The notes below the pieces were generated by a model. It was given only the letters and a program-made list of their open reading frames with translations. It ran no database searches and was not told where the DNA came from. A stretch of 64,000 nucleotides of DNA. It comes from Methylotenera sp. Its GTDB lineage: Bacteria; Pseudomonadota; Gammaproteobacteria; Burkholderiales; Methylophilaceae. The stretch covers positions 1-64,000 of the forward strand of contig JADGRO010000012.1 in NCBI GenBank assembly GCA_017880905.1, given 5' to 3'. Shown piece by piece: positions 1-64,000 of this stretch (position 1 is the first letter of the stretch; the number at the start of each line of letters is the position of its first letter). The position numbers and the translations under genes were made by a program.

Positions 1-130
1 ACTCTGTGAGTTTTTTATCTGCTGTTCTACGTGTAAGCTTGTTACGCATTCTGCTTTGTAAGCGTTCTACTTGCTCATTGCTTAGTTTTTTTGCTTTTGC
101 CAGATACTGGTCATCGGGCTTTCGTTTCAT
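1..130 (-). CDS. Small basic protein of unknown function, N-terminal 43 residues only
   Basis: An open frame starts with ATG at 130-128 and runs off the left edge without a stop. A good ribosome binding site (AGGGGG) lies about 8 nt upstream. The visible peptide begins MKRKPDDQYL and is rich in Lys and Arg. It looks like one long charged helix (repeated K, R, E and Q, ending in TRRTADKKLTE) and has no signal peptide or membrane segment. I do not recognise a named family. It is divergent from the ParA-like gene, with a 170-bp AT-rich gap between them. The start and ribosome binding site make it a likely real gene; its function is open. Confidence 0.6.
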   Translation of the reverse strand, partial: MKRKPDDQYLAKAKKLSNEQVERLQSRMRNKLTRRTADKKLTE

Positions 131-244
131 TCCTCATCCCCCTCAATTTTTTTATATTACAAAATTATGCAAGTATAGGCGACTTAAAGTTTATGTGTGT
201 TACATTTTTATGACAGCGAATAGATGCTTAATTACTTGAATTTA

Positions 245-263
245 ATCATAAATAACGTATGAT
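245..263. promoter_or_regulatory. Inverted repeat in the gap upstream of the ParA-like gene
   Basis: The arms ATCATA and TATGAT are separated by 7 bases, 38 bp before the GTG start of the ParA-like gene, in AT-rich DNA between two divergent genes. It could be an operator for either one. No matching DNA-binding protein is encoded nearby, so the role is a guess from position and symmetry. Confidence 0.25.
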
Positions 264-300
264 GAAACTATTTATACTGTTTTAAATATTGGGGCAAAGC

Positions 301-906
301 GTGAAAAATATTTTAATCGCCAACCCTAAAGACGGTAGCGGCAAAAGCACACTGGCCACTAACTTGGCTGGTTATTTTGCGACGCGTGGTAAACAGGTAT
401 TGCTGGCAGATTTAGACCGTCAGCAATCGTCATCCAATTGGCTGGAGCGCCGCCCAGCCGATGCCCCGCAAATTTACGCTAACAGCAAGCAGGCTTCAAA
501 ACTTGATTGGATTATTACCGGTTCGCCAGCCGGGTTGCGTGATGACAAGCTTAGCAATGCGGTTAATGCGGCTGATTGCGTGATTGTGCCGATTCAACCA
601 TCTGCTTTTGATATTGGCGCCACCAGCGATTTTTTGGATGTGTTGGAGGAAGAAAAAAGCATACGTAAAAACAAGACTTTTGTGGCGCTGGCGGGTATGC
701 GCGTTAACCTGCGTACGCATTCTGCAGTAAAATTGGCAGAATTTATGCGAGAGGCCAATTTACCGGTATTGGCTTATCTGCGCAACACGCAAGTTTATGT
801 AATGGCGTCAGAACAAGGGTTAAGCATATTTGATATGCGCCCTTCCCTTGTTGAGCAAGATATTGCGCAGTGGAAGCGCCTGTTGCAATGGGTTTCAAAG
901 GTTTAG
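301..906 (+). CDS. Orphan ParA-family (MinD/ParA/Soj) ATPase-like protein with degenerate Walker B
   Basis: This ParA-type deviant P-loop protein has about 201 residues. GTG at 301 is preferred over TTG at 289 because GGGGC lies just upstream of it and the protein then begins MKNILIANP, as relatives do. The deviant Walker A motif is K10-D-G-S-G-K-S-T17, keeping the signature lysine. The A' motif D37-L-D39 is present. In the Walker B stretch, relatives read I-(V/I)-D-(S/T)-P-A-G, whereas this protein reads I-I-T-G74-S-P-A-G, so the Mg/water-coordinating Asp is a Gly. There is no parB or parS gene nearby, so this is not a standard partition locus. Such orphans usually position a cargo on the nucleoid or pole. 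Normal ATP turnover is doubtful here. Confidence 0.8.
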   Translation: MKNILIANPKDGSGKSTLATNLAGYFATRGKQVLLADLDRQQSSSNWLERRPADAPQIYANSKQASKLDWIITGSPAGLRDDKLSNAVNAADCVIVPIQPSAFDIGATSDFLDVLEEEKSIRKNKTFVALAGMRVNLRTHSAVKLAEFMREANLPVLAYLRNTQVYVMASEQGLSIFDMRPSLVEQDIAQWKRLLQWVSKV

Positions 907-923
907 AATAGAATTAGGCTTGT

Positions 924-943
924 TGGCGGGCTTGCACCCGCCA
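924..943. other. GC-rich hairpin between convergent genes
   Basis: A 7-bp perfect stem (TGGCGGG/CCCGCCA) with a 6-nt loop lies between the 3' ends of the ParA-like gene and the AHSA1 gene. Neither strand has a T-run after the stem, so it is not a standard intrinsic terminator. It may stabilise message ends or be a weak bidirectional terminator. Confidence 0.35.
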
Positions 944-958
944 TCGCTACCAACCACC

Positions 959-1408
959 CTATTTGGCACAATCCGAATCATGGCCAGCCCAAGTGTCAAG
1001 TGCTTTGCCTGTTTCCAAAAAGGTTTTCATGCTGGAGAGCACGCGCGGCCAGCCTTTAGCCACGGCTTCTGCCATGCTTGAGCCGGCCTTAAAGTTACCG
1101 TGCATCACATTCATGCGTACCATGTCTTCGATAGTGTCGATTTCGAATGTGACGCGGGATTCGTCAGTCGGATTCGCAGGGTTAGCCCATGACAGCACCA
1201 AACGATTAGGCGGCACGCTCTCCAGCACTTGACCGACAATTCTAGCCTGCCCTTCACTGGTGACGTGTTGCCATGTTGAACCTACTTTCCAATCGGAAAC
1301 ATTATCATGCCCCCAATATTGGCGTGTGAACTCAGGGTTTGTAATGGCAGCCCAAACCTTCTCTGCTGTGGTTTTAATGTAGGTGGTGTAGATATAATCA
1401 TTGCTCAT
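959..1408 (-). CDS. SRPBCC/AHSA1-domain protein, partner of ArsR repressor
   Basis: A protein of about 149 residues of the activator-of-Hsp90 ATPase homologue-1-like (AHSA1, START/Bet v 1 fold) family. The N-terminal strand leads into a W-A-A-I-T-N-P segment typical of these proteins. ATG at 1408 is chosen over ATG at 1414 because AAGGAG sits 7 nt before the former and almost touches the latter. The gene begins inside the last codons of the arsR-type gene, so the two are translationally coupled. In this widespread pair the AHSA1 protein is thought to bind a hydrophobic ligand, and the ArsR partner controls both genes. The ligand cannot be read from the sequence. Confidence 0.85.
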   Translation of the reverse strand: MSNDYIYTTYIKTTAEKVWAAITNPEFTRQYWGHDNVSDWKVGSTWQHVTSEGQARIVGQVLESVPPNRLVLSWANPANPTDESRVTFEIDTIEDMVRMNVMHGNFKAGSSMAEAVAKGWPRVLSSMKTFLETGKALDTWAGHDSDCAK

Positions 1409-1730
1409 GGTCATTCTCCTTTAATGATTGTTTAAGGTTATGTAGTGCTTGCAGCCGTTTTTGTTCAAATTGGCCTATCCAGCACATATAGATTTCGTTG
1501 ATCGGCACCGGATTAAGGTAATGCAGTTTTTCACGCCCCTGCTTTACGGTGACGACGAGATTCGCCGCTTCCAGCAAAACAAGATGTTTGGTTACTGCCT
1601 GACGACTCATAGCGTGATCCGCACAAAGCTCGCCTAACGTCAGCCCGTTTTTCTTGCGTAGTTTATCCAACAGCTGCCTGCGGCTGGCATCAGCCAGAGC
1701 TTTGAATACTTTGTCTTCGTCAGTAACCAT
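1398..1730 (-). CDS. ArsR-family winged-helix repressor
   Basis: A 110-residue ArsR/SmtB-type winged-helix protein. The first half carries the F-K-A-L-A-D-A-S-R-R-Q-L-L-D helix, and the recognition segment is M-S-R-Q-A-V-T-K-H-L. No cysteine metal site of the arsenic or zinc sensors is visible, so this belongs to the metal-independent class that pairs with AHSA1 proteins. Starts at GTG 1736 and ATG 1730 are both open. ATG 1730 is preferred because the predicted transcript begins at about that base, which makes the message leaderless. Autoregulation is strongly suggested by the inverted repeat that fills the promoter spacer. Confidence 0.9.
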   Translation of the reverse strand: MVTDEDKVFKALADASRRQLLDKLRKKNGLTLGELCADHAMSRQAVTKHLVLLEAANLVVTVKQGREKLHYLNPVPINEIYMCWIGQFEQKRLQALHNLKQSLKENDHEQ

Positions 1731-1736
1731 GCGCAC

Positions 1737-1766
1737 ATTATATGCAACTATTTAGTTGCATGTCAA
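1737..1766 (-). promoter_or_regulatory. arsR-AHSA1 promoter with operator filling the spacer
   Basis: On the minus strand, a perfect -35 TTGACA (1766-1761) and a perfect -10 TATAAT (1742-1737) are separated by 18 bp. The whole spacer is the inverted repeat TGCAACTA-AA-TAGTTGCA, and each arm extends by one more base into the hexamers. ArsR-type repressors bind symmetric sites of this type, so bound repressor would block polymerase directly. The transcription start predicted 6-8 nt after the -10 falls on or beside ATG 1730, which predicts a leaderless mRNA. Confidence 0.85.
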
Positions 1767-1841
1767 GCAAAAAAAGATTATAGATATAAAATATTTATGT
1801 TGACTGTATATTTATAAACAGAATTTCGTCTTAATGCTTGA

Positions 1842-1850
1842 TGTTATAAT
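1842..1850 (+). promoter_or_regulatory. Extended -10 promoter element for the GT9-PAP2 gene group
   Basis: TGT-TATAAT is an extended -10 element (TG, one base, then TATAAT), with no convincing -35 hexamer upstream. It would give a leader of about 60 nt before ATG 1918. It is the only good promoter signal in the gap and faces the four-gene plus-strand envelope group. Confidence 0.5.
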
Positions 1851-1917
1851 CTCGCGCATCAATTAAAAGTTGTCGGGATTGCGCCCGCAAGCGATTTAAA
1901 GGTGTTTCAAAGCAAAT

Positions 1918-3159
1918 ATGAATATAGACCTGATGCGCAAGGTGGATTACTTTGCAGGCGTTCCCTTATGCCTCTTGGCGACCTTATTCACCAAGCTTGC
2001 AGACCTATTTGCAACACAAAAATCGCAAGCCCCCCATAACGTTTTATTTGTCGAACTCTCTGAAATGGGTAGCGCCATTTTGGTGGATCCCACCATGCGC
2101 AAAATACAAAAAGCCGCCAAAGCCAATTTGTATTTTGTGATTTTTAAAGGCAATGCGGCCAGCTTGCGCTTGCTGGATACTGTGCCTGTTGCCAATATAT
2201 TCACTATCTGCGAAGATAATTTGTGGAATTTAGCGATTGATAGCCTGCGCTTTTTATTGTGGACGCGCAAAAACAACATTGATACGGTGATAGATTTAGA
2301 GCTATTTTCGCGTTACAGCGCCCTGCTTACAGGGCTTAGCGGCGCGGTTAATCGCGTTGGCTATCATGCGTTTCATAACGAGGGACTATACCGAGGAGCC
2401 ATGCTGACGCACCGCGTGGCCTATAACCCGACGCTGCACATCGCCAAAAGCTTTATCGCGCTGGTAAATGCGGCTTTATCCAATAAACAAGAGCTGCCCT
2501 ACTCCAAAACCTTAATTGATGACAGCGAGATTAAGCTTGCTCGCGCGCCAGTGGATGCAAGCATGCAGGCGGCCATGCACAGCCGCATTCGCAAGGAATA
2601 TCCACAATATGATGAAAAACGCCACCGCATTGTGTTAATCAACCCCAATGCCAGCGACCTGCTGCCGCAACGGCGCTGGATGCCAGAGCATTTTGTTGCG
2701 GTGATGCGTGATTTACTAGCGAATAGCGCAGATTTGCTGGTACTGATTACCGGCGCGCCTGCCGAGCATGAGCAAGCGCAAGGCTTAAAAGAACAAGTTG
2801 CACACGAGCGTTGTGTGAATTTTGCCGGCCGCCAAACAATAGAAGAACTGCCCGCGCTTTATCAAATCGCCGAATTGATGCTCACCAACGATTCCGGCCC
2901 AGGGCATTTTTCATCGGTAACCGATTTGCGCACGTTTGTGCTGTTTGGCCCGGAAACGCCGCAGTTATATGGCTCTTTGGGCAACAGCACGCCCATTTAT
3001 GCTGGGTTAGCATGCTCGCCCTGTGTGAGCGCCACCAACCACCGCAAAACGCCTTGTAGCGACAATGTGTGCTTGCAAGTGATTAAACCAGAAACAGTAC
3101 TAGTTCAATTGCGCCAAGTTTTGGTTAAGAAACAGTCACAGCGCAAAGCAAAAGCATAA
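1918..3159 (+). CDS. Glycosyltransferase family 9 (heptosyltransferase-like)
   Basis: A 413-residue GT9 (ADP-heptose:LPS heptosyltransferase superfamily) protein. It has a GT-B fold: an N-terminal domain beginning N-V-L-F-V-E-L-S-E-M-G after a hydrophobic N-terminus, and a C-terminal donor domain with L-I-N-P-N-A-S, then L-T-N-D-S-G-P-G-H, the family's nucleotide-sugar binding motif. A late Cys pair (C-S-P-C) is also seen in many relatives. These enzymes add heptose or another sugar to the LPS core on the cytoplasmic face. First gene of a plus-strand group with a GT39 protein, a flippase-like protein and a PAP2 phosphatase, spaced by 10-30 bp, so probably one operon. Donor and acceptor are not determinable. 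Confidence 0.85.
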   Translation: MNIDLMRKVDYFAGVPLCLLATLFTKLADLFATQKSQAPHNVLFVELSEMGSAILVDPTMRKIQKAAKANLYFVIFKGNAASLRLLDTVPVANIFTICEDNLWNLAIDSLRFLLWTRKNNIDTVIDLELFSRYSALLTGLSGAVNRVGYHAFHNEGLYRGAMLTHRVAYNPTLHIAKSFIALVNAALSNKQELPYSKTLIDDSEIKLARAPVDASMQAAMHSRIRKEYPQYDEKRHRIVLINPNASDLLPQRRWMPEHFVAVMRDLLANSADLLVLITGAPAEHEQAQGLKEQVAHERCVNFAGRQTIEELPALYQIAELMLTNDSGPGHFSSVTDLRTFVLFGPETPQLYGSLGNSTPIYAGLACSPCVSATNHRKTPCSDNVCLQVIKPETVLVQLRQVLVKKQSQRKAKA

Positions 3160-3173
3160 AATAATCCCCGATA

Positions 3174-5150
3174 ATGAACCTGATTAGCCTATTTAAAGCA
3201 GATTTTCTTTCGCCTGCCCGCTGCTCGCGGTTGCTGATAGCGAGCTTATTAATAGTGGCGGTCGATATCGCACTATTTTATTTTTTAAACCAACAGGCGT
3301 ATTCGCTTGCATTGGCGCACATGGTAAGCTTTCTTTGTGCTTCTGTTGTGGGGTTTGTAGCGCTAAAAATTAAACCAAAACAACTTTTCACCTTTGTGTT
3401 GATCGCTTTGCTGGTAGTGTTGCTGCGCGGTGGGTTACTGGCCTCACTCACGCAAATGACGGCGCTTCCGGTGCTGCTGGCTATCACCATTTGCACGGTA
3501 TTTTCTGCAGCGTTGCTGGTTTTTGGCTACCTTTACGCACAATCACTCGATTTAAAAGCTGACGCAGACTGGAAATATTGGTGCGTTGCGGTGGTGGCTT
3601 ATCTTGTGTTGCTTAAACTTTTATATCTGGGCGCGCCGGAGCTTATTTTTGAAGAAGCGTATTACTGGAATTACGCGCAGCACTTGGATATTGGCTACTT
3701 AGATCATCCACTCATGGTCGCTTGGATTATCAAACTTTTCACCAGTTTACTAGGTACTAACGAGTTTGCGGTACGGTTTGGGGCTTTTTTATGCTGGTTT
3801 ATAACTGCATTCTATGTGCTTAAACTCACGCGAGAAATGTTGACTGAAGCAAGCGCCTATTGGACGCTGGTGCTGGTTGCGGCGCTACCTGCTTATTTTT
3901 CATTTGGCTGGTTTATGAGCCCCGATGCACCGCTCACCGCGTGTTGGGCTGCTGCCATTTACTATACGCATCAAGTTATCGTTAAAGACAATAAAAAAGC
4001 TTGGCTGGGTGTCGGTATCGCAATTGGCTTGGGCATGATATCTAAATACACCATTGCATTTTTAGGCGGTGCTATTGTTTTGTTTCTGCTCATTGATAAG
4101 CCATCCAGAAAATGGTTTACTCGCCCTGAGCCCTATATTGCGCTTGTTATAGCCTGTGTTTTATTTTCACCCGTTATCATCTGGAATATGCAGCACGCAT
4201 GGGCATCGTTTGCCTTTCAAAGCGAAGGCCGCGTTGCTAGCGGGTATCATTTTTCTTTACCGCGCTTTATTAGCAATGTGCTGATTTTTATCACGCCAAT
4301 TGGTGTGATGTCATTTATCGCCGTAGTGAAATACAGAAAAACTATTTTAACGCGCTTTCAAGCCAATATTGATGTGCGACGAAGCTACTTCTTATTGGCT
4401 TGGTTAACGCTGTTTCCTGTCATTGTGTTTGCAATGCTTAGTTTAGTTAGAACAAGCAAACTCAATTGGACCGGGCCATGCTGGCTGGGTTTAATTCCGT
4501 TTTTAGCATTGCTGATTACGCAAAGTCCAACTACAAATACCCCAAAATTACTGGCTTGGAGCCAGCGCGTGTGGCCTGCCACCGTGGTGATTCTAATGCT
4601 GATTTACGGCGCCGGTCTGCACTATTTAAGCTTAGGTTTACCGCTAACAAAATATCCGCAGAACATGCATTTAATGGGCTATCAAGGCTTTGGAGAAGAG
4701 ATTGAGGCTCTAACAACGCAGCTTGAAAAAGACAATCTTGGTAAAAAAGAGGGCGAAAAAATACTGGTTGTGGGCATGGATAGAAACAAAATCGCCAGCG
4801 GATTGGCGTTTTACCGCACAAAATACATCGAAAATAAGCATATAAAAACTGCGCATAATCCTGCATTTGAGACCGCGAACGAGCATTTATTTGGCGGCAT
4901 TGGCTTAATGTATCAATTTTGGTTTCCCGCAGCCACGCAAAACGGCAAAACCTTGTTGTTAGTTAGTGAGAAAATGGATGAATTAAATGGTGAAAGCGTG
5001 CTCTCACGTACCAAGCCAGTGAGTGAGATAAAAGAAATCAACATTTGGAAAAACGGTAAGCAAACGGGCACTTATTACTATAGACTGGTAATAAATTATC
5101 AAGAGAAAGTAACGGATAAACACCCAATAGTTGATTCCAGCGACGATTAA
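3174..5150 (+). CDS. GtrA-like domain fused to PMT/GT39 membrane glycosyltransferase
   Basis: A 658-residue polytopic membrane protein in two parts. Residues about 1-125 form four hydrophobic segments resembling GtrA, a small membrane protein linked to polyprenyl-phosphate sugar translocation. From about residue 140 comes an ArnT/PMT-type glycosyltransferase with E-E-A-Y-Y-W-N-Y, then Y-L-D-H-P, the first-loop acidic motif of the family, and a soluble periplasmic C-terminal tail. PMT-type enzymes take a sugar from an undecaprenyl-phosphate carrier in the periplasm and pass it to lipid A, protein or another acceptor. The fusion suggests that translocation and transfer are coupled. An LPS or lipid A acceptor is inferred from the adjacent GT9 and PAP2 genes. 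Confidence 0.85.
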   Translation: MNLISLFKADFLSPARCSRLLIASLLIVAVDIALFYFLNQQAYSLALAHMVSFLCASVVGFVALKIKPKQLFTFVLIALLVVLLRGGLLASLTQMTALPVLLAITICTVFSAALLVFGYLYAQSLDLKADADWKYWCVAVVAYLVLLKLLYLGAPELIFEEAYYWNYAQHLDIGYLDHPLMVAWIIKLFTSLLGTNEFAVRFGAFLCWFITAFYVLKLTREMLTEASAYWTLVLVAALPAYFSFGWFMSPDAPLTACWAAAIYYTHQVIVKDNKKAWLGVGIAIGLGMISKYTIAFLGGAIVLFLLIDKPSRKWFTRPEPYIALVIACVLFSPVIIWNMQHAWASFAFQSEGRVASGYHFSLPRFISNVLIFITPIGVMSFIAVVKYRKTILTRFQANIDVRRSYFLLAWLTLFPVIVFAMLSLVRTSKLNWTGPCWLGLIPFLALLITQSPTTNTPKLLAWSQRVWPATVVILMLIYGAGLHYLSLGLPLTKYPQNMHLMGYQGFGEEIEALTTQLEKDNLGKKEGEKILVVGMDRNKIASGLAFYRTKYIENKHIKTAHNPAFETANEHLFGGIGLMYQFWFPAATQNGKTLLLVSEKMDELNGESVLSRTKPVSEIKEINIWKNGKQTGTYYYRLVINYQEKVTDKHPIVDSSDD

Positions 5151-5177
5151 TATAAACTACATATATCAATTAAAACA

Positions 5178-6110
5178 ATGTCTTCTGTTAATAACTTAAT
5201 CAAATTTATAGTTAGAGCAATCATCACAGTGGTAATCCTGATGCTGATTATGCGATCGATTGATGCAGAGCAGGCATGGAAGGTGCTGAAACAAACTCGG
5301 CTGGATTTTTTGGCAATAGCGCTCGTCTTGCAATTTGGCAGCACGGCCGTATCTGCTTATCGCTGGCAAATCATTATGCGTAATTTGGGGTTTGGCCAAA
5401 CATTTTCGTTTTATTGGCGCAGTTATTTTAAAGGTATGTTCTTCAATCAAGGCCTGCCAACCAGCATTGGCGGGGATGCTGTCAGAGTGCTTGATGTTTC
5501 TAGCTGCGGCTTTCGCAAACGTGATGCACTTTACGGTGTGATGGTTGATCGCATCATCGGGCTTGGTGCGCTAATGTCGTTCACACTTGTTGCGTATCTT
5601 ATTAACCCTACTCTATTACCTGCGCAAATTTATCGGCCAATTCTGTTATTAATCACTGTGGGTGCACTTGGTTTTGTAAGTATCTTTCTTTTAAGTCGTG
5701 CGAAATGGCTAAATCGTTACCCAAAGCTGGAGATTTTGAGCATTATTTCCACGCGTTTACGTCAGGCGTTTTCTTCGCATCAATTCCATTTAATTGGCAC
5801 GTCGCTTATTATCCCTTTGCTGGCCATGTTGGGATTTTTTGCCACCGGCTGGGCACTTGGTTTAAGATATGACCTAATGACTTATTTCGCTATAGTGCCA
5901 CCGGCGCTGGTGTTGACCATTGTTCCTATTTCCATTGCAGGCTGGGGGGTACGCGAAGGCACTTTGGTGGGCTTGTTTTCATTAATCGGGGCGAATAAAA
6001 CGACTGTACTAATGATGTCATTGCTATATGGATTAACGCTGATTGTGGTGAGCTTGCCGGGTCTTGTCACCTATCTTAAAGGCCGTCAGCACAAATTAGA
6101 TCCTATTTAG
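5178..6110 (+). CDS. Flippase-like membrane protein, lysylphosphatidylglycerol synthase TM domain family
   Basis: A 310-residue protein with about eight hydrophobic segments and the hallmarks of the UPF0104/YbhN (LPG synthase transmembrane) family: a conserved Y-R-W-Q-I-I-M-R segment near residue 57, the loop N-Q-G-L-P-T-S-I-G-G-D-A-V-R, then P-I-S-I-A-G-W-G-V-R-E-G near the C-terminus. Relatives include the flippase half of MprF and AglD-type proteins. This one has no synthase domain, so a transport or lipid-handling role is likely. It sits 27 bp after the GT39 gene and 10 bp before the PAP2 gene. No clear ribosome binding site is seen, which fits coupled translation. Confidence 0.85.
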   Translation: MSSVNNLIKFIVRAIITVVILMLIMRSIDAEQAWKVLKQTRLDFLAIALVLQFGSTAVSAYRWQIIMRNLGFGQTFSFYWRSYFKGMFFNQGLPTSIGGDAVRVLDVSSCGFRKRDALYGVMVDRIIGLGALMSFTLVAYLINPTLLPAQIYRPILLLITVGALGFVSIFLLSRAKWLNRYPKLEILSIISTRLRQAFSSHQFHLIGTSLIIPLLAMLGFFATGWALGLRYDLMTYFAIVPPALVLTIVPISIAGWGVREGTLVGLFSLIGANKTTVLMMSLLYGLTLIVVSLPGLVTYLKGRQHKLDPI

Positions 6111-6120
6111 TAACTGCCAG

Positions 6121-6936
6121 ATGAAGACACCCTCAACCAATACAAATGAACTGTTCCAAGCGCGCTGGTACTGGCGCGAGCTCATTATTTGTAATCTGTT
6201 AGCGGTGTTAATACTTGCAAGCTGGCTGTGGCAACCAACAAGGCAGTTATGGGATGCGTTTGATTTACGACTGTTTCATTGGTTAAACGCACCACTTGCC
6301 ACGCATCCGATTTGGGCGAGAATTTGGGCGATTGGCAATATGCGCCCTATTGATGTAACTGTTGGCTTGATTATGCTCGTAACTATCATTAAAAGTAACT
6401 GGGTTTTTAGCGGCACGCAAGTGCGCCGCGCGTTTTACGCTTTTTTTGCACTGTTACTGCTGTTGTTGTTCATCCGCATCGTATTATTTGATGAAATACT
6501 AAAATTGATGCATTGGCAGAGATCAAGCCCGTCTCTAGTTGTTGAAGGTGCTGTGCGGCTAACGTCATTGTTCCCAGGTTGGGAGCAAAAATGGTACCTA
6601 AAAGATAGTTCCAAACAATGCTTTCCGGGCGACCATGCCTCGGTTTTATTTATTTGGACAGCAATGCTGCTATTTTTTGCGCGTGGCAAGGCATTGTTCT
6701 TTGTTTGGCTACTCACCATTTTATACTTGTTGCCAAGGCTCATTGCTGGCGCGCATTGGGGATCGGACGTGTTTGTAGGTGGAGCGTTTCTTAGTTTGCT
6801 TGCCTTTAGTTGGGGCTTTTACACACCTTATGCCGCCAAATCACAAGATTTGTTAGAGCGTTTAACCGCGCCCATCATACAACCTTTGGCAAAGCTACCC
6901 TTTCTGCGCAATATCAGTTTTATTTCCGGGCGTTAA
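6121..6936 (+). CDS. PAP2-superfamily membrane phosphatase
   Basis: A 271-residue PAP2-type integral membrane acid phosphatase with about six hydrophobic segments. Motif 2 is F-P-G-D-H-A-S (around residue 168), carrying the catalytic His. Motif 3 is P-R-L-I-A-G-A-H-W-G-S-D-V, with the nucleophilic His and its partner Asp; the Arg of the usual S-R pair is kept and the Ser is Pro. Motif 1 is not clear. Family members dephosphorylate undecaprenyl pyrophosphate, lipid A 1-phosphate or phosphatidylglycerol phosphate on the periplasmic side. Next to GT9, PMT and a flippase-like gene, recycling of a lipid carrier or editing of lipid A phosphate is likely. Its 3' end overlaps the convergent EamA-type gene by 17 bp. 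Confidence 0.85.
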   Translation: MKTPSTNTNELFQARWYWRELIICNLLAVLILASWLWQPTRQLWDAFDLRLFHWLNAPLATHPIWARIWAIGNMRPIDVTVGLIMLVTIIKSNWVFSGTQVRRAFYAFFALLLLLLFIRIVLFDEILKLMHWQRSSPSLVVEGAVRLTSLFPGWEQKWYLKDSSKQCFPGDHASVLFIWTAMLLFFARGKALFFVWLLTILYLLPRLIAGAHWGSDVFVGGAFLSLLAFSWGFYTPYAAKSQDLLERLTAPIIQPLAKLPFLRNISFISGR

Positions 6937-7354
6937 GGGTTATATCACTGGCACGGGGATGCGCATCATCTGAGATGACAAAAACTCCTGCGACAATAAA
7001 AACGATCCCCACCAATTGATACCAATGTAGCGGTTCGTTCAAAAACAAGGTAGCGCTTAGCGGAATGGTTACATACACCAGCGATGTCATGGGGTGGGCA
7101 AAGCTCAAATCTACTTTTGAAATGAGTTTGAGCCAAATAAAAAGCGCAAAAATAAGTGTAATCACTCCACAAATGACATATGGATTAACCGCCAACTGCA
7201 AGCAGTAACGCCAAATGCCGCTTATATTTTGCGTAGTAAACTCACCCAAATGCGTAACCGCAATTTTGAATGCCAGTTGTGCGAACGTATCAAATAACAA
7301 TAATAATGCAATCAAAACAATAACTTGTATGTTTACTAATTTTGAAAATTGCAT
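6920..7354 (-). CDS. Half-size EamA/SMR-type four-helix membrane protein (ArnF-like)
   Basis: A 144-residue protein with four hydrophobic helices, the size of one EamA repeat. Helix 3/4 carries the L-S-F-A-H-P-M-T-S-L-V-Y and L-N-E-P-L-H-W-Y-Q-L-V-G-I segments typical of the drug/metabolite transporter superfamily. Half-size members work as dimers; ArnE/ArnF form a heterodimer that flips undecaprenyl-phosphate-aminoarabinose. It is the last gene of the nine-gene minus-strand run and follows the FemAB-like gene by 17 bp. A second half-size protein is encoded in the same run at 10981-11367, so the two may pair. The cargo is unknown. Confidence 0.8.
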   Translation of the reverse strand: MQFSKLVNIQVIVLIALLLLFDTFAQLAFKIAVTHLGEFTTQNISGIWRYCLQLAVNPYVICGVITLIFALFIWLKLISKVDLSFAHPMTSLVYVTIPLSATLFLNEPLHWYQLVGIVFIVAGVFVISDDAHPRASDITLNARK

Positions 7355-7371
7355 ATTTTCTTACTTGGTTT

Positions 7372-8523
7372 TTACTTTATTTTCACTGACGTGTCAAAAT
7401 TGCCGTAAGCCAACATTTTTGCAGCAAGTTTTAATAAAGGGTTAACGTAGCGATTACGATGTTTAAACAAAATATGTGTTTGCTCTAAGCTTGCGCCTAA
7501 ACTCAATTTAGTTTTATAAGCAGCTTGCCCGCTTTGTAGTGTATGGAAGCCATCGCGGATGCACATATGAATATTGTGAAGCCAGCTTAACGAATACAAA
7601 TTAACTTGGTGACTAAACGAATAATCTAGGCCAATATATTTATCCACCAATACGCCGTTTCCATGCAGTAAGCAATTGAATCCAATTAGTTTATCTTGCA
7701 TAAAATAGAGCACAAAACGACATTGATTTGGCATTAATTCGGCTAAAGATTTAAAAAAATCCAAAGTAAGTTTTTCAAATTTGAGCTTACTTTTTTCATA
7801 ACAATTTAAGTATAGTTGGTATATTTCTTCAAGATGTGGCGGCAAACCATCATACTCTTCAATACGAAGTTGACTATATCGTCTGAGTTTGCGACGCAAA
7901 CCTTTGCGCGTGCTGTAACTCAAACTAGCAAAATAGGCATCTAAATTTTTAAAATGAATTGCATTTTTCGCAACTGGCATATTCTCTACGCTGCTAAAAC
8001 CATGGTTTGAAAAAAGTGTTTGTAATCTTGCTACATCACTTGTTAATATATCCTTGAAAGCTAGCACATTAGCGCCTTCCAGCTGAGCTACTTCCTCTAA
8101 TTTTTCATATAACCGTGCAATTATCTCAGCATCAAGTGCTGAATCTTTTAAAAAACCTATCTGTGCAGAATCAGTAACTGGGGAACCTACACATAGCAAG
8201 CGTAAAGTCATTAAATTTGGCAGCACTTTATTAAGTAAGCTGGTAAAAACTTTCATACGACCTTGTACCAGAGTGTCTAAGGCATAATCAGTGATGAAGA
8301 TGGGCGCGATGAGTACCACTGTTCCTGCAGTGGAAATCGTTATGTAGCCCGTCTTAAAGCCTTCCACGTGGCCTAAATCAAACGCCAAATGGTAGTGGTA
8401 ACCTTCTAGAGATTGCGGTAATAGGCGTTGCCAAACAGATTCATCGTGTTGAGTTGCCGCATAGGTAAAATGCGCTTGAAAGCGGGATGGTTGTATCTGA
8501 TCGTGCGGAATAGCAAGCTCCAT
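7372..8523 (-). CDS. FemAB/GNAT-like acyl- or aminoacyl-transferase
   Basis: A 383-residue soluble protein resembling the two-GNAT-fold FemAB/BioF2-like acetyltransferases. The second half shows the usual pattern: K-G-L-R-R-K-L-R-R near residue 208, then a core strand C-R-F-V-L-Y-F-M-Q-D-K-L-I-G-F-N, then Y-K-T-K-L-S-L-G near the C-terminus, where FemAB-like proteins have a conserved K-x-x-x-G. It starts at ATG 8523, which overlaps the ketoacyl synthase stop by one base (TAATG), so translation is coupled. With an acyl carrier protein and an aminotransferase in the same operon, an N-acyl transfer from acyl-ACP to an amine is a reasonable hypothesis. The sequence alone does not prove it. Confidence 0.7.
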   Translation of the reverse strand: MELAIPHDQIQPSRFQAHFTYAATQHDESVWQRLLPQSLEGYHYHLAFDLGHVEGFKTGYITISTAGTVVLIAPIFITDYALDTLVQGRMKVFTSLLNKVLPNLMTLRLLCVGSPVTDSAQIGFLKDSALDAEIIARLYEKLEEVAQLEGANVLAFKDILTSDVARLQTLFSNHGFSSVENMPVAKNAIHFKNLDAYFASLSYSTRKGLRRKLRRYSQLRIEEYDGLPPHLEEIYQLYLNCYEKSKLKFEKLTLDFFKSLAELMPNQCRFVLYFMQDKLIGFNCLLHGNGVLVDKYIGLDYSFSHQVNLYSLSWLHNIHMCIRDGFHTLQSGQAAYKTKLSLGASLEQTHILFKHRNRYVNPLLKLAAKMLAYGNFDTSVKIK

Positions 8524-9776
8524 TAACTATTTACTTTTTTTAAAATTAGTGCAGCGCCTGTCCCACCAAATGCAAACGAATTCGTCATGACATATTCAAG
8601 CTTGGGTAAAACTTTAGCTTTATTGGGCACATAGTCAAGATCGCACGCCGCATCTGGCTGTTTAAGATTAATCGTTGGCGGCAAAGTATTGGCATTCAAA
8701 GCAAGCACAGTGATTACTGTCTCTAACGCACCAGCAGCACCCATCAAATGACCATGCATAGACTTGGTAGAACTCACGCTTAAATGATAGGCATGATCGC
8801 CGAATACTTTTTTAATTGCATTGGTTTCCGTAATATCATTAAGTTGCGTACCAGTGCCGTGCGCGTTGATATACTGAATGGCATTTGGCGGCAGGTTTGC
8901 ATCTGTCAGCGCAGCTTGTATAGTCGCCGCCTGGCCATTGACCGACGGTTGCGTAATATGGCCACTATCGTTTGCAGAGCCATAACCCGCAATCTCTGCC
9001 AAAATAGTTGCTCCGCGGGCTGTTGCATGCTCATAAGATTCTAATACTAGCATAGCAGCGCCCTCACCTAACACTAAACCGGTGCGGTCAGCCGAAAATG
9101 GTTTGCATGAGCGACTGGCGTTTTCGATATCTTCATCAGCCAATGTTCTTAGGGCTTCCCATGCTTTAATTGTTCCGAAAGTTAAAAGCGCTTCTGCTCC
9201 TCCTGCTAGCATTACGTCTGTATAACCATGCTGTATCAACCTAGCCGCTTCGCCTATCGCTACCGCTGAAGATGAACAAGCGGTAGAAAAAGTTTGGTTT
9301 GGCCCTATGAGTTTATACTCCAGCGCAATCGCCGAGGCAGCCGCATTGTTCATCCCCATCAGTACGGTAAATGGTTTAAGACGACTTGCCCCATCCTTAT
9401 AAAGCCGAACGTAACCTTCTTCAATCGAATGTGAACTACCCATACCAGTACCGAAATAAATGCCCATACGGGGTTTGAGTGTATCATTTATTGTTAAACC
9501 TGCATTCTTAACCGCCTCAATACTAGTATGCAAACCTAATTGGCTTGTGCGGTCAAGCATTGAGTACGCGTGCTTTGTAAAGTGCTGTGCTGGATCAAAT
9601 TGTGATTGGGCCGCAATTTTGCAATCGAGTTGATCAACAAACGAAGCATCAAGACGCTTGATGCCAGAAACGCCCCGAAATGCTTGTTCGCTTAGTGCAG
9701 GCAGTCCATTGCCGATAGGTGAAACCACGCCCATGCCAGTAATGACGACACGGTGACGCTGGCTCATACTGCGCAT
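8523..9776 (-). CDS. Beta-ketoacyl-ACP synthase, FabF type
   Basis: A 417-residue condensing enzyme of full FabF length with the complete triad: Cys167 in T-A-C-S-S-S, His306 in N-A-H-G-T-G-T, and His343 in the K-S-M-H-G-H-L-M-G segment. It performs Claisen condensation of malonyl-ACP with an acyl primer. The position between a dedicated acyl carrier protein and a FemAB-like transferase, without local ketoreductase or dehydratase genes, points to a specialised synthase that borrows housekeeping FabG/FabZ or leaves the keto group in place. Starts at ATG 9776 (MRSMSQ) or the internal ATG three codons later are both possible. This is a second-copy enzyme outside any fab cluster. Confidence 0.9.
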   Translation of the reverse strand: MRSMSQRHRVVITGMGVVSPIGNGLPALSEQAFRGVSGIKRLDASFVDQLDCKIAAQSQFDPAQHFTKHAYSMLDRTSQLGLHTSIEAVKNAGLTINDTLKPRMGIYFGTGMGSSHSIEEGYVRLYKDGASRLKPFTVLMGMNNAAASAIALEYKLIGPNQTFSTACSSSAVAIGEAARLIQHGYTDVMLAGGAEALLTFGTIKAWEALRTLADEDIENASRSCKPFSADRTGLVLGEGAAMLVLESYEHATARGATILAEIAGYGSANDSGHITQPSVNGQAATIQAALTDANLPPNAIQYINAHGTGTQLNDITETNAIKKVFGDHAYHLSVSSTKSMHGHLMGAAGALETVITVLALNANTLPPTINLKQPDAACDLDYVPNKAKVLPKLEYVMTNSFAFGGTGAALILKKVNS

Positions 9777-9792
9777 TATTGTTGCTACCGTC

Positions 9793-10050
9793 TTAAGAAC
9801 TTTGGGCGACGATGAGTTTATGCACCAGTGCAGTTACATCTTGTAGCGTCTCAATTTGCACTTGATCGTTTGGCACTTTGATTTTAAAGTGGTCTTCCGC
9901 GTTGAAAATTAAATCAAAAGTATCAAGCGAATCTAAGCCCAATTCGGTTAAATTACTTTCCGCAGTAATCGTATTAACGTCGATTTCCATTTTATCAGCA
10001 ATCATTTTTGCTAACACTTTTGAAATTTCATCTAAGCTGGGTACTGACAT
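9793..10050 (-). CDS. Acyl carrier protein
   Basis: An 85-residue acidic four-helix carrier protein. Ser41 in G-L-D-S-L-D is the 4'-phosphopantetheine attachment site. A good ribosome binding site (AAGGA) lies 8 nt before ATG 10050. The sequence differs from housekeeping AcpP (L-I-F-N-A-E-D-H-F in helix II), which indicates a dedicated carrier for the pathway. The ketoacyl synthase gene follows after 16 bp and the hydrolase gene precedes it by 16 bp. Its partners are probably the ketoacyl synthase, the FemAB-like transferase and perhaps the desaturases encoded upstream. Confidence 0.93.
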   Translation of the reverse strand: MSVPSLDEISKVLAKMIADKMEIDVNTITAESNLTELGLDSLDTFDLIFNAEDHFKIKVPNDQVQIETLQDVTALVHKLIVAQSS

Positions 10051-10066
10051 TAGTTAAATCCTTATG

Positions 10067-10984
10067 CTAATGGGCTGGCACAACATCTACCAACGCCAGT
10101 TTGTGTACTTGCTCTTTGCAAAAACGTGCGGTACGTTTCGCCACATCGTCTTTGCGCTTATCTAGAGTAAGCACGTGATAGGTGTCGTCCACAAAAAAAG
10201 TTTCTACGATTTTTGATGCGATATTAGCTTGAGTATAATGCGCATTTTTTAAACTCGCCATATCGTCTTCAGTAGAGTGTACGATTAAAGTTGGTGAAAC
10301 TACTTCTTTTAGCGATTTTTTGGTTGCCTTAATCATGCGCACACTTTCTAAAATCACTGTGGCTGGTGTTTTAAAATAGCCTATTTTATCGGCCGCCTGA
10401 TTATCCCGATTCTCTAAAATAGCATGCACCAAAGCACGCGTACGCTCATCTTTAATGCCATACGGTGCAGTTTCTTCCCATTGCAAAAAGTATTTTAAAG
10501 GGGAGTAGAGTACTATGGGCAACAAAACTTTTCGCTTGAACTTTGATACGTTCCAGCCATCATAAAAAAATGTAGTGGAAAGTAAAATAACGCCTGCGAC
10601 TTGGTTTTTTCTTTTTGCTGCTACCAATAGAGCAATTAGTGCCCCCATAGAAAGTCCAGCAATAAACACATGCTCGCATTCTTCTTTTAGCGCGTCAAAC
10701 GCTACTTCAATAGATTTGTACCAATCAAGCCATTTGGTCTTGGTTAAGGCTTCAATAGTAGAGCAATGTCCTGCCATCTCGGGACATGCGACTGTGAAAC
10801 CTTGTCTAGCAATCACTTTGCCAAACTGTTTCATTTCTGTTGGTGTACCGGTTAAGCCATGAATCAGTAACACCCCCACTTTACCTTTGCGTTCGATGAA
10901 CCCAACTGATCCTAACAGTACATCCATTTTATTTTGCGGCTTTTCTGTCACTTCAGCTTCTTTCATTTGTATATGTTGTTTCAT
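10067..10984 (-). CDS. Alpha/beta hydrolase (carboxylesterase/thioesterase-like)
   Basis: A 305-residue alpha/beta-hydrolase of the serine aminopeptidase/monoacylglycerol lipase (Hydrolase_4) type. The oxyanion segment is H-G-L-T-G near residue 42, the nucleophile is Ser112 in G-L-S-M-G, the acid is in S-T-E-D-D near residue 240, and the catalytic His is in D-T-Y-H-V near residue 268. There is no signal peptide, so it is cytoplasmic. It starts inside the end of the half-EamA gene (ATGA overlap at 10984-10981) and precedes the ACP gene. In an acyl-ACP pathway it could release or hydrolyse acyl chains. An editing thioesterase is the simplest guess. Confidence 0.85.
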   Translation of the reverse strand: MKQHIQMKEAEVTEKPQNKMDVLLGSVGFIERKGKVGVLLIHGLTGTPTEMKQFGKVIARQGFTVACPEMAGHCSTIEALTKTKWLDWYKSIEVAFDALKEECEHVFIAGLSMGALIALLVAAKRKNQVAGVILLSTTFFYDGWNVSKFKRKVLLPIVLYSPLKYFLQWEETAPYGIKDERTRALVHAILENRDNQAADKIGYFKTPATVILESVRMIKATKKSLKEVVSPTLIVHSTEDDMASLKNAHYTQANIASKIVETFFVDDTYHVLTLDKRKDDVAKRTARFCKEQVHKLALVDVVPAH

Positions 10985-11367
10985 GCGTAGTCGCCACCCA
11001 CAAAAATCATTCCCGTGATGATGAGTGTCACGCCTAGCCAGCGCTTGCTGCTGACGTGTTCTTTTAAAAACCAGGCTGAGGCCAGTAATATAAAAATATT
11101 ACTAGCACTAGAAAGCGGCGCAGCAATATTAAGTGGTGTAATCGACAAAAAAGCCAGCCAAACAATGGCCTCAAGCACCACCGCAATCCCACCCATGGTA
11201 ATGTCTTTAGAAGATAAAGCTCGTTTACAGTTCGCCCAATACCCCCCCCAGCCTGGCAAAGGTGATGCGGCAAAGTTATTCATGCCTTTTTTAAATAAGA
11301 TATTACCTAGCGTATCAAGCACCATTGCAATACCAAACAAACTAACTGATTTTAAACTTAGTAACAT
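10981..11367 (-). CDS. Half-size EamA/SMR-type four-helix membrane protein (ArnE-like)
   Basis: A 128-residue protein with four hydrophobic helices. It has G-N-I-L-F-K-K-G-M in helix 1, where SMR/ArnE proteins have a similar K-x-G motif, and W-F-L-K-E-H-V-S-S-K-R-W-L-G-V between helices 3 and 4. It matches the size of ArnF and is clearly not a full ten-helix EamA transporter. Stop and start codons overlap the hydrolase gene downstream (ATGA), and the arginase-fold gene ends 2 bp before its start, so it is firmly within the operon. It is probably the partner of the second half-EamA protein at the operon's end. Confidence 0.8.
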   Translation of the reverse strand: MLLSLKSVSLFGIAMVLDTLGNILFKKGMNNFAASPLPGWGGYWANCKRALSSKDITMGGIAVVLEAIVWLAFLSITPLNIAAPLSSASNIFILLASAWFLKEHVSSKRWLGVTLIITGMIFVGGDYA

Positions 11368-11369
11368 AA

Positions 11370-12248
11370 TTAGCTAAATCCCAGAGAATTTGCTAATTTT
11401 GAATTGGCTATGCTATTGATTTCACTTGCTTTTTTATGAGAGTTCATGCATAAAGCATTCGCAGGGCGATCTAAAAATGAACCTATCCATTTTAGCGGTG
11501 AATTAAATAGTGGCGGCGAGTAGTCCCCCACCGAGTCAGCGCCCACAATCACATGCACTTCTCTAATTGATTGAATACAGGCCAGTACTGTTTCCAAAGG
11601 CAGTGTGCCTTGTTCCCAATTGGTGACAGCATCTTGGCTACGCAGACAGTCTTTATCTACGCTTATGTAGACTCTCTCGGTAGGAATCGCTTCCAAAATT
11701 TCTTGAACTCCCGCCTTTAAGCTCTGTTTTAGCTTAGATTCGAGGCGTATGGATTGCTGCTGAATTTTTGCTTCTACCAAAGTATAAGGCAACAGCACAA
11801 TTTTTTTATTTTCGTAGCTTTCAACATCGCCACTATTAAACTTTTTTCCCGCTAAATCGCCATTCTCTAGCCCAACTATCACAATACGCTCCACTTGTGG
11901 TAGACGTGCCGCTGCGTATACCCAAGTGCCACAATGGTATTTGTGTGGAGGGGGCATCCAATCTGGATGATTATCAAACAATACCAGTGTAAGCGGGGTT
12001 TGGTGTTGCTCAAGCAGCGCAAGCGTTAAATGATGAAAATCACCAGACCCTAACAAAGTAAATTGGCTCTTATCTTGTAATTGCATCGCCGCACTGATTT
12101 TTTTATAGCATTGTGGACTACACCACAAGCGGATTGCACGTTGAAAAGGCATCATTGATTTGACTGTAAGTTTAGCGCGAAATTGCTGCAAAAAATCGGC
12201 TTGTGCAGTCACACTTTTATCAAAATCGAATACGGTAATACCGTTCAT
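11370..12248 (-). CDS. Arginase/ureohydrolase-fold protein, divergent
   Basis: A 292-residue protein in which all six manganese ligands of the arginase/agmatinase superfamily can be placed: D70-x-H72 in G-S-G-D-F-H-H, D92-x-H94-x-D96 in L-F-D-N-H-P-D-W, and D198-x-D200 in S-V-D-K-D-C. The classic D-P after the last motif is missing and overall similarity to real arginases is low, so the substrate is probably not arginine. Family enzymes hydrolyse a guanidino, formimidoyl or amide C-N bond. The gene lies 8 bp after the class III aminotransferase gene. Together they suggest handling of an amine or guanidine head group. Confidence 0.7.
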   Translation of the reverse strand: MNGITVFDFDKSVTAQADFLQQFRAKLTVKSMMPFQRAIRLWCSPQCYKKISAAMQLQDKSQFTLLGSGDFHHLTLALLEQHQTPLTLVLFDNHPDWMPPPHKYHCGTWVYAAARLPQVERIVIVGLENGDLAGKKFNSGDVESYENKKIVLLPYTLVEAKIQQQSIRLESKLKQSLKAGVQEILEAIPTERVYISVDKDCLRSQDAVTNWEQGTLPLETVLACIQSIREVHVIVGADSVGDYSPPLFNSPLKWIGSFLDRPANALCMNSHKKASEINSIANSKLANSLGFS

Positions 12249-12256
12249 ATCAGCAC

Positions 12257-13630
12257 TTAGTGTGCACCACAGCGTTTTAGCAGGGCCTCAAATAAACGAA
12301 TGCCTAAATCGATTTCTTCATTGGTAATCAACAATGAAGGCGCCAATGTAATCACATTTTTTTGGTAACCGCCGATGTCTAATACCAAGCCATACATTTT
12401 GCCATCGATGTCGATGTCACCTTTCAAGCCCTCGTTAAACATGCGATCTGCCAATACACGGCTTGGCGTGTAGCCATCTTCGGTGCAAAGCTCAATACGC
12501 AAAGCTAGCCCTAAGCCGCTCACATCGCCAACCACTTTCCAACGTGATTTCAGTTCTTGAATGCGTTTTAAAAAGTAAGCGCCGCGTTCACGAATTTGAG
12601 GTTCAAAATCATGCTCTTGCGTCATTTTCATGACTTCAAGCGCCACCGACGTGCCAAGTGGGTTAGAGGCAAACGTCGAATGCGTAGTGCCTGGCGGGAA
12701 TTTCTCAGGATTAATATATTCTTCTTTCGCCCAGATACCGGATAGTGGATTTAGCCCATTAGTAATGGCTTTGCCGAATACGAATATATCCGGCACGATG
12801 CCAAAATTCTCCCATGACCACAATTTACCAGTGCGATAAACGCCCATTTGAATTTCATCAGCCACCAGCAGAATATTGCGTTTTTTGAGACTGGCTTGTA
12901 GCTTTTGCATATAGCCTTCAGGCGGAATAATGTAGCCACCTGTACCTTGTACCGGCTCAATGTAAAACGCGCCGAATTCGCTCTCTTTGGCTTTTTCATC
13001 CCAAACCGATTGGTATTCAGTCTCGAATAATTTTTCAAATTCTTTGTGGCAATACGTGTCACAAGTCTCTACTTTCATGTCGTACGGACAGCGGAAGCAA
13101 TATGGATAAGGTACAAAATGTGCGCGGTCAGCAAAGTTACCAAAACGACGACGATAGCGGTAGCTGGAAGTGATGGCAGAAGCACCTAGAGTACGGCCAT
13201 GGTAGCCGCCCATAAAGGCAAATTGATGTGTTTTACCCGTGTGGTTACGCACAACTTTAAGTGAATCTTCTACCGCTTGCGCTCCACCTACATTAAAGTG
13301 TACACGGCCTTTTTCGCCATATTTGTCTTCCATGTATTTGCAGATAATCTCGGCTAAATCAACTTTTTCTTTGTGTAAATATTGGCTGGCAAGCTGTGGC
13401 AATGTATCTACTTGTCTATGTAGCGCGTCATTTAAGCGTTTGTTTTTATAACCAAAATTGACGGCTGAATACCACATTTGCCAGTCCAAATACGGTGTGT
13501 TGTTTTCATCAAACAAAAAACTGCCTTGGCAATTTTCAAATACTTTGGGCGGATCTGCATAATTTACCGTATCGCCATGTGAGCAATATTTGTTGTTTTT
13601 ATCTAAAATTTCGATGATTTTGGTATCCAT
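12257..13630 (-). CDS. Class III PLP-dependent aminotransferase
   Basis: A 457-residue fold-type I aminotransferase of the ornithine/4-aminobutyrate/diaminobutyrate group. The PLP lysine is Lys287 in F-G-K-A-I-T-N-G. The cofactor-binding Asp258 lies in V-A-D-E-I-Q, and the phosphate-binding G-G-A-Q-A-V is near residue 115. A four-cysteine pattern, C178-x2-C181-x8-C190-x3-C194, could hold a metal and also occurs in some relatives. The enzyme moves an amino group between an omega-amine and a keto acid or aldehyde. It is the second gene of the nine-gene run, 61 bp after the HAD phosphatase gene. Housekeeping argD or gabT is unlikely in this context. Confidence 0.88.
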   Translation of the reverse strand: MDTKIIEILDKNNKYCSHGDTVNYADPPKVFENCQGSFLFDENNTPYLDWQMWYSAVNFGYKNKRLNDALHRQVDTLPQLASQYLHKEKVDLAEIICKYMEDKYGEKGRVHFNVGGAQAVEDSLKVVRNHTGKTHQFAFMGGYHGRTLGASAITSSYRYRRRFGNFADRAHFVPYPYCFRCPYDMKVETCDTYCHKEFEKLFETEYQSVWDEKAKESEFGAFYIEPVQGTGGYIIPPEGYMQKLQASLKKRNILLVADEIQMGVYRTGKLWSWENFGIVPDIFVFGKAITNGLNPLSGIWAKEEYINPEKFPPGTTHSTFASNPLGTSVALEVMKMTQEHDFEPQIRERGAYFLKRIQELKSRWKVVGDVSGLGLALRIELCTEDGYTPSRVLADRMFNEGLKGDIDIDGKMYGLVLDIGGYQKNVITLAPSLLITNEEIDLGIRLFEALLKRCGAH

Positions 13631-13691
13631 GCAACAACCTTTTACTAATTAATGAACGAATAGCTTGTAGCTTGACTTGCTAGAATTGAAC

Positions 13692-14363
13692 TTAGGCAAG
13701 TAGGCTCGCGCTTTTTTGTGGTGCTTTCTGTGGCCAAGCTTTCACTTTGGCTAAAACGTCGGCAAATGTTTGAAATTTGTGATGAGGGATATTATTTTTT
13801 TCGCAATGCTTAATTAGCGAACCTTTAGCGAACACAACATCGGCACGGCCGGCAAGACAAGCATCCGATTTGCCATCGCCAATCAATACTACAGGACCAC
13901 CTGACTCCAAAGAAAGGTTGCGGGCAACGGCGCATTTGCACGTGCCGTTACCACCATCGCAACCATTTACAAGGTTGGGAAATGTAATATCAATGCCATC
14001 TGGCACAAAATGCAAATGGTTGGCATACACGGGAATATCTGGCATGGCGGCGTTACGCATCGCCACTTTAACCGAGTGATCTAAGCCATCACTTACAATC
14101 GCTACTTTGGCAAATTGGCTAATGTGTTTATAAAAAGGCAAAAAGGTAGCGTCTAACTGAATGCCACGAAAGAAGCCCTCAAGCGTAATGTTGTCGGCTT
14201 TCACCATACGAATTTGCTGAGTCATACATTCAACAGCAGTAATGTCGCCATTTAGCCAAGATTTTTCTGCATCTTCCCAGCTTGGGTCGGCGAAATGCTC
14301 AAGCATGTCGTCTATGGTATCTTTTACTGAAAGTGTACCGTCAAAATCAATAATAAAAAGCAT
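13692..14363 (-). CDS. HAD-family phosphatase (MtnX/PSP-like)
   Basis: A 223-residue haloacid-dehalogenase phosphatase. Motif I is D6-F-D8-G-T-L with nucleophile and acid, motif II is V-S-D-G, and motif III is I-G-D-G-K-S-D. A cysteine-rich insert (N-G-C-D-G-G-N-G-T-C-K-C) follows the cap region and resembles MtnX-like and phosphoserine-phosphatase-like members. It is first in the nine-gene run and lies directly downstream of the conserved direct-repeat regulatory site, with a leader of about 38 nt and a G-A-G-G-A ribosome binding site. It would release phosphate from a small phospho-intermediate, perhaps a phospho-amine or phospho-alcohol in the proposed lipid pathway. Confidence 0.85.
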   Translation of the reverse strand: MLFIIDFDGTLSVKDTIDDMLEHFADPSWEDAEKSWLNGDITAVECMTQQIRMVKADNITLEGFFRGIQLDATFLPFYKHISQFAKVAIVSDGLDHSVKVAMRNAAMPDIPVYANHLHFVPDGIDITFPNLVNGCDGGNGTCKCAVARNLSLESGGPVVLIGDGKSDACLAGRADVVFAKGSLIKHCEKNNIPHHKFQTFADVLAKVKAWPQKAPQKSASLLA

Positions 14364-14407
14364 GAGGCTCCTCTAGTTTTGTGTGGTCATTCAATGTTGC
14401 AGTCGGC

Positions 14408-14441
14408 ATTTTAATGAATCTTGCCTTACAATTTGCTTACG
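14408..14441 (-). promoter_or_regulatory. Response-regulator box and -10 of the nine-gene operon
   Basis: Read on the minus strand, a direct repeat CGTAAG-N5-TGTAAG (14441-14425, period 11 bp) is followed after 11 bp by the -10 TAAAAT (14413-14408). The repeat covers the -35 region and no separate -35 hexamer is visible, as in promoters activated by OmpR-type regulators. The same 18 bases with the same spacing stand before the desaturase genes at 16285-16301. The predicted start is near 14401, giving a 38-nt leader for the HAD gene. Confidence 0.75.
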
Positions 14442-14462
14442 TTGTTCGAGATAAAACCAAAT

Positions 14463-15323
14463 TCAATGCTCCAAAAAACCCAGCGCATGCGGCCATTTGA
14501 TGACATGAACACCGGCAGCCTTTTGTTGCGCTGCAATTTGGTCATGTAGCTCACGCATTTTGCTCCAATGATGTTTTGGCCGGTAATGGTGTTCCGCGTG
14601 ATAGCCATTATTAAACCAAGTAACGTTATATAGCCAGTTATAGCTGCTCACGCCCCACGCAATTGGCACATTGGGGTTGGAACCGTAATGCTCGTAAAAA
14701 CCATTGAGCGAAGAAAGACAGTTACCAAGATAATAAAATGGAATCATAAAGAGCATAAATTTCCAGTTTAGTATGAAGCCAACAATTACCATCGCAATAA
14801 CACAAATAATTTCAAACACGCCAAACCAGGCCAAGCTTGGACTGCGACGTCTAATTTCTTTAAAAATTACCGCCGGGTCATCTCTAAAAAAACTTTTAAA
14901 GGTATAAGCCCACACATTTTCTGGCTGCCCATTTTTTCCATACCGATAGATAGAAAGCCAATCGACTGTGTCACCCTTTTCATCTGGTAAATCGCTATTT
15001 CCTGTGTGATGGCGGCGATGTACGTTATCGTAGAAAGTCTGTGAAAACACCATGGTAAGCGATTGCATAAAACTAAAGGTTCGGTTTAAAAAGCGTGATT
15101 TAAAATAAACATTGTGAATAAAAAAGTGCGCCACGCTATTGATGTTCCAAGAAATACTCACTGCATAAATAAGACCTAGGATGATATTGGCCCACCACGG
15201 TAACGAGGGGAAAAGTACGAACATCGTTATCAGGTAGCAAAAATGCGCGACACCAGCCAATGCTGGCAATATATCCCAGTAAGAATGCGCGAATATCAAA
15301 CGTTTAGATTTTTCATTAGCCAT
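14463..15323 (-). CDS. Membrane fatty acid desaturase (copy 1)
   Basis: A 286-residue membrane di-iron desaturase/hydroxylase with hydrophobic segments and three histidine clusters: H66-F-F-I-H70, H102-R-R-H-H106, and Y-H-A-E-H-H near residue 250. These eight or more His residues hold the di-iron centre. Copy 2 lies 10 bp upstream and is close in length and sequence (shared N-I-N-S-V-x-H, D-D-P near the middle, N-G-Y-H-A-E-H-H-Y-R-P), so the pair arose by tandem duplication. The substrate could be a phospholipid acyl chain or the acyl group on the dedicated ACP. It is under the shared response-regulator site upstream of copy 2. Confidence 0.88.
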   Translation of the reverse strand: MANEKSKRLIFAHSYWDILPALAGVAHFCYLITMFVLFPSLPWWANIILGLIYAVSISWNINSVAHFFIHNVYFKSRFLNRTFSFMQSLTMVFSQTFYDNVHRRHHTGNSDLPDEKGDTVDWLSIYRYGKNGQPENVWAYTFKSFFRDDPAVIFKEIRRRSPSLAWFGVFEIICVIAMVIVGFILNWKFMLFMIPFYYLGNCLSSLNGFYEHYGSNPNVPIAWGVSSYNWLYNVTWFNNGYHAEHHYRPKHHWSKMRELHDQIAAQQKAAGVHVIKWPHALGFLEH

Positions 15324-15333
15324 CTTTTATTTT

Positions 15334-16188
15334 TCATCTTGCTAGAAACCCAATTTGATGTGGCCACGCAATCACTCGCACACCCTCTATACGCTGTTTA
15401 TCTGCAATCTCTAAGTGCAGCTCATGCATTTTTGTCCAATGTTGTTTGGGTCGATAGTGATGCTCGGCATGGTAACCATTATTCAACCAGAGCCAATTAA
15501 ATAACGGGTTGTAGCAGCTTACGCCCCAAGCAATAGGTTTATCCGGATTTGCCCCAAGGTGCTCGTAATAACCATTCATGGCAGTAAGCGAATGGCCAAG
15601 ATAGTGAAAGCACACAAAAAATAGGCCTAATTTCCAATTGAGTAAAAATAAGGCAATAAACATCAGCACTACCAGTGCTAATTCAAATAAAGAGAAATTA
15701 GCCAAAAATGGATCTAAGCGCTTGATGCCTTGATATATGCGTTTTGGATCATCGCGAAAAAAACTCAGGAAGGTGTATTTGAGCGCGGGTTCAGGTTCGC
15801 CATTTTTACCGTGCTGATAAATTGAAATCCAATCGACGGTTGCGCCGTTTTCACCTATACGATCATTATTGCCTATGTGGTGTTGGCGGTGCACGTGGTC
15901 ATACATAGTTTGCGAAAAACCCAATGTGATAGACTCTAATAAGCTAAAACAGCGATTTAAAATGTTCGATTGAAAGTAAGCGTTATGTATAAAATTGTGC
16001 GATACGCTATTAATGTTCCAAGAGATACTAAAGGCGTAAAACAGGCCAGTCATCGCATTCGCCCACCAAGGCAAGTACGCAAACGCTACCAGCATACATA
16101 ACAAATAGCCAAAGTGCATTATTCCCAACAACACTGGGATAGCATCCCAATAACTATAAGCAAAAAATCGAAGGTTATTTTTTTTCAT
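15334..16188 (-). CDS. Membrane fatty acid desaturase (copy 2)
   Basis: A 284-residue paralogue of the neighbouring desaturase, with all three histidine clusters intact: H64-N-F-I-H68, H100-R-Q-H-H104, and Y-H-A-E-H-H near residue 251. Four or more membrane segments are visible. It is the first gene of a two-gene transcription unit, with a leader of about 70 nt after a perfect TATAAT and the direct-repeat site. The two copies differ enough (about half the positions by eye) to have different regiospecificity or substrates. Oxygen-dependent desaturation under a two-component system suggests membrane adaptation or tailoring of the special acyl chain. Confidence 0.88.
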   Translation of the reverse strand: MKKNNLRFFAYSYWDAIPVLLGIMHFGYLLCMLVAFAYLPWWANAMTGLFYAFSISWNINSVSHNFIHNAYFQSNILNRCFSLLESITLGFSQTMYDHVHRQHHIGNNDRIGENGATVDWISIYQHGKNGEPEPALKYTFLSFFRDDPKRIYQGIKRLDPFLANFSLFELALVVLMFIALFLLNWKLGLFFVCFHYLGHSLTAMNGYYEHLGANPDKPIAWGVSCYNPLFNWLWLNNGYHAEHHYRPKQHWTKMHELHLEIADKQRIEGVRVIAWPHQIGFLAR

Positions 16189-16250
16189 TTCCGCTTAATT
16201 TTGTTGCTTGATCATGATATACAGACTAAATTGCACACTAATAGTTTAAC

Positions 16251-16279
16251 TTGACAACATATAGTGAATTATAAGAATT
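16251..16279 (+). promoter_or_regulatory. Possible promoter of the two-component genes
   Basis: A perfect TTGACA at 16251-16256 is followed, 16-17 bp later, by a poor -10 (AAGAAT or AGAATT) on the plus strand. Transcription would begin at about 16285, inside the response-regulator box, so that regulator binding would repress its own gene. This is speculative, because only the -35 is good. Confidence 0.3.
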
Positions 16280-16301
16280 AACTCCTTACAATTTGCTTAC
16301 G
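16268..16301 (-). promoter_or_regulatory. Response-regulator box and -10 of the desaturase operon
   Basis: Read on the minus strand, CGTAAG-N5-TGTAAG (16301-16285) is followed after exactly 11 bp by a perfect -10 TATAAT (16273-16268). Eighteen bases are identical to the site at 14424-14441, while the DNA on either side differs. The half-site period of 11 bp, one helical turn, is the pattern bound head-to-tail by OmpR/PhoB-type regulators. The regulator gene starts 26 bp away on the opposite strand. Confidence 0.8.
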
Positions 16302-16327
16302 ATTTAAGAATCTTTTTTGGCATTTCT

Positions 16328-16993
16328 ATGCGTATTTTACTGGTTGAAGACGATATAACTCTTGGCAGCGCCACTAGCATTTATTTGCGTAACAATGGCT
16401 ATGTGGTGGATTGGGCTAAAAATGGTAAACAAGCTGACCTCGCACTGCACGATAATCTTTATGAAGTCGTTGTGCTTGATTTGGGCTTGCCACAAATGGA
16501 TGGTCTAGTGGTACTCAAAAGGTTACGTGCAAGAAAGCAGGACCCCAGTGTGATTATTTTAACAGCACGTGATGGTTTAGAAGACCGAATTAGTGGTTTA
16601 GATTTGGGTGCAGATGACTACTTGATCAAACCCATTAAACTACCTGAATTAGCAGCTAGGATACGCGTACAGATTCGTCGTCGACACGCAGTATCAACAT
16701 CTGTTATTGAGTACCCACCCCTTACCCTGCATACAAAAGATCATCTAGTTACTTACCTCGGGCAACCTTTTGCGCTATCTCCACGAGAATTTAGTTTACT
16801 AGAAACTCTTTTACTAAGAGTTGGCAAGGTTGTTAGCAAAGAAAGTCTGTTGGGTAACATTAGCGATTGGGACGATAGTCTCGGCAGCAACGCAATTGAG
16901 GTTTATATGCATCGCCTACGCAAAAAATTGCTGCAAGTTGGCATAGAAATTCGCACTGTAAGAGGCCTTGGCTACTTACTCGATAAACAATAA
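16328..16993 (+). CDS. OmpR-family response regulator (QseB/TctD-like)
   Basis: A 221-residue response regulator. The receiver domain (1-115) has E-D-D at the N-terminus, the phospho-acceptor Asp in V-V-L-D-L-G-L-P (about residue 51), a T-A-R-D switch segment, and Lys in Y-L-I-K-P. The C-terminal winged helix (about 125-220) has L-S-P-R-E-F-S-L-L-E and I-E-V-Y-M-H-R-L-R-K-K, typical of OmpR/PhoB DNA binding. The histidine kinase follows after 13 bp. It is divergent from the desaturase genes with the direct-repeat box between, so it is the obvious candidate to bind that box and the copy before the HAD-aminotransferase operon. Confidence 0.93.
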   Translation: MRILLVEDDITLGSATSIYLRNNGYVVDWAKNGKQADLALHDNLYEVVVLDLGLPQMDGLVVLKRLRARKQDPSVIILTARDGLEDRISGLDLGADDYLIKPIKLPELAARIRVQIRRRHAVSTSVIEYPPLTLHTKDHLVTYLGQPFALSPREFSLLETLLLRVGKVVSKESLLGNISDWDDSLGSNAIEVYMHRLRKKLLQVGIEIRTVRGLGYLLDKQ

Positions 16994-17006
16994 AGTGGCT
17001 CATATC

Positions 17007-18398
17007 ATGCAAAAAAAACAAGCGTCCTTAAGAAAGAAATTGCTGAGTTGGCTAGTGCCGCTATTGCTAATATTGATTGTGATTGATAGTGCAATACTAC
17101 ATGATCTCGCCATTAATAAGCTAGGAAATGAATTAGATGCTGACTTATATAGCTCTGCAGCTGAGATGTCGAACTATTTAGTAACTGCAGGGGAAAATGC
17201 CAGTCATTTAACCCTACTAGAAAACGTCAGCAAAGCATTACTTAGCAATGAGTCTGATAAGGTGATTTACAGCATTACCGATGAACATGGCCTATTTATT
17301 AGTGGGAATAAGCAGTTAGCTAAAAAAACTCAACCGCAAACCATGAATATTCAACCTCACTTCTTTTTTATTGATTTGGATGGCACTAAGTATAGGATTG
17401 TCAGCGCTGCGTTTAAAATTGCCACTGCAAATGGACCGCGGTTATTTACTATTCAAATTGCAGCTACCCTAAATCATCGTAATCAGCTTGCTAATACTAT
17501 TTTGCTCGGCATTGTGGTGCCCCAGCTGTTGCTGGCATTACTGTCATTTTTGATTATCTGGTTTGGAGTTAAAAAAGGTTTGGCTCCCTTAGATGCCTTG
17601 CAAGATGCAGTTTCAAAGCGTTCCGAGCAAGATTTAAGCCCTATTGAATTACCCAATATTCCACAAGAAGTTTCACTAGTGGCTAATGCTGTCAACCAGC
17701 TTATGCAAAAATTGCAAAACTTAATCTCTGCGCAAAATCGATTTATTGCGGATGCAGCACATCAACTAAGAACGCCGCTAGCAGGCGCGCAGGCGCAGTT
17801 AGAGCTCGCTGAACTTGAAACTGATCCAGCTACTTTCAAATCGATGTTGCCACGCGCACATCAAAGTTTGGATAAACTTTTACATACCATTAACCAACTA
17901 CTAGTTTTGGCACGCAGTCAACCAGAGGCTGCAGCAAGTTTAGAAATGGTTAATGTTGACTTGAATGTTATTGTGAAAGAAATGGCTTTAGAAATGGTAC
18001 CGACCGCCATTAAAAAAGGTGTCGATTTAGGCTTTGAACCTAGCTTAGTGCCTGCACAAATAGCTGGAAATGTAGAACGCTTAAATGACATGCTGGCAAA
18101 CTTGATTGATAACGCAATTCGCTATACACCAGCGGGTGGAACTGTCACAGTATCTTTGGATGTATCTGAAACTTTGGTGAGTTTAATTGTGGAGGACGAC
18201 GGGCCTGGAGTAAATGATTTAGAAAAAGATAAAATTTTCGACCGATTTCACCGCGTTGTGGGTATGGAGCAAGAAGGTAGTGGTCTCGGACTAGCTATTG
18301 TGAAAGAAATCGCCACTTTGCATGCTGCAACAATTTCATTAGCTGACATAAAAAATAAACGTGGCTTAAGGGTGATGGTTAATTTTAAGCGCATTTAA
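17007..18398 (+). CDS. Sensor histidine kinase (QseC/TctE-like)
   Basis: A 463-residue membrane kinase from ATG 17007; an upstream TTG at 16968 is in frame but lies inside the regulator gene. TM1 is at about 12-33 and TM2 at about 165-190, with a periplasmic 2CSK_N-type sensor domain of about 130 residues between them and a HAMP-like linker after TM2. The H-box is A-A-H-Q-L-R-T-P-L-A-G, the N-box N-L-I-D-N-A-I-R-Y-T-P, G1 is E-D-D-G-P-G-V and G2 is G-S-G-L-G-L-A-I-V. All residues for autophosphorylation are present. The signal is unknown. QseC/PmrB-type sensors detect envelope cations or peptides and TctE types detect carboxylates. Confidence 0.92.
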   Translation: MQKKQASLRKKLLSWLVPLLLILIVIDSAILHDLAINKLGNELDADLYSSAAEMSNYLVTAGENASHLTLLENVSKALLSNESDKVIYSITDEHGLFISGNKQLAKKTQPQTMNIQPHFFFIDLDGTKYRIVSAAFKIATANGPRLFTIQIAATLNHRNQLANTILLGIVVPQLLLALLSFLIIWFGVKKGLAPLDALQDAVSKRSEQDLSPIELPNIPQEVSLVANAVNQLMQKLQNLISAQNRFIADAAHQLRTPLAGAQAQLELAELETDPATFKSMLPRAHQSLDKLLHTINQLLVLARSQPEAAASLEMVNVDLNVIVKEMALEMVPTAIKKGVDLGFEPSLVPAQIAGNVERLNDMLANLIDNAIRYTPAGGTVTVSLDVSETLVSLIVEDDGPGVNDLEKDKIFDRFHRVVGMEQEGSGLGLAIVKEIATLHAATISLADIKNKRGLRVMVNFKRI

Positions 18399-18486
18399 AT
18401 ACAGGGTTTAATCTTCATGTATTTTCTAATCACGCTTTTATTATTTTTGCTTTATTCCTCGCAACTTCTGGGCTTACAATTCCGAA

Positions 18487-20280
18487 TCAAGGATTTAGCT
18501 TATAAACTAATACAGCATCACCTTGTTTGTAGCCAAAAATTGAGTTACCGCCACTTGCCACAGCGATGAATTGCACGCCCTCTATTGTGTAGGTAATCGG
18601 CGGCGCATTCACACCAAATTCTGATTTAGTTTGCCATAACAGCTCGCCCGTTTGGCTGTTATAAGCGTTAAAGTTGCCACTACCCTCGCCCATAAACACC
18701 AGCCCACCGGCAGTTGCCAGCACACCGCCAATTAAAGGTTGTGCGGTTTTATCTTGCCATACGATTTTGCCTGTACTTAAATCAATCGCCGAGAGCAAAC
18801 CCCAACGCTCATCGCTAGTAGGTTCGCTGGCCGCATATCTAATTGCAGGAGTCCCATCTTTTGCGGGTGTTTCATGCAGCGTATATTTAATCGGCGAGTG
18901 AATGCCTGCCACAAAAACGCGCTGATTCGCTTCATCTACGCTCACAGGCGACCAATTCGAGCCACCCAAAATGCCCGGATACACCACTGTGCCTTCAAAC
19001 GTGGCTTTTTTGAACATATTCAGCTGTGGCACAAATGCATCGGATTTCTTCAGCAATTTGCCCGTTGTCCTATTATGCACATAAAACCAGCCGGTTTTAC
19101 TGGCTTGTCCCACAGCAGCAATGATTTTGCCGTTTTGCTTATAATTAAACAACACGGGCGGACTGGCTAAATCGTATCCCCACAAGTCGTGCGGCACTTG
19201 CTGATAATGCCATTTGAGCTTGCCTGTATTCACATCTAACGCCACCAACGAAACTGTGTAGAGGTTGTCGCCTGGCCGCGAAATATCGTTCATCTGCGGC
19301 GATGGGTTCCCCGTACCAAAATACAGTGTATCAGTTGCCGTATCAATTGCGGGGGTGCTCCAAGCCGAGCCACCGCCAAAACGTGCCGCATCAGGATATT
19401 TGGCCAAGTCCGATTTCTCAGCTGCCACATCACGATTAAAGGTGGCGCCATCCTCAGTTGCCTCGGCAAACTTGCCTTCCCAGCCTTTATCTGGAATCGT
19501 ATCAAATTGCCAAACGCGCTTGCCGCTATTCACATCATAGGCTGCCAAGAATCCGGGGCGACCATAACGTCCTGCAACACCAATTACCGCGCCCAGTGGC
19601 GCATCTGCGGTTGGGTTATCAATATGTAAACCATAGCCCACGCCAGTAATGCCCACAATCACCTTGCTCTTATACACCACGGGCGCCATGGCGATGCCAA
19701 TACCAGTGCCACCAGTAACTTTACGGGCAGAATTCGGATCATTTTTATCCAACGAATCTTGATCTTCAGTGCTAATAGCTGCTTCCACCACGTCAATGTC
19801 CCACTCTTTTGCACCAGTTTTAGCATTAAGCGCAATTAAACGCGCATCTACCGTGCCAATAAACACGCGACCTCCAGCCACTGCTACGCCCCTATTGGCA
19901 GGGCCGCAGCACATTTGCCAGTCTTTTCGCCTATCGTGGTTGTAACGCCACAGCTCTTTGCCTGTTTTTGCATCCAAAGCGACCACATGGTTAAATGGCA
20001 AGGACAAATACATCACGCCATCTTGCACGATTGGTGTGGTTTGGAAGCTCGCCGTGACGCCGCTTTTATATTGCCAAGCCTGCACTAAGTCTTTTACGTT
20101 ATTTGTGTTAATTTGTGTAGATGGCGAAAAGCGCTGACTGGTGTAATCACGCCCAAAACTAGGCCAGTCTTGCGTTTGAGATACATTTGGCTTGGTACTT
20201 TGAGCACAGGCGAAAAGCAAACCTGCAGTAGCAATTAAAATACTTTTTGCTAAAAAATTCAGATTAAAATAACGTTTCAT
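18487..20280 (-). CDS. PQQ-dependent dehydrogenase-like lipoprotein with altered active site
   Basis: A beta-propeller quinoprotein of about 597 residues. ATG 20280 is chosen because the signal peptide then ends in the lipobox L-F-A-C25; an in-frame start 75 bp upstream would bury it. Methanol/ethanol dehydrogenase-like features are the vicinal cysteines C124-C125, tryptophan-docking repeats (A-L-D-A-K-T-G-K-E-L-W, A-L-D-V-N-T-G-K-L-K-W) and G-T-G-N-P followed by R-P-G-D-N. In methanol dehydrogenases the catalytic base is the Asp of W-D-Y; here the motif is W367-G-Y-D370, so the base is Gly while an Asp is kept two residues on. It is membrane-anchored in the periplasm or outer membrane. It could be an alcohol or sugar dehydrogenase with shifted chemistry, or a non-catalytic relative. 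Confidence 0.8.
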   Translation of the reverse strand: MKRYFNLNFLAKSILIATAGLLFACAQSTKPNVSQTQDWPSFGRDYTSQRFSPSTQINTNNVKDLVQAWQYKSGVTASFQTTPIVQDGVMYLSLPFNHVVALDAKTGKELWRYNHDRRKDWQMCCGPANRGVAVAGGRVFIGTVDARLIALNAKTGAKEWDIDVVEAAISTEDQDSLDKNDPNSARKVTGGTGIGIAMAPVVYKSKVIVGITGVGYGLHIDNPTADAPLGAVIGVAGRYGRPGFLAAYDVNSGKRVWQFDTIPDKGWEGKFAEATEDGATFNRDVAAEKSDLAKYPDAARFGGGSAWSTPAIDTATDTLYFGTGNPSPQMNDISRPGDNLYTVSLVALDVNTGKLKWHYQQVPHDLWGYDLASPPVLFNYKQNGKIIAAVGQASKTGWFYVHNRTTGKLLKKSDAFVPQLNMFKKATFEGTVVYPGILGGSNWSPVSVDEANQRVFVAGIHSPIKYTLHETPAKDGTPAIRYAASEPTSDERWGLLSAIDLSTGKIVWQDKTAQPLIGGVLATAGGLVFMGEGSGNFNAYNSQTGELLWQTKSEFGVNAPPITYTIEGVQFIAVASGGNSIFGYKQGDAVLVYKLNP

Positions 20281-20305
20281 GCTGTGTTCCAATAATTTTT
20301 TTAAT

Positions 20306-20311
20306 AGTATA
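20306..20311 (-). promoter_or_regulatory. Possible -10 box of the quinoprotein gene
   Basis: TATACT on the minus strand, 25 bp before ATG 20280, lies in an AT-rich stretch of alternating GTATAC/GTATAT/GTGTAC words. No clear -35 is visible. Confidence 0.25.
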
Positions 20312-20419
20312 CAGGTAAGTATATAGTTAGTGTACTTAGCTCCCAAGCCTGACAATTATTTTAAATTGAAATACTGAAATTAAGCCATACTACCAATTCA
20401 AAAATAAATACCAATTAAT

Positions 20420-21136
20420 ATGCAATTTTCAAATATAAAATGGATTAATAATCAACCATATTCAATTGATTTTAATGATATTTATTTTTCAACAGATGAT
20501 GGTCTGCTAGAAACTGAATATGTATTTATTGAGCACAATCAATTAAAGCAGCGTTTTACTTCACTTAAAAATACTCACTTTACCATTATCGAAACTGGTT
20601 TTGGCGCGGGGTTGAATTTTTTAGCGGTTACCGCACATTGGCTAGCGCTGGCACCAGTTATCGCGAAATTGCATTATATCAGCATCGAAAAATACCCTGT
20701 TAAACTTGCCGATTTACAATGTGCCATGCACCTTCTGCCGCAATTTAGCCTAGTTTCATCTGAATTAATCTCACAATACTCAAACCTTAAACTAGGTTTA
20801 AATAGGTTTAGTTTGGCTGCAGGCCGCATTCTACTTAATTTATGGGTTGGAGATATCGCTACGCAACTCCCTCAAATTAATGATAAGGCAGATGCATGGC
20901 TGCTTGATGGCTTTGCGCCTGCCAAAAATCCGGAGATGTGGTCAACTGAGGTTTTTTCTCACATGGCAAGATTGTCAAAAATAAATACCACTTTCGCCAC
21001 ATTCACCAGCGCCGGCAAGGTGCGCAGAGGTTTGCAAGCAGTTGGATTTGAAGTAAAAAAACATGCCGGTTTTGGTAAAAAGCGTGAGATGTTAAGCGGT
21101 GTTTTTGGTGATGTTTTTGGAGGTCTCGCAAAATGA
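20420..21136 (+). CDS. mnmD: tRNA U34 methyltransferase MnmD (MnmC methyltransferase half)
   Basis: A 238-residue SAM-dependent methyltransferase corresponding to the N-terminal half of E. coli MnmC. Motifs are the SAM loop E-T-G-F-G-A-G-L-N-F-L (about 58-68), D-A-W-L-L-D-G-F-A-P-A-K-N-P-E-M-W (about 160-175) and T-F-T-S-A-G-K-V-R-R-G-L near the C-terminus. It methylates 5-aminomethyl-2-thiouridine at the wobble base of tRNAs for Lys, Glu and Gln to give mnm5s2U. Its stop overlaps the start of the oxidoreductase gene (ATGA), so the two halves of MnmC are separate but coupled here. Confidence 0.92.
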   Translation: MQFSNIKWINNQPYSIDFNDIYFSTDDGLLETEYVFIEHNQLKQRFTSLKNTHFTIIETGFGAGLNFLAVTAHWLALAPVIAKLHYISIEKYPVKLADLQCAMHLLPQFSLVSSELISQYSNLKLGLNRFSLAAGRILLNLWVGDIATQLPQINDKADAWLLDGFAPAKNPEMWSTEVFSHMARLSKINTTFATFTSAGKVRRGLQAVGFEVKKHAGFGKKREMLSGVFGDVFGGLAK

Positions 21137-22338
21137 CTACAGCCATTGTGATTGGCGGCGGCATTGCGGGCTGTAGCACCGCGTATGCACTAGCTAAGCG
21201 CGGTATAGTGGTCACATTAATTGAGCGGCAACACGCGCTAGCACAAGAAGCTTCCGGTAACCCAATTGCGCTGCTGTATCCTAAATTCAGTGTTAAGCTA
21301 GATGCCGCAAGTACACTGGCTTTACATGGTTTTCAGTTTACACTCGATTTATTGAAACAATTACCTGATAGCGCTACGATATTTAACGCTTGCGGCCTTA
21401 TTCAACTGGCTTTTGACGCTCGCGAACAAGCAAGACAGCATGCCCTATTGAAACATGAACATCTTAAATTTTTACAACACTTAGACGCCAAAGCAGCTAG
21501 CAAAAAAGTCGGAATTACATTAAAAACAGGTGGCATATATTTACCACAGGCAGGTTGGGTAAAGCCGGCAGCCTTATGTAAGGCGTTTTGCAATTCGACG
21601 CTCATTTCTACCATTACCACAACTATAGCGTTAAAAATTGAAAAGGAGTCCAACCGTTGGCGCGTGTTTGATGATAAAAATAATGCTTTTGAAGCGGACA
21701 TTGTGGTGATTTGTAACGCCAACGATATTAAGCAATTTAAACAATGCATCAGCGCAGAAATCACCCCAGTACGTGGTCAAATCAACTTTTTTGCGCAGAA
21801 TAATGTCAGCCAAAGAATCAAAACCATTATTTGTAGCGATCATTTCATAAGTCCGTCGGTGGATGGTGTGCATTCTATTGGAACGACTTACGCGCCTAAC
21901 GATAAAAACCCTAATCTTAGTGAAGCAGACATGCATAAAAACATGAACGCATTGCGTAAAATTTCACCCGAACTTTCGCAAAGTATTCAAAACACAATTG
22001 AGCTATCTCCAATAAGTGGCCGTGTCGCATGGCGTAGCCAGACGCTAGATTACATGCCGCTTGCAGGGCAATTGTTAGATGAACAAACAATTCGCGTAAA
22101 ACCACCGCGTTACAATGCCAATCCTGCGGATTTAACTTGGACAAATGGGCTGTACGTCAATGCTGGCCATGGCTCAAAAGGCATGATTACCGCGCCAATC
22201 TGTGGCGAGCTGATTGCAAGTTTAGTGACGAATACCAGTTACCCAATTGATGCCAAACTCGCCAGCAAACTCAATCCCAGCCGTTTTTTGTTGCGTGAAT
22301 TAGGTTTAAAACAATTGGCGAATTCACTCTACAAATAG
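21133..22338 (+). CDS. mnmC: FAD-dependent cmnm5U34 oxidoreductase (MnmC oxidase half)
   Basis: A 401-residue FAD-dependent oxidoreductase of the DAO type, matching the C-terminal half of fused MnmC. The dinucleotide-binding motif is G-G-G-I-A-G-C-S-T-A near residue 8, followed by E-R-Q at the end of the second strand. S-G-N-P-I-A-L-L-Y-P-K and G-H-G-S-K-G-M-I-T-A-P near the C-terminus are MnmC signatures. It removes the carboxymethyl group from cmnm5(s2)U34 to give nm5(s2)U, the substrate of MnmD. It starts within the mnmD stop codon. Confidence 0.92.
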   Translation: MTTAIVIGGGIAGCSTAYALAKRGIVVTLIERQHALAQEASGNPIALLYPKFSVKLDAASTLALHGFQFTLDLLKQLPDSATIFNACGLIQLAFDAREQARQHALLKHEHLKFLQHLDAKAASKKVGITLKTGGIYLPQAGWVKPAALCKAFCNSTLISTITTTIALKIEKESNRWRVFDDKNNAFEADIVVICNANDIKQFKQCISAEITPVRGQINFFAQNNVSQRIKTIICSDHFISPSVDGVHSIGTTYAPNDKNPNLSEADMHKNMNALRKISPELSQSIQNTIELSPISGRVAWRSQTLDYMPLAGQLLDEQTIRVKPPRYNANPADLTWTNGLYVNAGHGSKGMITAPICGELIASLVTNTSYPIDAKLASKLNPSRFLLRELGLKQLANSLYK

Positions 22339-22351
22339 ATTAAAATGCGCC

Positions 22352-24244
22352 ATGCAAAACGTGAATCAAATACTCGCCGAAGCGCAAAGTGCAGAGCTGG
22401 AAGGAAATGCCAGCTTGGCTTTGCAGCGATATCAGCAAATATTATTAGCACATCCAAATGAGTTAAATTTACAAATTATTTGCGGCAATTTATGCGCAAA
22501 ACTACAACGTTTTGAAGAAGCCGCAGGTTATTTCAGGCGTATTTTAAGTGCCTCTAACAAAAGCAGTGATGCGCGCAAAGCCTTATGCTATGCACTTCAG
22601 GAGCTTGGTAACCATGCACAAATTAATGGCAACTACGCACAAAGCGAAGCGTGTTATGAAGAAATTACGCAACATCAACCTAGTAACGCCGCATATTGGT
22701 ATAACCTAGGCAATGCACAACGCGAATTGGGCAAACCACAAGCCGCGCTTGCCAGTTTTACACAATCACTAAAACTCAATCTGAATGACGCCGACGCGTT
22801 CAATAATTTGGGTAATGTGCAGCGTGAACTTGGACTTCTGGACAAAGCGATTGCCAGCTACCAAAAAGCTTTGCAGTTAAATCCCAGCTTGCATCATGCT
22901 TTAGCGCATTTGATGCATCAAAAGCAGCATATTTGCGACTGGGCTGGTTTAGATGAACAAATTGAACAATTGCGCGGTTTAGTAAAAAATGACCCTAGCG
23001 CACAAATCTCGCCGTTTGCTTTTCTGGCGATGCCGAATACCACAGCAGCCGAACAAAAACAATGCGCCAGCAATTGGACGCAAAGTTGTTATGCCAACTT
23101 ACTTGAAACCAGCTCTATGCTTAGTTTCAGTTATAATAAAAAACCTAAGAAAAAACTCAAAATTGGCTATTTATCGGTCGATTTTAGGTTACATCCACTG
23201 GCATTTTTAATCACAGAATTGATTGAAAGCCACGACCGAAAGCAATTTGAAATTATTGCTTATTCTTATGGTGTAGATGACAAAACACCTGCACGAAAGC
23301 GCTTAGAACATGCTTTCGATCAATTTGTTGATATTCGACATTTAAACGATTTGAACGCTGCAAAAAAAATCCATGCCAATAACATTGATATTTTGGTCGA
23401 TTTAACTGGCTTTACGCAAAGTAGCCGCACCGGCATTGTGGCATTTAAGCCAGCACCTATTAGTATAAATTGGCTTGGTTTTCCAGGAACAATGGGCGAA
23501 ATTAACGGCGAATCATTATTTAATTACCTGCTAGCTGATAAAACCATTGCACCAAATTCTGCTGATTTTAGCGAACAACTACTTTATCTACCTTGCTATC
23601 AACCCAATGACAGCCAACGACCAGTTGGTAAACCTACAAGCAAATCAGCACAAAACCTACCCGGAAACAGCTTTGTTTTCTGCTGTTTTAATCAAACCTT
23701 TAAAATCAGCGCAGAGGTATTTGCAGTTTGGATGCGCTTGCTTAAACAAGTGCCAGACAGCGTGTTATGGTTGCTGGAATGTAACGCTTGGGCAAAAACC
23801 AATTTGCAGCGAGAGGCTGAAAATGCAGGCATCGACAAAAATAGACTGATTTTTGCGCCACGTGTGGCAATTGCTGAGCACCTTGCCCGCCATGCCCATG
23901 CAGACTTGTTTCTAGACACTCTGCCCTACAACGCCCATACAACGGCTAGTGATGCGCTATTTATGCATTTGCCATTACTCACATGCACTGGTGAAACTTT
24001 CACTTCTCGCGTGGCGACAAGCCTATTACAAAGCGTGAACATGCCTGAGTTGATTTCCAATTCATTGCAAGAATACGAGCAAAAAGCCCTTCAATATGCA
24101 CAACATCCTGAAAAATTGGCGCAAATCAAACAAAAACTGCGTTTAGAATTAGAAAAATCCACATTGTTTAACCCCACACAATTTGCGCGCGACTTAGAGC
24201 AGCGGTATTTGGATATTTGGGCAAACTATGTGATAAAAACCTAG
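22352..24244 (+). CDS. TPR protein with SPINDLY-type O-GlcNAc transferase domain (GT41)
   Basis: A 630-residue protein. The N-terminal half (about 1-200) has at least five tetratricopeptide repeats, for example Y-N-L-G-N-A-Q-R-E-L-G and F-N-N-L-G-N-V-Q-R-E-L-G. The C-terminal half is a GT41 catalytic domain with I-N-W-L-G-F-P-G-T-M-G, F-C-C-F-N-Q-T-F-K-I, and D-T-L-P-Y-N-A-H-T-T-A-S-D-A-L near residue 530, which holds the UDP-sugar. Relatives modify Ser/Thr of proteins with GlcNAc or fucose; bacterial versions sometimes act on flagellin or adhesins. No target gene is adjacent. The next gene, pilU, suggests a surface-appendage link only by proximity. Confidence 0.9.
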   Translation: MQNVNQILAEAQSAELEGNASLALQRYQQILLAHPNELNLQIICGNLCAKLQRFEEAAGYFRRILSASNKSSDARKALCYALQELGNHAQINGNYAQSEACYEEITQHQPSNAAYWYNLGNAQRELGKPQAALASFTQSLKLNLNDADAFNNLGNVQRELGLLDKAIASYQKALQLNPSLHHALAHLMHQKQHICDWAGLDEQIEQLRGLVKNDPSAQISPFAFLAMPNTTAAEQKQCASNWTQSCYANLLETSSMLSFSYNKKPKKKLKIGYLSVDFRLHPLAFLITELIESHDRKQFEIIAYSYGVDDKTPARKRLEHAFDQFVDIRHLNDLNAAKKIHANNIDILVDLTGFTQSSRTGIVAFKPAPISINWLGFPGTMGEINGESLFNYLLADKTIAPNSADFSEQLLYLPCYQPNDSQRPVGKPTSKSAQNLPGNSFVFCCFNQTFKISAEVFAVWMRLLKQVPDSVLWLLECNAWAKTNLQREAENAGIDKNRLIFAPRVAIAEHLARHAHADLFLDTLPYNAHTTASDALFMHLPLLTCTGETFTSRVATSLLQSVNMPELISNSLQEYEQKALQYAQHPEKLAQIKQKLRLELEKSTLFNPTQFARDLEQRYLDIWANYVIKT

Positions 24245-24285
24245 CTTGTGATAAAGTTAAAATTATTAAAAAAACAGGAATGACT

Positions 24286-25380
24286 ATGGCAGCAATTGAT
24301 ATTACTCCGGTATTGAAATTCATGACCGAAAGAGGTGGCTCCGACCTGTTTTTTAGTACAGGTGCGTCGATTCATATGGAGATTGAAGGGGAAACAATGC
24401 CTGTCAATAATCAAGAAATGACGCCGGGCATGGTAAAAGAAATTGCCTATTCGATTATGAGTCCTGCGCAAATTAAAGAATTTGAATCTACTTTAGAGTG
24501 TAATTTTGCCATCGGGCGCAAGGATATTGGCCGCTTTCGTATCAACATATTTCGCCAGCGCGGTGAAGTAGGCATGGTGATTCGTCATATTAAAACTGAG
24601 ATTCCAGATTTTGAAACGCTAGGCTTACCGCTTATTTTGCGTGATTTAATCATGCGTAAACGTGGTCTGGTGTTGGTGGTGGGCGCCACGGGCTCAGGCA
24701 AATCGACAACACTCGCTTCGATGATTGATTACCGTAATACTAACGAATCTGGCCATATTATTACCATTGAAGACCCGATTGAGTTTGTTTACACCCACAA
24801 AAAATCAGTAGTGGATCAGCGTGAAGTGGGCATAGATACACTCTCTTTCGAAAACGCTTTAAAAAATGCCATGCGCCAGGCGCCAGATGTGATTTTAATT
24901 GGTGAGGTACGCGATATGGAAGGCATGAAACAAGCGCTTGCCTATGCCGAAACCGGTCATTTGTGCCTAGCTACCCTGCATGCAAATAACGCCAATCAGG
25001 CGCTGGAACGCATTATTTCATTCTTCCCAACCGAGGCCAAACACGGCTTGCTGCTTGGCATATCACTGAATTTAGTAGGCATTGTTTCACAACGTTTAAT
25101 ACCCGGGAAAGTACAAAAACGCGTGGCCGCGGTAGAGGTGATGATTAACACGCCGTATGTCGCTGAGCTCATTCAAAAACAAAAATTGGGCGAGATGAAG
25201 GAAATTATGGCCGATAACAACGATATCGGCATGAATACTTTCGACCAAGCCTTGTTTAGATTATTCAGTAATGGCAAAATTGGTGAAGAAGACGCGCTGA
25301 CAAACGCCGATTCACGTAACGATTTATCACTCAAAATGCGTTTTGCTGCCGAAGGCGCAGCAGGCGGCTTTGGTGAGTAA
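24286..25380 (+). CDS. pilU: Type IV pilus retraction-accessory ATPase PilU
   Basis: A hexameric twitching-motility ATPase of about 364 residues. ATG 24286 is chosen because AGGA lies 6 nt before it and the protein then begins MAAIDITPVLKFM, like other PilU proteins. Walker A is G-A-T-G-S-G-K-S-T-T (about 130), the Asp box is I-T-I-E-D-P-I-E-F, Walker B is I-L-I-G-E-V-R-D, and the His box is H-L-C-L-A-T-L-H-A-N. L-F-F-S-T-G-A near the start and the long tail after the His box fit PilU better than PilT. It assists PilT in pilus retraction at the inner membrane. pilT itself is not in this window, although it usually lies beside pilU. Confidence 0.88.
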   Translation: MAAIDITPVLKFMTERGGSDLFFSTGASIHMEIEGETMPVNNQEMTPGMVKEIAYSIMSPAQIKEFESTLECNFAIGRKDIGRFRINIFRQRGEVGMVIRHIKTEIPDFETLGLPLILRDLIMRKRGLVLVVGATGSGKSTTLASMIDYRNTNESGHIITIEDPIEFVYTHKKSVVDQREVGIDTLSFENALKNAMRQAPDVILIGEVRDMEGMKQALAYAETGHLCLATLHANNANQALERIISFFPTEAKHGLLLGISLNLVGIVSQRLIPGKVQKRVAAVEVMINTPYVAELIQKQKLGEMKEIMADNNDIGMNTFDQALFRLFSNGKIGEEDALTNADSRNDLSLKMRFAAEGAAGGFGE

Positions 25381-25382
25381 GC

Positions 25383-26288
25383 CTATTCTACATGATTCAG
25401 TGCAGCCATTAATGCTGCCGCAATAATCAAACACCCGCCTATCCATTCATTGAGCGTCATCACCTCGTGTGCCAAGTAATACGAGGCAATTGCGGCTACC
25501 ACCAACTCAAATAAAAACAGCACCGAGGCGCGTATGGCAGTGAGTTGCGTTACACCAAACTGCACCAACATCGTCGCCGCCAACAGCAATATAGCGATAA
25601 AACTCATCACCAACCAATTATTTAAGCTAAAAAAGTTGGGCGCTGGAAACTTTTCGCCTACAAATGGCGAAAAAATCAGCGCCACACTAATCACGCCAAT
25701 CCAAACTGCAAATGATTTAGCGCGTATGCTTAAATGGCTAGATTTGCGCGTAATCACGTTGGTAAGCGCAAAACCCATGCCGGAAGACAATGCCATCCAT
25801 TCCGCCGTATTGCGTGGGATTGGCAAGTGATTAGCAACCGCGCTAAAGGGACCTGCCAGCATGATATAAGCGCCGATTAGTGCGACAGTAATAGAAATAA
25901 TACCTGCCTTGGTAATCGGCTCTTTCAGCCAAAAGCGCGCTAGCAATAATGTCCATAAGGGTGACAAATAAAACAGCAACATTACACGCATGACTTCGCC
26001 ATCTATCACCGCAAGTACATAGCTCATGTTAGTCCAACCCGCGACTAAGCTCAGCCAAATAATGCTTTTTGGCTGCGCAAATAGCCCGCGCCAATGCTTG
26101 GCAAAGTAAACTGCTGAGATGGCTGTGGCAATACAGTAGGTATAAAAGCTAGAAGCCACGCCCGAAACGCCCGCTTCCGCCATGATGCGATACGGATACC
26201 AAACCACGCCCCAGCATAGCGCGCCAAAAAGCAGCCCGAATATCGCTAAAAGATTTTGTTTATTGCTGTTGCTCACTATAATGCTCAC
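25383..26288 (-). CDS. EamA-family drug/metabolite transporter (full size)
   Basis: A 301-residue inner-membrane protein with about ten hydrophobic helices in two EamA repeats. The first repeat has G-A-L-C-W-G-V-V-W-Y-P and F-W-L-K-E-P-I-T, and the second ends A-S-Y-Y-L-A-H-E-V-M-T-L-N-E-W-I-G-G. It is a probable exporter of a small metabolite such as an amino acid. The start is GTG 26288 or GTG 26276; AGG lies just before the first. The dapC start is 2 bp away on the other strand, so the promoters of the two divergent genes must lie within each other's coding sequence. Confidence 0.85.
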   Translation of the reverse strand: MSIIVSNSNKQNLLAIFGLLFGALCWGVVWYPYRIMAEAGVSGVASSFYTYCIATAISAVYFAKHWRGLFAQPKSIIWLSLVAGWTNMSYVLAVIDGEVMRVMLLFYLSPLWTLLLARFWLKEPITKAGIISITVALIGAYIMLAGPFSAVANHLPIPRNTAEWMALSSGMGFALTNVITRKSSHLSIRAKSFAVWIGVISVALIFSPFVGEKFPAPNFFSLNNWLVMSFIAILLLAATMLVQFGVTQLTAIRASVLFLFELVVAAIASYYLAHEVMTLNEWIGGCLIIAAALMAALNHVE

Positions 26289-26290
26289 CT

Positions 26291-27478
26291 ATGAATCCAA
26301 ATTTGAACCTACTACAACCCTACCCATTTCAGCGTCTGCGCGATTTATTCAATGGCACGACACCAAACCCTGCTTATTCACCGATTAATTTATCGATTGG
26401 TGAGCCCAAACATGCCACGCCACAGCTCATTAAAGACGCGCTAACGCAAAATTTATCTGGCTTGGCGACTTACCCAACAACTATCGGCACAATTGAGCTT
26501 CGCGAAGCTATTTCTAGCTGGATTTCTCGACGTTATAATATTCCCGCGCTAAGCGCTACCAAGGCTATTTTACCAGTGAATGGTAGCCGCGAAGCGCTTT
26601 TTGCCTTTGCGCAGGTAATAGTCGATAGCTCAAAACCAAAACCAATCGTCATTTCACCGAATCCGTTTTACCAGATTTACGAAGGCGCAGCATTTTTAGC
26701 GGGCGCACAACCCTATTTTTTGAATACTTCGCCTGAAAATGGTCATGCGATGGATTTCAAAAGCGTGCCTGTGGATATTCTAAATCGCACGCAATTGGTG
26801 TATGTATGCAGCCCCGGCAACCCATCTGGCAAGGTGATGAACTTAGAACAATGGAAAACACTGTTTGAGTTATCGGACAAATATGACTTTGTGATTGCCG
26901 CCGATGAATGCTATTCAGAAATCTATTTTGACGAAAAAAATCCACCTTTAGGAGCTCTGCAAGCCGCATATCTATTGGGTCGTGGCCTCACTAATTTAAT
27001 TGTTTTTGGCTCGCTTTCTAAACGTTCCAATGTGCCCGGCATGCGCTCAGGCTTTGTTGCTGGGGATGAAAAGATTATCGAAAAATTCACACTTTACCGC
27101 ACCTATCATGGCTGCGCGATGAGCCCTGCCGTACAGGCAGCCTCTATAGCCGCGTGGAACGATGAAGCGCATGTGATTGAAAATCGCAGGCTTTATGCAG
27201 AAAAATTTAAAGCCGTAACCCCAATGCTAGCTGGCGTGCTAGAGGTGCAAATGCCAGATGCAGCCTTCTACTTATGGGCCAAAACCAAACAAAACGACAC
27301 CGATTTCGCCTTAAAACTGTACAGAGATTTCAATGTCACTGTGCTTCCAGGCAGCTATTTGGCCCGCGATGCACATGGTATTAACCCAGGTAAAAATTTT
27401 ATTCGTATGGCACTGGTTGCAAGTTTGGATGAATGTGTTGAAGCAGCAAACCGTATTCAACAATTGAGCATTAAATAA
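26291..27478 (+). CDS. dapC: Succinyldiaminopimelate transaminase DapC
   Basis: A 395-residue class I/II PLP aminotransferase. The N-terminal N-P-N-L-N-L-L-Q-P-Y-P-F-Q-R-L and S-I-G-E-P-K-H segments are typical of DapC. The PLP lysine is in F-G-S-L-S-K-R-S-N-V-P-G-M-R-S-G (about residue 240) and A-D-E-C-Y-S-E-I-Y precedes it. It makes N-succinyl-2-amino-6-ketopimelate to N-succinyl-LL-diaminopimelate conversion in lysine and peptidoglycan synthesis; the reaction runs with glutamate as donor. The other dap genes are not adjacent. Convergent with miaA, with a 19-bp AT-rich gap. Confidence 0.88.
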   Translation: MNPNLNLLQPYPFQRLRDLFNGTTPNPAYSPINLSIGEPKHATPQLIKDALTQNLSGLATYPTTIGTIELREAISSWISRRYNIPALSATKAILPVNGSREALFAFAQVIVDSSKPKPIVISPNPFYQIYEGAAFLAGAQPYFLNTSPENGHAMDFKSVPVDILNRTQLVYVCSPGNPSGKVMNLEQWKTLFELSDKYDFVIAADECYSEIYFDEKNPPLGALQAAYLLGRGLTNLIVFGSLSKRSNVPGMRSGFVAGDEKIIEKFTLYRTYHGCAMSPAVQAASIAAWNDEAHVIENRRLYAEKFKAVTPMLAGVLEVQMPDAAFYLWAKTKQNDTDFALKLYRDFNVTVLPGSYLARDAHGINPGKNFIRMALVASLDECVEAANRIQQLSIK

Positions 27479-27497
27479 TTAATCTATTACATTAATA

Positions 27498-28442
27498 TTA
27501 TGTGTTAATAAATTGATTTATTTCATTAAATACTAAATTGTTAAGTTCAGGATTTAAGCAATCTATCTCTATCGTATCATCCATGCCACGCAGCCAAGTA
27601 AGCTGACGTTTAGCAAGCTGTCGTGTGGCAAAAATGCCTCTATCGCGCAATTCGGCTTTATCATAATTCCCTGCAAGATGTTCCAGTGCTTGCCTATAGC
27701 CCACGCAGCGCATGGATGTTGATTCTGACGTGAGTGATGGGTATTTTGTTTTGAGTGCCCTCACCTCATCCACAAAACCATCGCGTAACATCTGCTCAAA
27801 CCTTAGTGCAATGCGCTCATGCAGCACTTTGCGGTCACTCGGTACAAGAGCGATTTTAAGCAAATTGTAAGGTAAAGTTTCGCTGGTTTGCTTTTTAAAT
27901 AAGCTAGACATGGTTTCGCCGGTAATTGCATGTACTTCCAACGCACGCTGTATGCGCTGTGTATCGTTAGGCTGTAATCGCGCTGCAGTTGCCGGGTCAA
28001 TGCTTGCAAGCTTGCTGTGCATGGCTGGCCAGCCTATTTGCGCAGCCTCTGCGTCGAGTTTGGCACGTATCGCAGGTTTGGCTTCAGGCAAACCACTTAA
28101 ACCACCCTGAAGCGCCTTAAAATACAACATGGTACCGCCCACCAATAAGGGAATTTTGCCGCGCGCGCTAATGTCTGCCATCAGTCGCAAAGCATCACTT
28201 CTAAAATTCGCTACAGAATAAGCTTCAGTCGGTGGAATAATATCAATCAAATGATGCGGTGCTTTTGCCAGCGTTGCAGCATCTGGTTTAGCCGTACCAA
28301 TGTTCATGTCTTTAAATACCAGCGCAGAATCAACGCTGATGATTTCAACTGGAAGCTTTGAATACAAGTGAACCGCCGCGCCAGTCTTGCCACTGGCGGT
28401 TGGACCCATGAGGAAGATTGCTTTGGGCAAACAATTAACCAT
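27498..28442 (-). CDS. miaA: tRNA dimethylallyltransferase MiaA
   Basis: A 314-residue enzyme from ATG 28442 (an in-frame start nine codons upstream would lie deeper in the previous gene). The P-loop is M-G-P-T-A-S-G-K-T-G near residue 15, then I-S-V-D-S-A-L-V-F-K-D and G-T-A-K-P. I-P-L-L-V-G-G-T-M-L-Y-F-K and Q-L-A-K-R-Q-L-T-W-L-R near the C-terminus are family signatures. It adds a dimethylallyl group to A37 of tRNAs reading UNN codons. The start overlaps the stop of the abortive-infection gene by 8 bp. The usual neighbour mutL has been separated from it by that gene, and hfq is not present downstream. Confidence 0.93.
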   Translation of the reverse strand: MVNCLPKAIFLMGPTASGKTGAAVHLYSKLPVEIISVDSALVFKDMNIGTAKPDAATLAKAPHHLIDIIPPTEAYSVANFRSDALRLMADISARGKIPLLVGGTMLYFKALQGGLSGLPEAKPAIRAKLDAEAAQIGWPAMHSKLASIDPATAARLQPNDTQRIQRALEVHAITGETMSSLFKKQTSETLPYNLLKIALVPSDRKVLHERIALRFEQMLRDGFVDEVRALKTKYPSLTSESTSMRCVGYRQALEHLAGNYDKAELRDRGIFATRQLAKRQLTWLRGMDDTIEIDCLNPELNNLVFNEINQFINT

Positions 28443-29193
28443 TAATATTTTTAAACTGCCAAGTTTCAATTAAAAATAGAGCAGTGGCTCCTGCAAGATT
28501 TACAGCTAATTGAGCATGTCTTTGAGCTGGGCGTATCTGTGCTTTACCTTTTCCATGAGCATCTCCCAATCTGTTTCTTAAAGCGCCAAGTCCATTAACT
28601 ACTGAAGCTACACCGCCAAGAATTTGCTTAAAAACTTCCGTGGTATGTTGACTGGGAGCGATATTTAGTTCTTTTGAGGTGAGTTTATATAAATCAGGTA
28701 ATTCAGTTTTATCCTTATCATAAACCACGTTGGAACTGTCTAAAATATGCTTACATACGCTTTCCATCAAGGTTCTCGCCATGGTTATAGCGCCCTCAGG
28801 GTCGGATTTCCGTCTTTCTAAAGCCTTTGCCCAAATTGCGTTAATTCCTTCTTCATCAAATGATTTCAAGCCATCTGATATTGTTGTATCTGAGGGTTTA
28901 TTATTTCTACCCTCCAATAAATCCATCAATGGAGAAAATTCAGTCCAAATAAAGTCTTTTCGTTCTGCATAATGTTTATATTTAAATTTTATAAATTGCC
29001 AAAATTGATCCAAGTCGCGGTTTGTACGGACAAAACTTGGAATGACGCCTGAATATTCAGCGTTATCAATAAAATATTTGCGGAGTAAAATGTAATCATT
29101 AAAGTTTCCAAGCCCACCAGTCGCTTGTGATATAAGCAAATTTTGGAGTCCTTGAGCTTTTTCAAAATCTGTTTTCAGTTCATTAAGAATCAT
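28435..29193 (-). CDS. Abortive-infection family protein with C-terminal HEPN-like RNase motif
   Basis: A 252-residue soluble protein that I recognise as an abortive-infection C-terminal domain (Abi_C) type protein. The N-terminal part, about 90 residues, is of unknown fold. The C-terminal helical domain has A-M-x-A-R-T-L-M-E-S-V-C-K-H-I-L near residue 140 and ends with R206-N-R208-L-G-D-A-H213, which fits the R-x4-6-H signature of HEPN ribonucleases. Such proteins cut RNA on phage infection and stop growth. Its ATG follows the mutL stop with no gap (TAG ATG) and its end overlaps miaA by 8 bp, so it rides in a housekeeping operon. No antitoxin gene is visible. Confidence 0.75.
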   Translation of the reverse strand: MILNELKTDFEKAQGLQNLLISQATGGLGNFNDYILLRKYFIDNAEYSGVIPSFVRTNRDLDQFWQFIKFKYKHYAERKDFIWTEFSPLMDLLEGRNNKPSDTTISDGLKSFDEEGINAIWAKALERRKSDPEGAITMARTLMESVCKHILDSSNVVYDKDKTELPDLYKLTSKELNIAPSQHTTEVFKQILGGVASVVNGLGALRNRLGDAHGKGKAQIRPAQRHAQLAVNLAGATALFLIETWQFKNING

Positions 29194-30978
29194 CTACTTG
29201 CCCCGCATAAACATCTTATCCAAGTCGCTCATACTCACCTGAAACCAAGTCGGACGACCGTGGTTGCATTGTCCTGAACGTTCGGTGGCTTCCATGTCGC
29301 GCAGTAAGGCATTCATTTCTGGGATGGTGAGCATGCGATTGGCACGCACAGCGGCGTGGCAGGCCATGGTGCCGAGCAGTTCATTTCTACGCTCTGTCAA
29401 CGCTCTGCTGGCACCATATTCGCGCAAATCGCGCAGTACGTCTCGCGCTAGCGTTACCGCATCAGCATCCTGCAGCATGGTCGGCACAGCGCGAACGGCT
29501 AATGTAGTGGGCGAGAGAATGGCAAACTCAAAACCGAGTTGCTGCAAATTGCCTTGCCCCGTACTTAATTCTTCTTGCACCGTGGCAATTTCCAATTTAT
29601 CCGCATGAAAACTCACGGGAATGAGCAAAGGCTGCATGGCAACACTTTTGTTGTCGAGCGCATTTTTCAGTTGCTCGTACATGATGCGCTCGTGCGCAGC
29701 GTGCATATCGACCACCACCAAACCTTGCGCGTTCTGCGCCAACACATACACACCATGAATTTGCGCAACGGCGAAACCTAATGGAAAGTCATTTTGAGTA
29801 CGATTTTCCTCTGAAACAGCATCGTCAAGAGGCGTATAAATACTGGGCTGCAGGCCAATATTATTTGAGTTATTTCCAAACAAAGTTTCATAAAAATTCG
29901 GCGTTTGCTGCGCGCTTAAATTGATTTGCGCTTGATACTGTGGATAAAACGGATTATGTGCCGCTTGGCTAGCCGTTACGGCGTTCGAAACTCCCGTTGG
30001 CGTCGCTAAATTTTTATTCAAAGAATGAAAAATAAAGCGGTGGATAGCTTGGCCATCTCTAAAGCGTACCTCGGTTTTACTTGGGTGCACGTTCACATCG
30101 ACCAAATTGGGATCACACTCCAAAAACAGCACAAACGCCGGGTGGCGATCGTGGTGCAGCACATCCTGATAAGCTTGGCGAATGGCGTGCGCAATGAGTT
30201 TATCGCGCACAAAGCGGCCATTGACGTACACATATTGCGTATCGCGGCTATTGCGATTAAACGTAGGCTTGGCGGCCATACCCCACAGCCTTATACCTGC
30301 GGCTTCTTCATCAATATTGATGCTTTCAGCCGCGAATTCCGCCCCCAATACTTCGCTGAAGCGCTTTTCAGGCGCTTGAACAGAGTAGCGGCTTAGCGCG
30401 CGGCCATTGTGTTGCAGCATAAACGCGATATCGGGGCGCGAAAGCGCGACGCGGCTAAATGCTTCTTCGCAATGACCAAACTCAGTCGCTTCGGTTTTTA
30501 AAAATTTACGCCGAGCGGGCGTGTTGAAGTATAAGTCGCTCACTTCAACGATAGTGCCCATGTCCAAAGCAGCAGGCTCAAGCGGCGCTATTTCACTGCC
30601 TTCTGAGGCAATGCGCCATGCGTGTTTGGTATCAAGTGCACGACTGCTAATCTGCGTGCGAGATACCGAGGCAATGCTTGCCAACGCCTCACCGCGAAAA
30701 CCCAAACTTGCGACAGATTCTAAATCTTCCAGCGTAGCGATTTTACTGGTGGCGTGGCGCATGAGTGCCATGGCTAAATCGTCTTGTGCAATGCCAGCGC
30801 CGTTATCTGCCACTTTTAGCTGCTTTACGCCGCCTTGCAAAAGCGACACTTGAATTTCCGTGCTACCGGCATCCAAGCTATTTTCGAGCAACTCTTTGAG
30901 TGCAGAAGCTGGCCGCTCAACCACCTCACCGGCGGCGATTTGACTAATCAGTTGGTCGGGCAAAAGTTGGATGCGCAT
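29194..30978 (-). CDS. mutL: DNA mismatch repair protein MutL with endonuclease motif
   Basis: A 594-residue GHKL ATPase. The N-terminal domain has G-E-V-V-E-R-P-A-S-A-L-K-E-L, then D-N-G-A-G-I and S-L-G-F-R-G-E-A-L for ATP binding. The C-terminal dimer domain contains D-M-H-A-A-H-E-R-I-M-Y-E, which fits the metal-binding D-x-H-A-x2-E-x4-E of nicking MutL proteins, plus A-C-H-A-A-V-R-A and C-N-H-G-R-P. Unlike E. coli MutL, this protein should have intrinsic endonuclease activity, as in many bacteria that lack MutH. The linker is Asn/Gln-rich. It follows amiC after 86 bp in the tsaE-amiC-mutL block. Confidence 0.95.
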   Translation of the reverse strand: MRIQLLPDQLISQIAAGEVVERPASALKELLENSLDAGSTEIQVSLLQGGVKQLKVADNGAGIAQDDLAMALMRHATSKIATLEDLESVASLGFRGEALASIASVSRTQISSRALDTKHAWRIASEGSEIAPLEPAALDMGTIVEVSDLYFNTPARRKFLKTEATEFGHCEEAFSRVALSRPDIAFMLQHNGRALSRYSVQAPEKRFSEVLGAEFAAESINIDEEAAGIRLWGMAAKPTFNRNSRDTQYVYVNGRFVRDKLIAHAIRQAYQDVLHHDRHPAFVLFLECDPNLVDVNVHPSKTEVRFRDGQAIHRFIFHSLNKNLATPTGVSNAVTASQAAHNPFYPQYQAQINLSAQQTPNFYETLFGNNSNNIGLQPSIYTPLDDAVSEENRTQNDFPLGFAVAQIHGVYVLAQNAQGLVVVDMHAAHERIMYEQLKNALDNKSVAMQPLLIPVSFHADKLEIATVQEELSTGQGNLQQLGFEFAILSPTTLAVRAVPTMLQDADAVTLARDVLRDLREYGASRALTERRNELLGTMACHAAVRANRMLTIPEMNALLRDMEATERSGQCNHGRPTWFQVSMSDLDKMFMRGK

Positions 30979-31064
30979 AAGCGCTATTCTACTTGGAATT
31001 TAGGCCGTTTGCCTGATGCTAAATACTTGGACACTTGCGGTAAGCAAGGCCATTAAAACAAATA

Positions 31065-32366
31065 CTATTCTTTTGCTACTTTGGATTTGGCAAGTGCAGG
31101 ATTACTGGCGAAATACTTTTTAATGCCGTTTAAAATAGAATTGACCAACTTATCTTGATAAGCCTCGTCATTGAGTTTGCGCTCTTCATCCGGGTTGCTA
31201 ATAAATGCTGTTTCCACCAATATCGACGGGATGTCTGGCGATTTCAGCACCGCAAAACCTGCCTGTTCAACACGGCTGGTATGCAAATCGTTAATTTCGC
31301 CAATGCGCCCCAGCACGGCTTTGCCAAGCTTTAAGCTATCGTTAATGGTAGCGGCTTGCGATAGATCCAGCAAAGTCCGCGCCAATACCGGGTCTTTGTC
31401 ATCCAAACTTACGCCACCGATTAAATCGGATTCATTTTCCTTTTTGGCCAAGTAGCGCGCACTGGCACTGGTAGCGCCTTTTTCAGACAGCGCGAATACC
31501 GAAGAGCCGCGCGCGGATTGGTTGGTAAAAGCATCGGCGTGAATCGAAACGAATAAATCGGCTTTAAATTTGCGTGCTTTTACTACACGACCATGCAAGG
31601 GAATAAAATAATCACCATCCCGCGTCAGCATGCCGCGCATATTGGGTTCTGCGTCAATCTTTTCTTTCAATTTTTTTGCAATAATTAAGGTGATGACTTT
31701 CTCACGGCTACCATTGGCGCCGTGTGCGCCTGGGTCTTCACCACCGTGCCCAGCATCTATCGCAATGGTAATTAAACGCTCGTCTTCTTTATTTGCTAAG
31801 GGCTTATTTGTTTCTGGCAATGCGGCTGGCGCTTCAACCGTCGGTTCGGTAGCCGGTGTTTCAGCTGCGCCAGAATTGGGCGGCAGCGGCTCTATAACTG
31901 GTTTTTGCTGTTCCGCTTCCGCGCTCTTCTTACCTAACATGGACATCAGCTCGTCCTGTAATGGGTAAATATCCAGCACGAGACGATTTTTGTAATCACC
32001 AGCTGGGGCAAGCGCGAACAAATTCGATTTCACCTCACCTTTTAGATCTATTGCGATGCGCACCACGCCTGGTTTGTAGTTGGCGGCGCGCACCTGCTTG
32101 ATGTAAGGGTCACCCGACAAAATTTTGTCCGAAAGTGTTTTTAGTGCACTGTTTAGCTCTACATCTTCAATATCTAAAACTAACCTATCAGGATTTTTTA
32201 GAATAATGAGTTGATATTTAAGGGGCGAAGTAGATTCCAGCGCAATCCGCGTGTAATCCTCTGCCGGCCACACACGCGCCGCGGTGACGGTGTTTGCAGC
32301 GTGAGCTATTGTATTAACTAGTAATAAGCAGGTAAATAATAAGTGCGTTAAAGTTTTTTTAAACAT
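31065..32366 (-). CDS. amiC: N-acetylmuramoyl-L-alanine amidase AmiC with AMIN domain
   Basis: A 433-residue periplasmic amidase. It has a signal peptide at 1-23 (ending A-H-A-A) and an AMIN domain at about 28-130 for septal or peptidoglycan targeting, then a Pro/Ala/Glu-rich linker and an Amidase_3 domain from about 195. The zinc ligands are the His of D-A-G-H-G-G-E-D-P-G, a Glu after it and the His of S-I-H-A-D-A. The catalytic Glu is in V-L-V-E-T-A-F-I-S-N. It cuts septal peptidoglycan to let daughter cells separate. Its start overlaps the tsaE end by 19 bp. A stand-alone AMIN protein similar to its N-terminal domain is encoded 1.6 kb away. Confidence 0.92.
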   Translation of the reverse strand: MFKKTLTHLLFTCLLLVNTIAHAANTVTAARVWPAEDYTRIALESTSPLKYQLIILKNPDRLVLDIEDVELNSALKTLSDKILSGDPYIKQVRAANYKPGVVRIAIDLKGEVKSNLFALAPAGDYKNRLVLDIYPLQDELMSMLGKKSAEAEQQKPVIEPLPPNSGAAETPATEPTVEAPAALPETNKPLANKEDERLITIAIDAGHGGEDPGAHGANGSREKVITLIIAKKLKEKIDAEPNMRGMLTRDGDYFIPLHGRVVKARKFKADLFVSIHADAFTNQSARGSSVFALSEKGATSASARYLAKKENESDLIGGVSLDDKDPVLARTLLDLSQAATINDSLKLGKAVLGRIGEINDLHTSRVEQAGFAVLKSPDIPSILVETAFISNPDEERKLNDEAYQDKLVNSILNGIKKYFASNPALAKSKVAKE

Positions 32367-32842
32367 GCTTTACCTAGCGGCGAACCTGCTGAAAGTTGAA
32401 TTTTTCGACCTGCTTTAAATAGTGAAAGTTGCACATGAATATCAGGCTCTGGCAATACATGCTCCGCTTTTTCTGGCCATTCAATCATACAAATACTTTG
32501 TGGATTAAAGTAATCTCTAAAGCCTGCAGCATCCCATTCTTCCTCACTATTAAATCTATATAAATCAAAATGATATATATTATAACTAGAAACTGCATTA
32601 AGTTCAACGACGTAAGGTTCAACCAATGTATAAGTTGGGCTTTTTACTTTGCCAATATGTCCCAAACCATGCAAAACACCACGCACAAAGGTGGTTTTGC
32701 CTGCGCCAAGGTCACCATGCAAATAAACTACCAAACCTGGTGTCAAAATAATTGCGAATCGCTTGCCACAAGCCAAGGTTGCCGCTTCGTTGGCTAATAT
32801 CGTTTCTTTTGTAGTAAGTGTAATATCATTGACGCTATGCAT
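32348..32842 (-). CDS. tsaE: tRNA threonylcarbamoyladenosine biosynthesis ATPase TsaE
   Basis: A 164-residue P-loop ATPase. Walker A is H-G-D-L-G-A-G-K-T-T-F (about 45-55), followed by V-K-S-P-T-Y-T-L-V-E-P-Y, and the C-terminal part has H-F-D-L-Y-R. I-E-W-P-E-K-A is the family's Walker B-region signature. TsaE works with TsaB and TsaD to place t6A at position 37 of ANN-decoding tRNAs. Its ATG (32842-32840) and the queG ATG (32837-32839) form a single ATGCAT. It is first in the tsaE-amiC-mutL-miaA order common in proteobacteria. Confidence 0.93.
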   Translation of the reverse strand: MHSVNDITLTTKETILANEAATLACGKRFAIILTPGLVVYLHGDLGAGKTTFVRGVLHGLGHIGKVKSPTYTLVEPYVVELNAVSSYNIYHFDLYRFNSEEEWDAAGFRDYFNPQSICMIEWPEKAEHVLPEPDIHVQLSLFKAGRKIQLSAGSPLGKACLKKL

Positions 32843-33928
32843 TTAACTGACACTCTTAATTACAGTACTAACGATTTGGCTGCACTGGCAGCTGACATCA
32901 AACGCTGGGGCCGTGAATTGGGCTTTGCCGAAATTGGCATTAGCGATACCGATTTGACGAGTGCGGAGGCCGAACACCAAGCGTGGATTAAAAAAGGCTT
33001 TCATGGTGACATGGATTATATGGCAAAACATGGCACAAAGCGCACGCGCCCTGCCGATTTAGTGCCAAATACCATGCGCGTTATTTCTGCACGTTTAGAT
33101 TATTTGCCACCTAAAGCCCAAGATAGTTGGCAAACTATGCAAAATGGTGAAAAAGCCTTTATTTCGCGCTATGCCTTAGGGCGTGATTACCACAAAGTGA
33201 TGCGGCAAAAACTTCAAAAATTGTGCGGTAAAATTGCAGAGAATATCGACGAATTTGAGGACTATATTTTTCAATCACGCGTATTCACAGACAGCGCGCC
33301 GGTGCTGGAGGTGGCACTGGCAGAGAAATCTGGCCTAGGTTGGCGCGGCAAGCACACGCTGCTGATTAATAAAGAGCATGGCTCTTGGTTTTTTCTAGGT
33401 GAAATTTACACCAATTTACCGTTGCCGATAGATGAAAAAGCCACAAATCACTGCGGTAGTTGCTCATCCTGCATTGATATATGCCCTACCCGCGCCATTA
33501 CTGCGCCTTACGAGGTGGATGCGCGGCGTTGCATCTCCTACCTCACCATTGAGCTTAAAACCTCAATACCGGCTGAATTTAGGCCACTTATTGGTAATAG
33601 AGTCTACGGCTGCGACGATTGCCAATTGGTGTGCCCGTGGAATAAGTTTGCAGAAATCACCAGTGAGCCAGATTTTAATGTGCGAAATGGTTTGGATGAC
33701 ATCAGTTTGGTGGAGTGTTTTGCCTGGAGCGAGGCAGAATTTAAACAAAAAATGGCGGGCAGCGCCATTTATAGAATCGGTTATACCCAATGGCTACGCA
33801 ATATCGCCGTGGGTTTGGGCAATGCGCCTAGCACGCCCGAAGTAATTAGCGCTTTAAAAACGCGTGAGCATGATAGCAACGAGTTAATACGTGAGCATGT
33901 GAGTTGGGCGTTACAAAGACATCAATAA
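32837..33928 (+). CDS. queG: Epoxyqueuosine reductase QueG
   Basis: A 363-residue cobalamin- and iron-sulfur-dependent reductase. The N-terminal domain (1-180) binds the corrinoid. Two 4Fe-4S clusters are held by C-G-S-C-S-S-C-I-D-I-C-P (about 201-212) together with C-I-S-Y-L-T-I and C-D-D-C-Q-L-V-C-P-W-N. A HEAT-like C-terminal tail follows. It does the last step of queuosine formation on tRNA, reducing epoxyqueuosine. It is divergent from tsaE, and the two reading frames overlap by 6 bp. No ribosome binding site precedes the start, so a leaderless or short-leader message is possible. queD is 28 kb away in this window. Confidence 0.93.
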   Translation: MHLTDTLNYSTNDLAALAADIKRWGRELGFAEIGISDTDLTSAEAEHQAWIKKGFHGDMDYMAKHGTKRTRPADLVPNTMRVISARLDYLPPKAQDSWQTMQNGEKAFISRYALGRDYHKVMRQKLQKLCGKIAENIDEFEDYIFQSRVFTDSAPVLEVALAEKSGLGWRGKHTLLINKEHGSWFFLGEIYTNLPLPIDEKATNHCGSCSSCIDICPTRAITAPYEVDARRCISYLTIELKTSIPAEFRPLIGNRVYGCDDCQLVCPWNKFAEITSEPDFNVRNGLDDISLVECFAWSEAEFKQKMAGSAIYRIGYTQWLRNIAVGLGNAPSTPEVISALKTREHDSNELIREHVSWALQRHQ

Positions 33929-33942
33929 GTGCATAAATAAAG

Positions 33943-34545
33943 CTACTCATAAACATCCATCGACATTTCGTCATCATCAGAGGATGGATCTAAAATAATT
34001 TTTGCCCCGCTACTTGTTGAGCCACTTGCACTTGCATCATTTGTATCCATCTTAGGCATATTATGAATATTTGGCGTTGCATGTCTATCCTGATCCATTT
34101 TCACAATAGTTTCTAGCGGGTAAAGATCTAACATCAATCTATGTTGATACTCGCCTAAGGGCTTGTAAATACTTAACTTAGGCTTAACTTCCGCGTTTAA
34201 ATCAAACACAATGCGAGTAATGCCTGGTTGAAACTTCGCGATGCGCACTTGTTTGACGTATGAATCATCTGAGAATTTTTTACTCGCTAACTCCATTAAT
34301 TGATTATTAATTGGGCTATTTTTAAGATCTAACACGATGCGATTTGGATTTTTTAAAACCAATATCGAATGCGTAGTAGCCTGATCTGTTTCTATCATAA
34401 TGTGCGTGTATTCGCTACCAGGCAATATAAATATGCTAGTGCTGATAATTGTTGCACCATAAATAACCGCACTTGATAAAGATAATGCGGCAATCACTAA
34501 GGTTTTAATTAAATAAACCGTACGGTATAAAATTTGATTTCTCAT
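33943..34545 (-). CDS. Stand-alone AMIN-domain protein, AmiC N-terminal paralogue
   Basis: A 200-residue exported protein. It has an N-terminal hydrophobic signal (about 10-30) and then one AMIN domain resembling residues 28-130 of AmiC: shared features include I-L-K-N-P-x-R-(I/L)-V-L-D, Y-V-K-Q-V-R-x-A, G-x-x-R-I-x-(F/I)-D-L, and E-Y-x-x-R-L-x-L-D-(L/I)-Y-P. The amidase domain is missing. Instead there is a short Ser/Asp-rich tail (D-P-S-S-D-D-D-E). It may bind peptidoglycan or compete with AmiC for its site at the septum, or be a remnant of a duplicated amiC. The intact signal, domain and stop favour a working gene. Confidence 0.7.
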   Translation of the reverse strand: MRNQILYRTVYLIKTLVIAALSLSSAVIYGATIISTSIFILPGSEYTHIMIETDQATTHSILVLKNPNRIVLDLKNSPINNQLMELASKKFSDDSYVKQVRIAKFQPGITRIVFDLNAEVKPKLSIYKPLGEYQHRLMLDLYPLETIVKMDQDRHATPNIHNMPKMDTNDASASGSTSSGAKIILDPSSDDDEMSMDVYE

Positions 34546-34564
34546 GATAAAAATAGCGCATCAA

Positions 34565-34646
34565 TCAAATAGAAACCAACATCGCCGCATCCAGTATGCC
34601 TGCTGTGTCATTGGCAGTAGAAATTTGACTGACATTTTGCCGCGCA
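34565..34646 (-). pseudogene. Fragment of a ROK kinase gene: 3' end copy
   Basis: About 70 bp (34576-34646) closely match the 3' end of the intact ROK kinase gene at 35102-35173. The minus-strand frame still reads I-S-T-A-N-D-T-A-G-I-L-D-A-A-M-L before a TGA at 34567-34565; the intact gene ends I-S-T-A-N-D-T-A-G-I-L-G-A-A-M-L-A-L. No start or catalytic part remains. It directly follows the stop codon of the glycosylase gene, so the two copies flank that gene as a direct repeat. Confidence 0.8.
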
Positions 34647-34649
34647 CAT

Positions 34650-35078
34650 CTATAATTTCTCCCAAACTCTAATCTCGCCTTCAATAATTCTAAATAGTGG
34701 GTGCGGTTCTGGTATAGCAATATCAGCATACTTTTCATAAAAATCTGTCGCTCTTACTTTGAGCTTACGCTTCAGGTGCTCCCATTCGTAAAGCAACTGC
34801 CCATTGGTTTCTTCTATTTGTCCATTAAACCTTGGCAACAAAATTTTACTCGCATCAAATCGGTAGCCTCTAAGTGTAGCTTCATCCGCGATAGCGGTTA
34901 AAAAAGCGCCTATCGCCTCATTAGGCTTTGTTTGCTGGCGAAACCTTAGTAGCTGCGGGTGATGTTGATAGCCCGAGGTACCCCCTGACAGCACTTTCTG
35001 CGCCAGTAGCGCCTCTCTCCAGGCAGCTACAAGGCCTTTAGCATCCAGATAGCGTGGGTGGACTGTCCAGAGTCGCAT
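34650..35078 (-). CDS. Pyrimidine-dimer DNA glycosylase/endonuclease V-like protein
   Basis: A 142-residue protein of the Pyr_excise family (T4 endonuclease V-like). The signatures are M-R-L-W-T-V-H-P-R-Y-L-D near the start, W-R-E-A-L-L-A-Q, G-Y-Q-H-H-P-Q-L-L-R-F, and P-H-P-L-F-R at the C-terminus. ATG 35078 is preferred over ATG 35087 because family members start with this L-W segment. Relatives cut at cyclobutane pyrimidine dimers; whether this cellular branch has that activity is not settled. It ends immediately before a ROK kinase gene fragment and begins just after the intact ROK gene, so it seems to have been inserted at that site. Confidence 0.8.
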   Translation of the reverse strand: MRLWTVHPRYLDAKGLVAAWREALLAQKVLSGGTSGYQHHPQLLRFRQQTKPNEAIGAFLTAIADEATLRGYRFDASKILLPRFNGQIEETNGQLLYEWEHLKRKLKVRATDFYEKYADIAIPEPHPLFRIIEGEIRVWEKL

Positions 35079-35093
35079 AACATGCAACCCAAA

Positions 35094-36011
35094 CTACAAA
35101 GCCAACATCGCCGCACCCAGTATGCCTGCTGTGTCATTCGCGGTAGAAATTTTTACTTGAATTTTGCCACGCAATACCGCGATTAAATCGGCTTCTAAGC
35201 GTTGATTAAAAGTTTTTTGCATGAGCGACCAAGCGCCTGTTAATCCGCCACCAATCACAACATTACTCACATCAATGATCTTGGCAATGCTGGCCAGCGT
35301 TTGTGCCAACGCGTTTGCCGCTAGTTCGTATGCCTCAATCGCAGCTTTATCGCCGCTATCGGCGAGTTCAGCGATCTGATGAGCGGTAAGTAGTTGTTTT
35401 GTTGCATTCAAATAACTAATAGCCACCCCGCTGGCAGAGGCATATTGTTCCATACAGCCTTTGTTGCCGCAGCCACATTGCCTACCCTCTGGCTCGACTA
35501 TAATATGCCCCACTTCCATCGCATAGCCATGTTGGCCTGAATATAGCTTGCCGCTTGTATCAATAAAACCGCCGCCAACACCGGTGCCAAGCCCCATGTA
35601 AATCAAGCCGCCCTCTGGCCTGCCCGCTAAACAATATTCGCCATAAGCTGCGGCATTGGCGTCGTTTTCTACAATCACTTTTTTACCAATTAACTGGTTT
35701 AAATCCGCTGCCAGATTGACATTTTTTAGGCCCGGCAAGTTGGGCGATCGCGCAATTAATTGAGTTTGCGGATCGATAAAACCCGGGAAGCCAATACCAA
35801 TTGCCTCCACATTAGGATGCTTTTGTATCGCTGTTTGTATGGCATGGGTCGTTACGTTGAGAATTTTTTGCCAAGCCTCATCCGGCGCATGGCCTTTGCA
35901 AAACCGCGAAAAATCGGCCTGAAAGTGCGTTTCGTCAATTAACTCCAAATTAGCAAACACGCCAACGCGAATATTGGTGCCGCCAATATCAATGCCTATA
36001 GTGAGTGCCAT
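35094..36011 (-). CDS. ROK-family sugar kinase (glucokinase/fructokinase-like)
   Basis: A 305-residue ROK kinase. The ATP-binding phosphate motif is G-I-D-I-G-G-T-N-I-R near the N-terminus, E-N-D-A-N-A-A-A-Y-G-E contains the catalytic Asp region (about residue 105), and the zinc motif is C-G-C-G-N-K-G-C-M-E. It probably phosphorylates glucose released from maltodextrin or glycogen, since its start overlaps the malQ end by 16 bp and the glycogen genes follow upstream. Its last 72 bp are duplicated beyond the glycosylase gene at 34576-34646. Confidence 0.88.
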   Translation of the reverse strand: MALTIGIDIGGTNIRVGVFANLELIDETHFQADFSRFCKGHAPDEAWQKILNVTTHAIQTAIQKHPNVEAIGIGFPGFIDPQTQLIARSPNLPGLKNVNLAADLNQLIGKKVIVENDANAAAYGEYCLAGRPEGGLIYMGLGTGVGGGFIDTSGKLYSGQHGYAMEVGHIIVEPEGRQCGCGNKGCMEQYASASGVAISYLNATKQLLTAHQIAELADSGDKAAIEAYELAANALAQTLASIAKIIDVSNVVIGGGLTGAWSLMQKTFNQRLEADLIAVLRGKIQVKISTANDTAGILGAAMLAL

Positions 36012-37468
36012 TTATGCACCCTTTTAGAATGTCGAATTGCATGTTTAATGCACTCAATATTTTCTTCATTAAGCATATCCCAATTAAAACGCCATTGCCA
36101 ATTGCCTTGCATCGTACCTGGCATATTCATGCGATGCGTAGTATCCAACCCTAAAATATCCTGCATGGGTATAATGGCAATACTAGCTTTGGTGGCCAGT
36201 GCCAGAGCGATTAAAGCATGTGGCATATTGGGTTGCGGGTCATTCAATACGTTATGCACATCATTTTTAGTTGGCTCATCCAACTGCTGATACCAGCCCA
36301 GAGTGGTGTCGTTATCGTGTGTACCAGTGTAAACCACACTATTTTCTCCGATATTTTGTGGAAGGTAGGGGTTATCTTCCTTGCCACTAAACGCAAATTG
36401 CAAAATTTTCATACCGGGAAGCTGAAATTGCTCGCGCAAAGCATCCACTTCATCGGTAATCACACCTAAATCTTCGGCGATTAACTGCATATCGGGGTAG
36501 CGCCTGGTAATCGCTCGCAGTAGAGCTTCGCCTGGTGCTAGCGCCCATTGCCCGTTTACAGCAGTTTCCTCAATTGCAGGGATTTCCCATGCCGCTTGCA
36601 AACCCCTAAAATGATCAATGCGCACCAAATCAAACAAGCGCTGTTGCGTACGCATGCGCATTAGCCACCATTTAAAGCCATCAGCCTGCATAGCTTGCCA
36701 ATTGTAGTGCGGGTTACCCCAACGCTGACCTGTGGCCGAAAAATAGTCTGGCGGCACGCCAGCCACTACTTGCAGATTTTTGCTGGAGTTGAGCTTAAAT
36801 AAATGTGGTTTTGCCCAAACATCGGCGCTATCAAAAGCCACAAAAATCGGTATATCCCCGAACATAGCCACGCCGCTTTTATTGGCGTAGTTTTTAAGCG
36901 ATTGCCATTGCCTAAAAAACAAAAATTGAGTAAATTTAATCACGGAAATTTCAAATGCGTAGCGCCGCTTTACTTTTTTCATCACTGCAGGCTGCTTATT
37001 TTTATAGGCGTTGGGCCACCTGTTCCATCTCACATGCTTAAACTTTTCTCGTAGCGCTAAAAACAATGCGAAATCGCCCAGCCATGCGATATTTTCATGG
37101 CAAAAACTAATAAATTCTTTTTGCATTTTTTTATTTTTTCTTTGCTTATAGCGAATATAAGCCTTGCTGAAAAGCGCATTCCTATTGGCTTTTAGCCCGG
37201 TCAAATCTTCATTATTTAGTAACTTTTCTGTAACTAAAATTTCTAAACTAATAAACATCGGGTTGCCCGCATGCGCGCTTAAACATTGGTAAGGCGAGCC
37301 ATCGTCATGCGGCATATTGAGCGGCAATGTTTGCCAAATACTGGCACCAATTTTGGCTAAAAAATCGACAAACTGATAAGCATCTGCGCCAAAGTCACCT
37401 GCTGGCAATGAGCTAATATGCAGCAAAACTCCTACGCGGCGCGTTTGATGATGTGAATTTTGCGACAT
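35996..37468 (-). CDS. malQ: 4-alpha-glucanotransferase MalQ
   Basis: A 490-residue GH77 amylomaltase. The N-terminal R-R-V-G-V-L-L-H-I-S-S-L-P and D-G-S-P-Y-Q segments are typical. V-R-I-D-H-F-R-G-L carries the nucleophilic Asp, A-E-D-L-G-V-I-T the acid/base Glu, and T-G-T-H-D-N-D-T-T the transition-state Asp. It transfers maltosyl units between alpha-1,4-glucans. Its ATG overlaps the GH57 stop by one base (TAATG), so translation is coupled. Confidence 0.93.
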   Translation of the reverse strand: MSQNSHHQTRRVGVLLHISSLPAGDFGADAYQFVDFLAKIGASIWQTLPLNMPHDDGSPYQCLSAHAGNPMFISLEILVTEKLLNNEDLTGLKANRNALFSKAYIRYKQRKNKKMQKEFISFCHENIAWLGDFALFLALREKFKHVRWNRWPNAYKNKQPAVMKKVKRRYAFEISVIKFTQFLFFRQWQSLKNYANKSGVAMFGDIPIFVAFDSADVWAKPHLFKLNSSKNLQVVAGVPPDYFSATGQRWGNPHYNWQAMQADGFKWWLMRMRTQQRLFDLVRIDHFRGLQAAWEIPAIEETAVNGQWALAPGEALLRAITRRYPDMQLIAEDLGVITDEVDALREQFQLPGMKILQFAFSGKEDNPYLPQNIGENSVVYTGTHDNDTTLGWYQQLDEPTKNDVHNVLNDPQPNMPHALIALALATKASIAIIPMQDILGLDTTHRMNMPGTMQGNWQWRFNWDMLNEENIECIKHAIRHSKRVHKWHSL

Positions 37469-39231
37469 TAATTTTCCTGCCCGCGTCGCATTGTCCCACT
37501 TTGAACAGCACCGCCAAACCCATCATTGGCGAGTGACGGTATGTCTTCCGCATTGATAGGTGTTGATAAATTAGCGGGTACAGGCTGTTTTAGCAATACA
37601 TATAAATTCGTCAAGTTACGGCGATAAAGCTGATCGAAACTGCTGACGCTATCAGTCGAGTTGTAGTCGCCCAGCCACCAGAACCAATCCGAACCTTCGC
37701 AAACCGCAAGTTGGTCTTCGCATAATTTTTTTTCTTTGGCACTTAATTTGCCTGTTTTTATTACTTTGTCGTAGACTTTTTTCGCTGCACACAGCAAATC
37801 CCAGCCGCGGTTTTTGTCTGCGCTGCCAATCCAAGTGCTAAAACTGCCGTATACCCAACTACCGGCAGCGATTTCGGGCAGATTGCCGCAGGAAATTTTA
37901 TACGGACTTTTTTCGGGCGTTTTGATTGCTTGTAAAATTTCCGATTGTGTCACCATCTCGATATTTGGATGATTTGCGAGCGCTTGGTATAGTTCGGTTA
38001 AAAAGTAGTAACCGTTATATGGAAAGTATTCCCAAGCATTTTCACCATCTAAAATTACGCTTACCAAAGGATTTTCTGGTTTTTGATAAGTGTCGTGAAT
38101 ATGCTCCAAATCACGAATAAAATCGTTTACCGCATCCGTGCTATGCATCTTGGCGTATTCAAAACCAATCTTGTCCGATAGCCTGTCATCTCTAAAAAAA
38201 CATAAAATTTCATCATTAGCTTCCGCCACTTTATATGGCTTATACAAGTATTCATGGCGAGAAACCTGTGCCCTATCCGGATTAGATTTATGCAAACTAT
38301 TGGTTAGCACACCCTCGCCCGAGGCCGCCCATTGCACACCTTGCTGCGCCATTAATAAAAGGCTTTGTTTGGATACCGCACCTTCTGCGGGCCACATGCC
38401 TATTGGCTTTACACCAAATCGCCGTGTATGCGATATTTGTGCGTTTTTTATATGCGCCACTGCGCGCGCTTCGCCACCATCATATTTTGGCGCCTGCGGC
38501 AAAATGACATTAACCATAGCATCCCGTGTGCAACTAAAATCTAACAGTAAAGGCAAAATGGGGTGGTCGTGTGGGGTAGAAGAGATTTCAATCTGTCCTC
38601 TTTGCTGCAAAGCTTTGTAGCGTGGAATTAAACCGCTAATTATCTCGCCTACTAATTCAAATAAAGCGTAGCGCTCGGTGAAACTAAAGTGACTGCCCTT
38701 TCCTATTAGCGACTGCACCAATTTACTTTCGCGTTTGACACTTTCGCCCATCCACGCCAAGTGATACCAAACCAGCAAATCAGACTTATACTGCCCCGAA
38801 AAATATTGCAGATTAATATCGTTACCCGCCTGACTGGCCACTTGATAAAGATTATACAAACGTTGATATTGCGCATACGGTGCAAGCATTTTTTCGTGAT
38901 GACTTTTAAAGCAGCTTTCGATAATCAACTGACAATGCTCGGGTGAAACACAATCCAGAGTTTGTTCTCCCAGCATCGCCAGCAGTGGGTCTCGGATTTT
39001 TTTGGTTTTAAATTGTGCTGCGTAATCTTCTAATTGATCCAGCAAAATCGGCACAAAATTAAAACTTACACGTGCTTTGGTGTTAATTTCTAAGTGGTGC
39101 ACCATGTCAGAGTAATCTTTAATGGCGTGCAAGTAAGTCCAAGGCAGCACATATTCACGTGATATCGAATCACGATAATCCGGCTGATGCATATGCCAAT
39201 ACAAGGATATCAGTAACTTGGGGGCTGTCAT
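37468..39231 (-). CDS. Glycoside hydrolase family 57 (alpha-amylase/glucanotransferase-like)
   Basis: A 587-residue cytoplasmic GH57 protein. The N-terminal Y-W-H-M-H-Q-P-D-Y-R-D is the family's first conserved region. G-M-W-P-A-E-G-A-V-S near residue 280 has the Glu used as nucleophile, and V-I-L-D-G-E-N-A-W-E-Y near 400 the second conserved Asp region. GH57 enzymes act on alpha-1,4- or alpha-1,6-glucans as amylases, amylopullulanases or branching enzymes. With a separate glgB in the locus, a degrading or transferring role is more likely than branching. It lies 27 bp after glgC. Confidence 0.9.
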   Translation of the reverse strand: MTAPKLLISLYWHMHQPDYRDSISREYVLPWTYLHAIKDYSDMVHHLEINTKARVSFNFVPILLDQLEDYAAQFKTKKIRDPLLAMLGEQTLDCVSPEHCQLIIESCFKSHHEKMLAPYAQYQRLYNLYQVASQAGNDINLQYFSGQYKSDLLVWYHLAWMGESVKRESKLVQSLIGKGSHFSFTERYALFELVGEIISGLIPRYKALQQRGQIEISSTPHDHPILPLLLDFSCTRDAMVNVILPQAPKYDGGEARAVAHIKNAQISHTRRFGVKPIGMWPAEGAVSKQSLLLMAQQGVQWAASGEGVLTNSLHKSNPDRAQVSRHEYLYKPYKVAEANDEILCFFRDDRLSDKIGFEYAKMHSTDAVNDFIRDLEHIHDTYQKPENPLVSVILDGENAWEYFPYNGYYFLTELYQALANHPNIEMVTQSEILQAIKTPEKSPYKISCGNLPEIAAGSWVYGSFSTWIGSADKNRGWDLLCAAKKVYDKVIKTGKLSAKEKKLCEDQLAVCEGSDWFWWLGDYNSTDSVSSFDQLYRRNLTNLYVLLKQPVPANLSTPINAEDIPSLANDGFGGAVQSGTMRRGQEN

Positions 39232-39258
39232 TCGTTAGTTTTTATTATCAATGGGTGA

Positions 39259-40551
39259 TTATTTATTGCCGTATGTGACTGGTCGAAACTGTCCTAACAT
39301 TTCGCGTGTGACTAGCACCGTGCCTTTTTCTGAGACATAAAAACGCTTGCCATCGGCAACGGCATCAAAGCCGATTTCCATACCTTCGGGTATGTGCACA
39401 CCCTTATCAATCACTACGTTTTTAAGTTTTACATGACGATTGATCACCGCGTTAGGCAAAATAACCGCACCTTCAATATGACTAAAACTATGCACGCGAA
39501 CATTTGAAAATAAAACTGAACCGGTAACACGTGAGCCACTGATTAGACAACCGCCTGAAACCAATGAATCTGTGGCCTCGCCTCGCCTACCATCATCATT
39601 AAACACAAATTTTGCTGGTGGTAATTGTTCTTGATATGTCCATATCGGCCACACATTGTCGTACATATTAAGCTCTGGAATCACCCGTGTCAGCTCCATA
39701 TTGGCCGCCCAGTACGCATCTACTGTACCTACATCGCGCCAATAATGAAATCCACCTTTTGCCCCCACACAGCTATCGGCAAACCTGTGCGCATATACGC
39801 GTGCGCGCGAAATTAAATACGGAATCAAGTCGCCACCAAAATCATGGTTAGAGCTGTTATCCTCGGCATCACGCATTAATTGTTCGTACAAAAATTCTGC
39901 GTTAAATACGTAAATTCCCATACTGGCAAGCGCCTGAGTCGGGTCGTCTGGCATATGTTTTGGTTCGGCTGGTTTTTCGGCGAATTCAATGATTCTATCT
40001 TCCTTATCCACAGCCATCACGCCAAAACCAGTGGCGTCAAACAGTGGCACATTGATACAGGCTACTGTCATATCAGCGTTATTTCTCACGTGACACGCCA
40101 ACATTTGGCCGTAATCCATTTTATAAATATGGTCACCCGCCAAAATCACCACATATTGCGCTTGGCTCACGCGCAATATGTCTAGATTCTGATAAACCGC
40201 ATCGGCCGTGCCTTTGTACCAATCTTCGGTATCGCGCTGTTGCGAGGCAGGTAACAAATCTACGTATTCGTTAAATTCGCCACTTAAAAAGCTCCATCCG
40301 CGCTGAATATGCCGCATCAGGCTGTGCGATTTGTATTGTGTTACCACACCGACACGACGAATACCGGAATTAATGCAATTGGATAAAGGAAAATCGATAA
40401 TACGAAATTTGCCGCCAAACGGCACGGCTGGCTTGGCGCGTTGACTTGTTAAATCTTTCAAGCGGCTGCCCCGTCCACCTGCTAAAATCAGCGCAATAGA
40501 GTTTTTAGTGAGATTACTAACAAAGCGTGATGAGTTGACATCTTTTTCCAT
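39259..40551 (-). CDS. glgC: Glucose-1-phosphate adenylyltransferase GlgC
   Basis: A 430-residue ADP-glucose pyrophosphorylase. The N-terminal nucleotidyltransferase domain has L-A-G-G-R-G-S-R-L (about 23-31), [10 protein letters not shown], and a C-terminal left-handed beta helix from about residue 300. It makes ADP-glucose from ATP and glucose-1-phosphate, the committed step of glycogen synthesis, and the full length suggests allosteric control. It is first of the minus-strand series glgC-GH57-malQ-ROK, divergent from glgB across a 186-bp gap. Confidence 0.95.
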
Positions 40552-40674
40552 GATTATTCTCTCAAGTTAGCACCAACCAAACGTGAACAATGTTACATCA
40601 TTAGATATGACGACACATTTATGAAACAAACGCACAATACAGCGCTAAATCACATTATAGGCGCAATAAAGCGT

Positions 40675-40680
40675 TATAAT
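40675..40680 (+). promoter_or_regulatory. -10 box of glgB
   Basis: A perfect TATAAT lies in the glgC-glgB intergenic DNA and would give a leader of about 50 nt before the TTG start at 40738. No good -35 is seen upstream, so an activator may be needed. Confidence 0.4.
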
Positions 40681-40737
40681 CTACGCTAAAAATAACAATT
40701 TTATAACGTATTTATCACATCATTTAAGACTTACATT

Positions 40738-42909
40738 TTGACAACCGACCTTAAACAACTCAATTTAATTCTAAGCGCACAACATCATGACCCTTTTAAT
40801 TTTTTAGGGTTGCATGAAAAAGGCAAAAAAACCAATATTTTTCGTACATTTTTGCCAGATGCAAAAAATGCTTGGCTGAAAGTTGGCGCAGATTGGCTGC
40901 CGCTTGAAAAAACTCATCAAGACGGCTTATTTACTTGGCAAAGTAACACACGACCTAGCTCGCCGTGTTTGCTAAAAATTAAGTATGCCGGTGGAACTCA
41001 CGAAACACATGATGCTTACTCATTTATGCCTTTTATCACTGAAGATGAATTGCATTTATTTGGTCAAGGTCAGTTAAATCAGGCCTACAACACATTCGGA
41101 GCTCATGCGTGTGAGTTGCAAGGTATAGCAGGTGTGCGTTTTGCCGTGTGGGCGCCCAGTGCAGAACGTGTCAGTGTCGTAGGCGATTTTAACCGTTGGG
41201 ATGGCCGCGTGAATCCAATGCGCGTGCGTGGTGGCAGTGGCGTATGGGAGCTTTTTATTCCTAATCTGACCGCAGGAGATTTGTATAAATTCGAGATTCG
41301 CAATCGTAATACTGGCGCGATATTAACCAAGACAGATCCATACGCGCGCGAGTTTGAATTGCGCCCTGGCACCGCCTCTTATGTTACTTCAACAAAACAA
41401 TATCAATGGGAAAATCAAACATGGCTTAAGAACCGAGGTCAGCACGATTGGTTGCACGCCCCATTTAATTGCTACGAGGTGCATTTAGGCTCATGGCAGC
41501 GCAAAGAGGGTAATGAGTTACTTAGTTATCGTGAACTGGCCGAAAAACTTGTGCCTTATGTGAAAGAAATGGGCTATACGCACATTGAATTATTGCCGAT
41601 TACCGAGCATCCGCTCAATGAATCATGGGGTTACCAAACCACTGGCTATTTTGCTGTAACGAACAGATTCGGCACGCCCAATGATTTCAAATTTTTTGTA
41701 GATGCCTGTCACCAAGCCAATATTGGCGTTATTCTTGACTGGGTGCCAGGGCATTTCCCCAAAGATGATTGGGCACTGGCACGTTTTGATGGCAGCGCCT
41801 TGTACGAACACGAAGACCCAAGATTAGGCGAACACCAAGATTGGGGCACACTGATATTCAACTATGGTCGTAACGAGGTACGCAATTTTTTAATTGCCAA
41901 CGCCTATTTTTGGTTAAAAGAATTTCATATCGACGGTCTACGCGTAGATGCAGTCGCCTCCATGCTTTATCTGGATTACTCTCGCAAATCCGGTGAATGG
42001 CTACCGAACAAGTTTGGTGGACGTGAAAATTTAGAAGTAATTAATTTTATTAAGCAACTTAATACAATTATTCATCAGGATTTCCCCGGCGCACTTACAA
42101 TTGCAGAGGAATCTACTGCTTGGCCTGCAGTATCACGTCCCGTGTATTTAGGCGGTTTGGGTTTTAGCATGAAGTGGAATATGGGTTGGATGAACGATAC
42201 TTTGAGTTATATCGAAAACGACCCCGTGCATCGTAAATATCATCACGATAAGCTCACTTTTGGGCAGCTATATGCCTACTCTGAGAACTTTGTACTGCCG
42301 TTTTCGCACGATGAAGTAGTGCACGGTAAACATTCGCTTTTGGACAAAATGCCAGGCGATGCATGGCAAAAATTTGCCAATTTGCGGCTTTTATTTACGC
42401 TACAAATGACAAGTCCCGGCAAAAAACTCAATTTCATGGGTAACGAAATCGCGCAAGGTCTCGAGTGGAACGTAAATAGCAGCCTTGACTGGAATTTGCT
42501 CGAAATTGAGGCACACAAAGACATGCAGCGTCTTGTGCACGATTTAAATCATCAATATCTAACTACCAGCTGCCTGCATGATTTAGATTTTGAGCCGCAA
42601 GGTTTTGATTGGATTGACTGTCATGATTCCGATCAATCAATAATTAGCTTCATTAGACGTGCTCGCGATGGCAATTTTGCTATAATAGTGTTAAATTTTA
42701 CGCCAGTTCTACGGCATAATTACCGTATTGGCGTACCAAAAAGTGGTCAATACACTGAGATTTTTAATAGTGATGCCAACTATTACGGGGGGAGCAACCA
42801 AGGCAATGGCGCTGGGCTGCAAACGGAGACTGTTGCGTGGATGAACCACAAACAGTCATTGCTCATTACATTGCCGCCACTGGCCGGATTGATTATCAAG
42901 CCGAATTAA
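40738..42909 (+). CDS. glgB: 1,4-alpha-glucan branching enzyme GlgB
   Basis: A 723-residue GH13 enzyme, the usual length for GlgB. TTG at 40738 is the only start that leaves the N-terminal domain complete, so a rare start codon is used and expression may be low. The N-terminal CBM48 domain (about 100-200) has [11 protein letters not shown]. Catalytic residues are the Asp of [11 protein letters not shown] (about 401), the Glu of A-E-E-S-T-A-W-P, and F-S-H-D-E-V-V-H. It forms alpha-1,6 branches in glycogen. pgi follows after 52 bp. Confidence 0.95.
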
Positions 42910-42961
42910 TATTAATAGCTAACATTAAATATAAATTATAACTTATTGTTTTAAATAATAA

Positions 42962-44614
42962 ATGACATCACTCACTCAATACCCAGTTTGGAATAAACTT
43001 TGTGAACATCAAAAAACCGTGGTGCCTTTGCACATGCGCGATTTGTTTGCCAATGACCCAAAACGCTTTGATAAATACAGCCTGAAATTTAAAGATTTAC
43101 TTTTAGATTACTCCAAACATCGCATTACCGATGAAACCCTACCGTTGTTGTTCCAGATGGCGCGCGAAGCCAATATCGAAAGCTGGCGCGACAAGATGTT
43201 TGCGGGTGAAAAAATCAACATTACCGAAAATCGCGCCGTGTTACACACCGCACTGCGTAACCGCGCCAATACACCGGTTTACGTAGATGGCAAAGATGTC
43301 ATGCCGGAAGTCAACGCCGTGCTCAAGCAAATGCGCGCGTTCACAACCAAAGTGCGTAGCGGCGATTGGAAAGGTTATTCTGGTAAACGCATTATCGACA
43401 TTGTGAATATTGGTATTGGCGGCTCAGATTTAGGTCCTGTAATGGCCTGTGGCGCACTTAAACCCTACGCTAGCCCCGGTCTAAACATTCACTTCGTGTC
43501 AAATATCGATGGCGCGCATTTGATGCTTGCGCTGGAGAAATGCAAGCCTGAAACCACACTATTTATCGTGGCTTCCAAAACCTTTACCACACAAGAAACC
43601 ATGACCAATGCGCTCTCTTCACGTACATGGTTTTTAGAATCCGCCAAAAATGATGCACACGTAGCCAAGCATTTTGTGGCGCTTTCTACCAACGCCAAAG
43701 CTGTAGCTGATTTCGGCATCGATACTGCTAACATGTTCGCGTTTTGGGATTGGGTCGGCGGCCGCTATTCATTATGGTCTGCCATCGGATTATCTATTGC
43801 CTTGTACGTGGGTATGGATAATTTTGAAGACATGCTTAGCGGCGGGCATGAAATGGATATGCATTTTAAAACCGCACCTCTTGAGAAAAATATGCCGGTG
43901 ATTATGGCTTTAATCGGCATTTGGTATAACAATTTCTTTCATGTCGATACCAATGCAATACTACCCTATGACCAAGGAATGGCACGTTTTCCGGCCTATA
44001 TGCAACAGGCGGACATGGAAAGTAACGGTAAATTTATTTGCCGCGATGGTAAGCGCGTGCAATACAAAACCGGCCCGGTGATTTGGGGCGAGGCTGGCAC
44101 CAATGGGCAGCATGCGTTTTACCAGCTCATTCACCAAGGCACGCAAATCGTGCCGGCTGACTTTTTAATGCCCGTGCATAGCCATTACGCCATCGGCAAA
44201 CACGGTTATGCGCATCACAAGATTTTGCTGGCCAATTTCTTGGCACAGACTCAGTCTTTAATGTTAGGGAAAACCAAGCAAGAAGCGCATGCAGAGCTTG
44301 AAAAACAAGGCTTAACTGGCAAAGCACTGGAAAATTTGCTGCCGCATAAAACCTTTGAAGGCAACCGTCCTACCACCTCTATTTTGTTCGACAAACTCAC
44401 GCCGAATACTTTAGGTAAATTGATTGCGCTGTACGAGCACAAAATATTCGTGCAAGGCATGATGTGGGATATCAACAGCTTCGACCAATGGGGTGTGGAA
44501 TATGGCAAACAAATCGCCCAGCAAATCTTGCCGCAACTCACCAGCGACGAGGTGGTGAGCAACTATGACAGCTCGACGAATGGCTTGATTAATCACACCA
44601 AGCAGTTGCGATAA
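42962..44614 (+). CDS. pgi: Glucose-6-phosphate isomerase
   Basis: A 550-residue phosphoglucose isomerase of full length. Signatures are [10 protein letters not shown] (about 145-154), the Glu of [10 protein letters not shown], and [10 protein letters not shown] near the C-terminus with the base region. It interconverts glucose-6-phosphate and fructose-6-phosphate, which links glycogen to the ribulose-monophosphate or glycolytic pool. A methylotroph would use it to turn formaldehyde-derived fructose-6-phosphate into storage glycogen. Confidence 0.96.
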
Positions 44615-44751
44615 TTCGATAAATACATGTCCTAAGAGCCGCATAGATATTAGGTTGCAGAGCACATATGTTTCGTACTTTTATTGAGAAAGTAAAGGCT
44701 TGTAGGCTGGGTAACTTGTTCTCACCCTTCTTAGCTAACTAAGGAAATTTC

Positions 44752-45207
44752 GTGAAAAAACAGATGCTAATCGTTAAAGGGACTGGTAATGTTGGAAAGA
44801 GCACAGCAGTTAAAACAGCATTTGAACGTGTACTTAATTCAATTCTTAAAAAGCTAGTACCAACAAGCGTCAAGTACTTATATCTAACAAATCGTGAAGT
44901 TGCTGCGGCGATTCAAGTTGGGACATCAACAGTTTATATCTCAACTCGTGGGGGCAACAAGAAAGAAGTAAAGCGAGCACTTTCCTTTTTTTCCCAAGAA
45001 AAATGCAAAGTCGTGATTTGCGCTACCCGGTCTAATGGCGACCCATACAAAGCTGCGCGAGAATTTGCTCATCTCAACCTGAATATTGAAGAACCAGTAG
45101 AATTTCCCAAGACATCCGAGAACGACGAGAGCAAGCGAACTCTTACAGACCTAGCCTTTGCCAAAAAAATACATAGTTGGGCAACAAAGGCAATCAAAAC
45201 CACCTGA
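44752..45207 (+). CDS. Small P-loop protein of unknown function
   Basis: A 151-residue protein starting at GTG 44752, supported by AAGGA 7 nt upstream. The N-terminal V-K-G-T-G-N-V-G-K-S-T matches a Walker A P-loop (G-x4-G-K-S-T), and V-V-I-C-A-T-R-S near residue 90 resembles a Walker B strand without the acidic residue. The rest is basic and helical. I do not recognise a named family. It stands alone between pgi and sppA after a 137-bp gap. It could be a recent arrival. Confidence 0.65.
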   Translation: MKKQMLIVKGTGNVGKSTAVKTAFERVLNSILKKLVPTSVKYLYLTNREVAAAIQVGTSTVYISTRGGNKKEVKRALSFFSQEKCKVVICATRSNGDPYKAAREFAHLNLNIEEPVEFPKTSENDESKRTLTDLAFAKKIHSWATKAIKTT

Positions 45208-45216
45208 TTCTGAGAG

Positions 45217-46173
45217 CTATCTCAACTGCAAGCCTTTTGTCATTGCATCGAGCCCAATCGATTTCGCCATACTCGCACCTAACTTCTTGGCGAAACGGTC
45301 CACCACCGTTTCTTTGTTAGTGTAGTCAACAATGTCTTCTTGCTTTATCACTTCTCGCGCAACATAGTCGGCGCTGCCAAGCGCATCGGCAAGGCCGAGC
45401 TTAATACTTTGATCACCACTCCAAAACAAGCCGCTGAATATTTCCGGTGTTTCTTTTAGTCTGCTACCGCGGCCTAGTCTTACCACGTTTTTAAATTGCT
45501 CGTGCACTTCGTTCAACATGCTTTGCGCAAATGCTTGCTGTTTTGGGTTGACAGGTGAAAATGGGTCTAGCATGCCTTTATTTTCGCCAGCCGTCATTAA
45601 ACGACGCTCTACACCGACTTTTTTCATCACTTCGGTAAAGCCGTAGCCATCCATCAGCACGCCGATTGAGCCGACAATACTGGCTTTATCCACATAGATT
45701 TTATCAGTCGCAACGGCAATGTAATAACCACCCGACGCGCATATATCCTCCACCACACCATACACGGGAATTTTAGGGTGTAATTTCTTTTGGCGCATGA
45801 TTTCGTCATTGATAATACCCGCCTGCACCGGGCTGCCACCAGGCGTGTTAAAGCGCAGAATAATGCCCTTGGTTCCAGAGTTACCATAAGCATCTTGCAA
45901 ACTACTGATAACAGAGTCAGCATTTACTTCACCACCCGCCTCAATCACGCCATTGATATCGATTAAAGCCGTGTGCGGGGTGGTAACGTTTTTAGCACCA
46001 AACCAACTTAAGGCCAGAACCAATAGTATAAAAAGATAGATAAAAGTGAGAGATTTAAAAAATATACTCCAGCGACGTGCTGCCTTCTGCTCTTTTAAGC
46101 CAGAAAGCGCCAGCTTTTCGATAGTTTGCTGTTGCCAATTGCTGTTGTCTTGTGGATTAGCTTGTTCTGCCAT
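45217..46173 (-). CDS. sppA: Signal peptide peptidase SppA-type protease (S49)
   Basis: A 318-residue membrane-anchored serine protease of the short (single-domain) SppA class. One transmembrane helix is at about 45-65. The nucleophile is the Ser of C-A-S-G-G-Y-Y (about residue 149) and the general base is the Lys in A-G-E-N-K-G-M-L-D-P. S-I-V-G-S-I-G-V is the conserved strand beside the active site. It degrades cleaved signal peptides in the membrane. It follows the Rieske gene after 10 bp in the rluC-HAD-Rieske-sppA series. Confidence 0.9.
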   Translation of the reverse strand: MAEQANPQDNSNWQQQTIEKLALSGLKEQKAARRWSIFFKSLTFIYLFILLVLALSWFGAKNVTTPHTALIDINGVIEAGGEVNADSVISSLQDAYGNSGTKGIILRFNTPGGSPVQAGIINDEIMRQKKLHPKIPVYGVVEDICASGGYYIAVATDKIYVDKASIVGSIGVLMDGYGFTEVMKKVGVERRLMTAGENKGMLDPFSPVNPKQQAFAQSMLNEVHEQFKNVVRLGRGSRLKETPEIFSGLFWSGDQSIKLGLADALGSADYVAREVIKQEDIVDYTNKETVVDRFAKKLGASMAKSIGLDAMTKGLQLR

Positions 46174-46183
46174 TTAAGTTTCC

Positions 46184-46558
46184 CTATTTAATTTTATGGT
46201 GTAATTTATGCAGTTGGTCAATATGTATCGTGATTTGGTGATTTTGCTCTGTTACTGGCAGTGCTTGCAAGCTTTTTCCTTTGCATGGCCCCATGATGCA
46301 GTGGCCAGTATCAGGCTGATAGTGTGCGCCATGTGTGGCACAAATCAAGTAATCTTTACTCACCGTAAAAAATTCGCCCTGATTCCAATCCAATTCAACC
46401 GGCACATGCGCGCATTGATTGATGTAAGCATGCGCCTTGCCGTGATAGCGCACCACAAAACCGGTGGCGAATTCGCCTAACGCTGGCAGTGCAAAGCGCA
46501 AACCCAGAGATTTTTCGTGCAAATCGCGCGCGTCCAACACAATAGTATTGCTAAGCAT
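46184..46558 (-). CDS. Rieske [2Fe-2S] domain protein
   Basis: A 124-residue soluble Rieske ferredoxin-like protein. The cluster ligands are C-A-H in N-Q-C-A-H-V-P and C-A-T-H in I-C-A-T-H-G-A-H-Y, the normal C-x-H and C-x2-H pairs. No membrane anchor or oxygenase domain is present. Its partner and role are unknown. The gene is conserved beside rluC and a HAD phosphatase in betaproteobacteria, and here it overlaps the HAD gene end by 8 bp. Confidence 0.9.
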   Translation of the reverse strand: MLSNTIVLDARDLHEKSLGLRFALPALGEFATGFVVRYHGKAHAYINQCAHVPVELDWNQGEFFTVSKDYLICATHGAHYQPDTGHCIMGPCKGKSLQALPVTEQNHQITIHIDQLHKLHHKIK

Positions 46559-47207
46559 GTGCCAATAACCACGCGCTTAAGTCTTTAAATTGATGGAACA
46601 TTTCGATGCTATTATACGCTGATAATTTGTCGTGCGATTGTGCGCCAAACGTCACCGCCACCGCTTGCACACTGGCATTTTGCGCCATTTGCAAATCGTA
46701 ACTGGTATCACCTATCATCAATGTGCGCTCTGGCGTTGCTACACACGTGTCCATAATTTCATCCAGCATTTGCGGATGCGGTTTAGAAAAACATTCATCA
46801 ATGGTACGCGTGGTGTGAAAAAAATTGCCCAAACCACAATGCTGCAACGCCAAATTAAGCCCGCGCCTGCCCTTACCCGTTGCCACGGCCAGCTTAAAGC
46901 CGCGCCTATTCAGTTCGATAATGGTGTCTTTTGCACCCGCAAACAACGGAATAGCCTGCTCACCCGCGTAATAATTGGCTGTATATTGCAAAGCCAAAGC
47001 TTGCGCTTTATCGGTAGGCAAATCGCCATATAGCGCATGGATAGACTCGCGCAAACCAAGCCCGATAATATTGCTTGCCGCCTTTGGGTCTAGCGCAGGC
47101 AAGCCCACCTGTTCTGCTGCTTGCACGATTGCGTTGGTAATCATGCCAGTGGAATCGGCCAGCGTGCCATCCCAATCCCACACGATTAAATCAAACTTCT
47201 TTTCCAT
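46551..47207 (-). CDS. HAD hydrolase subfamily IA (phosphoglycolate phosphatase-like)
   Basis: A 218-residue HAD phosphatase. Motif I is W-D-W-D-G-T-L near residue 11; the usual F-D-x-D-G is W-D-W-D-G here, but both Asp residues are present. Motif II is A-T-G-K-G, and motif III is I-G-D-T-S-Y-D. The helical C1 cap places it with Gph-type enzymes. It is probably a housecleaning phosphatase for phosphoglycolate or a related small molecule. Its ATG overlaps the rluC stop (TAATG), so it is co-translated with rluC. Confidence 0.88.
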   Translation of the reverse strand: MEKKFDLIVWDWDGTLADSTGMITNAIVQAAEQVGLPALDPKAASNIIGLGLRESIHALYGDLPTDKAQALALQYTANYYAGEQAIPLFAGAKDTIIELNRRGFKLAVATGKGRRGLNLALQHCGLGNFFHTTRTIDECFSKPHPQMLDEIMDTCVATPERTLMIGDTSYDLQMAQNASVQAVAVTFGAQSHDKLSAYNSIEMFHQFKDLSAWLLAHA

Positions 47208-48202
47208 TATTTTGTTTCTAACTTCACTAATGTTAATTTTTCAGTAAATTTTTGTAACTCCGGAGGCAAAAGCGCAATTAACTTGAGTTGTACGTTTGAG
47301 ATCGGATGCCGCAAATTCGTTTCAGCCGAATGTAAAAACATGCGCTTTAATCCTTTTTTTACCAAAGATTTGTTGAGCGTAAAATCGCCATACTTATCGT
47401 CTCCGACAATGGGAAAGCCCAAATGTGCCAATTGCACCCTTAATTGATGCGTACGGCCTGTAATAAGTTGCGCTTCCAATAAACTAAACCCGGCAAAATT
47501 CTGTTTTAAATAGAAAATGGTTTCAGAATGTTGCGCCTCGTCGTATTTATCTTTTGATTTGTCTACCACGACATTGACGCGCCGCTCGCCACTGGGCAAC
47601 ACGTATTTCTGTAAATCTAAAGTCACGCGTTTCTTTTTTTCAATCCACTCGCCTGCAACCAGCATGACATAACGTTTATCGGTTTGATTGTTACGAATTG
47701 CCTCATGCAAAGCCACTAATGCTGAGCGTTTTTTAGCCAGCATCAGCACGCCGGAGGTTTCGCGGTCCAGCCGATGCACAAGCTCTAAAAATTTGGCTTT
47801 CGGGCGCTCCATTCTGAGTTGTTCTATCACTCCCCTGCTCACGCCGCTACCGCCATGCACGGCAAAACCAGCGGGTTTATCAATGACCAACAAAACTTCA
47901 TCCTCAAAAATAATGTGCTTTTCTAATTGTGAAGTCGCTGGTGCGCTTGTAATTTCTTTTTTGCTGGCAGCAACACGTATTGGCGGCACACGCACTGTAT
48001 CACCTATATTCAGTTTATAAGAGGCATCAATGCGGCCTTTATTCACACGCACCTCGCCACTACGCAAAATGCGGTAAATATGGCTTTTTGGTACGCCTTT
48101 AAGCGTTTTAGCAAGAAAATTATCGATGCGCTGACCTTCACTCGCTTCGTCTATAGTCAAGTTAGCCGCTGCATGTGCGCCTATTGTATTATATTGCATC
48201 AT
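47207..48202 (-). CDS. rluC: 23S rRNA pseudouridine synthase RluC
   Basis: A 331-residue pseudouridine synthase. The N-terminal S4 RNA-binding domain (about 20-80) has R-I-D-N-F-L-A-K and Y-R-I-L-R-S-G-E-V-R-V-N. The catalytic domain carries H-R-L-D-R-E-T-S-G-V-L, with the nucleophile Asp, and G-R-T-H-Q-L-R-V-Q-L. It makes pseudouridine in 23S rRNA (955, 2504, 2580 in E. coli numbering). It diverges from rne across a 543-bp gap, an arrangement also seen in E. coli. Confidence 0.92.
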   Translation of the reverse strand: MMQYNTIGAHAAANLTIDEASEGQRIDNFLAKTLKGVPKSHIYRILRSGEVRVNKGRIDASYKLNIGDTVRVPPIRVAASKKEITSAPATSQLEKHIIFEDEVLLVIDKPAGFAVHGGSGVSRGVIEQLRMERPKAKFLELVHRLDRETSGVLMLAKKRSALVALHEAIRNNQTDKRYVMLVAGEWIEKKKRVTLDLQKYVLPSGERRVNVVVDKSKDKYDEAQHSETIFYLKQNFAGFSLLEAQLITGRTHQLRVQLAHLGFPIVGDDKYGDFTLNKSLVKKGLKRMFLHSAETNLRHPISNVQLKLIALLPPELQKFTEKLTLVKLETK

Positions 48203-48519
48203 AAATTTTGCTTAACATAACTTTGCTTAAAAGTGTGAATACGCCTATACTTCTCTGTGTTGTTGAATTTAATTGCTAAAAGCAATTCGACACAAAAAAC
48301 ATGACCAAAAATTTTGGTTACACTGTATAAGTTGGTTACACAATATTTTGGCTAATAACGCTCGCCATATTTTAAAGTAGCGATAAAAGAATTGCGCTCT
48401 AGTTGCCGCAGACAAAATAAAACATAAGTGCGACTAAAGTTACTGAAGATAGAATTTTAACGGATTTATGCCACTTGTTGGCGTAAGTTGATGATTGTAG
48501 CAACACATTTAAATCATGC

Positions 48520-48549
48520 TGCATAGTGCATCAAACCTTGCACTATGCA
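48520..48549 (+). other. Perfect 11-bp hairpin in the rne leader
   Basis: The arms TGCATAGTGCA and TGCACTATGCA are fully complementary, with an 8-nt loop TCAAACCT. There is no T-run, so it is not a terminator. The position, about 200 nt before the rne start, suits a structural element of the leader RNA such as the RNase E feedback hairpin, or a protein-binding palindrome. Confidence 0.6.
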
Positions 48550-48652
48550 ATACAGGCCTTTAAACACGCGCCTTGCAAGAAATTTAACTGCTACACATTG
48601 CCGTGCTATTTATTTAGTGCGAGCTTAAACGCTATGCTTATAGGCTATTTAT

Positions 48653-48673
48653 AGATTTTTTAATTAAAAATCT
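48653..48673 (+). other. AT-rich 8-bp hairpin before rne
   Basis: The arms AGATTTTT and AAAAATCT pair around a TAATT loop, about 75 nt before the rne start. It is weak in stability. It could be an RNase E-accessible single-strand/hairpin element or a promoter-region palindrome. Confidence 0.35.
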
Positions 48674-48745
48674 TCCAAATGTGCCATCCTTCAGGGCTTT
48701 AGTACACTGTCAAAAAGTCTGCCCGCCAGAGCGTGGGAGCACACA

Positions 48746-51226
48746 ATGAAACGCATGTTATTTAATGCCACACAGTCAGAAGAACTTCGCGTTGCGATTG
48801 TCGATGGGCAAAAACTGATCGATTTGGATATTGAACACGCTGGCAAAGAGCAGCGTAAAAGCAACATTTACAAGGGTGTTATTACCCGCGTAGAACCCTC
48901 ACTAGAAGCTGCATTTGTCGATTACGGCACCGAACGTCATGGCTTTTTGCCATTCAAAGAAATCTCACACAGTTACTTTTCTAAGAAAGCTGATGCTGGC
49001 CGCGCACGTATTCAAGACGTGATTAAAGAAGGTCAAGAACTCATCGTGCAAGTGGATAAAGACGAGCGCGGCAACAAAGGCGCTGCGCTTACTACTTACA
49101 TCTCGCTGGCCGGCCGCTATTTAGTATTAATGCCTAACAACCCGCGTGGTGGTGGCGTTTCGCGCCGCATCGAAGGTGAAGATCGTAATGAATTACGCGA
49201 TGTATTGGCAGAACTTGACGTACCAAAAGGCATGAGCATTATCGCCCGCACCGCTGGCATAGGCCGCAATGCCGAAGAGTTACAGTGGGATTTAAACTAC
49301 CTGACGCAACTTTGGACAGCGGTTGAAGAAGCTTCGCATATTCAAACGGGTGCCTTTTTAATTTACCAAGAAGGCAGCCTGGTTATTCGAGCAATTCGCG
49401 ATTATTTTAGCGCCGACATCAACGAAATCTTAATCGATACACCTGATGTATATGAGCAAGCAGTACAGTTTATGAACCACGTCATGCCTGGCAATGTGTC
49501 ACGCGTGAAACTGTATCAAGATGAAGTGCCACTATTTTCTCGCTTTCAAATCGAGCATCAAATCGAATCGGCTTTTTCACGCGAGGTACGCTTGCCTTCT
49601 GGCGGCGCCATAGTCATCGACCATACTGAGGCTTTAGTTTCGATTGACGTCAACTCTGGTCGCTCAATCAAAGGTAGTGACATTGAGCAAACTGCCTTCA
49701 ACACCAACCTAGAAGCGGCTGAAGAAGTGGCGCGCCAATTGCGCTTACGTGATTTGGGCGGCTTGGTGGTGATCGATTTTATCGATATGGAAAATCCGCG
49801 TAATCAGCGTGATATAGAAAATGCCCTGCGCGATGCGCTACATGCCGATCGTGCGCGCGTACAAACCGGTAAAATTTCACGCTTTGGTTTGCTCGAACTC
49901 TCGCGCCAGCGCTTGCGCCCAAGCTTGGGTGAGACCAATCACGCCGCTTGCCCACGTTGCAGTGGCACCGGTCATATTCGTGGTATCGAATCCACAGCGC
50001 TGCACATTTTGCGCATCACGCAAGAAGAAGCGATGAAAGACAACAGCGCGATTATTCAAGTGCAATTGCCTGTTGAAGCCGCGACCTTCTTGCTGAATGA
50101 AAAACGCGCCGATATTCATAAAATTGAGCAGCGCATGGGGGTGGAAGTGATACTGATTCCAAACATTCATATGGAAACGCCTAATTACAGCATCAATCGT
50201 ATTAAGCAGGATGATGTAACGGAAGAAACCTCTCAAGCCAGTTATAAAATGGTGGAATTGCCTGCCGAAACCGCTTACGTGCGCAGCCTAAATGAAGAAG
50301 TTAAACCGAGTGCACCAGAAGCCTTGGTAAAAGGTATTACGCCAACGACTGCCGCACCGATTGTGGAAGACAGACCCGCTGGAAAAACATCGCGACCTGC
50401 TGCTAAAACCTCATTTTTAGGCCGCATTAAAAAGTGGTTGGGCGGCGAAGGCGAAGTGAAGGTTGAAGAAAAAGCGGAAGACAGAGCTACGCGTGAAGCA
50501 CGTGATAATGCGCGCGACAACAATCGTGACCGTAACCGCGGTGGACGCAACCGTAACCGCAACAATCGCGACAGAAATCAAGAGCGTGGCGATAGACCAC
50601 AGCAGGGACAACGTCCTCAACAAGCCAATCAGCAGCCTCGCACACCACGGCCGGAACGTCCTATTGAAAATCGTGTAGAGAATGTTGAAACTGCTGCTAT
50701 CACTGCCCCTGTAGAAAATACAATGGCTGATGCTAATCAACAGCCGCGTCAAGAACGTGGTGGTCGCAGCCGTCGCGGTGGTCGCAATCGCAACAAGAAC
50801 CGCGACCAGAATCGTGATGCAAACGTTTCGGCGCCTACATTTGTTCCAAACGAACCTACACCAAGTATCGCACCAGCATTGGCTTCTGAGCCTGTTGCTG
50901 AAAAACATGTAAAAGCACCTGGCAAGGCTAAAAAATCTGCGAAAATAGTAGAACCAGTGGCGGAAACAACAAGCGCGCCAGAAATAGCACCAAAAACTAA
51001 AGCGGAGAAAAAACCTGCTGCTGCACGTAAACTAAAACCTGCAAAACCGGTTGATTTGGCAGCAAGTGGCTTGCAACTCGTGGAAACCAAAGGCGATGTC
51101 AAACCTGCGCCAGTAGCCGCTGAACCAGCGAAACCAAAAGCGCCGCGTAAAGCACCTAACTGGAAAAAAGATGCAGAATCTAAAAAAGATGATGTACCAT
51201 TGGTGATGGTAGAAACGCAGAAATAG
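48746..51226 (+). CDS. rne: Ribonuclease E
   Basis: An 826-residue endoribonuclease. The catalytic half (1-510) begins [10 protein letters not shown] and includes an S1 domain (about 35-120). D-V-N-S-G-R-S and V-I-D-F-I-D-M hold the two catalytic Asp residues, and C-P-R-C-S-G-T-G-H is the zinc link that joins dimers. The C-terminal half is disordered: Arg/Asn-rich blocks (N-R-D-R-N-R-G-G) for RNA binding, then Ala/Pro/Lys-rich sequence that would scaffold degradosome partners. G-G-G-A-G lies 7 nt before ATG 48746. A strong terminator follows the gene. Confidence 0.96.
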
Positions 51227-51254
51227 TTACAGAAACAACAGTCTTTGCAGCAAT

Positions 51255-51283
51255 AAAAAAGCCCGATTAGTTCGGGCTTTTTT
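51255..51283 (+). terminator. Intrinsic terminator of rne
   Basis: A 12-bp stem (AAAAAAGCCCGA / TCGGGCTTTTTT) with a 5-nt loop ends in a T-run. The A-run on the other side means that it can also terminate the convergent gene at 51336-52049. Confidence 0.93.
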
Positions 51284-51335
51284 GTGCCTTCAGCATAATA
51301 TGCATAGCCATTGCGCCCTACGCGGGTAGGCTCCA

Positions 51336-52049
51336 TTAATCATTGGAACTTTCTCCAGATTGTTTTTCGAAATCTCTTGTGAATGCCTGGATTTTCTCAA
51401 AGAGCTGATCGTCCCCAAATGCTTTAGTGCAAAAGGCAAAAGCGATAATGCCTCGATAGAAATAATTCCATATATCTTTTCTATGCTCATCGTGACGCAT
51501 AGTTCCTTGCACACCACGGACGTGGAATCTAGGCGGATTCCCACCGTATATATCCATAATTTGTGGTGAGGCTGCATGTACATATCCTGAATATGTTTTA
51601 CTGATTGTCCTAGTAGCCTTGGCTAAGCTGCTTGGATCAGGCCCAGATTTTCCAACGCGTGCAATATAGGCACGAATTTTCTTGCGGGGAATCATTGGCC
51701 GACGTTGTGTTGAATCTATGACCGTCTTACCATCAAACTCCTCCTCATAAAATGCGTCCAGATATTCTTGGTGTAACGGAGTGAAGTCATTAAAAATTAC
51801 AGAGAAGCTTAAAAACGTAATGTCTTCTTCAATTTCATCAAGCATGCGTTGCAATGAAGCTTGCTCTTGCACAAAGCCGTGCTCCATTAGTAGTCTGGCA
51901 GAATGAAGACCTGAAATTAATCTGGCCAGTTTTTGAACTAGCGCTTGATGGAGAGATTTCTCAGCATAACGATACGCAAATGAATCCATCAAGGGCACTT
52001 GCTTGGGCTGGGGTACTCGACTTGCGAGCAGGTGAAGCGTTTCTTCCAT
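51336..52049 (-). CDS. Helical protein of unknown function
   Basis: A soluble protein of about 237 residues. ATG 52049 (M-E-E-T-L-H-L-L-A-S) is preferred; a frame extension to a TTG at 52112 exists but reads as AT-rich non-coding DNA. It is largely helical, with a run of acidic residues (D-E-I-E-E-D-I near 83) and an R-x4-H-like A-R-V-G-K segment in the middle. The C-terminal part has H-D-E-H-R-K-D-I-W-N-Y-F-Y-R-G-I-I-A-F-A. It resembles helical proteins of defence or HEPN-like type only in a general way, and I name no family. The gene lies between the rne terminator and the DUF190 gene. Confidence 0.65.
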   Translation of the reverse strand: MEETLHLLASRVPQPKQVPLMDSFAYRYAEKSLHQALVQKLARLISGLHSARLLMEHGFVQEQASLQRMLDEIEEDITFLSFSVIFNDFTPLHQEYLDAFYEEEFDGKTVIDSTQRRPMIPRKKIRAYIARVGKSGPDPSSLAKATRTISKTYSGYVHAASPQIMDIYGGNPPRFHVRGVQGTMRHDEHRKDIWNYFYRGIIAFAFCTKAFGDDQLFEKIQAFTRDFEKQSGESSND

Positions 52050-52132
52050 GTGACAAAGTGCAGTGTTGTAAAGTTGATTTATCGAATTAATAACAATTAA
52101 AGGGGTCAGCAATAGCGTATTGCTAACCCGTC

Positions 52133-52456
52133 CTACTTCGGCTGTTTGGTCTGCCCTGCTTCGGCGTGAAATTTAATATAAAACAACGAATTGTTCTCCG
52201 TCTCTAGCAGTGCCAATAACTGATTAATGGCCTCATCAGTCGCAAAAAACTCAAGAATGACAGGCAGCTCTCCCGCCAGCTCAAAAAAATGTTGCTCATG
52301 TAAATGCCCATGACGGCCAAACCCCGCCATGGCACGAACAGCTGAGCCCCCAGGAATTCCGATTAATTCTGCTTGCTTCAAAATCCATTCGTAGAGCAAA
52401 TCACCATGATGGCGTAACGCTTCCGGTACAAATAATTTCAGGTAAATTCCTTGCAT
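52133..52456 (-). CDS. DUF190 (PII-like) protein, CrcB partner
   Basis: A 107-residue cytoplasmic protein of the DUF190 family, which has a ferredoxin-like PII-type fold. G-I-P-G-G-S-A-V-R-A-M-A-G-F-G near residue 33 is the family signature, and F-F-E-L-A-G-E-L-P-V follows. These genes commonly sit beside crcB, and here crcB ends 4 bp upstream, so the protein probably regulates the fluoride channel or senses fluoride stress. Confidence 0.9.
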   Translation of the reverse strand: MQGIYLKLFVPEALRHHGDLLYEWILKQAELIGIPGGSAVRAMAGFGRHGHLHEQHFFELAGELPVILEFFATDEAINQLLALLETENNSLFYIKFHAEAGQTKQPK

Positions 52457-52460
52457 CTCA

Positions 52461-52844
52461 TTATCCTCGTATCAACTGTATAGTTAGTATGCCCATGCCA
52501 GTCATGGCCAGCGAACCTAACACATGCATCAATATATGTGTTATCGCCCAGCTATATTGTCCACGGGCAAGCAAAGTCACGCCTTCAGCAGAGAAAGTAG
52601 AAAAAGTAGTCAACCCCCCGAGAAAGCCAGTAGTAACAAAAAGTCGAACCTCCGGAGGAAATGAAGAGGTTAGCGCAAATATACCCATGGCCAGGCCCAT
52701 CAGATATCCACCTACTAGGTTTGCCGCCAGCGTACCCAACGGCAATGTCGGCAATGTCGCATTAAGCATCGAGCCAAGCCCCCAACGCGCCCATGCGCCT
52801 AAAGCAGCGCCCCCGCCTACTGCAAGCCATTGTCCTGCTGCCAT
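52461..52844 (-). CDS. crcB: Fluoride ion channel CrcB/Fluc
   Basis: A 127-residue four-helix membrane protein, the normal size. ATG 52844 is chosen because GAGAGG lies 5-6 nt upstream; the frame extends to 52889 but would add 15 residues not found in the family. G-G-G-A-A-L-G-A-W-A-R-W-G-L-G, G-T-L-A-A-N-L-V-G-G-Y-L-M-G, and G-F-L-G-G-L-T-T-F-S-T-F-S (the last with the central Phe and polar track) are Fluc motifs. It exports fluoride as a dual-topology dimer. No fluoride riboswitch fits in the short gap to glgA. Confidence 0.93.
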   Translation of the reverse strand: MAAGQWLAVGGGAALGAWARWGLGSMLNATLPTLPLGTLAANLVGGYLMGLAMGIFALTSSFPPEVRLFVTTGFLGGLTTFSTFSAEGVTLLARGQYSWAITHILMHVLGSLAMTGMGILTIQLIRG

Positions 52845-52845
52845 A

Positions 52846-52876
52846 TTGCCTCTCAAATGAAAAAACAAACTATAAT
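52846..52876 (+). promoter_or_regulatory. Possible glgA promoter
   Basis: TTGCCT (52846-52851) and a perfect TATAAT (52871-52876) with a 19-bp spacer face glgA and overlap the 5' end of crcB. Transcription would start about 10 nt before ATG 52893, giving a very short leader. Confidence 0.35.
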
Positions 52877-52892
52877 GCAAATATACCATTGA

Positions 52893-54371
52893 ATGACTTG
52901 TGAGAATAATTTGCGCGTTTTATTTGCTACCTCTGAAGCCCACCCACTGATTAAAACTGGCGGCCTTGCCGACGTAAGCGGCGCTCTACCTAAAGCACTC
53001 AGCCAATTAAAACAATTCAAGGGTGATATAAAAATATTAATCCCGGGCTATAGCGCAGTTTTGGCCAAATTAAAATCGCCGCAAACCTTTGCCAATATCG
53101 AAGTTCTAGGCCAAAACTGTACTTTAATCGCGGGCAAAATGCCCGATAGCAGTTTGGATGTGATTGCTATACAAAACACAGCGTTGTACGAGCGCACAGG
53201 CGGCCCTTATAGCGATGGAAATGGCATGGATTGGCCAGATAACGCACTGCGGTTTGCGGTGCTCTCACGCCTGGCCAGCTTGTTGTGCAGCAAAAATAGC
53301 CCATTAAAAAATTGGCAGCCAGATTTGATTCAATGTAACGATTGGCAAACCGGCCTAGCGCCCGCCTATATGAAGCTGGTAGATAAATCGACTACAAAAT
53401 CCATTCTCAGCATCCATAATTTAGCTTTTCAGGGCTGTTTTGACACGAGTTGGATAAGTAAACTAGCGCTGCCAGTTGCGCAATATCAAATCGACGGCTT
53501 TGAGTATTATGGTCAGCTCTCGTTTTTAAAGGCAGGCATTTTTTATGCGGATAAATTATGTACGGTGAGCCCAACTTATGCGCAAGAGATTCAAACCGAA
53601 AAATTCGGATTTGGCATGCAAGGCTTGCTGAAAGCACGTAGTGGCGATTTAACTGGCATTTTGAATGGCATTGATACGCAGGAATGGAATCCTGCCACAG
53701 ATATGCATTTAATCAAAAACTATAGCAATAGTCGCATCGCGGGTAAAAAAGCGGTTAAGCACGCGTTACAACAACATTTGGGGTTACAAATTGATGCAGC
53801 TGCACCATTGTTGGGCATAGTGAGCCGCCTTACTTATCAAAAAGGTCTGGATTTAATGCCCGAAATTATGCCAAAACTCATTCAGCAAGGCTGCCAGTTT
53901 GCCATACTTGGTAGTGGAGATAAAGCGCTGGAAGCAAGCTTTAATACACTCGCAGAACATTATCCGGCGCAGGTGAGCATGAATACCGGTTACCACGAGC
54001 ATTTATCTCACAACATTATGGCGGGTTGCGATATGTTCGTGATGCCTTCTCGCTTCGAACCGTGTGGCTTAAACCAGCTATATGGTCTGGCTTACGGCAC
54101 GCCGCCCATCGTTTCGCTTACGGGTGGATTGGCGGATTCAGTGCGCGACATCAATGAATTATCACTTAAAAACAACACTGCGACCGGTTTTGTAGTAAAA
54201 AATGTCAATAGCGCGTCACTTTTGGTCACAATTGAGCGTGCAATTAATGTTTGGAAAGATAAGAAAATCTGGCACCAAATTCAAAAAAATGGCATGCAAC
54301 GCAATATTAGCTGGGATTCCAGCGCGATTAACTACTTAGCGCTGTATGAAAAAACCCTCTCAAACAATTAA
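52893..54371 (+). CDS. glgA: Glycogen synthase GlgA
   Basis: A 492-residue GT5 bacterial glycogen synthase. The N-terminal K-T-G-G-L-A-D-V binds ADP-glucose. The C-terminal GT-B domain has S-R-L-T-Y-Q-K-G-L-D and P-S-R-F-E-P-C-G-L-N-Q, with the catalytic Glu. It extends alpha-1,4-glucan with ADP-glucose from GlgC. The gene lies about 10 kb from the glgC-glgB cluster and is divergent from crcB, so it is a separate transcription unit, ended by the terminator at 54437. Confidence 0.95.
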   Translation: MTCENNLRVLFATSEAHPLIKTGGLADVSGALPKALSQLKQFKGDIKILIPGYSAVLAKLKSPQTFANIEVLGQNCTLIAGKMPDSSLDVIAIQNTALYERTGGPYSDGNGMDWPDNALRFAVLSRLASLLCSKNSPLKNWQPDLIQCNDWQTGLAPAYMKLVDKSTTKSILSIHNLAFQGCFDTSWISKLALPVAQYQIDGFEYYGQLSFLKAGIFYADKLCTVSPTYAQEIQTEKFGFGMQGLLKARSGDLTGILNGIDTQEWNPATDMHLIKNYSNSRIAGKKAVKHALQQHLGLQIDAAAPLLGIVSRLTYQKGLDLMPEIMPKLIQQGCQFAILGSGDKALEASFNTLAEHYPAQVSMNTGYHEHLSHNIMAGCDMFVMPSRFEPCGLNQLYGLAYGTPPIVSLTGGLADSVRDINELSLKNNTATGFVVKNVNSASLLVTIERAINVWKDKKIWHQIQKNGMQRNISWDSSAINYLALYEKTLSNN

Positions 54372-54436
54372 ATATGGAGTTGGCACGGTTGATGCTTAAT
54401 ATAATTGAGCTCTCCAAAGCTTACTCCTCCTCCCTA

Positions 54437-54474
54437 GGGGCGTAACACATTAAAGATGTTGCGCCTCTTTTTTT
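54437..54474 (+). terminator. Intrinsic terminator of glgA
   Basis: An 11-bp stem (GGGGCGTAACA with TGTTGCGCCTC, two G-U pairs) and a 9-nt loop are followed by seven T residues. It lies 66 bp after the glgA stop. Confidence 0.88.
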
Positions 54475-54478
54475 ATCC

Positions 54479-54601
54479 TAAATTAATTGTTTGAGCTAAT
54501 TGCATCGTTGGGCAGTACTCATAGTCTCAATGTACAACCACGTACTATGTCGGCTTCTGCGTTCCGTCCGCCTCGCATTTCAACTCAAACAAATTAATTT
54601 A
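54479..54601. mobile_element. Candidate TA-flanked miniature inverted-repeat element
   Basis: A 121-bp non-coding stretch with terminal inverted repeats: left AAATTAATTGTTTGAG (54480-54495), right the complement with one extra base (54584-54600). A TA dinucleotide stands at each outer end, as left by IS630/mariner-type transposition. Inside are shorter symmetric pieces (C-A-T-A-G-T / A-C-T-A-T-G around a T-G-T-A-C-A) and a GC-rich right half. It has no reading frame. It may also be a dispersed palindromic repeat; copy number elsewhere is unknown. Confidence 0.5.
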
Positions 54602-54615
54602 CAAAGCTCTACTGC

Positions 54616-55179
54616 TTATTTCACAATAAAATGCTCGCGGTAATATTTAAGTTCATCAATCGATTCATAAATATCCGCCAAGGCTTCGTGCTTGCTGGCT
54701 TTCTTAAAACCTGAATAAATCTCCGGTTTCCAACGCCGTGCGAGTTCTTTGAACACGCTAACATCCAAATTGCGATAATGAAAATAAGCTTCTAAATCAG
54801 GCATATAACGCGCCATAAAGCGTCTATCTTGGCAAATAGAATTGCCACACATAGGTGATTTTCCTGCAGAAACAAACTGCTTCAAATAAGTAATCATTTG
54901 CTCGGTGGCTACGGCTTCATCCAAGGTTGAAGCTTTAACTTTGTCAATCAACCCACTGCGGCCATGCGTCCCCTTGTTCCAAGCATCCATGCCATCTAAT
55001 ACGCTGTCTGATTGATGAATCACCAGCACAGGCGATTCGCCCAGCACACTTAATTCGGCATCTGTCACCACCACCGCTAGCTCTAAAATACGATCAGAAT
55101 CTGGCAGCAAGCCACTCATTTCCATATCTAACCAGATTAAATTGTCGTTGTTTAAATTATTACTAGCAGCTTCCATCAT
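54616..55179 (-). CDS. orn: Oligoribonuclease Orn
   Basis: An exonuclease of the DEDDh family, about 187 residues. ATG 55179 is chosen because GGAAAT lies just upstream; the frame extends to 55233 but the extra residues form a hydrophobic stretch absent in relatives. D-M-E-M-S-G-L holds the first Asp/Glu, S-I-C-Q-D-R-R-F the third, and K-H-E-A-L-A-D-I the catalytic His and last Asp. It degrades the 2-5 nt RNA ends, including pGpG from c-di-GMP turnover, which links it to the EAL and HD-GYP genes downstream. Divergent from the M48 gene. Confidence 0.94.
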
Positions 55180-55275
55180 GATTTCCATTAAAATTGCGAA
55201 TAATAGCAATAGCAGTGAACCAACACGCTGCAAATGCCTCAGAATAGCGTTAGTTTAACTTAATTTAGAAATGTC

Positions 55276-56529
55276 ATGGCATCCATACTTACACTTATTT
55301 TTATTGTTTTATTAATTGCAACCACACTCACACGGCTTTGGTTGGGCGCGCGCCATATCGGCTATGTACAAGCACATCGCGGGCAAGTTCCAGTCGCTTT
55401 TTCTGAGAATATTTCGCTGGAAGCACACCAAAAAGCCGCCGATTATTCTGCCGCAAAAACCAAACTTGCATTAGCGGAAGTCGTCGTACAAGTTTTGCTG
55501 CTATTGGCCTTCACGCTAGGCGGCGGTTTACAATGGATAGACAATATTTGGCAAAATATACTGCCAAACCACGAAATATTTCGCGGCGCATTGGTAATTT
55601 GTAGCGCCCTGCTAGCTAGCGCCTTGATTGATTTGCCTTTTGAGTATTACAAAACATTTACTATCGACGAAAAATTTGGCTTTAACAAAATGACGCCACA
55701 CATGTTTTTTACTGACTTAATCAAACACAGCTTAGTCGGTTTGGCGCTAGGTGCACCGATTCTGTTTGCTGCACTGTGGCTTATGCAAGACGCTGGGGCT
55801 TATTGGTGGTTTTATTTATGGGTGATTTGGAGCTTGTTTAACATCGTCATGCTGGCGGTTTATCCTACTTTTATCGCACCTTTATTCAACAAATTTACAC
55901 CACTTGCTGATGAAAACCTGAAATCGCGGATTGAAGCGCTTTTAACTAAATGCGGATTTAAATCACAGGGCTTGTATGTGATGGATGGCTCCGCACGTAG
56001 CAGCCACGGCAACGCCTATTTTACTGGCTTTGGCAGTAGTAAACGTGTGGTGTTTTTTGATACTTTGCTCAGCCAATTAAACGGTGAGGAAATTGAAGCT
56101 GTACTCGCGCATGAACTAGGTCACTTCAAACATCATCATGTGATTAAACGTATCGCGCTGATGTTTTTTGTGAGCTTTTTAGGGTTGGCTTTGCTAGGCT
56201 GGCTGATGAATCAGACTTGGTTTTACAATGGATTAGGTGTAACCGCGCCTAGCAATCACATGGCTTTGATTTTATTTTTGCTGGTGTCACCGGTGTTTTT
56301 ATTTTTGTTGCGCCCGATTATGGCAGGTTATTCACGCAAAAACGAGTTTGAAGCCGATGACTACGCTGCTAAGCATGCCGATCCAAAACACTTGGTGGAA
56401 GCACTAGTGAAGCTTTACCGCGATAATGCTTCTACGCTCACACCAGACCCGCTGCACTCGGCATTTTACGATTCGCACCCGCCCGCCAGCATTCGCATTT
56501 CTAAATTAGCAGCGTATACTGCAAATTAA
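55276..56529 (+). CDS. M48-family CAAX prenyl protease-like peptidase (Ste24 type)
   Basis: A 417-residue membrane metalloprotease with about seven hydrophobic segments. The zinc motif is H-E-L-G-H in A-V-L-A-H-E-L-G-H-F-K (about residue 278), and the third ligand Glu is in N-E-F-E-A-D-D-Y-A (about residue 357). The N-terminal CAAX_protease_1_N region is present, so it is Ste24-like and larger than HtpX. It probably clears misfolded membrane proteins. The cytochrome c gene starts directly after its stop codon. Confidence 0.9.
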   Translation: MASILTLIFIVLLIATTLTRLWLGARHIGYVQAHRGQVPVAFSENISLEAHQKAADYSAAKTKLALAEVVVQVLLLLAFTLGGGLQWIDNIWQNILPNHEIFRGALVICSALLASALIDLPFEYYKTFTIDEKFGFNKMTPHMFFTDLIKHSLVGLALGAPILFAALWLMQDAGAYWWFYLWVIWSLFNIVMLAVYPTFIAPLFNKFTPLADENLKSRIEALLTKCGFKSQGLYVMDGSARSSHGNAYFTGFGSSKRVVFFDTLLSQLNGEEIEAVLAHELGHFKHHHVIKRIALMFFVSFLGLALLGWLMNQTWFYNGLGVTAPSNHMALILFLLVSPVFLFLLRPIMAGYSRKNEFEADDYAAKHADPKHLVEALVKLYRDNASTLTPDPLHSAFYDSHPPASIRISKLAAYTAN

Positions 56530-56838
56530 ATGAGAATTGTATTTATATTATTTTGTTTGTTGAGCTTGAATGCTAGCGCCAACGAGCTATTCGCCAAGGC
56601 AGACGTAGCTGCTGGCAAGGCATTACACGAAAAAAATTGCATCAGTTGCCATGCCTCAAGCTTTGGCGGCAATGGTTCGGGCATTTACATGCGCGAATAC
56701 GCCAAAGTTAAAACCAGCAAAGGATTAGTGACGCAAGTACGTGCCTGCAATACCAATATTGGCTTAAAATGGTTTGAAGATGAAGAGCTCAACGTGGCGG
56801 CATACCTCAACCAAGCGTATTATAAATTTGAAAAATAA
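56530..56838 (+). CDS. Small periplasmic cytochrome c
   Basis: A 102-residue class I c-type cytochrome. A signal peptide at 1-17 (ends N-A-S-A-N) precedes a single heme-binding motif C-I-S-C-H near residue 38. The likely axial Met is the M of I-Y-M-R-E-Y. Its start codon follows the M48 stop without a gap and its stop is followed at once by the rsgA ATG, so the three genes are coupled. An electron-carrier role is likely; the partner is unknown. Confidence 0.9.
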   Translation: MRIVFILFCLLSLNASANELFAKADVAAGKALHEKNCISCHASSFGGNGSGIYMREYAKVKTSKGLVTQVRACNTNIGLKWFEDEELNVAAYLNQAYYKFEK

Positions 56839-57708
56839 ATGATGCAGAGCGGCTTGGTTGTTGCCGCCTATGGCAGGCGTTACGAAGTTGAGCTGCCCAA
56901 TAAATCACGCATTAGTTGCGTCACACGTAGTAAAAAAACCGATTTAGCCTGTGGTGATATCGTCACCATCAAACTCACCGACACCTCAGAAGGCGTTGTA
57001 GAATCAAGTGAGCCGCGTAAATCATTGCTCTATCGTAATAGCGCATTCAAAAGTAAAATTCTCGCTGCAAATGTCACGCAAATAGTCATTGTATTGGCGA
57101 CACAACCCAGCTTTTATGAGGCTTTGCTCAATCGCTGCTTGGTGTCCGCAGAAGCCGCACAAATCAAGCCACTGATTGTGCTAAATAAATGCGATTTGGC
57201 CGATGCAGATGCTGCTAAAAATAAACTAAAGTTATACCAAGATTTAGGTTACCAAGTTCTGCATTTATCTGCAAAGCAAGATATTTCTGCACTTCGACCC
57301 TATTTGGTTAATCATCAAAGTGTGTTAGTCGGCCAATCCGGCATGGGTAAATCGACTATCATCAATGCCTTGCTGCCAGGCCAGCAGGTCCGTACGCAAA
57401 CCATGAGCGCTGCGCTAGATAGCGGAAAACACACCACTACTGCCGCACATTTGTATCACTTAGACGAAACCAGCAGCTTGATCGATTCCCCCGGCTTGCA
57501 AGAGTTTGGTTTGCATCACCTGACGAATGAAGAGCTTGAGTTGGCTTTTAAAGAATTTAGGCCATACTTAGGCAAATGCCGTTTTAACAACTGCAAACAT
57601 TTGCATGAGCCAGATTGCGCGGTGATTAATGCTGCAAATTATGGCAAAATATCTACTGTTAGATTAGGTTTTTATCAAAGCTTGGCACAAGAACAGATGA
57701 TTAGCTAA
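56839..57708 (+). CDS. rsgA: Small ribosomal subunit GTPase RsgA
   Basis: A 289-residue circularly permuted GTPase. An N-terminal OB-fold (about 1-70) precedes the G domain in G4-G1-G3 order: N-K-C-D, then G-Q-S-G-M-G-K-S-T-I, then D-S-P-G-L-Q-E-F. The C-terminal zinc site is C-R-F-N-N-C-K-H-L-H-E-P-D-C. It helps mature the 30S subunit and releases RbfA. It ends the M48-cytochrome-rsgA unit. Confidence 0.95.
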   Translation: MMQSGLVVAAYGRRYEVELPNKSRISCVTRSKKTDLACGDIVTIKLTDTSEGVVESSEPRKSLLYRNSAFKSKILAANVTQIVIVLATQPSFYEALLNRCLVSAEAAQIKPLIVLNKCDLADADAAKNKLKLYQDLGYQVLHLSAKQDISALRPYLVNHQSVLVGQSGMGKSTIINALLPGQQVRTQTMSAALDSGKHTTTAAHLYHLDETSSLIDSPGLQEFGLHHLTNEELELAFKEFRPYLGKCRFNNCKHLHEPDCAVINAANYGKISTVRLGFYQSLAQEQMIS

Positions 57709-57817
57709 AATATTACAAAAACTACTTATACTAATGGTTTTGTGGGGTATCATTCTCCAACACTAGAGTAGAGCGCGTCCAATAATTTTACAAATTATTT
57801 TTAAGATTTTTTAATTC

Positions 57818-59437
57818 ATGGATGATATAAAAAAAGAAAAAATAGAAGCTGAAAGGCTTACTCCTGGCATGTATATTACCGAGCTAGATAGGCCGTGGAA
57901 TGGCACGCCCTTTATGTTGCAAGGTTTTTTGCTAGAAAACCAAGAAGACATTGATACCATCGTATCGCTATGTAAATTCGTTTATGTAGATCGCACTAAG
58001 TCCACAGGCAGCCAGTTTGTAGCGCCAGCCAAATTAAATGTCGCGGTTAAACGCGAAGGCGCAGTTGTTCGCGTAAGAGATCCCGGCATAATATATTCTG
58101 ATACTAAAGCTAGTAAGAAAACTAGTAATCAAGCTAGTACTTCTGAAAAACCTAAGTTTACTGAAAAAACTTCATTCATTGATATTTTACGTGATTTAAA
58201 AAGTTATCAAGCACCACAAAATATCGAACGCAATAGCAAAGATGGCACCATGTACAACGTCAAGTATGGTGCAGATAGCGCAGTGCAAGAAACCCTCCCC
58301 TACCAATCTGAAACAAGCGTTCACCATCAACCAATGGTCAAACAGCTCGCAGAGGATGTTGGTGGGTTTATTGGTGGTTTATTTAGGCGCAACAAACTTA
58401 AATCAAATGTTGATGCTATTTCTGAGGACAAAAAATCTAAAAGTGAAAATGAAGGCGAGCATTATGTAGTCACAATTTATGAGGAAGAGCCGCCTGTTGA
58501 AAAAGAAATTGCGGCAATTTACCCCGTTTACGAACAATCCCAAATAGCTACGCGAGAAATATTTGATTCTGTTGCCAATGCGCATGATTTAGATTTGACG
58601 GCTGTAAGTGAAATTTTAGATAGTATGGTAGAAAGTATTGGTCGTGCACCCGATGCCCTGCTATGGCTGGCCAAACTAAAGCAAACAGACGACTATGCCT
58701 ACAACCACGCTTTAAATGTTTCCATTACCCTAATGGCCTTTGGTAATTTTTTAGCCCTTTCTAAAAAGCTGATTAAAGAAATAGGCCTAGCTGGCCTATT
58801 ACAAGATATTGGTAAAGTAAAACTATCTTCAGACATTTTGCTTAAGGAAGGCAAACTAACACGCGAAGAATACGAATACGCTAAAAAACATGTGATTGAA
58901 AGCCTAAAAATCTTAGAAACCACACCAAGTATCCCTAACACCGTTATTTTTTTGGTGGCTCAACACCATGAAAGAGTCGATGGTAGTGGATACCCTTACC
59001 AATTGCGTGGCAACCAGATTGGTCTACCCTCGCAAATAGCTGGTTTAATTGATACTTATTGTGCACTCACCAGCCATAAAGCTTATGCCAAAGGTGTTTT
59101 TCATCAACAGGCACTTGATGAAATTCACAGCTTAAGTGGCAAACAATTTAGTAGTGAGCTCATAGATCAGCTAGTGCAATTTATGGGCATGTATCCTGTT
59201 AGCTCACTTGTAGAACTAAACACTGGCGAAGTAGGCGTGGTGATTCAACAAAATCAGGTAAGAAGACTATTACCCCGTCTATTGTTATTGCTTGATCCAG
59301 ATAAGGTGCGCTATACGTCGCCTGTTATATTAAACTTGCTTAATAGCCCGCCTACGCCAGCAGGCGAAACCTATAAAATTATAAATAGCTTAGCGCCAGA
59401 TAGTTATGGCCTTAACCCAAATGATTTTTACGTATAG
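57818..59437 (+). CDS. DUF3391/HD-GYP protein with degenerate metal site
   Basis: A 539-residue protein. An N-terminal DUF3391 domain (about 1-110; L-T-P-G-M-Y-I-T-E-L-D) precedes a low-complexity linker of about 130 residues and an HD-GYP domain (about 250-450). The G-Y-P motif is intact in Q-H383-H384-E-R-V-D-G-S-G-Y-P. The HD dyad reads L-L-Q329-D-I-G-K, so the metal-binding His is Gln. The Asp of the usual D-x-Y-D-A-L-T-S is Cys415. Both substitutions fall at metal ligands in active enzymes, so it may bind but not hydrolyse c-di-GMP. The EAL gene follows after 14 bp, so they probably act together. Confidence 0.87.
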   Translation: MDDIKKEKIEAERLTPGMYITELDRPWNGTPFMLQGFLLENQEDIDTIVSLCKFVYVDRTKSTGSQFVAPAKLNVAVKREGAVVRVRDPGIIYSDTKASKKTSNQASTSEKPKFTEKTSFIDILRDLKSYQAPQNIERNSKDGTMYNVKYGADSAVQETLPYQSETSVHHQPMVKQLAEDVGGFIGGLFRRNKLKSNVDAISEDKKSKSENEGEHYVVTIYEEEPPVEKEIAAIYPVYEQSQIATREIFDSVANAHDLDLTAVSEILDSMVESIGRAPDALLWLAKLKQTDDYAYNHALNVSITLMAFGNFLALSKKLIKEIGLAGLLQDIGKVKLSSDILLKEGKLTREEYEYAKKHVIESLKILETTPSIPNTVIFLVAQHHERVDGSGYPYQLRGNQIGLPSQIAGLIDTYCALTSHKAYAKGVFHQQALDEIHSLSGKQFSSELIDQLVQFMGMYPVSSLVELNTGEVGVVIQQNQVRRLLPRLLLLLDPDKVRYTSPVILNLLNSPPTPAGETYKIINSLAPDSYGLNPNDFYV

Positions 59438-59451
59438 ATAGTTTTAAATAT

Positions 59452-61185
59452 ATGAATAAAGATGGATCATCCACGATAGAACTTGAGCACGAGGGAACAA
59501 AGGAAGTTGAGATAGCTTATTCTGAACAAGCTATCTTAAAAAAACTACTCTCATATCAACTTAAACCGCAAACCGTATATTCAAACTTAAAAATCAACCT
59601 AAATGCCTTAGCACAAGCAGAAGTATCTGAACATGAAACAGGCAACACTTTTTTATTGCCGCTATGCTCCGAACTAAAAAATTGGCAGCCTAGCCAAAAT
59701 TTAAAAACCTTCACAAACGATATTAATCATCTTGTTTTTTTATGGCTTAATGCAATTCAAGAAGACGCAGGCACGCAAAGCATATTTAACCTTCTTAAAT
59801 GTTTTGAATTATCAACATTTGGCATTTCAAACTCATCCAAACTGCATTGTTTTCTGTTTGATTTGGTAGCAGAAACTGTCCAACAATACCAACAATTACA
59901 ACTTAATTATGTGCAAAACTTTAATGCCAATACGCAGCTACCCAATTCAAGCCAAATTTCAACTGCCTTGGAAAAAGCTATTAGAAATGCAGATGACAAG
60001 CAATTAATTGGCCTGTTTTCTATGCAATTTCAATTATCAAAAAATAACCCCATCTTTTCACACACAATTTCGATGGGCTTAAGTAAAAAAATCACTGCGA
60101 TATTGCATCAGAATATTTCACTTGAACATCAACTATATTATGGCGACAACCTGCAATTTGATATTCTATTACCTAATTTAGCGAGTGATATTCAAACAAA
60201 TTTACTTGCCGCCAAATTACAACGAGCCTTCGAGCAGATGATATTTGTAGGCAATCAATCGGTCTTAGTGACCCCTTTTATTGGCTGTGCACTGCAAAAA
60301 AAATCTGCCGGAAAAGCACACGACTTGTATGATCACGCTAGGCTGGCGTTAGAAAGCGCAGTCTTCAAACAACAACATGTGGTTGTATATTCTGAAATAT
60401 TAAAAGAACTGCTTTCGGTACAGAATAATTTAGAGAATAAAGTAATAGAGGCTTTTGCAAGTGACAGCTTAACTTTGTTCTTTCAACCGCTCGTCAACCT
60501 AAAAGATTTAACTTGCGCAGGTGCGGAGCTATTACTTCGTTGGTCAGAAAAAGCTGACTATAGTGTTTATCCCAACTTAACCGTTGAAATTTTAAACAAA
60601 GTAGGTAAAGGTAAACTATTTACACGCTGGCTAATCAATTCCGCCTGCCGCTACTCAGCCGAGCTTATGTATGAGCACCAATTAGACGTATATCTCACCA
60701 TTAATTTGCGCGCAGAGGATTTGTACGATACTGAATTGCCGCACTTATTATTGCAGGCACTCGCCTTATGGAAAGTAAGCCCGAAAAATATTGTTTTAGA
60801 AATCACTGAAAATGGCATACTTGAGCACAATGAAACCACTGACTCTATTATTAATGAATTGGCTCAAAGTGGCTTTAAACTTGCCTTGGACGATTTTGGT
60901 ACTGGTTTTTCATCACTTTCAAGATTACGCAATATGCCGATAGATTTAATTAAAATTGATCAATCATTTGTACGCGATATCACACATTCAAAAGATGATT
61001 TCGAAATTGTAAAATCTATCGCGGCGTTAGCGCACAGTTTAGGTAAAGAAGTGTTAGCTGAGGGTGTGGAAAATAAAGACTGTCTGGCATTGATTAAAAA
61101 AATGAAAATTCACAAATGCCAAGGTTATTTTTTCGCCAAACCCATGCCTTTTGACAAGTTTGTAAAATGGGCAAAACAGCACTAA
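59452..61185 (+). CDS. Degenerate GGDEF-EAL c-di-GMP phosphodiesterase
   Basis: A 577-residue protein with no obvious membrane segment. The N-terminal 150 residues are of unknown fold. A GGDEF-like domain (about 170-310) reads Y-Y-G-D-N-L-Q-F-D-I-L-L-P where active cyclases have G-G-D/E-E-F, so it is not a cyclase. The EAL domain (about 325-575) keeps the residues for hydrolysis: Glu in A-E-L-L-L-R, Asn in I-N-L-R-A-E, Glu in E-I-T-E-N, D-D-F-G-T-G-F, Lys in L-I-K-I-D, Glu in E-G-V-E-N, and Q-G-Y-F-F-A-K-P. It should cut c-di-GMP to pGpG, which Orn then degrades. Confidence 0.9.
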   Translation: MNKDGSSTIELEHEGTKEVEIAYSEQAILKKLLSYQLKPQTVYSNLKINLNALAQAEVSEHETGNTFLLPLCSELKNWQPSQNLKTFTNDINHLVFLWLNAIQEDAGTQSIFNLLKCFELSTFGISNSSKLHCFLFDLVAETVQQYQQLQLNYVQNFNANTQLPNSSQISTALEKAIRNADDKQLIGLFSMQFQLSKNNPIFSHTISMGLSKKITAILHQNISLEHQLYYGDNLQFDILLPNLASDIQTNLLAAKLQRAFEQMIFVGNQSVLVTPFIGCALQKKSAGKAHDLYDHARLALESAVFKQQHVVVYSEILKELLSVQNNLENKVIEAFASDSLTLFFQPLVNLKDLTCAGAELLLRWSEKADYSVYPNLTVEILNKVGKGKLFTRWLINSACRYSAELMYEHQLDVYLTINLRAEDLYDTELPHLLLQALALWKVSPKNIVLEITENGILEHNETTDSIINELAQSGFKLALDDFGTGFSSLSRLRNMPIDLIKIDQSFVRDITHSKDDFEIVKSIAALAHSLGKEVLAEGVENKDCLALIKKMKIHKCQGYFFAKPMPFDKFVKWAKQH

Positions 61186-61204
61186 GCGCCTGTTATAATA
61201 GTGT

Positions 61205-61645
61205 ATGCAAATTACCACTCGCTTAGAGTTTGATGCTGGGCATCGCATCCCCAATCACAAAAGCCAATGCCGCAACCTGCATGGTCATCGCTACGCGCTA
61301 GAAATCACGCTCATCGGCGATATTATTAGCCAAAAAGGGGCTTCAGAAAATGGTATGGTGATGGATTTTTCTGATGTCAAAAAAATTGCGCGCGAAAGTG
61401 TTGTCGATGTTTGGGATCATGCGTTTCTAGTATTTAAAGATGATAAATCTGTGTTGGATTTTTTAAACTCGCTTCCGAATCATAAAACAGTGATATTTCC
61501 TAGTGTGCCGACTGCAGAAAATATGGCGGCTGAGGCTTTTAAAATCCTCAAAAACCAATATAAAGATAGCTATGGAAATCACCTGAAGTTGGAACGCGTC
61601 AGAATCTACGAAACACCCAACAGCTGGGCGGATGCTTTAGCTTGA
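61205..61645 (+). CDS. queD: 6-carboxytetrahydropterin synthase QueD
   Basis: A 146-residue PTPS-fold enzyme. The zinc ligands are His in F-D-A-G-H-R and the pair in N-L-H-G-H-R-Y, with the catalytic Cys in Q-C-R-N-L. It forms 6-carboxy-5,6,7,8-tetrahydropterin from dihydroneopterin triphosphate, an early step to queuosine. The Glu of V-Y-E-T-P-N near the C-terminus is conserved. It ends by overlapping the convergent rfbD end by 9 bp. queG is at 32.8 kb, so the queuosine genes are scattered. Confidence 0.93.
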   Translation: MQITTRLEFDAGHRIPNHKSQCRNLHGHRYALEITLIGDIISQKGASENGMVMDFSDVKKIARESVVDVWDHAFLVFKDDKSVLDFLNSLPNHKTVIFPSVPTAENMAAEAFKILKNQYKDSYGNHLKLERVRIYETPNSWADALA

Positions 61646-62545
61646 TAACGTTAGAGTTTGCATTACCTGTTGTAAACCCAACTGCCAGCTTGGTAATTCC
61701 ACGTTAAACGTATTCTTAAGTTTCGTATTATCTAACCTGGAATTTGCTGGGCGCGCTGCTGGCGTGGGATAATCAACCGTTGTAATAGCCGTTATATTCC
61801 CCACTTTCGTTTTTAGTACTGGCCAATTACGTTCATTGGCTAAGCGATTATATACACTCACAATTTCACAACTAAAACTATGCCAAGAAGTACTTCCAGC
61901 ATTGGTAAAATGGTAAACACCAGTTTGATTATCCTGCTGCAGCTGCCAAGCATTCACCAATTGCACTACGCCGTCAGCAATACTCTTATTACTAGTTGGC
62001 GCCCCAAATTGGTCAGCCACAACACGTAAACTATCGCGCTCAGCTGCCAAGCGTAGTATGGTTTTTAGAAAATTTTTGCCATATGCGCCATAAATCCAAC
62101 TGGTGCGTAAAATTAAATGCGGCAAACCAACCGCGCGAATCGCCTCTTCTCCCGCCAATTTACTCTTACCATACAGACTGACAGGATTAACCTCATCGTC
62201 CTCAACATATGGCGTCTTTTTTGCCCCATCATACACATAATCCGTCGAAAAATGGATAAGGCCAGCATTAAGTCTAGCAGCCTCCTCAGCCAATATCTGC
62301 ACAGCAGTAGCGTTAATGGCGAAAGCAAGCTCTGGCTCAGATTCAGCTTTATCTACTGCCGTATATGCGGCCGGATTGATGATTAAATTCGGCTTAACTT
62401 CGCGAATGATACGTCGAATATCATGCACTTTGCTTAAATCAAGCTGCTCGCGCGACAAAGGAATGACTTCATGCTGTAAAAGCTTAGTTTTTAAAGCATG
62501 CCCAACCTGTCCGCTCACGCCTGTCAGAAGAATTTTTTTATGCAT
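61637..62545 (-). CDS. rfbD: dTDP-4-dehydrorhamnose reductase RfbD
   Basis: A 302-residue SDR-type reductase. The N-terminal glycine motif is L-T-G-V-S-G-Q-V-G near residue 6, and the catalytic Y-x3-K is in Y-G-K-S-K-L-A-G. S-T-D-Y-V-Y-D-G is a family signature. It does the last NADPH-dependent step to dTDP-L-rhamnose. It follows rfbC with no gap, as the third gene of a minus-strand rhamnose unit. Confidence 0.94.
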   Translation of the reverse strand: MHKKILLTGVSGQVGHALKTKLLQHEVIPLSREQLDLSKVHDIRRIIREVKPNLIINPAAYTAVDKAESEPELAFAINATAVQILAEEAARLNAGLIHFSTDYVYDGAKKTPYVEDDEVNPVSLYGKSKLAGEEAIRAVGLPHLILRTSWIYGAYGKNFLKTILRLAAERDSLRVVADQFGAPTSNKSIADGVVQLVNAWQLQQDNQTGVYHFTNAGSTSWHSFSCEIVSVYNRLANERNWPVLKTKVGNITAITTVDYPTPAARPANSRLDNTKLKNTFNVELPSWQLGLQQVMQTLTLSS

Positions 62546-63091
62546 TTATGCAAATTTGCTTGCTGCTTGCAAACTCAAACCTTGGCTATCTTTAGCTGAT
62601 AATATCGGCGTACCTTGCAAAGGCCATTCTATGCCAATTGTAGGGTCATCCCATTTTAAGCAACACTCGAATTGTGGTGCATAAAAATCGGTAGTTTTAT
62701 ACAAAAATTCGGCAAAATCAGACAACACCAAAAAACCATGCGCAAAACCAGCTGGAATCCACATTTGACGCTTGTTTTCAGCAGATAGTCTCGTACCTTC
62801 CCATTGCCCAAAAGTCGCAGAAGATATGCGCAGATCCACCGCTACATCAAACACTTCTCCATGCGTAACGCGCACCAGCTTGCCTTGTGCCTGCTCAATT
62901 TGGTAATGTAGCCCACGCAGTACATTTTTAGCGGATTTTGAATGATTATCTTGCACAAAATGAATGTCCAAATTTGCGGCTTCAAAAAAAGCTTTTTGAT
63001 TAAAACTTTCAAAGAAAAAGCCTCTTTCATCGCCAAATACTGTTGGCTCAAAAATAATTACTTCTGGAATTTTAGTTTTAACTACATTCAT
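62546..63091 (-). CDS. rfbC: dTDP-4-dehydrorhamnose 3,5-epimerase RfbC
   Basis: A 181-residue cupin-fold epimerase. F-F-F-E-S-F-N-Q near residue 26, V-Q-D-N-H-S-K-S and L-R-G-L-H-Y-Q (catalytic His and base region) and F-A-H-G-F-L-V-L are the family motifs. It inverts C3 and C5 of dTDP-4-keto-6-deoxyglucose. Its stop is adjacent to the rfbD start. Confidence 0.95.
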   Translation of the reverse strand: MNVVKTKIPEVIIFEPTVFGDERGFFFESFNQKAFFEAANLDIHFVQDNHSKSAKNVLRGLHYQIEQAQGKLVRVTHGEVFDVAVDLRISSATFGQWEGTRLSAENKRQMWIPAGFAHGFLVLSDFAEFLYKTTDFYAPQFECCLKWDDPTIGIEWPLQGTPILSAKDSQGLSLQAASKFA

Positions 63092-63110
63092 TGAAATACC
63101 TTTGCATTCA

Positions 63111-63986
63111 TCAAAACACTGGCTCAGTCAGCACTTGCTTCAGATATTGTCCGTAACCATTTTTAGCGTATTTATTAGCCATCACTTCAAGCTGCGCCGC
63201 ATTGATAAAACCCTTGCGATAAGCAATTTCTTCTGGGCAGGCGATTTTTAAACCTTGACGCTTTTCAATAGTTTCGATAAATGAACTAGCTTCCAGTAAC
63301 GATTCATGTGTGCCAGTATCTAACCAAGCCATACCACGCCCCATCACCTCTACTTGCAAATCACCCCAGTCTAAATATTGGCGATTCACATCGGTAATTT
63401 CCAACTCACCACGCGCAGATGGTTTCATGTTTTTAGCAATTTCCACCACGCGATTATCGTAAAAATACAAGCCTGTGACCGCGTAGCGAGATTTTGGCGC
63501 TCTGGGCTTTTCCTCTAAACTCACCGCCTGGCCTTGCGCGTTAAATTCCACCACACCGTAGCGCTCGGGATCATGCACCGGGTAGGCAAAAACAGTCGCG
63601 CCGCTGGTTCGTTGCGACGCTTTTTGTGCCATTTGCGCGAGCTCATGTCCGTAAAAAATATTGTCGCCTAATACTAGTGAGCACGAATCTTTGCCAATAA
63701 ATTGCTCGCCAATAATAAACGCCTGCGCCAAGCCATCGGGAGAAGGTTGTACAGCGTAACTAATTTGCATGCCCCATTGCGTGCCATCTCCTAATAGTTC
63801 ATTAAAACGCGGCGTATCTTGTGGCGTAGAAATAATCAATACTTCGCGTATGCCCGCCAACATGAGCGCAGACAACGGATAATAAATCATCGGTTTGTCG
63901 TACACGGGCAGTAATTGTTTTGAAACCACCTGTGTGACGGGATACAACCGTGTACCTGAACCGCCAGCCAATACAATGCCTTTCAT
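63111..63986 (-). CDS. rfbA: Glucose-1-phosphate thymidylyltransferase RfbA
   Basis: A 291-residue nucleotidyltransferase. The N-terminal signature is [11 protein letters not shown], followed by [26 protein letters not shown] carries the metal-binding Asp. It makes dTDP-glucose, the entry to dTDP-rhamnose, a precursor of O-antigen or capsule. AAGGGT lies about 6 nt before ATG 63986. rfbB, which usually precedes rfbA, would lie beyond the right edge. Confidence 0.95.
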
Positions 63987-64000
63987 ACTTGACCCTTTAT

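Follow-up and report, generated by a model that had tools for sequence, protein, structure and literature searches.

PhoB and the other activators of the OmpR/PhoB family bind head to tail to direct repeats, and PhoB boxes replace the −35 element. BqsR of Pseudomonas aeruginosa responds to ferrous iron, and the sensor kinase PmrB carries a periplasmic ExxE iron-binding motif. The PmrA box has been given the consensus (C/T)TTAA(G/T)-N5-(C/T)TTAA(G/T) (PMC10729948, excerpt), and PmrA was described as occupying the half-sites CTTAAT and CCTAAG in head-to-tail fashion (PMC3973317, excerpt). BqsR recognizes TTAAG-N6-TTAAG, the downstream pentamer of which overlaps the −35 element at the bqs promoter (PMC4682146, excerpt).

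In a 64,000-nucleotide stretch of Methylotenera sp. DNA (the window), a first-pass annotation had spotted one direct repeat at two promoters flanking a pair of fatty acid desaturase genes. Our analysis suggests that both copies are most likely operators of the adjacent PmrA-like response regulator, and that the desaturase genes and a nine-gene run would form one regulon. The candidate operator pair is a PmrA/BqsR-type direct repeat with a changed half-site, one T being replaced by G. It shares with the PmrA (BasR) box, as found at the enterobacterial pbgP/arn promoters, the direct repeat of a hexamer, the N5 spacer and the 11-bp period, but the second base of each hexamer is G here, and the predicted targets belong to a lipid-type cluster rather than to the arn genes. 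The BqsR operator has the same pentamer direct repeat with N6 in the same arrangement, with TTAAG in place of GTAAG; binding by PhoB-type activators is likewise head to tail, whereas sequence and partner kinase differ. For two further related regulators, the QseB consensus and the RhpR inverted repeat GTATC-N6-GATAC both differ from the box (PMC10729948 and PMC4191427, excerpts). No description of the box in Methylophilaceae was found in the literature searched on this regulator family.

Architecture of the two candidate operator copies

Reading the window sequence verified two identical copies of the 18-mer CCTTACAATTTGCTTACG (Table 1). Read toward the minus-strand genes, each box is CGTAAG-N5-TGTAAG, two hexamers whose starts lie 11 bp apart in both copies, and the −10 element begins exactly 11 bases past the box in both, as the first-pass annotation had stated. 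The 11 bases separating box and −10 are unlike between the copies (GCAAGATTCAT vs GAGTTAATTCT), and the ATG of the regulator gene lies 26 bp from copy 2. Identity over the full 18 bp, on which the annotation had placed weight, holds for the two copies, but that of the 5-bp middle CAAAT is unnecessary: locus L020 has GAAAA and CAAAC there. Since the middle differs among relatives, its exact identity was rejected as evidence.

Table 1. Features of the candidate operators, the two-component system and the gene cluster (positions in the window).
Feature	Position	Strand	Basis or remark
Operator copy 1, CGTAAG-N5-TGTAAG plus one shared base	14424..14441	−	precedes HAD-to-ArnF run
−10 element TAAAAT, 11 bp from copy 1	14408..14413	−	sequence inspection
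Operator copy 2, same 18-mer	16284..16301	−	precedes desaturase pair; 26 bp from divergent regulator gene
−10 element TATAAT, 11 bp from copy 2	16268..16273	−	sequence inspection
Possible regulator-gene promoter TTGACA-N16-AAGAAT, 10/12	16251..16278	+	consensus match only; copy 2 just downstream
PmrA-like response regulator, receiver and winged helix	16328..16993	+	family scans, structure search
Sensor histidine kinase (2CSK_N, HisKA, HATPase)	17007..18398	+	family scans
Fatty acid desaturase 2, histidine boxes	15334..16188	−	family scan, motif check
Fatty acid desaturase 1, histidine boxes	14463..15323	−	family scan, motif check
HAD-IB phosphatase (MtnX-like; HAD), first of nine-gene run	13692..14363	−	family scans
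Class III aminotransferase-fold enzyme (AT3)	12257..13630	−	family scans, solved structures
Arginase/agmatinase-family protein	11370..12248	−	family scans
ArnE-like small EamA transporter	10981..11367	−	family scans
Alpha/beta hydrolase	10067..10984	−	family scan
Acyl carrier protein	9793..10050	−	family scans
FabF-like beta-ketoacyl-ACP synthase; ACSS, AHGT, GHLMG motifs present	8523..9776	−	family scans
FemAB-like / GNAT acyltransferase	7372..8523	−	family scan
ArnF-like small EamA transporter, last of run	6920..7354	−	family scans

The box has the geometry of the PmrA box, a hexamer direct repeat with 5 bp between, and the spacing of the BqsR operator, and it departs from both in the half-site: CGTAAG and TGTAAG lie outside (C/T)TTAA(G/T), and GTAAG-N6-GTAAG is not TTAAG-N6-TTAAG. 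On the half-site the relatives are uninformative, because their conserved sites were selected by GTAAG. As in sigma-70 promoters in which a box stands in for the −35 element, each place has a good −10, no recognizable −35 and the box at a held distance. This agrees with the earlier statement that the site covers the −35, as at OmpR/PhoB-type promoters: a conserved PmrA-type direct repeat appears to sit where the −35 would be.

A site in this position could also serve repression, with the regulator binding the box and competing with polymerase at promoters that are sufficient in themselves. Binding over the −35 region can block polymerase, and PmrA has been suggested to be able to do so at the arn promoter (PMC10729948, excerpt). 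We nevertheless consider repression unlikely. A promoter scan found at neither box a minus-strand promoter with a −35 hexamer of at least 4/6 matches at 16–18 bp spacing, so activation is the likely mode; the box-to-−10 distance is held at 10–11 bp in 33 of 38 conserved sites, as expected for activation; and at BqsR promoters of the same architecture, pentamer binding was critical for strong expression (PMC4682146, excerpt). For the divergent regulator gene itself, the upstream region holds three promoter-consensus matches, fewer than its shuffles (mean 5.9).

Rarity of the box in the genome

Rather than recurring at many unrelated loci, the 17-bp core of the repeat was found exactly just twice in the 1.93-Mb assembly, together with one two-mismatch and seven three-mismatch matches. 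The window itself contains the two exact copies and one two-mismatch match, against a mean of 0.48 core matches at up to three mismatches in shuffled windows. This near-match, at 27855, was rejected as a site because it falls within a coding ORF (27498-28469) and lacks a suitably placed −10. Elsewhere in the window, at 28435-29193, is an Abi_C (abortive-infection C-terminal domain) ORF, the listed frame of which overlaps a tRNA IPP-transferase ORF by a few codons.

The genome scan that the first-pass annotation had proposed, for the repeat followed at 11 bp by a −10, gave the same picture: GTAAG-N6-GTAAG-N11-TANNNT occurs exactly at these two places only in the 1.93-Mb assembly, with two further one-mismatch matches. 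At up to two mismatches the composite gave 47 matches in all, compared with 49 for the reversed control, so only exact composite matches are informative, and a wider regulon drawn from relaxed matches is not claimed. Allowing a 10-bp gap as well added three exact matches in the assembly, on contigs C13, C40 and C50. In addition, a matrix built from 17 HAD promoters of the 10-bp-gap type (excluding the window, L019-L023, L039-L050, L052 and L053) gave the two sites the top two scores in the window, 27.6 and 25.8 bits, with 16.1 bits for the third match.

Conservation of place, orientation and phase

The loci compared comprised 20 regulator loci from family genomes and at least 68 AT3 loci from named genomes; among the matches listed, the nearest named relatives of the cluster belong to Methylotenera and other Methylophilaceae. 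From the 68 named loci were omitted those without HAD or with AT3 at or below 70% (L080, L099, L101, L102, L104, L105, L106), those with too short an upstream (L062, L068, L082) and the duplicate L049; with the window and L025 this gave 59 distinct upstreams. Among these listed loci, exact GTAAG-N6-GTAAG stands forward before HAD in 35/59 and reverse in 1/59. In the pooled loci listed, with every upstream taken once by its last 120 bases, it is forward in 38/63, reverse in 2/63, and absent in 25/63; shuffled HAD upstreams gave a mean of 0.02 and a maximum of 1/63. The −10 pattern TANNNT follows at +10 or +11 in 33 of the 38 HAD sites (21 and 12, respectively), and any other offset is shared by at most four. 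In L061, L063, L191, L071 and L184 the HAD box lies 106–161 bp upstream and has no TANNNT at +10 or +11. About 60–85 bases before HAD in L052, GTAAG repeats with a 10-bp rather than 11-bp period precede TAGAAT, and no regulator of the corresponding genome, G027, exceeds 47%.

In the loci listed, no forward box was found before AT3 (0/64), the kinase gene (HK, 0/29), KASII (0/43), ABhyd (0/24), ACP (0/39, with three reverse), PMT (0/3) or GT9 (0/2). Upstream of the regulator gene the box is reverse in 19/33 and forward in 4/33, an excess expected if the divergent gene is the target. A desaturase gene is preceded by the box in six loci (12 of 18 rows, each site being found by two queries), and five loci, the window, L020, L025, L042 and L095, have both a desaturase and an HAD site. 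The desaturase promoter of L053/L019 contains no GTAAG repeats; in L053 (4510-4550) three repeats of GTTAAAT type recur there every 11 bp, perhaps a variant box.

On these data it is extremely improbable that the two copies arose by chance, or remain from a local duplication, and play no part in regulation. The two desaturase genes stand side by side, so that a nearby duplication may have happened. Strongly against this reading, the box is conserved before HAD in many genera at a frequency that shuffling does not approach, it also precedes single desaturase genes in L020 and L025, and the stretches that separate each copy from its −10 are unrelated in sequence. The same counts bear out the view of the first-pass annotation that identical site, phase and orientation are hard to obtain by chance.

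Co-occurrence of box, regulator and cluster

The box was compared with the adjacent regulator in 58 named loci, which include L049, whose upstream repeats that of L044. The exact box is present in all 24 named loci whose adjacent regulator shares at least 53% identity with that of the window, and in 10/34 of the others among the loci listed (Fisher 1e-8, uncorrected for relatedness). The latter split into 9/25 without a regulator within 6.5 kb and 1/9 with a 40–53% regulator, in which class the L071 regulator (52.x%, rounding to 53) was counted; four of these nine loci, of Methylopumilus type, have the box with one mismatch. The 24 named loci lacking the exact box comprise 16 with no regulator within 6.5 kb and eight with a 40–53% one. 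The 53% cut-off was chosen after viewing the list, the next best genomes standing at 51%.

At genome level, AT3 was present in all 28 of the 150 family genomes with a regulator of at least 53% identity and in 8/122 of the rest. Three of these eight (G032, G072, G097) have a linked 46% regulator, two (G027, G090) have only 46–47% regulators, and in the assemblies of G058, G067 and G103 no regulator above 37% was found; G058 and G067 keep the box. Regulator and AT3 co-occur even when they lie far apart (G047, G020) or on separate contigs (G035, G017, G076, G094), and in G047, G035 and G017 an exact box is directed at the regulator's own gene. They are linked in the cultured strain Novimethylophilus kurashikiensis La2-4 (L066).

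Three sets of 19, 20 and 18 genomes, hand-picked from the 150, were then searched for the box followed at 10 or 11 bp by TANNNT. All 19 genomes chosen for a close regulator contain the pattern, with 41 matches in total, some of them outside the cluster (control 0). Of the 20 genomes without one, 2 contain it, both times beside a paralogous regulator (control 1). In the third set, 12 genomes have it, with 25 matches against six for the reversed control, so single exact matches can be due to chance. In G087, G105 and G141, whose regulators are 53% identical, the matches are not at the cluster; each genome has one next to a 47% regulator. These results support that box, regulator and cluster travel together across the Methylophilaceae sampled, and they favor both the earlier linking of the two-component system to the cluster and, with a box before each, the grouping of desaturases and nine-gene run as one putative regulon.

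The PmrA-like two-component system

The regulator belongs to the OmpR/PhoB family, with Response_reg (90.3 bits) and Trans_reg_C (70.2 bits) both above cut-off. The PmrA equivalog NF007928 was the best of 93 families at 222.8 bits, below its cut-off of 330, and the QseB family model gave 191 bits against a cut-off of 345. For the kinase, PmrB NF008025 was the best of 73 families (193.1 bits, cut-off 314), and the translated frame has no ExxE motif in its first 200 residues; the ATG of the gene is at 17007, the listed ORF starts with TTG at 16968, and the scans run from 16998. The nearest solved structures to the regulator are those of Klebsiella pneumoniae PmrA/BasR (8JO2 and 4S04/4S05), PmrA being its closest solved relative.

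At the PmrA positions the window regulator has Ser187, Asn188, Val192, Tyr193, His195 and Arg196, that is, Tyr for His193 and Arg for Asn196 in the recognition helix. Among the regulators of the exact-box loci, Asn188, Val192 and Arg196 are invariant, and only L065/L187 deviate at position 195, with Phe instead of His. For PmrA, base contacts have been described for Thr187, Val192 and His195, with Asn188 and Asn196 reaching into the major groove (PMC4660055, excerpt). Another account equates Asn196 with PhoB Arg201, a guanine contact, and describes a PmrA model in which Asn196 is without DNA contact and His193 and His195 are the proposed specificity residues (PMC3973317, excerpt). By analogy with the PhoB Arg201–guanine contact, Arg at position 196 could reasonably account for the T-to-G change in the half-site.

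Weighing the paralogous regulator

The assembly also encodes a paralogous PmrA/QseB-like regulator (C13:22474-23130; the regulator tree is poorly rooted), and the box might be read mainly by this paralogue, or by both, with the cluster in a shared regulon. Its recognition helix, NALEVYLHRLRKK, is nearly the same as that of the adjacent regulator, and it has a GTAAG-N6-GTAAG box with a −10 of its own, the near end of which is 36 bp from its start, an arrangement also found in G101, G111, G121, G106, G022 and G050. In other genera, moreover, most cluster sites share the 10-bp gap of the paralogue's box (21/38 HAD sites). We regard this reading as improbable all the same. G022 and G050 have the paralogue and its box but neither a regulator of at least 53% identity nor AT3; the adjacent regulator tracks AT3 in all 28 genomes, unlinked cases included; and in the assembly of the window the gap is 11 bp at the two cluster sites, as against 10 bp at each of the remaining exact matches on C13, C40 and C50. 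As the half-site is common to both regulators, some cross-talk is possible.

The paralogue's box (C13:22406-22437) points away from the paralogue gene. The exact match on C40 overlaps a DUF4337 gene at its listed start, and that on C50 is 388 bp from a hexapeptide-repeat gene; since G101 likewise has a DUF4337 gene behind a box of this kind, the C13, C40 and C50 boxes may be the paralogue's regulon. In two genomes (L153:1991-2022, L156:1952-1983), exact 10-bp-gap boxes thus coincide with or closely precede DUF4337 genes, which are possible targets of the paralogue, and HHH protein genes follow 10-bp-gap boxes by about 130 bp in L165 and L158.

Proposed mechanism and gene cluster

Returning to the adjacent PmrA-like regulator as the preferred reader of the box, we propose that the kinase would phosphorylate it and that a dimer would bind both GTAAG half-sites head to tail, with the downstream half-site and the spacer in the place of the −35. 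The bound regulator would then recruit sigma-70 polymerase to promoters with a good −10 and no recognizable −35, one promoter driving desaturases 2 and 1 and the other the nine genes from HAD to ArnF. Copy 2 might conceivably also hold down the regulator's own divergent promoter. The desaturase and HAD units are probably the main regulon of the regulator in this genome.

Family scans, solved structures and the literature searched, at the level of titles and abstract openings, gave no named pathway for the cluster. The families encoded (ACP, ketosynthase, desaturase, acyltransferase, small Arn-like transporters) point to a lipid that is carried across the membrane, the product perhaps being an amine-bearing lipid. 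AT3 (window 12257-14363, with HAD) is 74–95% identical in most proteobacterial loci listed and 62–65% identical in L099 and L104, and in the Bathyarchaeota loci L101, L102 and L106 AT3 relatives of 52–54% identity adjoin a weak HAD match (27–32%). A PQQ-dependent methanol/ethanol-type dehydrogenase gene adjoins the two-component system (18487-20355), and in L020 a relative is found about 6 kb beyond the kinase gene.

Implications

The adjacent sensor–regulator pair very probably controls the uncharacterized lipid-type cluster. More tentatively, in many Methylophilaceae and some other Betaproteobacteria a PmrAB-like system might control, through GTAAG-N6-GTAAG, a complete amine-bearing-lipid pathway of building (ACP, ketosynthase, desaturases, aminotransferase fold), acylation (FemAB/GNAT) and flipping (ArnE/ArnF-like), in a role like that of enterobacterial aminoarabinose modification; we hold this to be rather doubtful. 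The T-to-G half-site together with Arg196 points to a possible specificity change inside the PmrA family. What began as a match spotted by eye is now a prediction open to test, one that names the regulator, the phase of its operator and a conserved set of targets. Given how seldom the box occurs in this genome, the PmrA-like system probably has a small regulon that lends itself to direct testing. The box would thereby offer a handle on when an uncharacterized, widely conserved lipid-type cluster is switched on.
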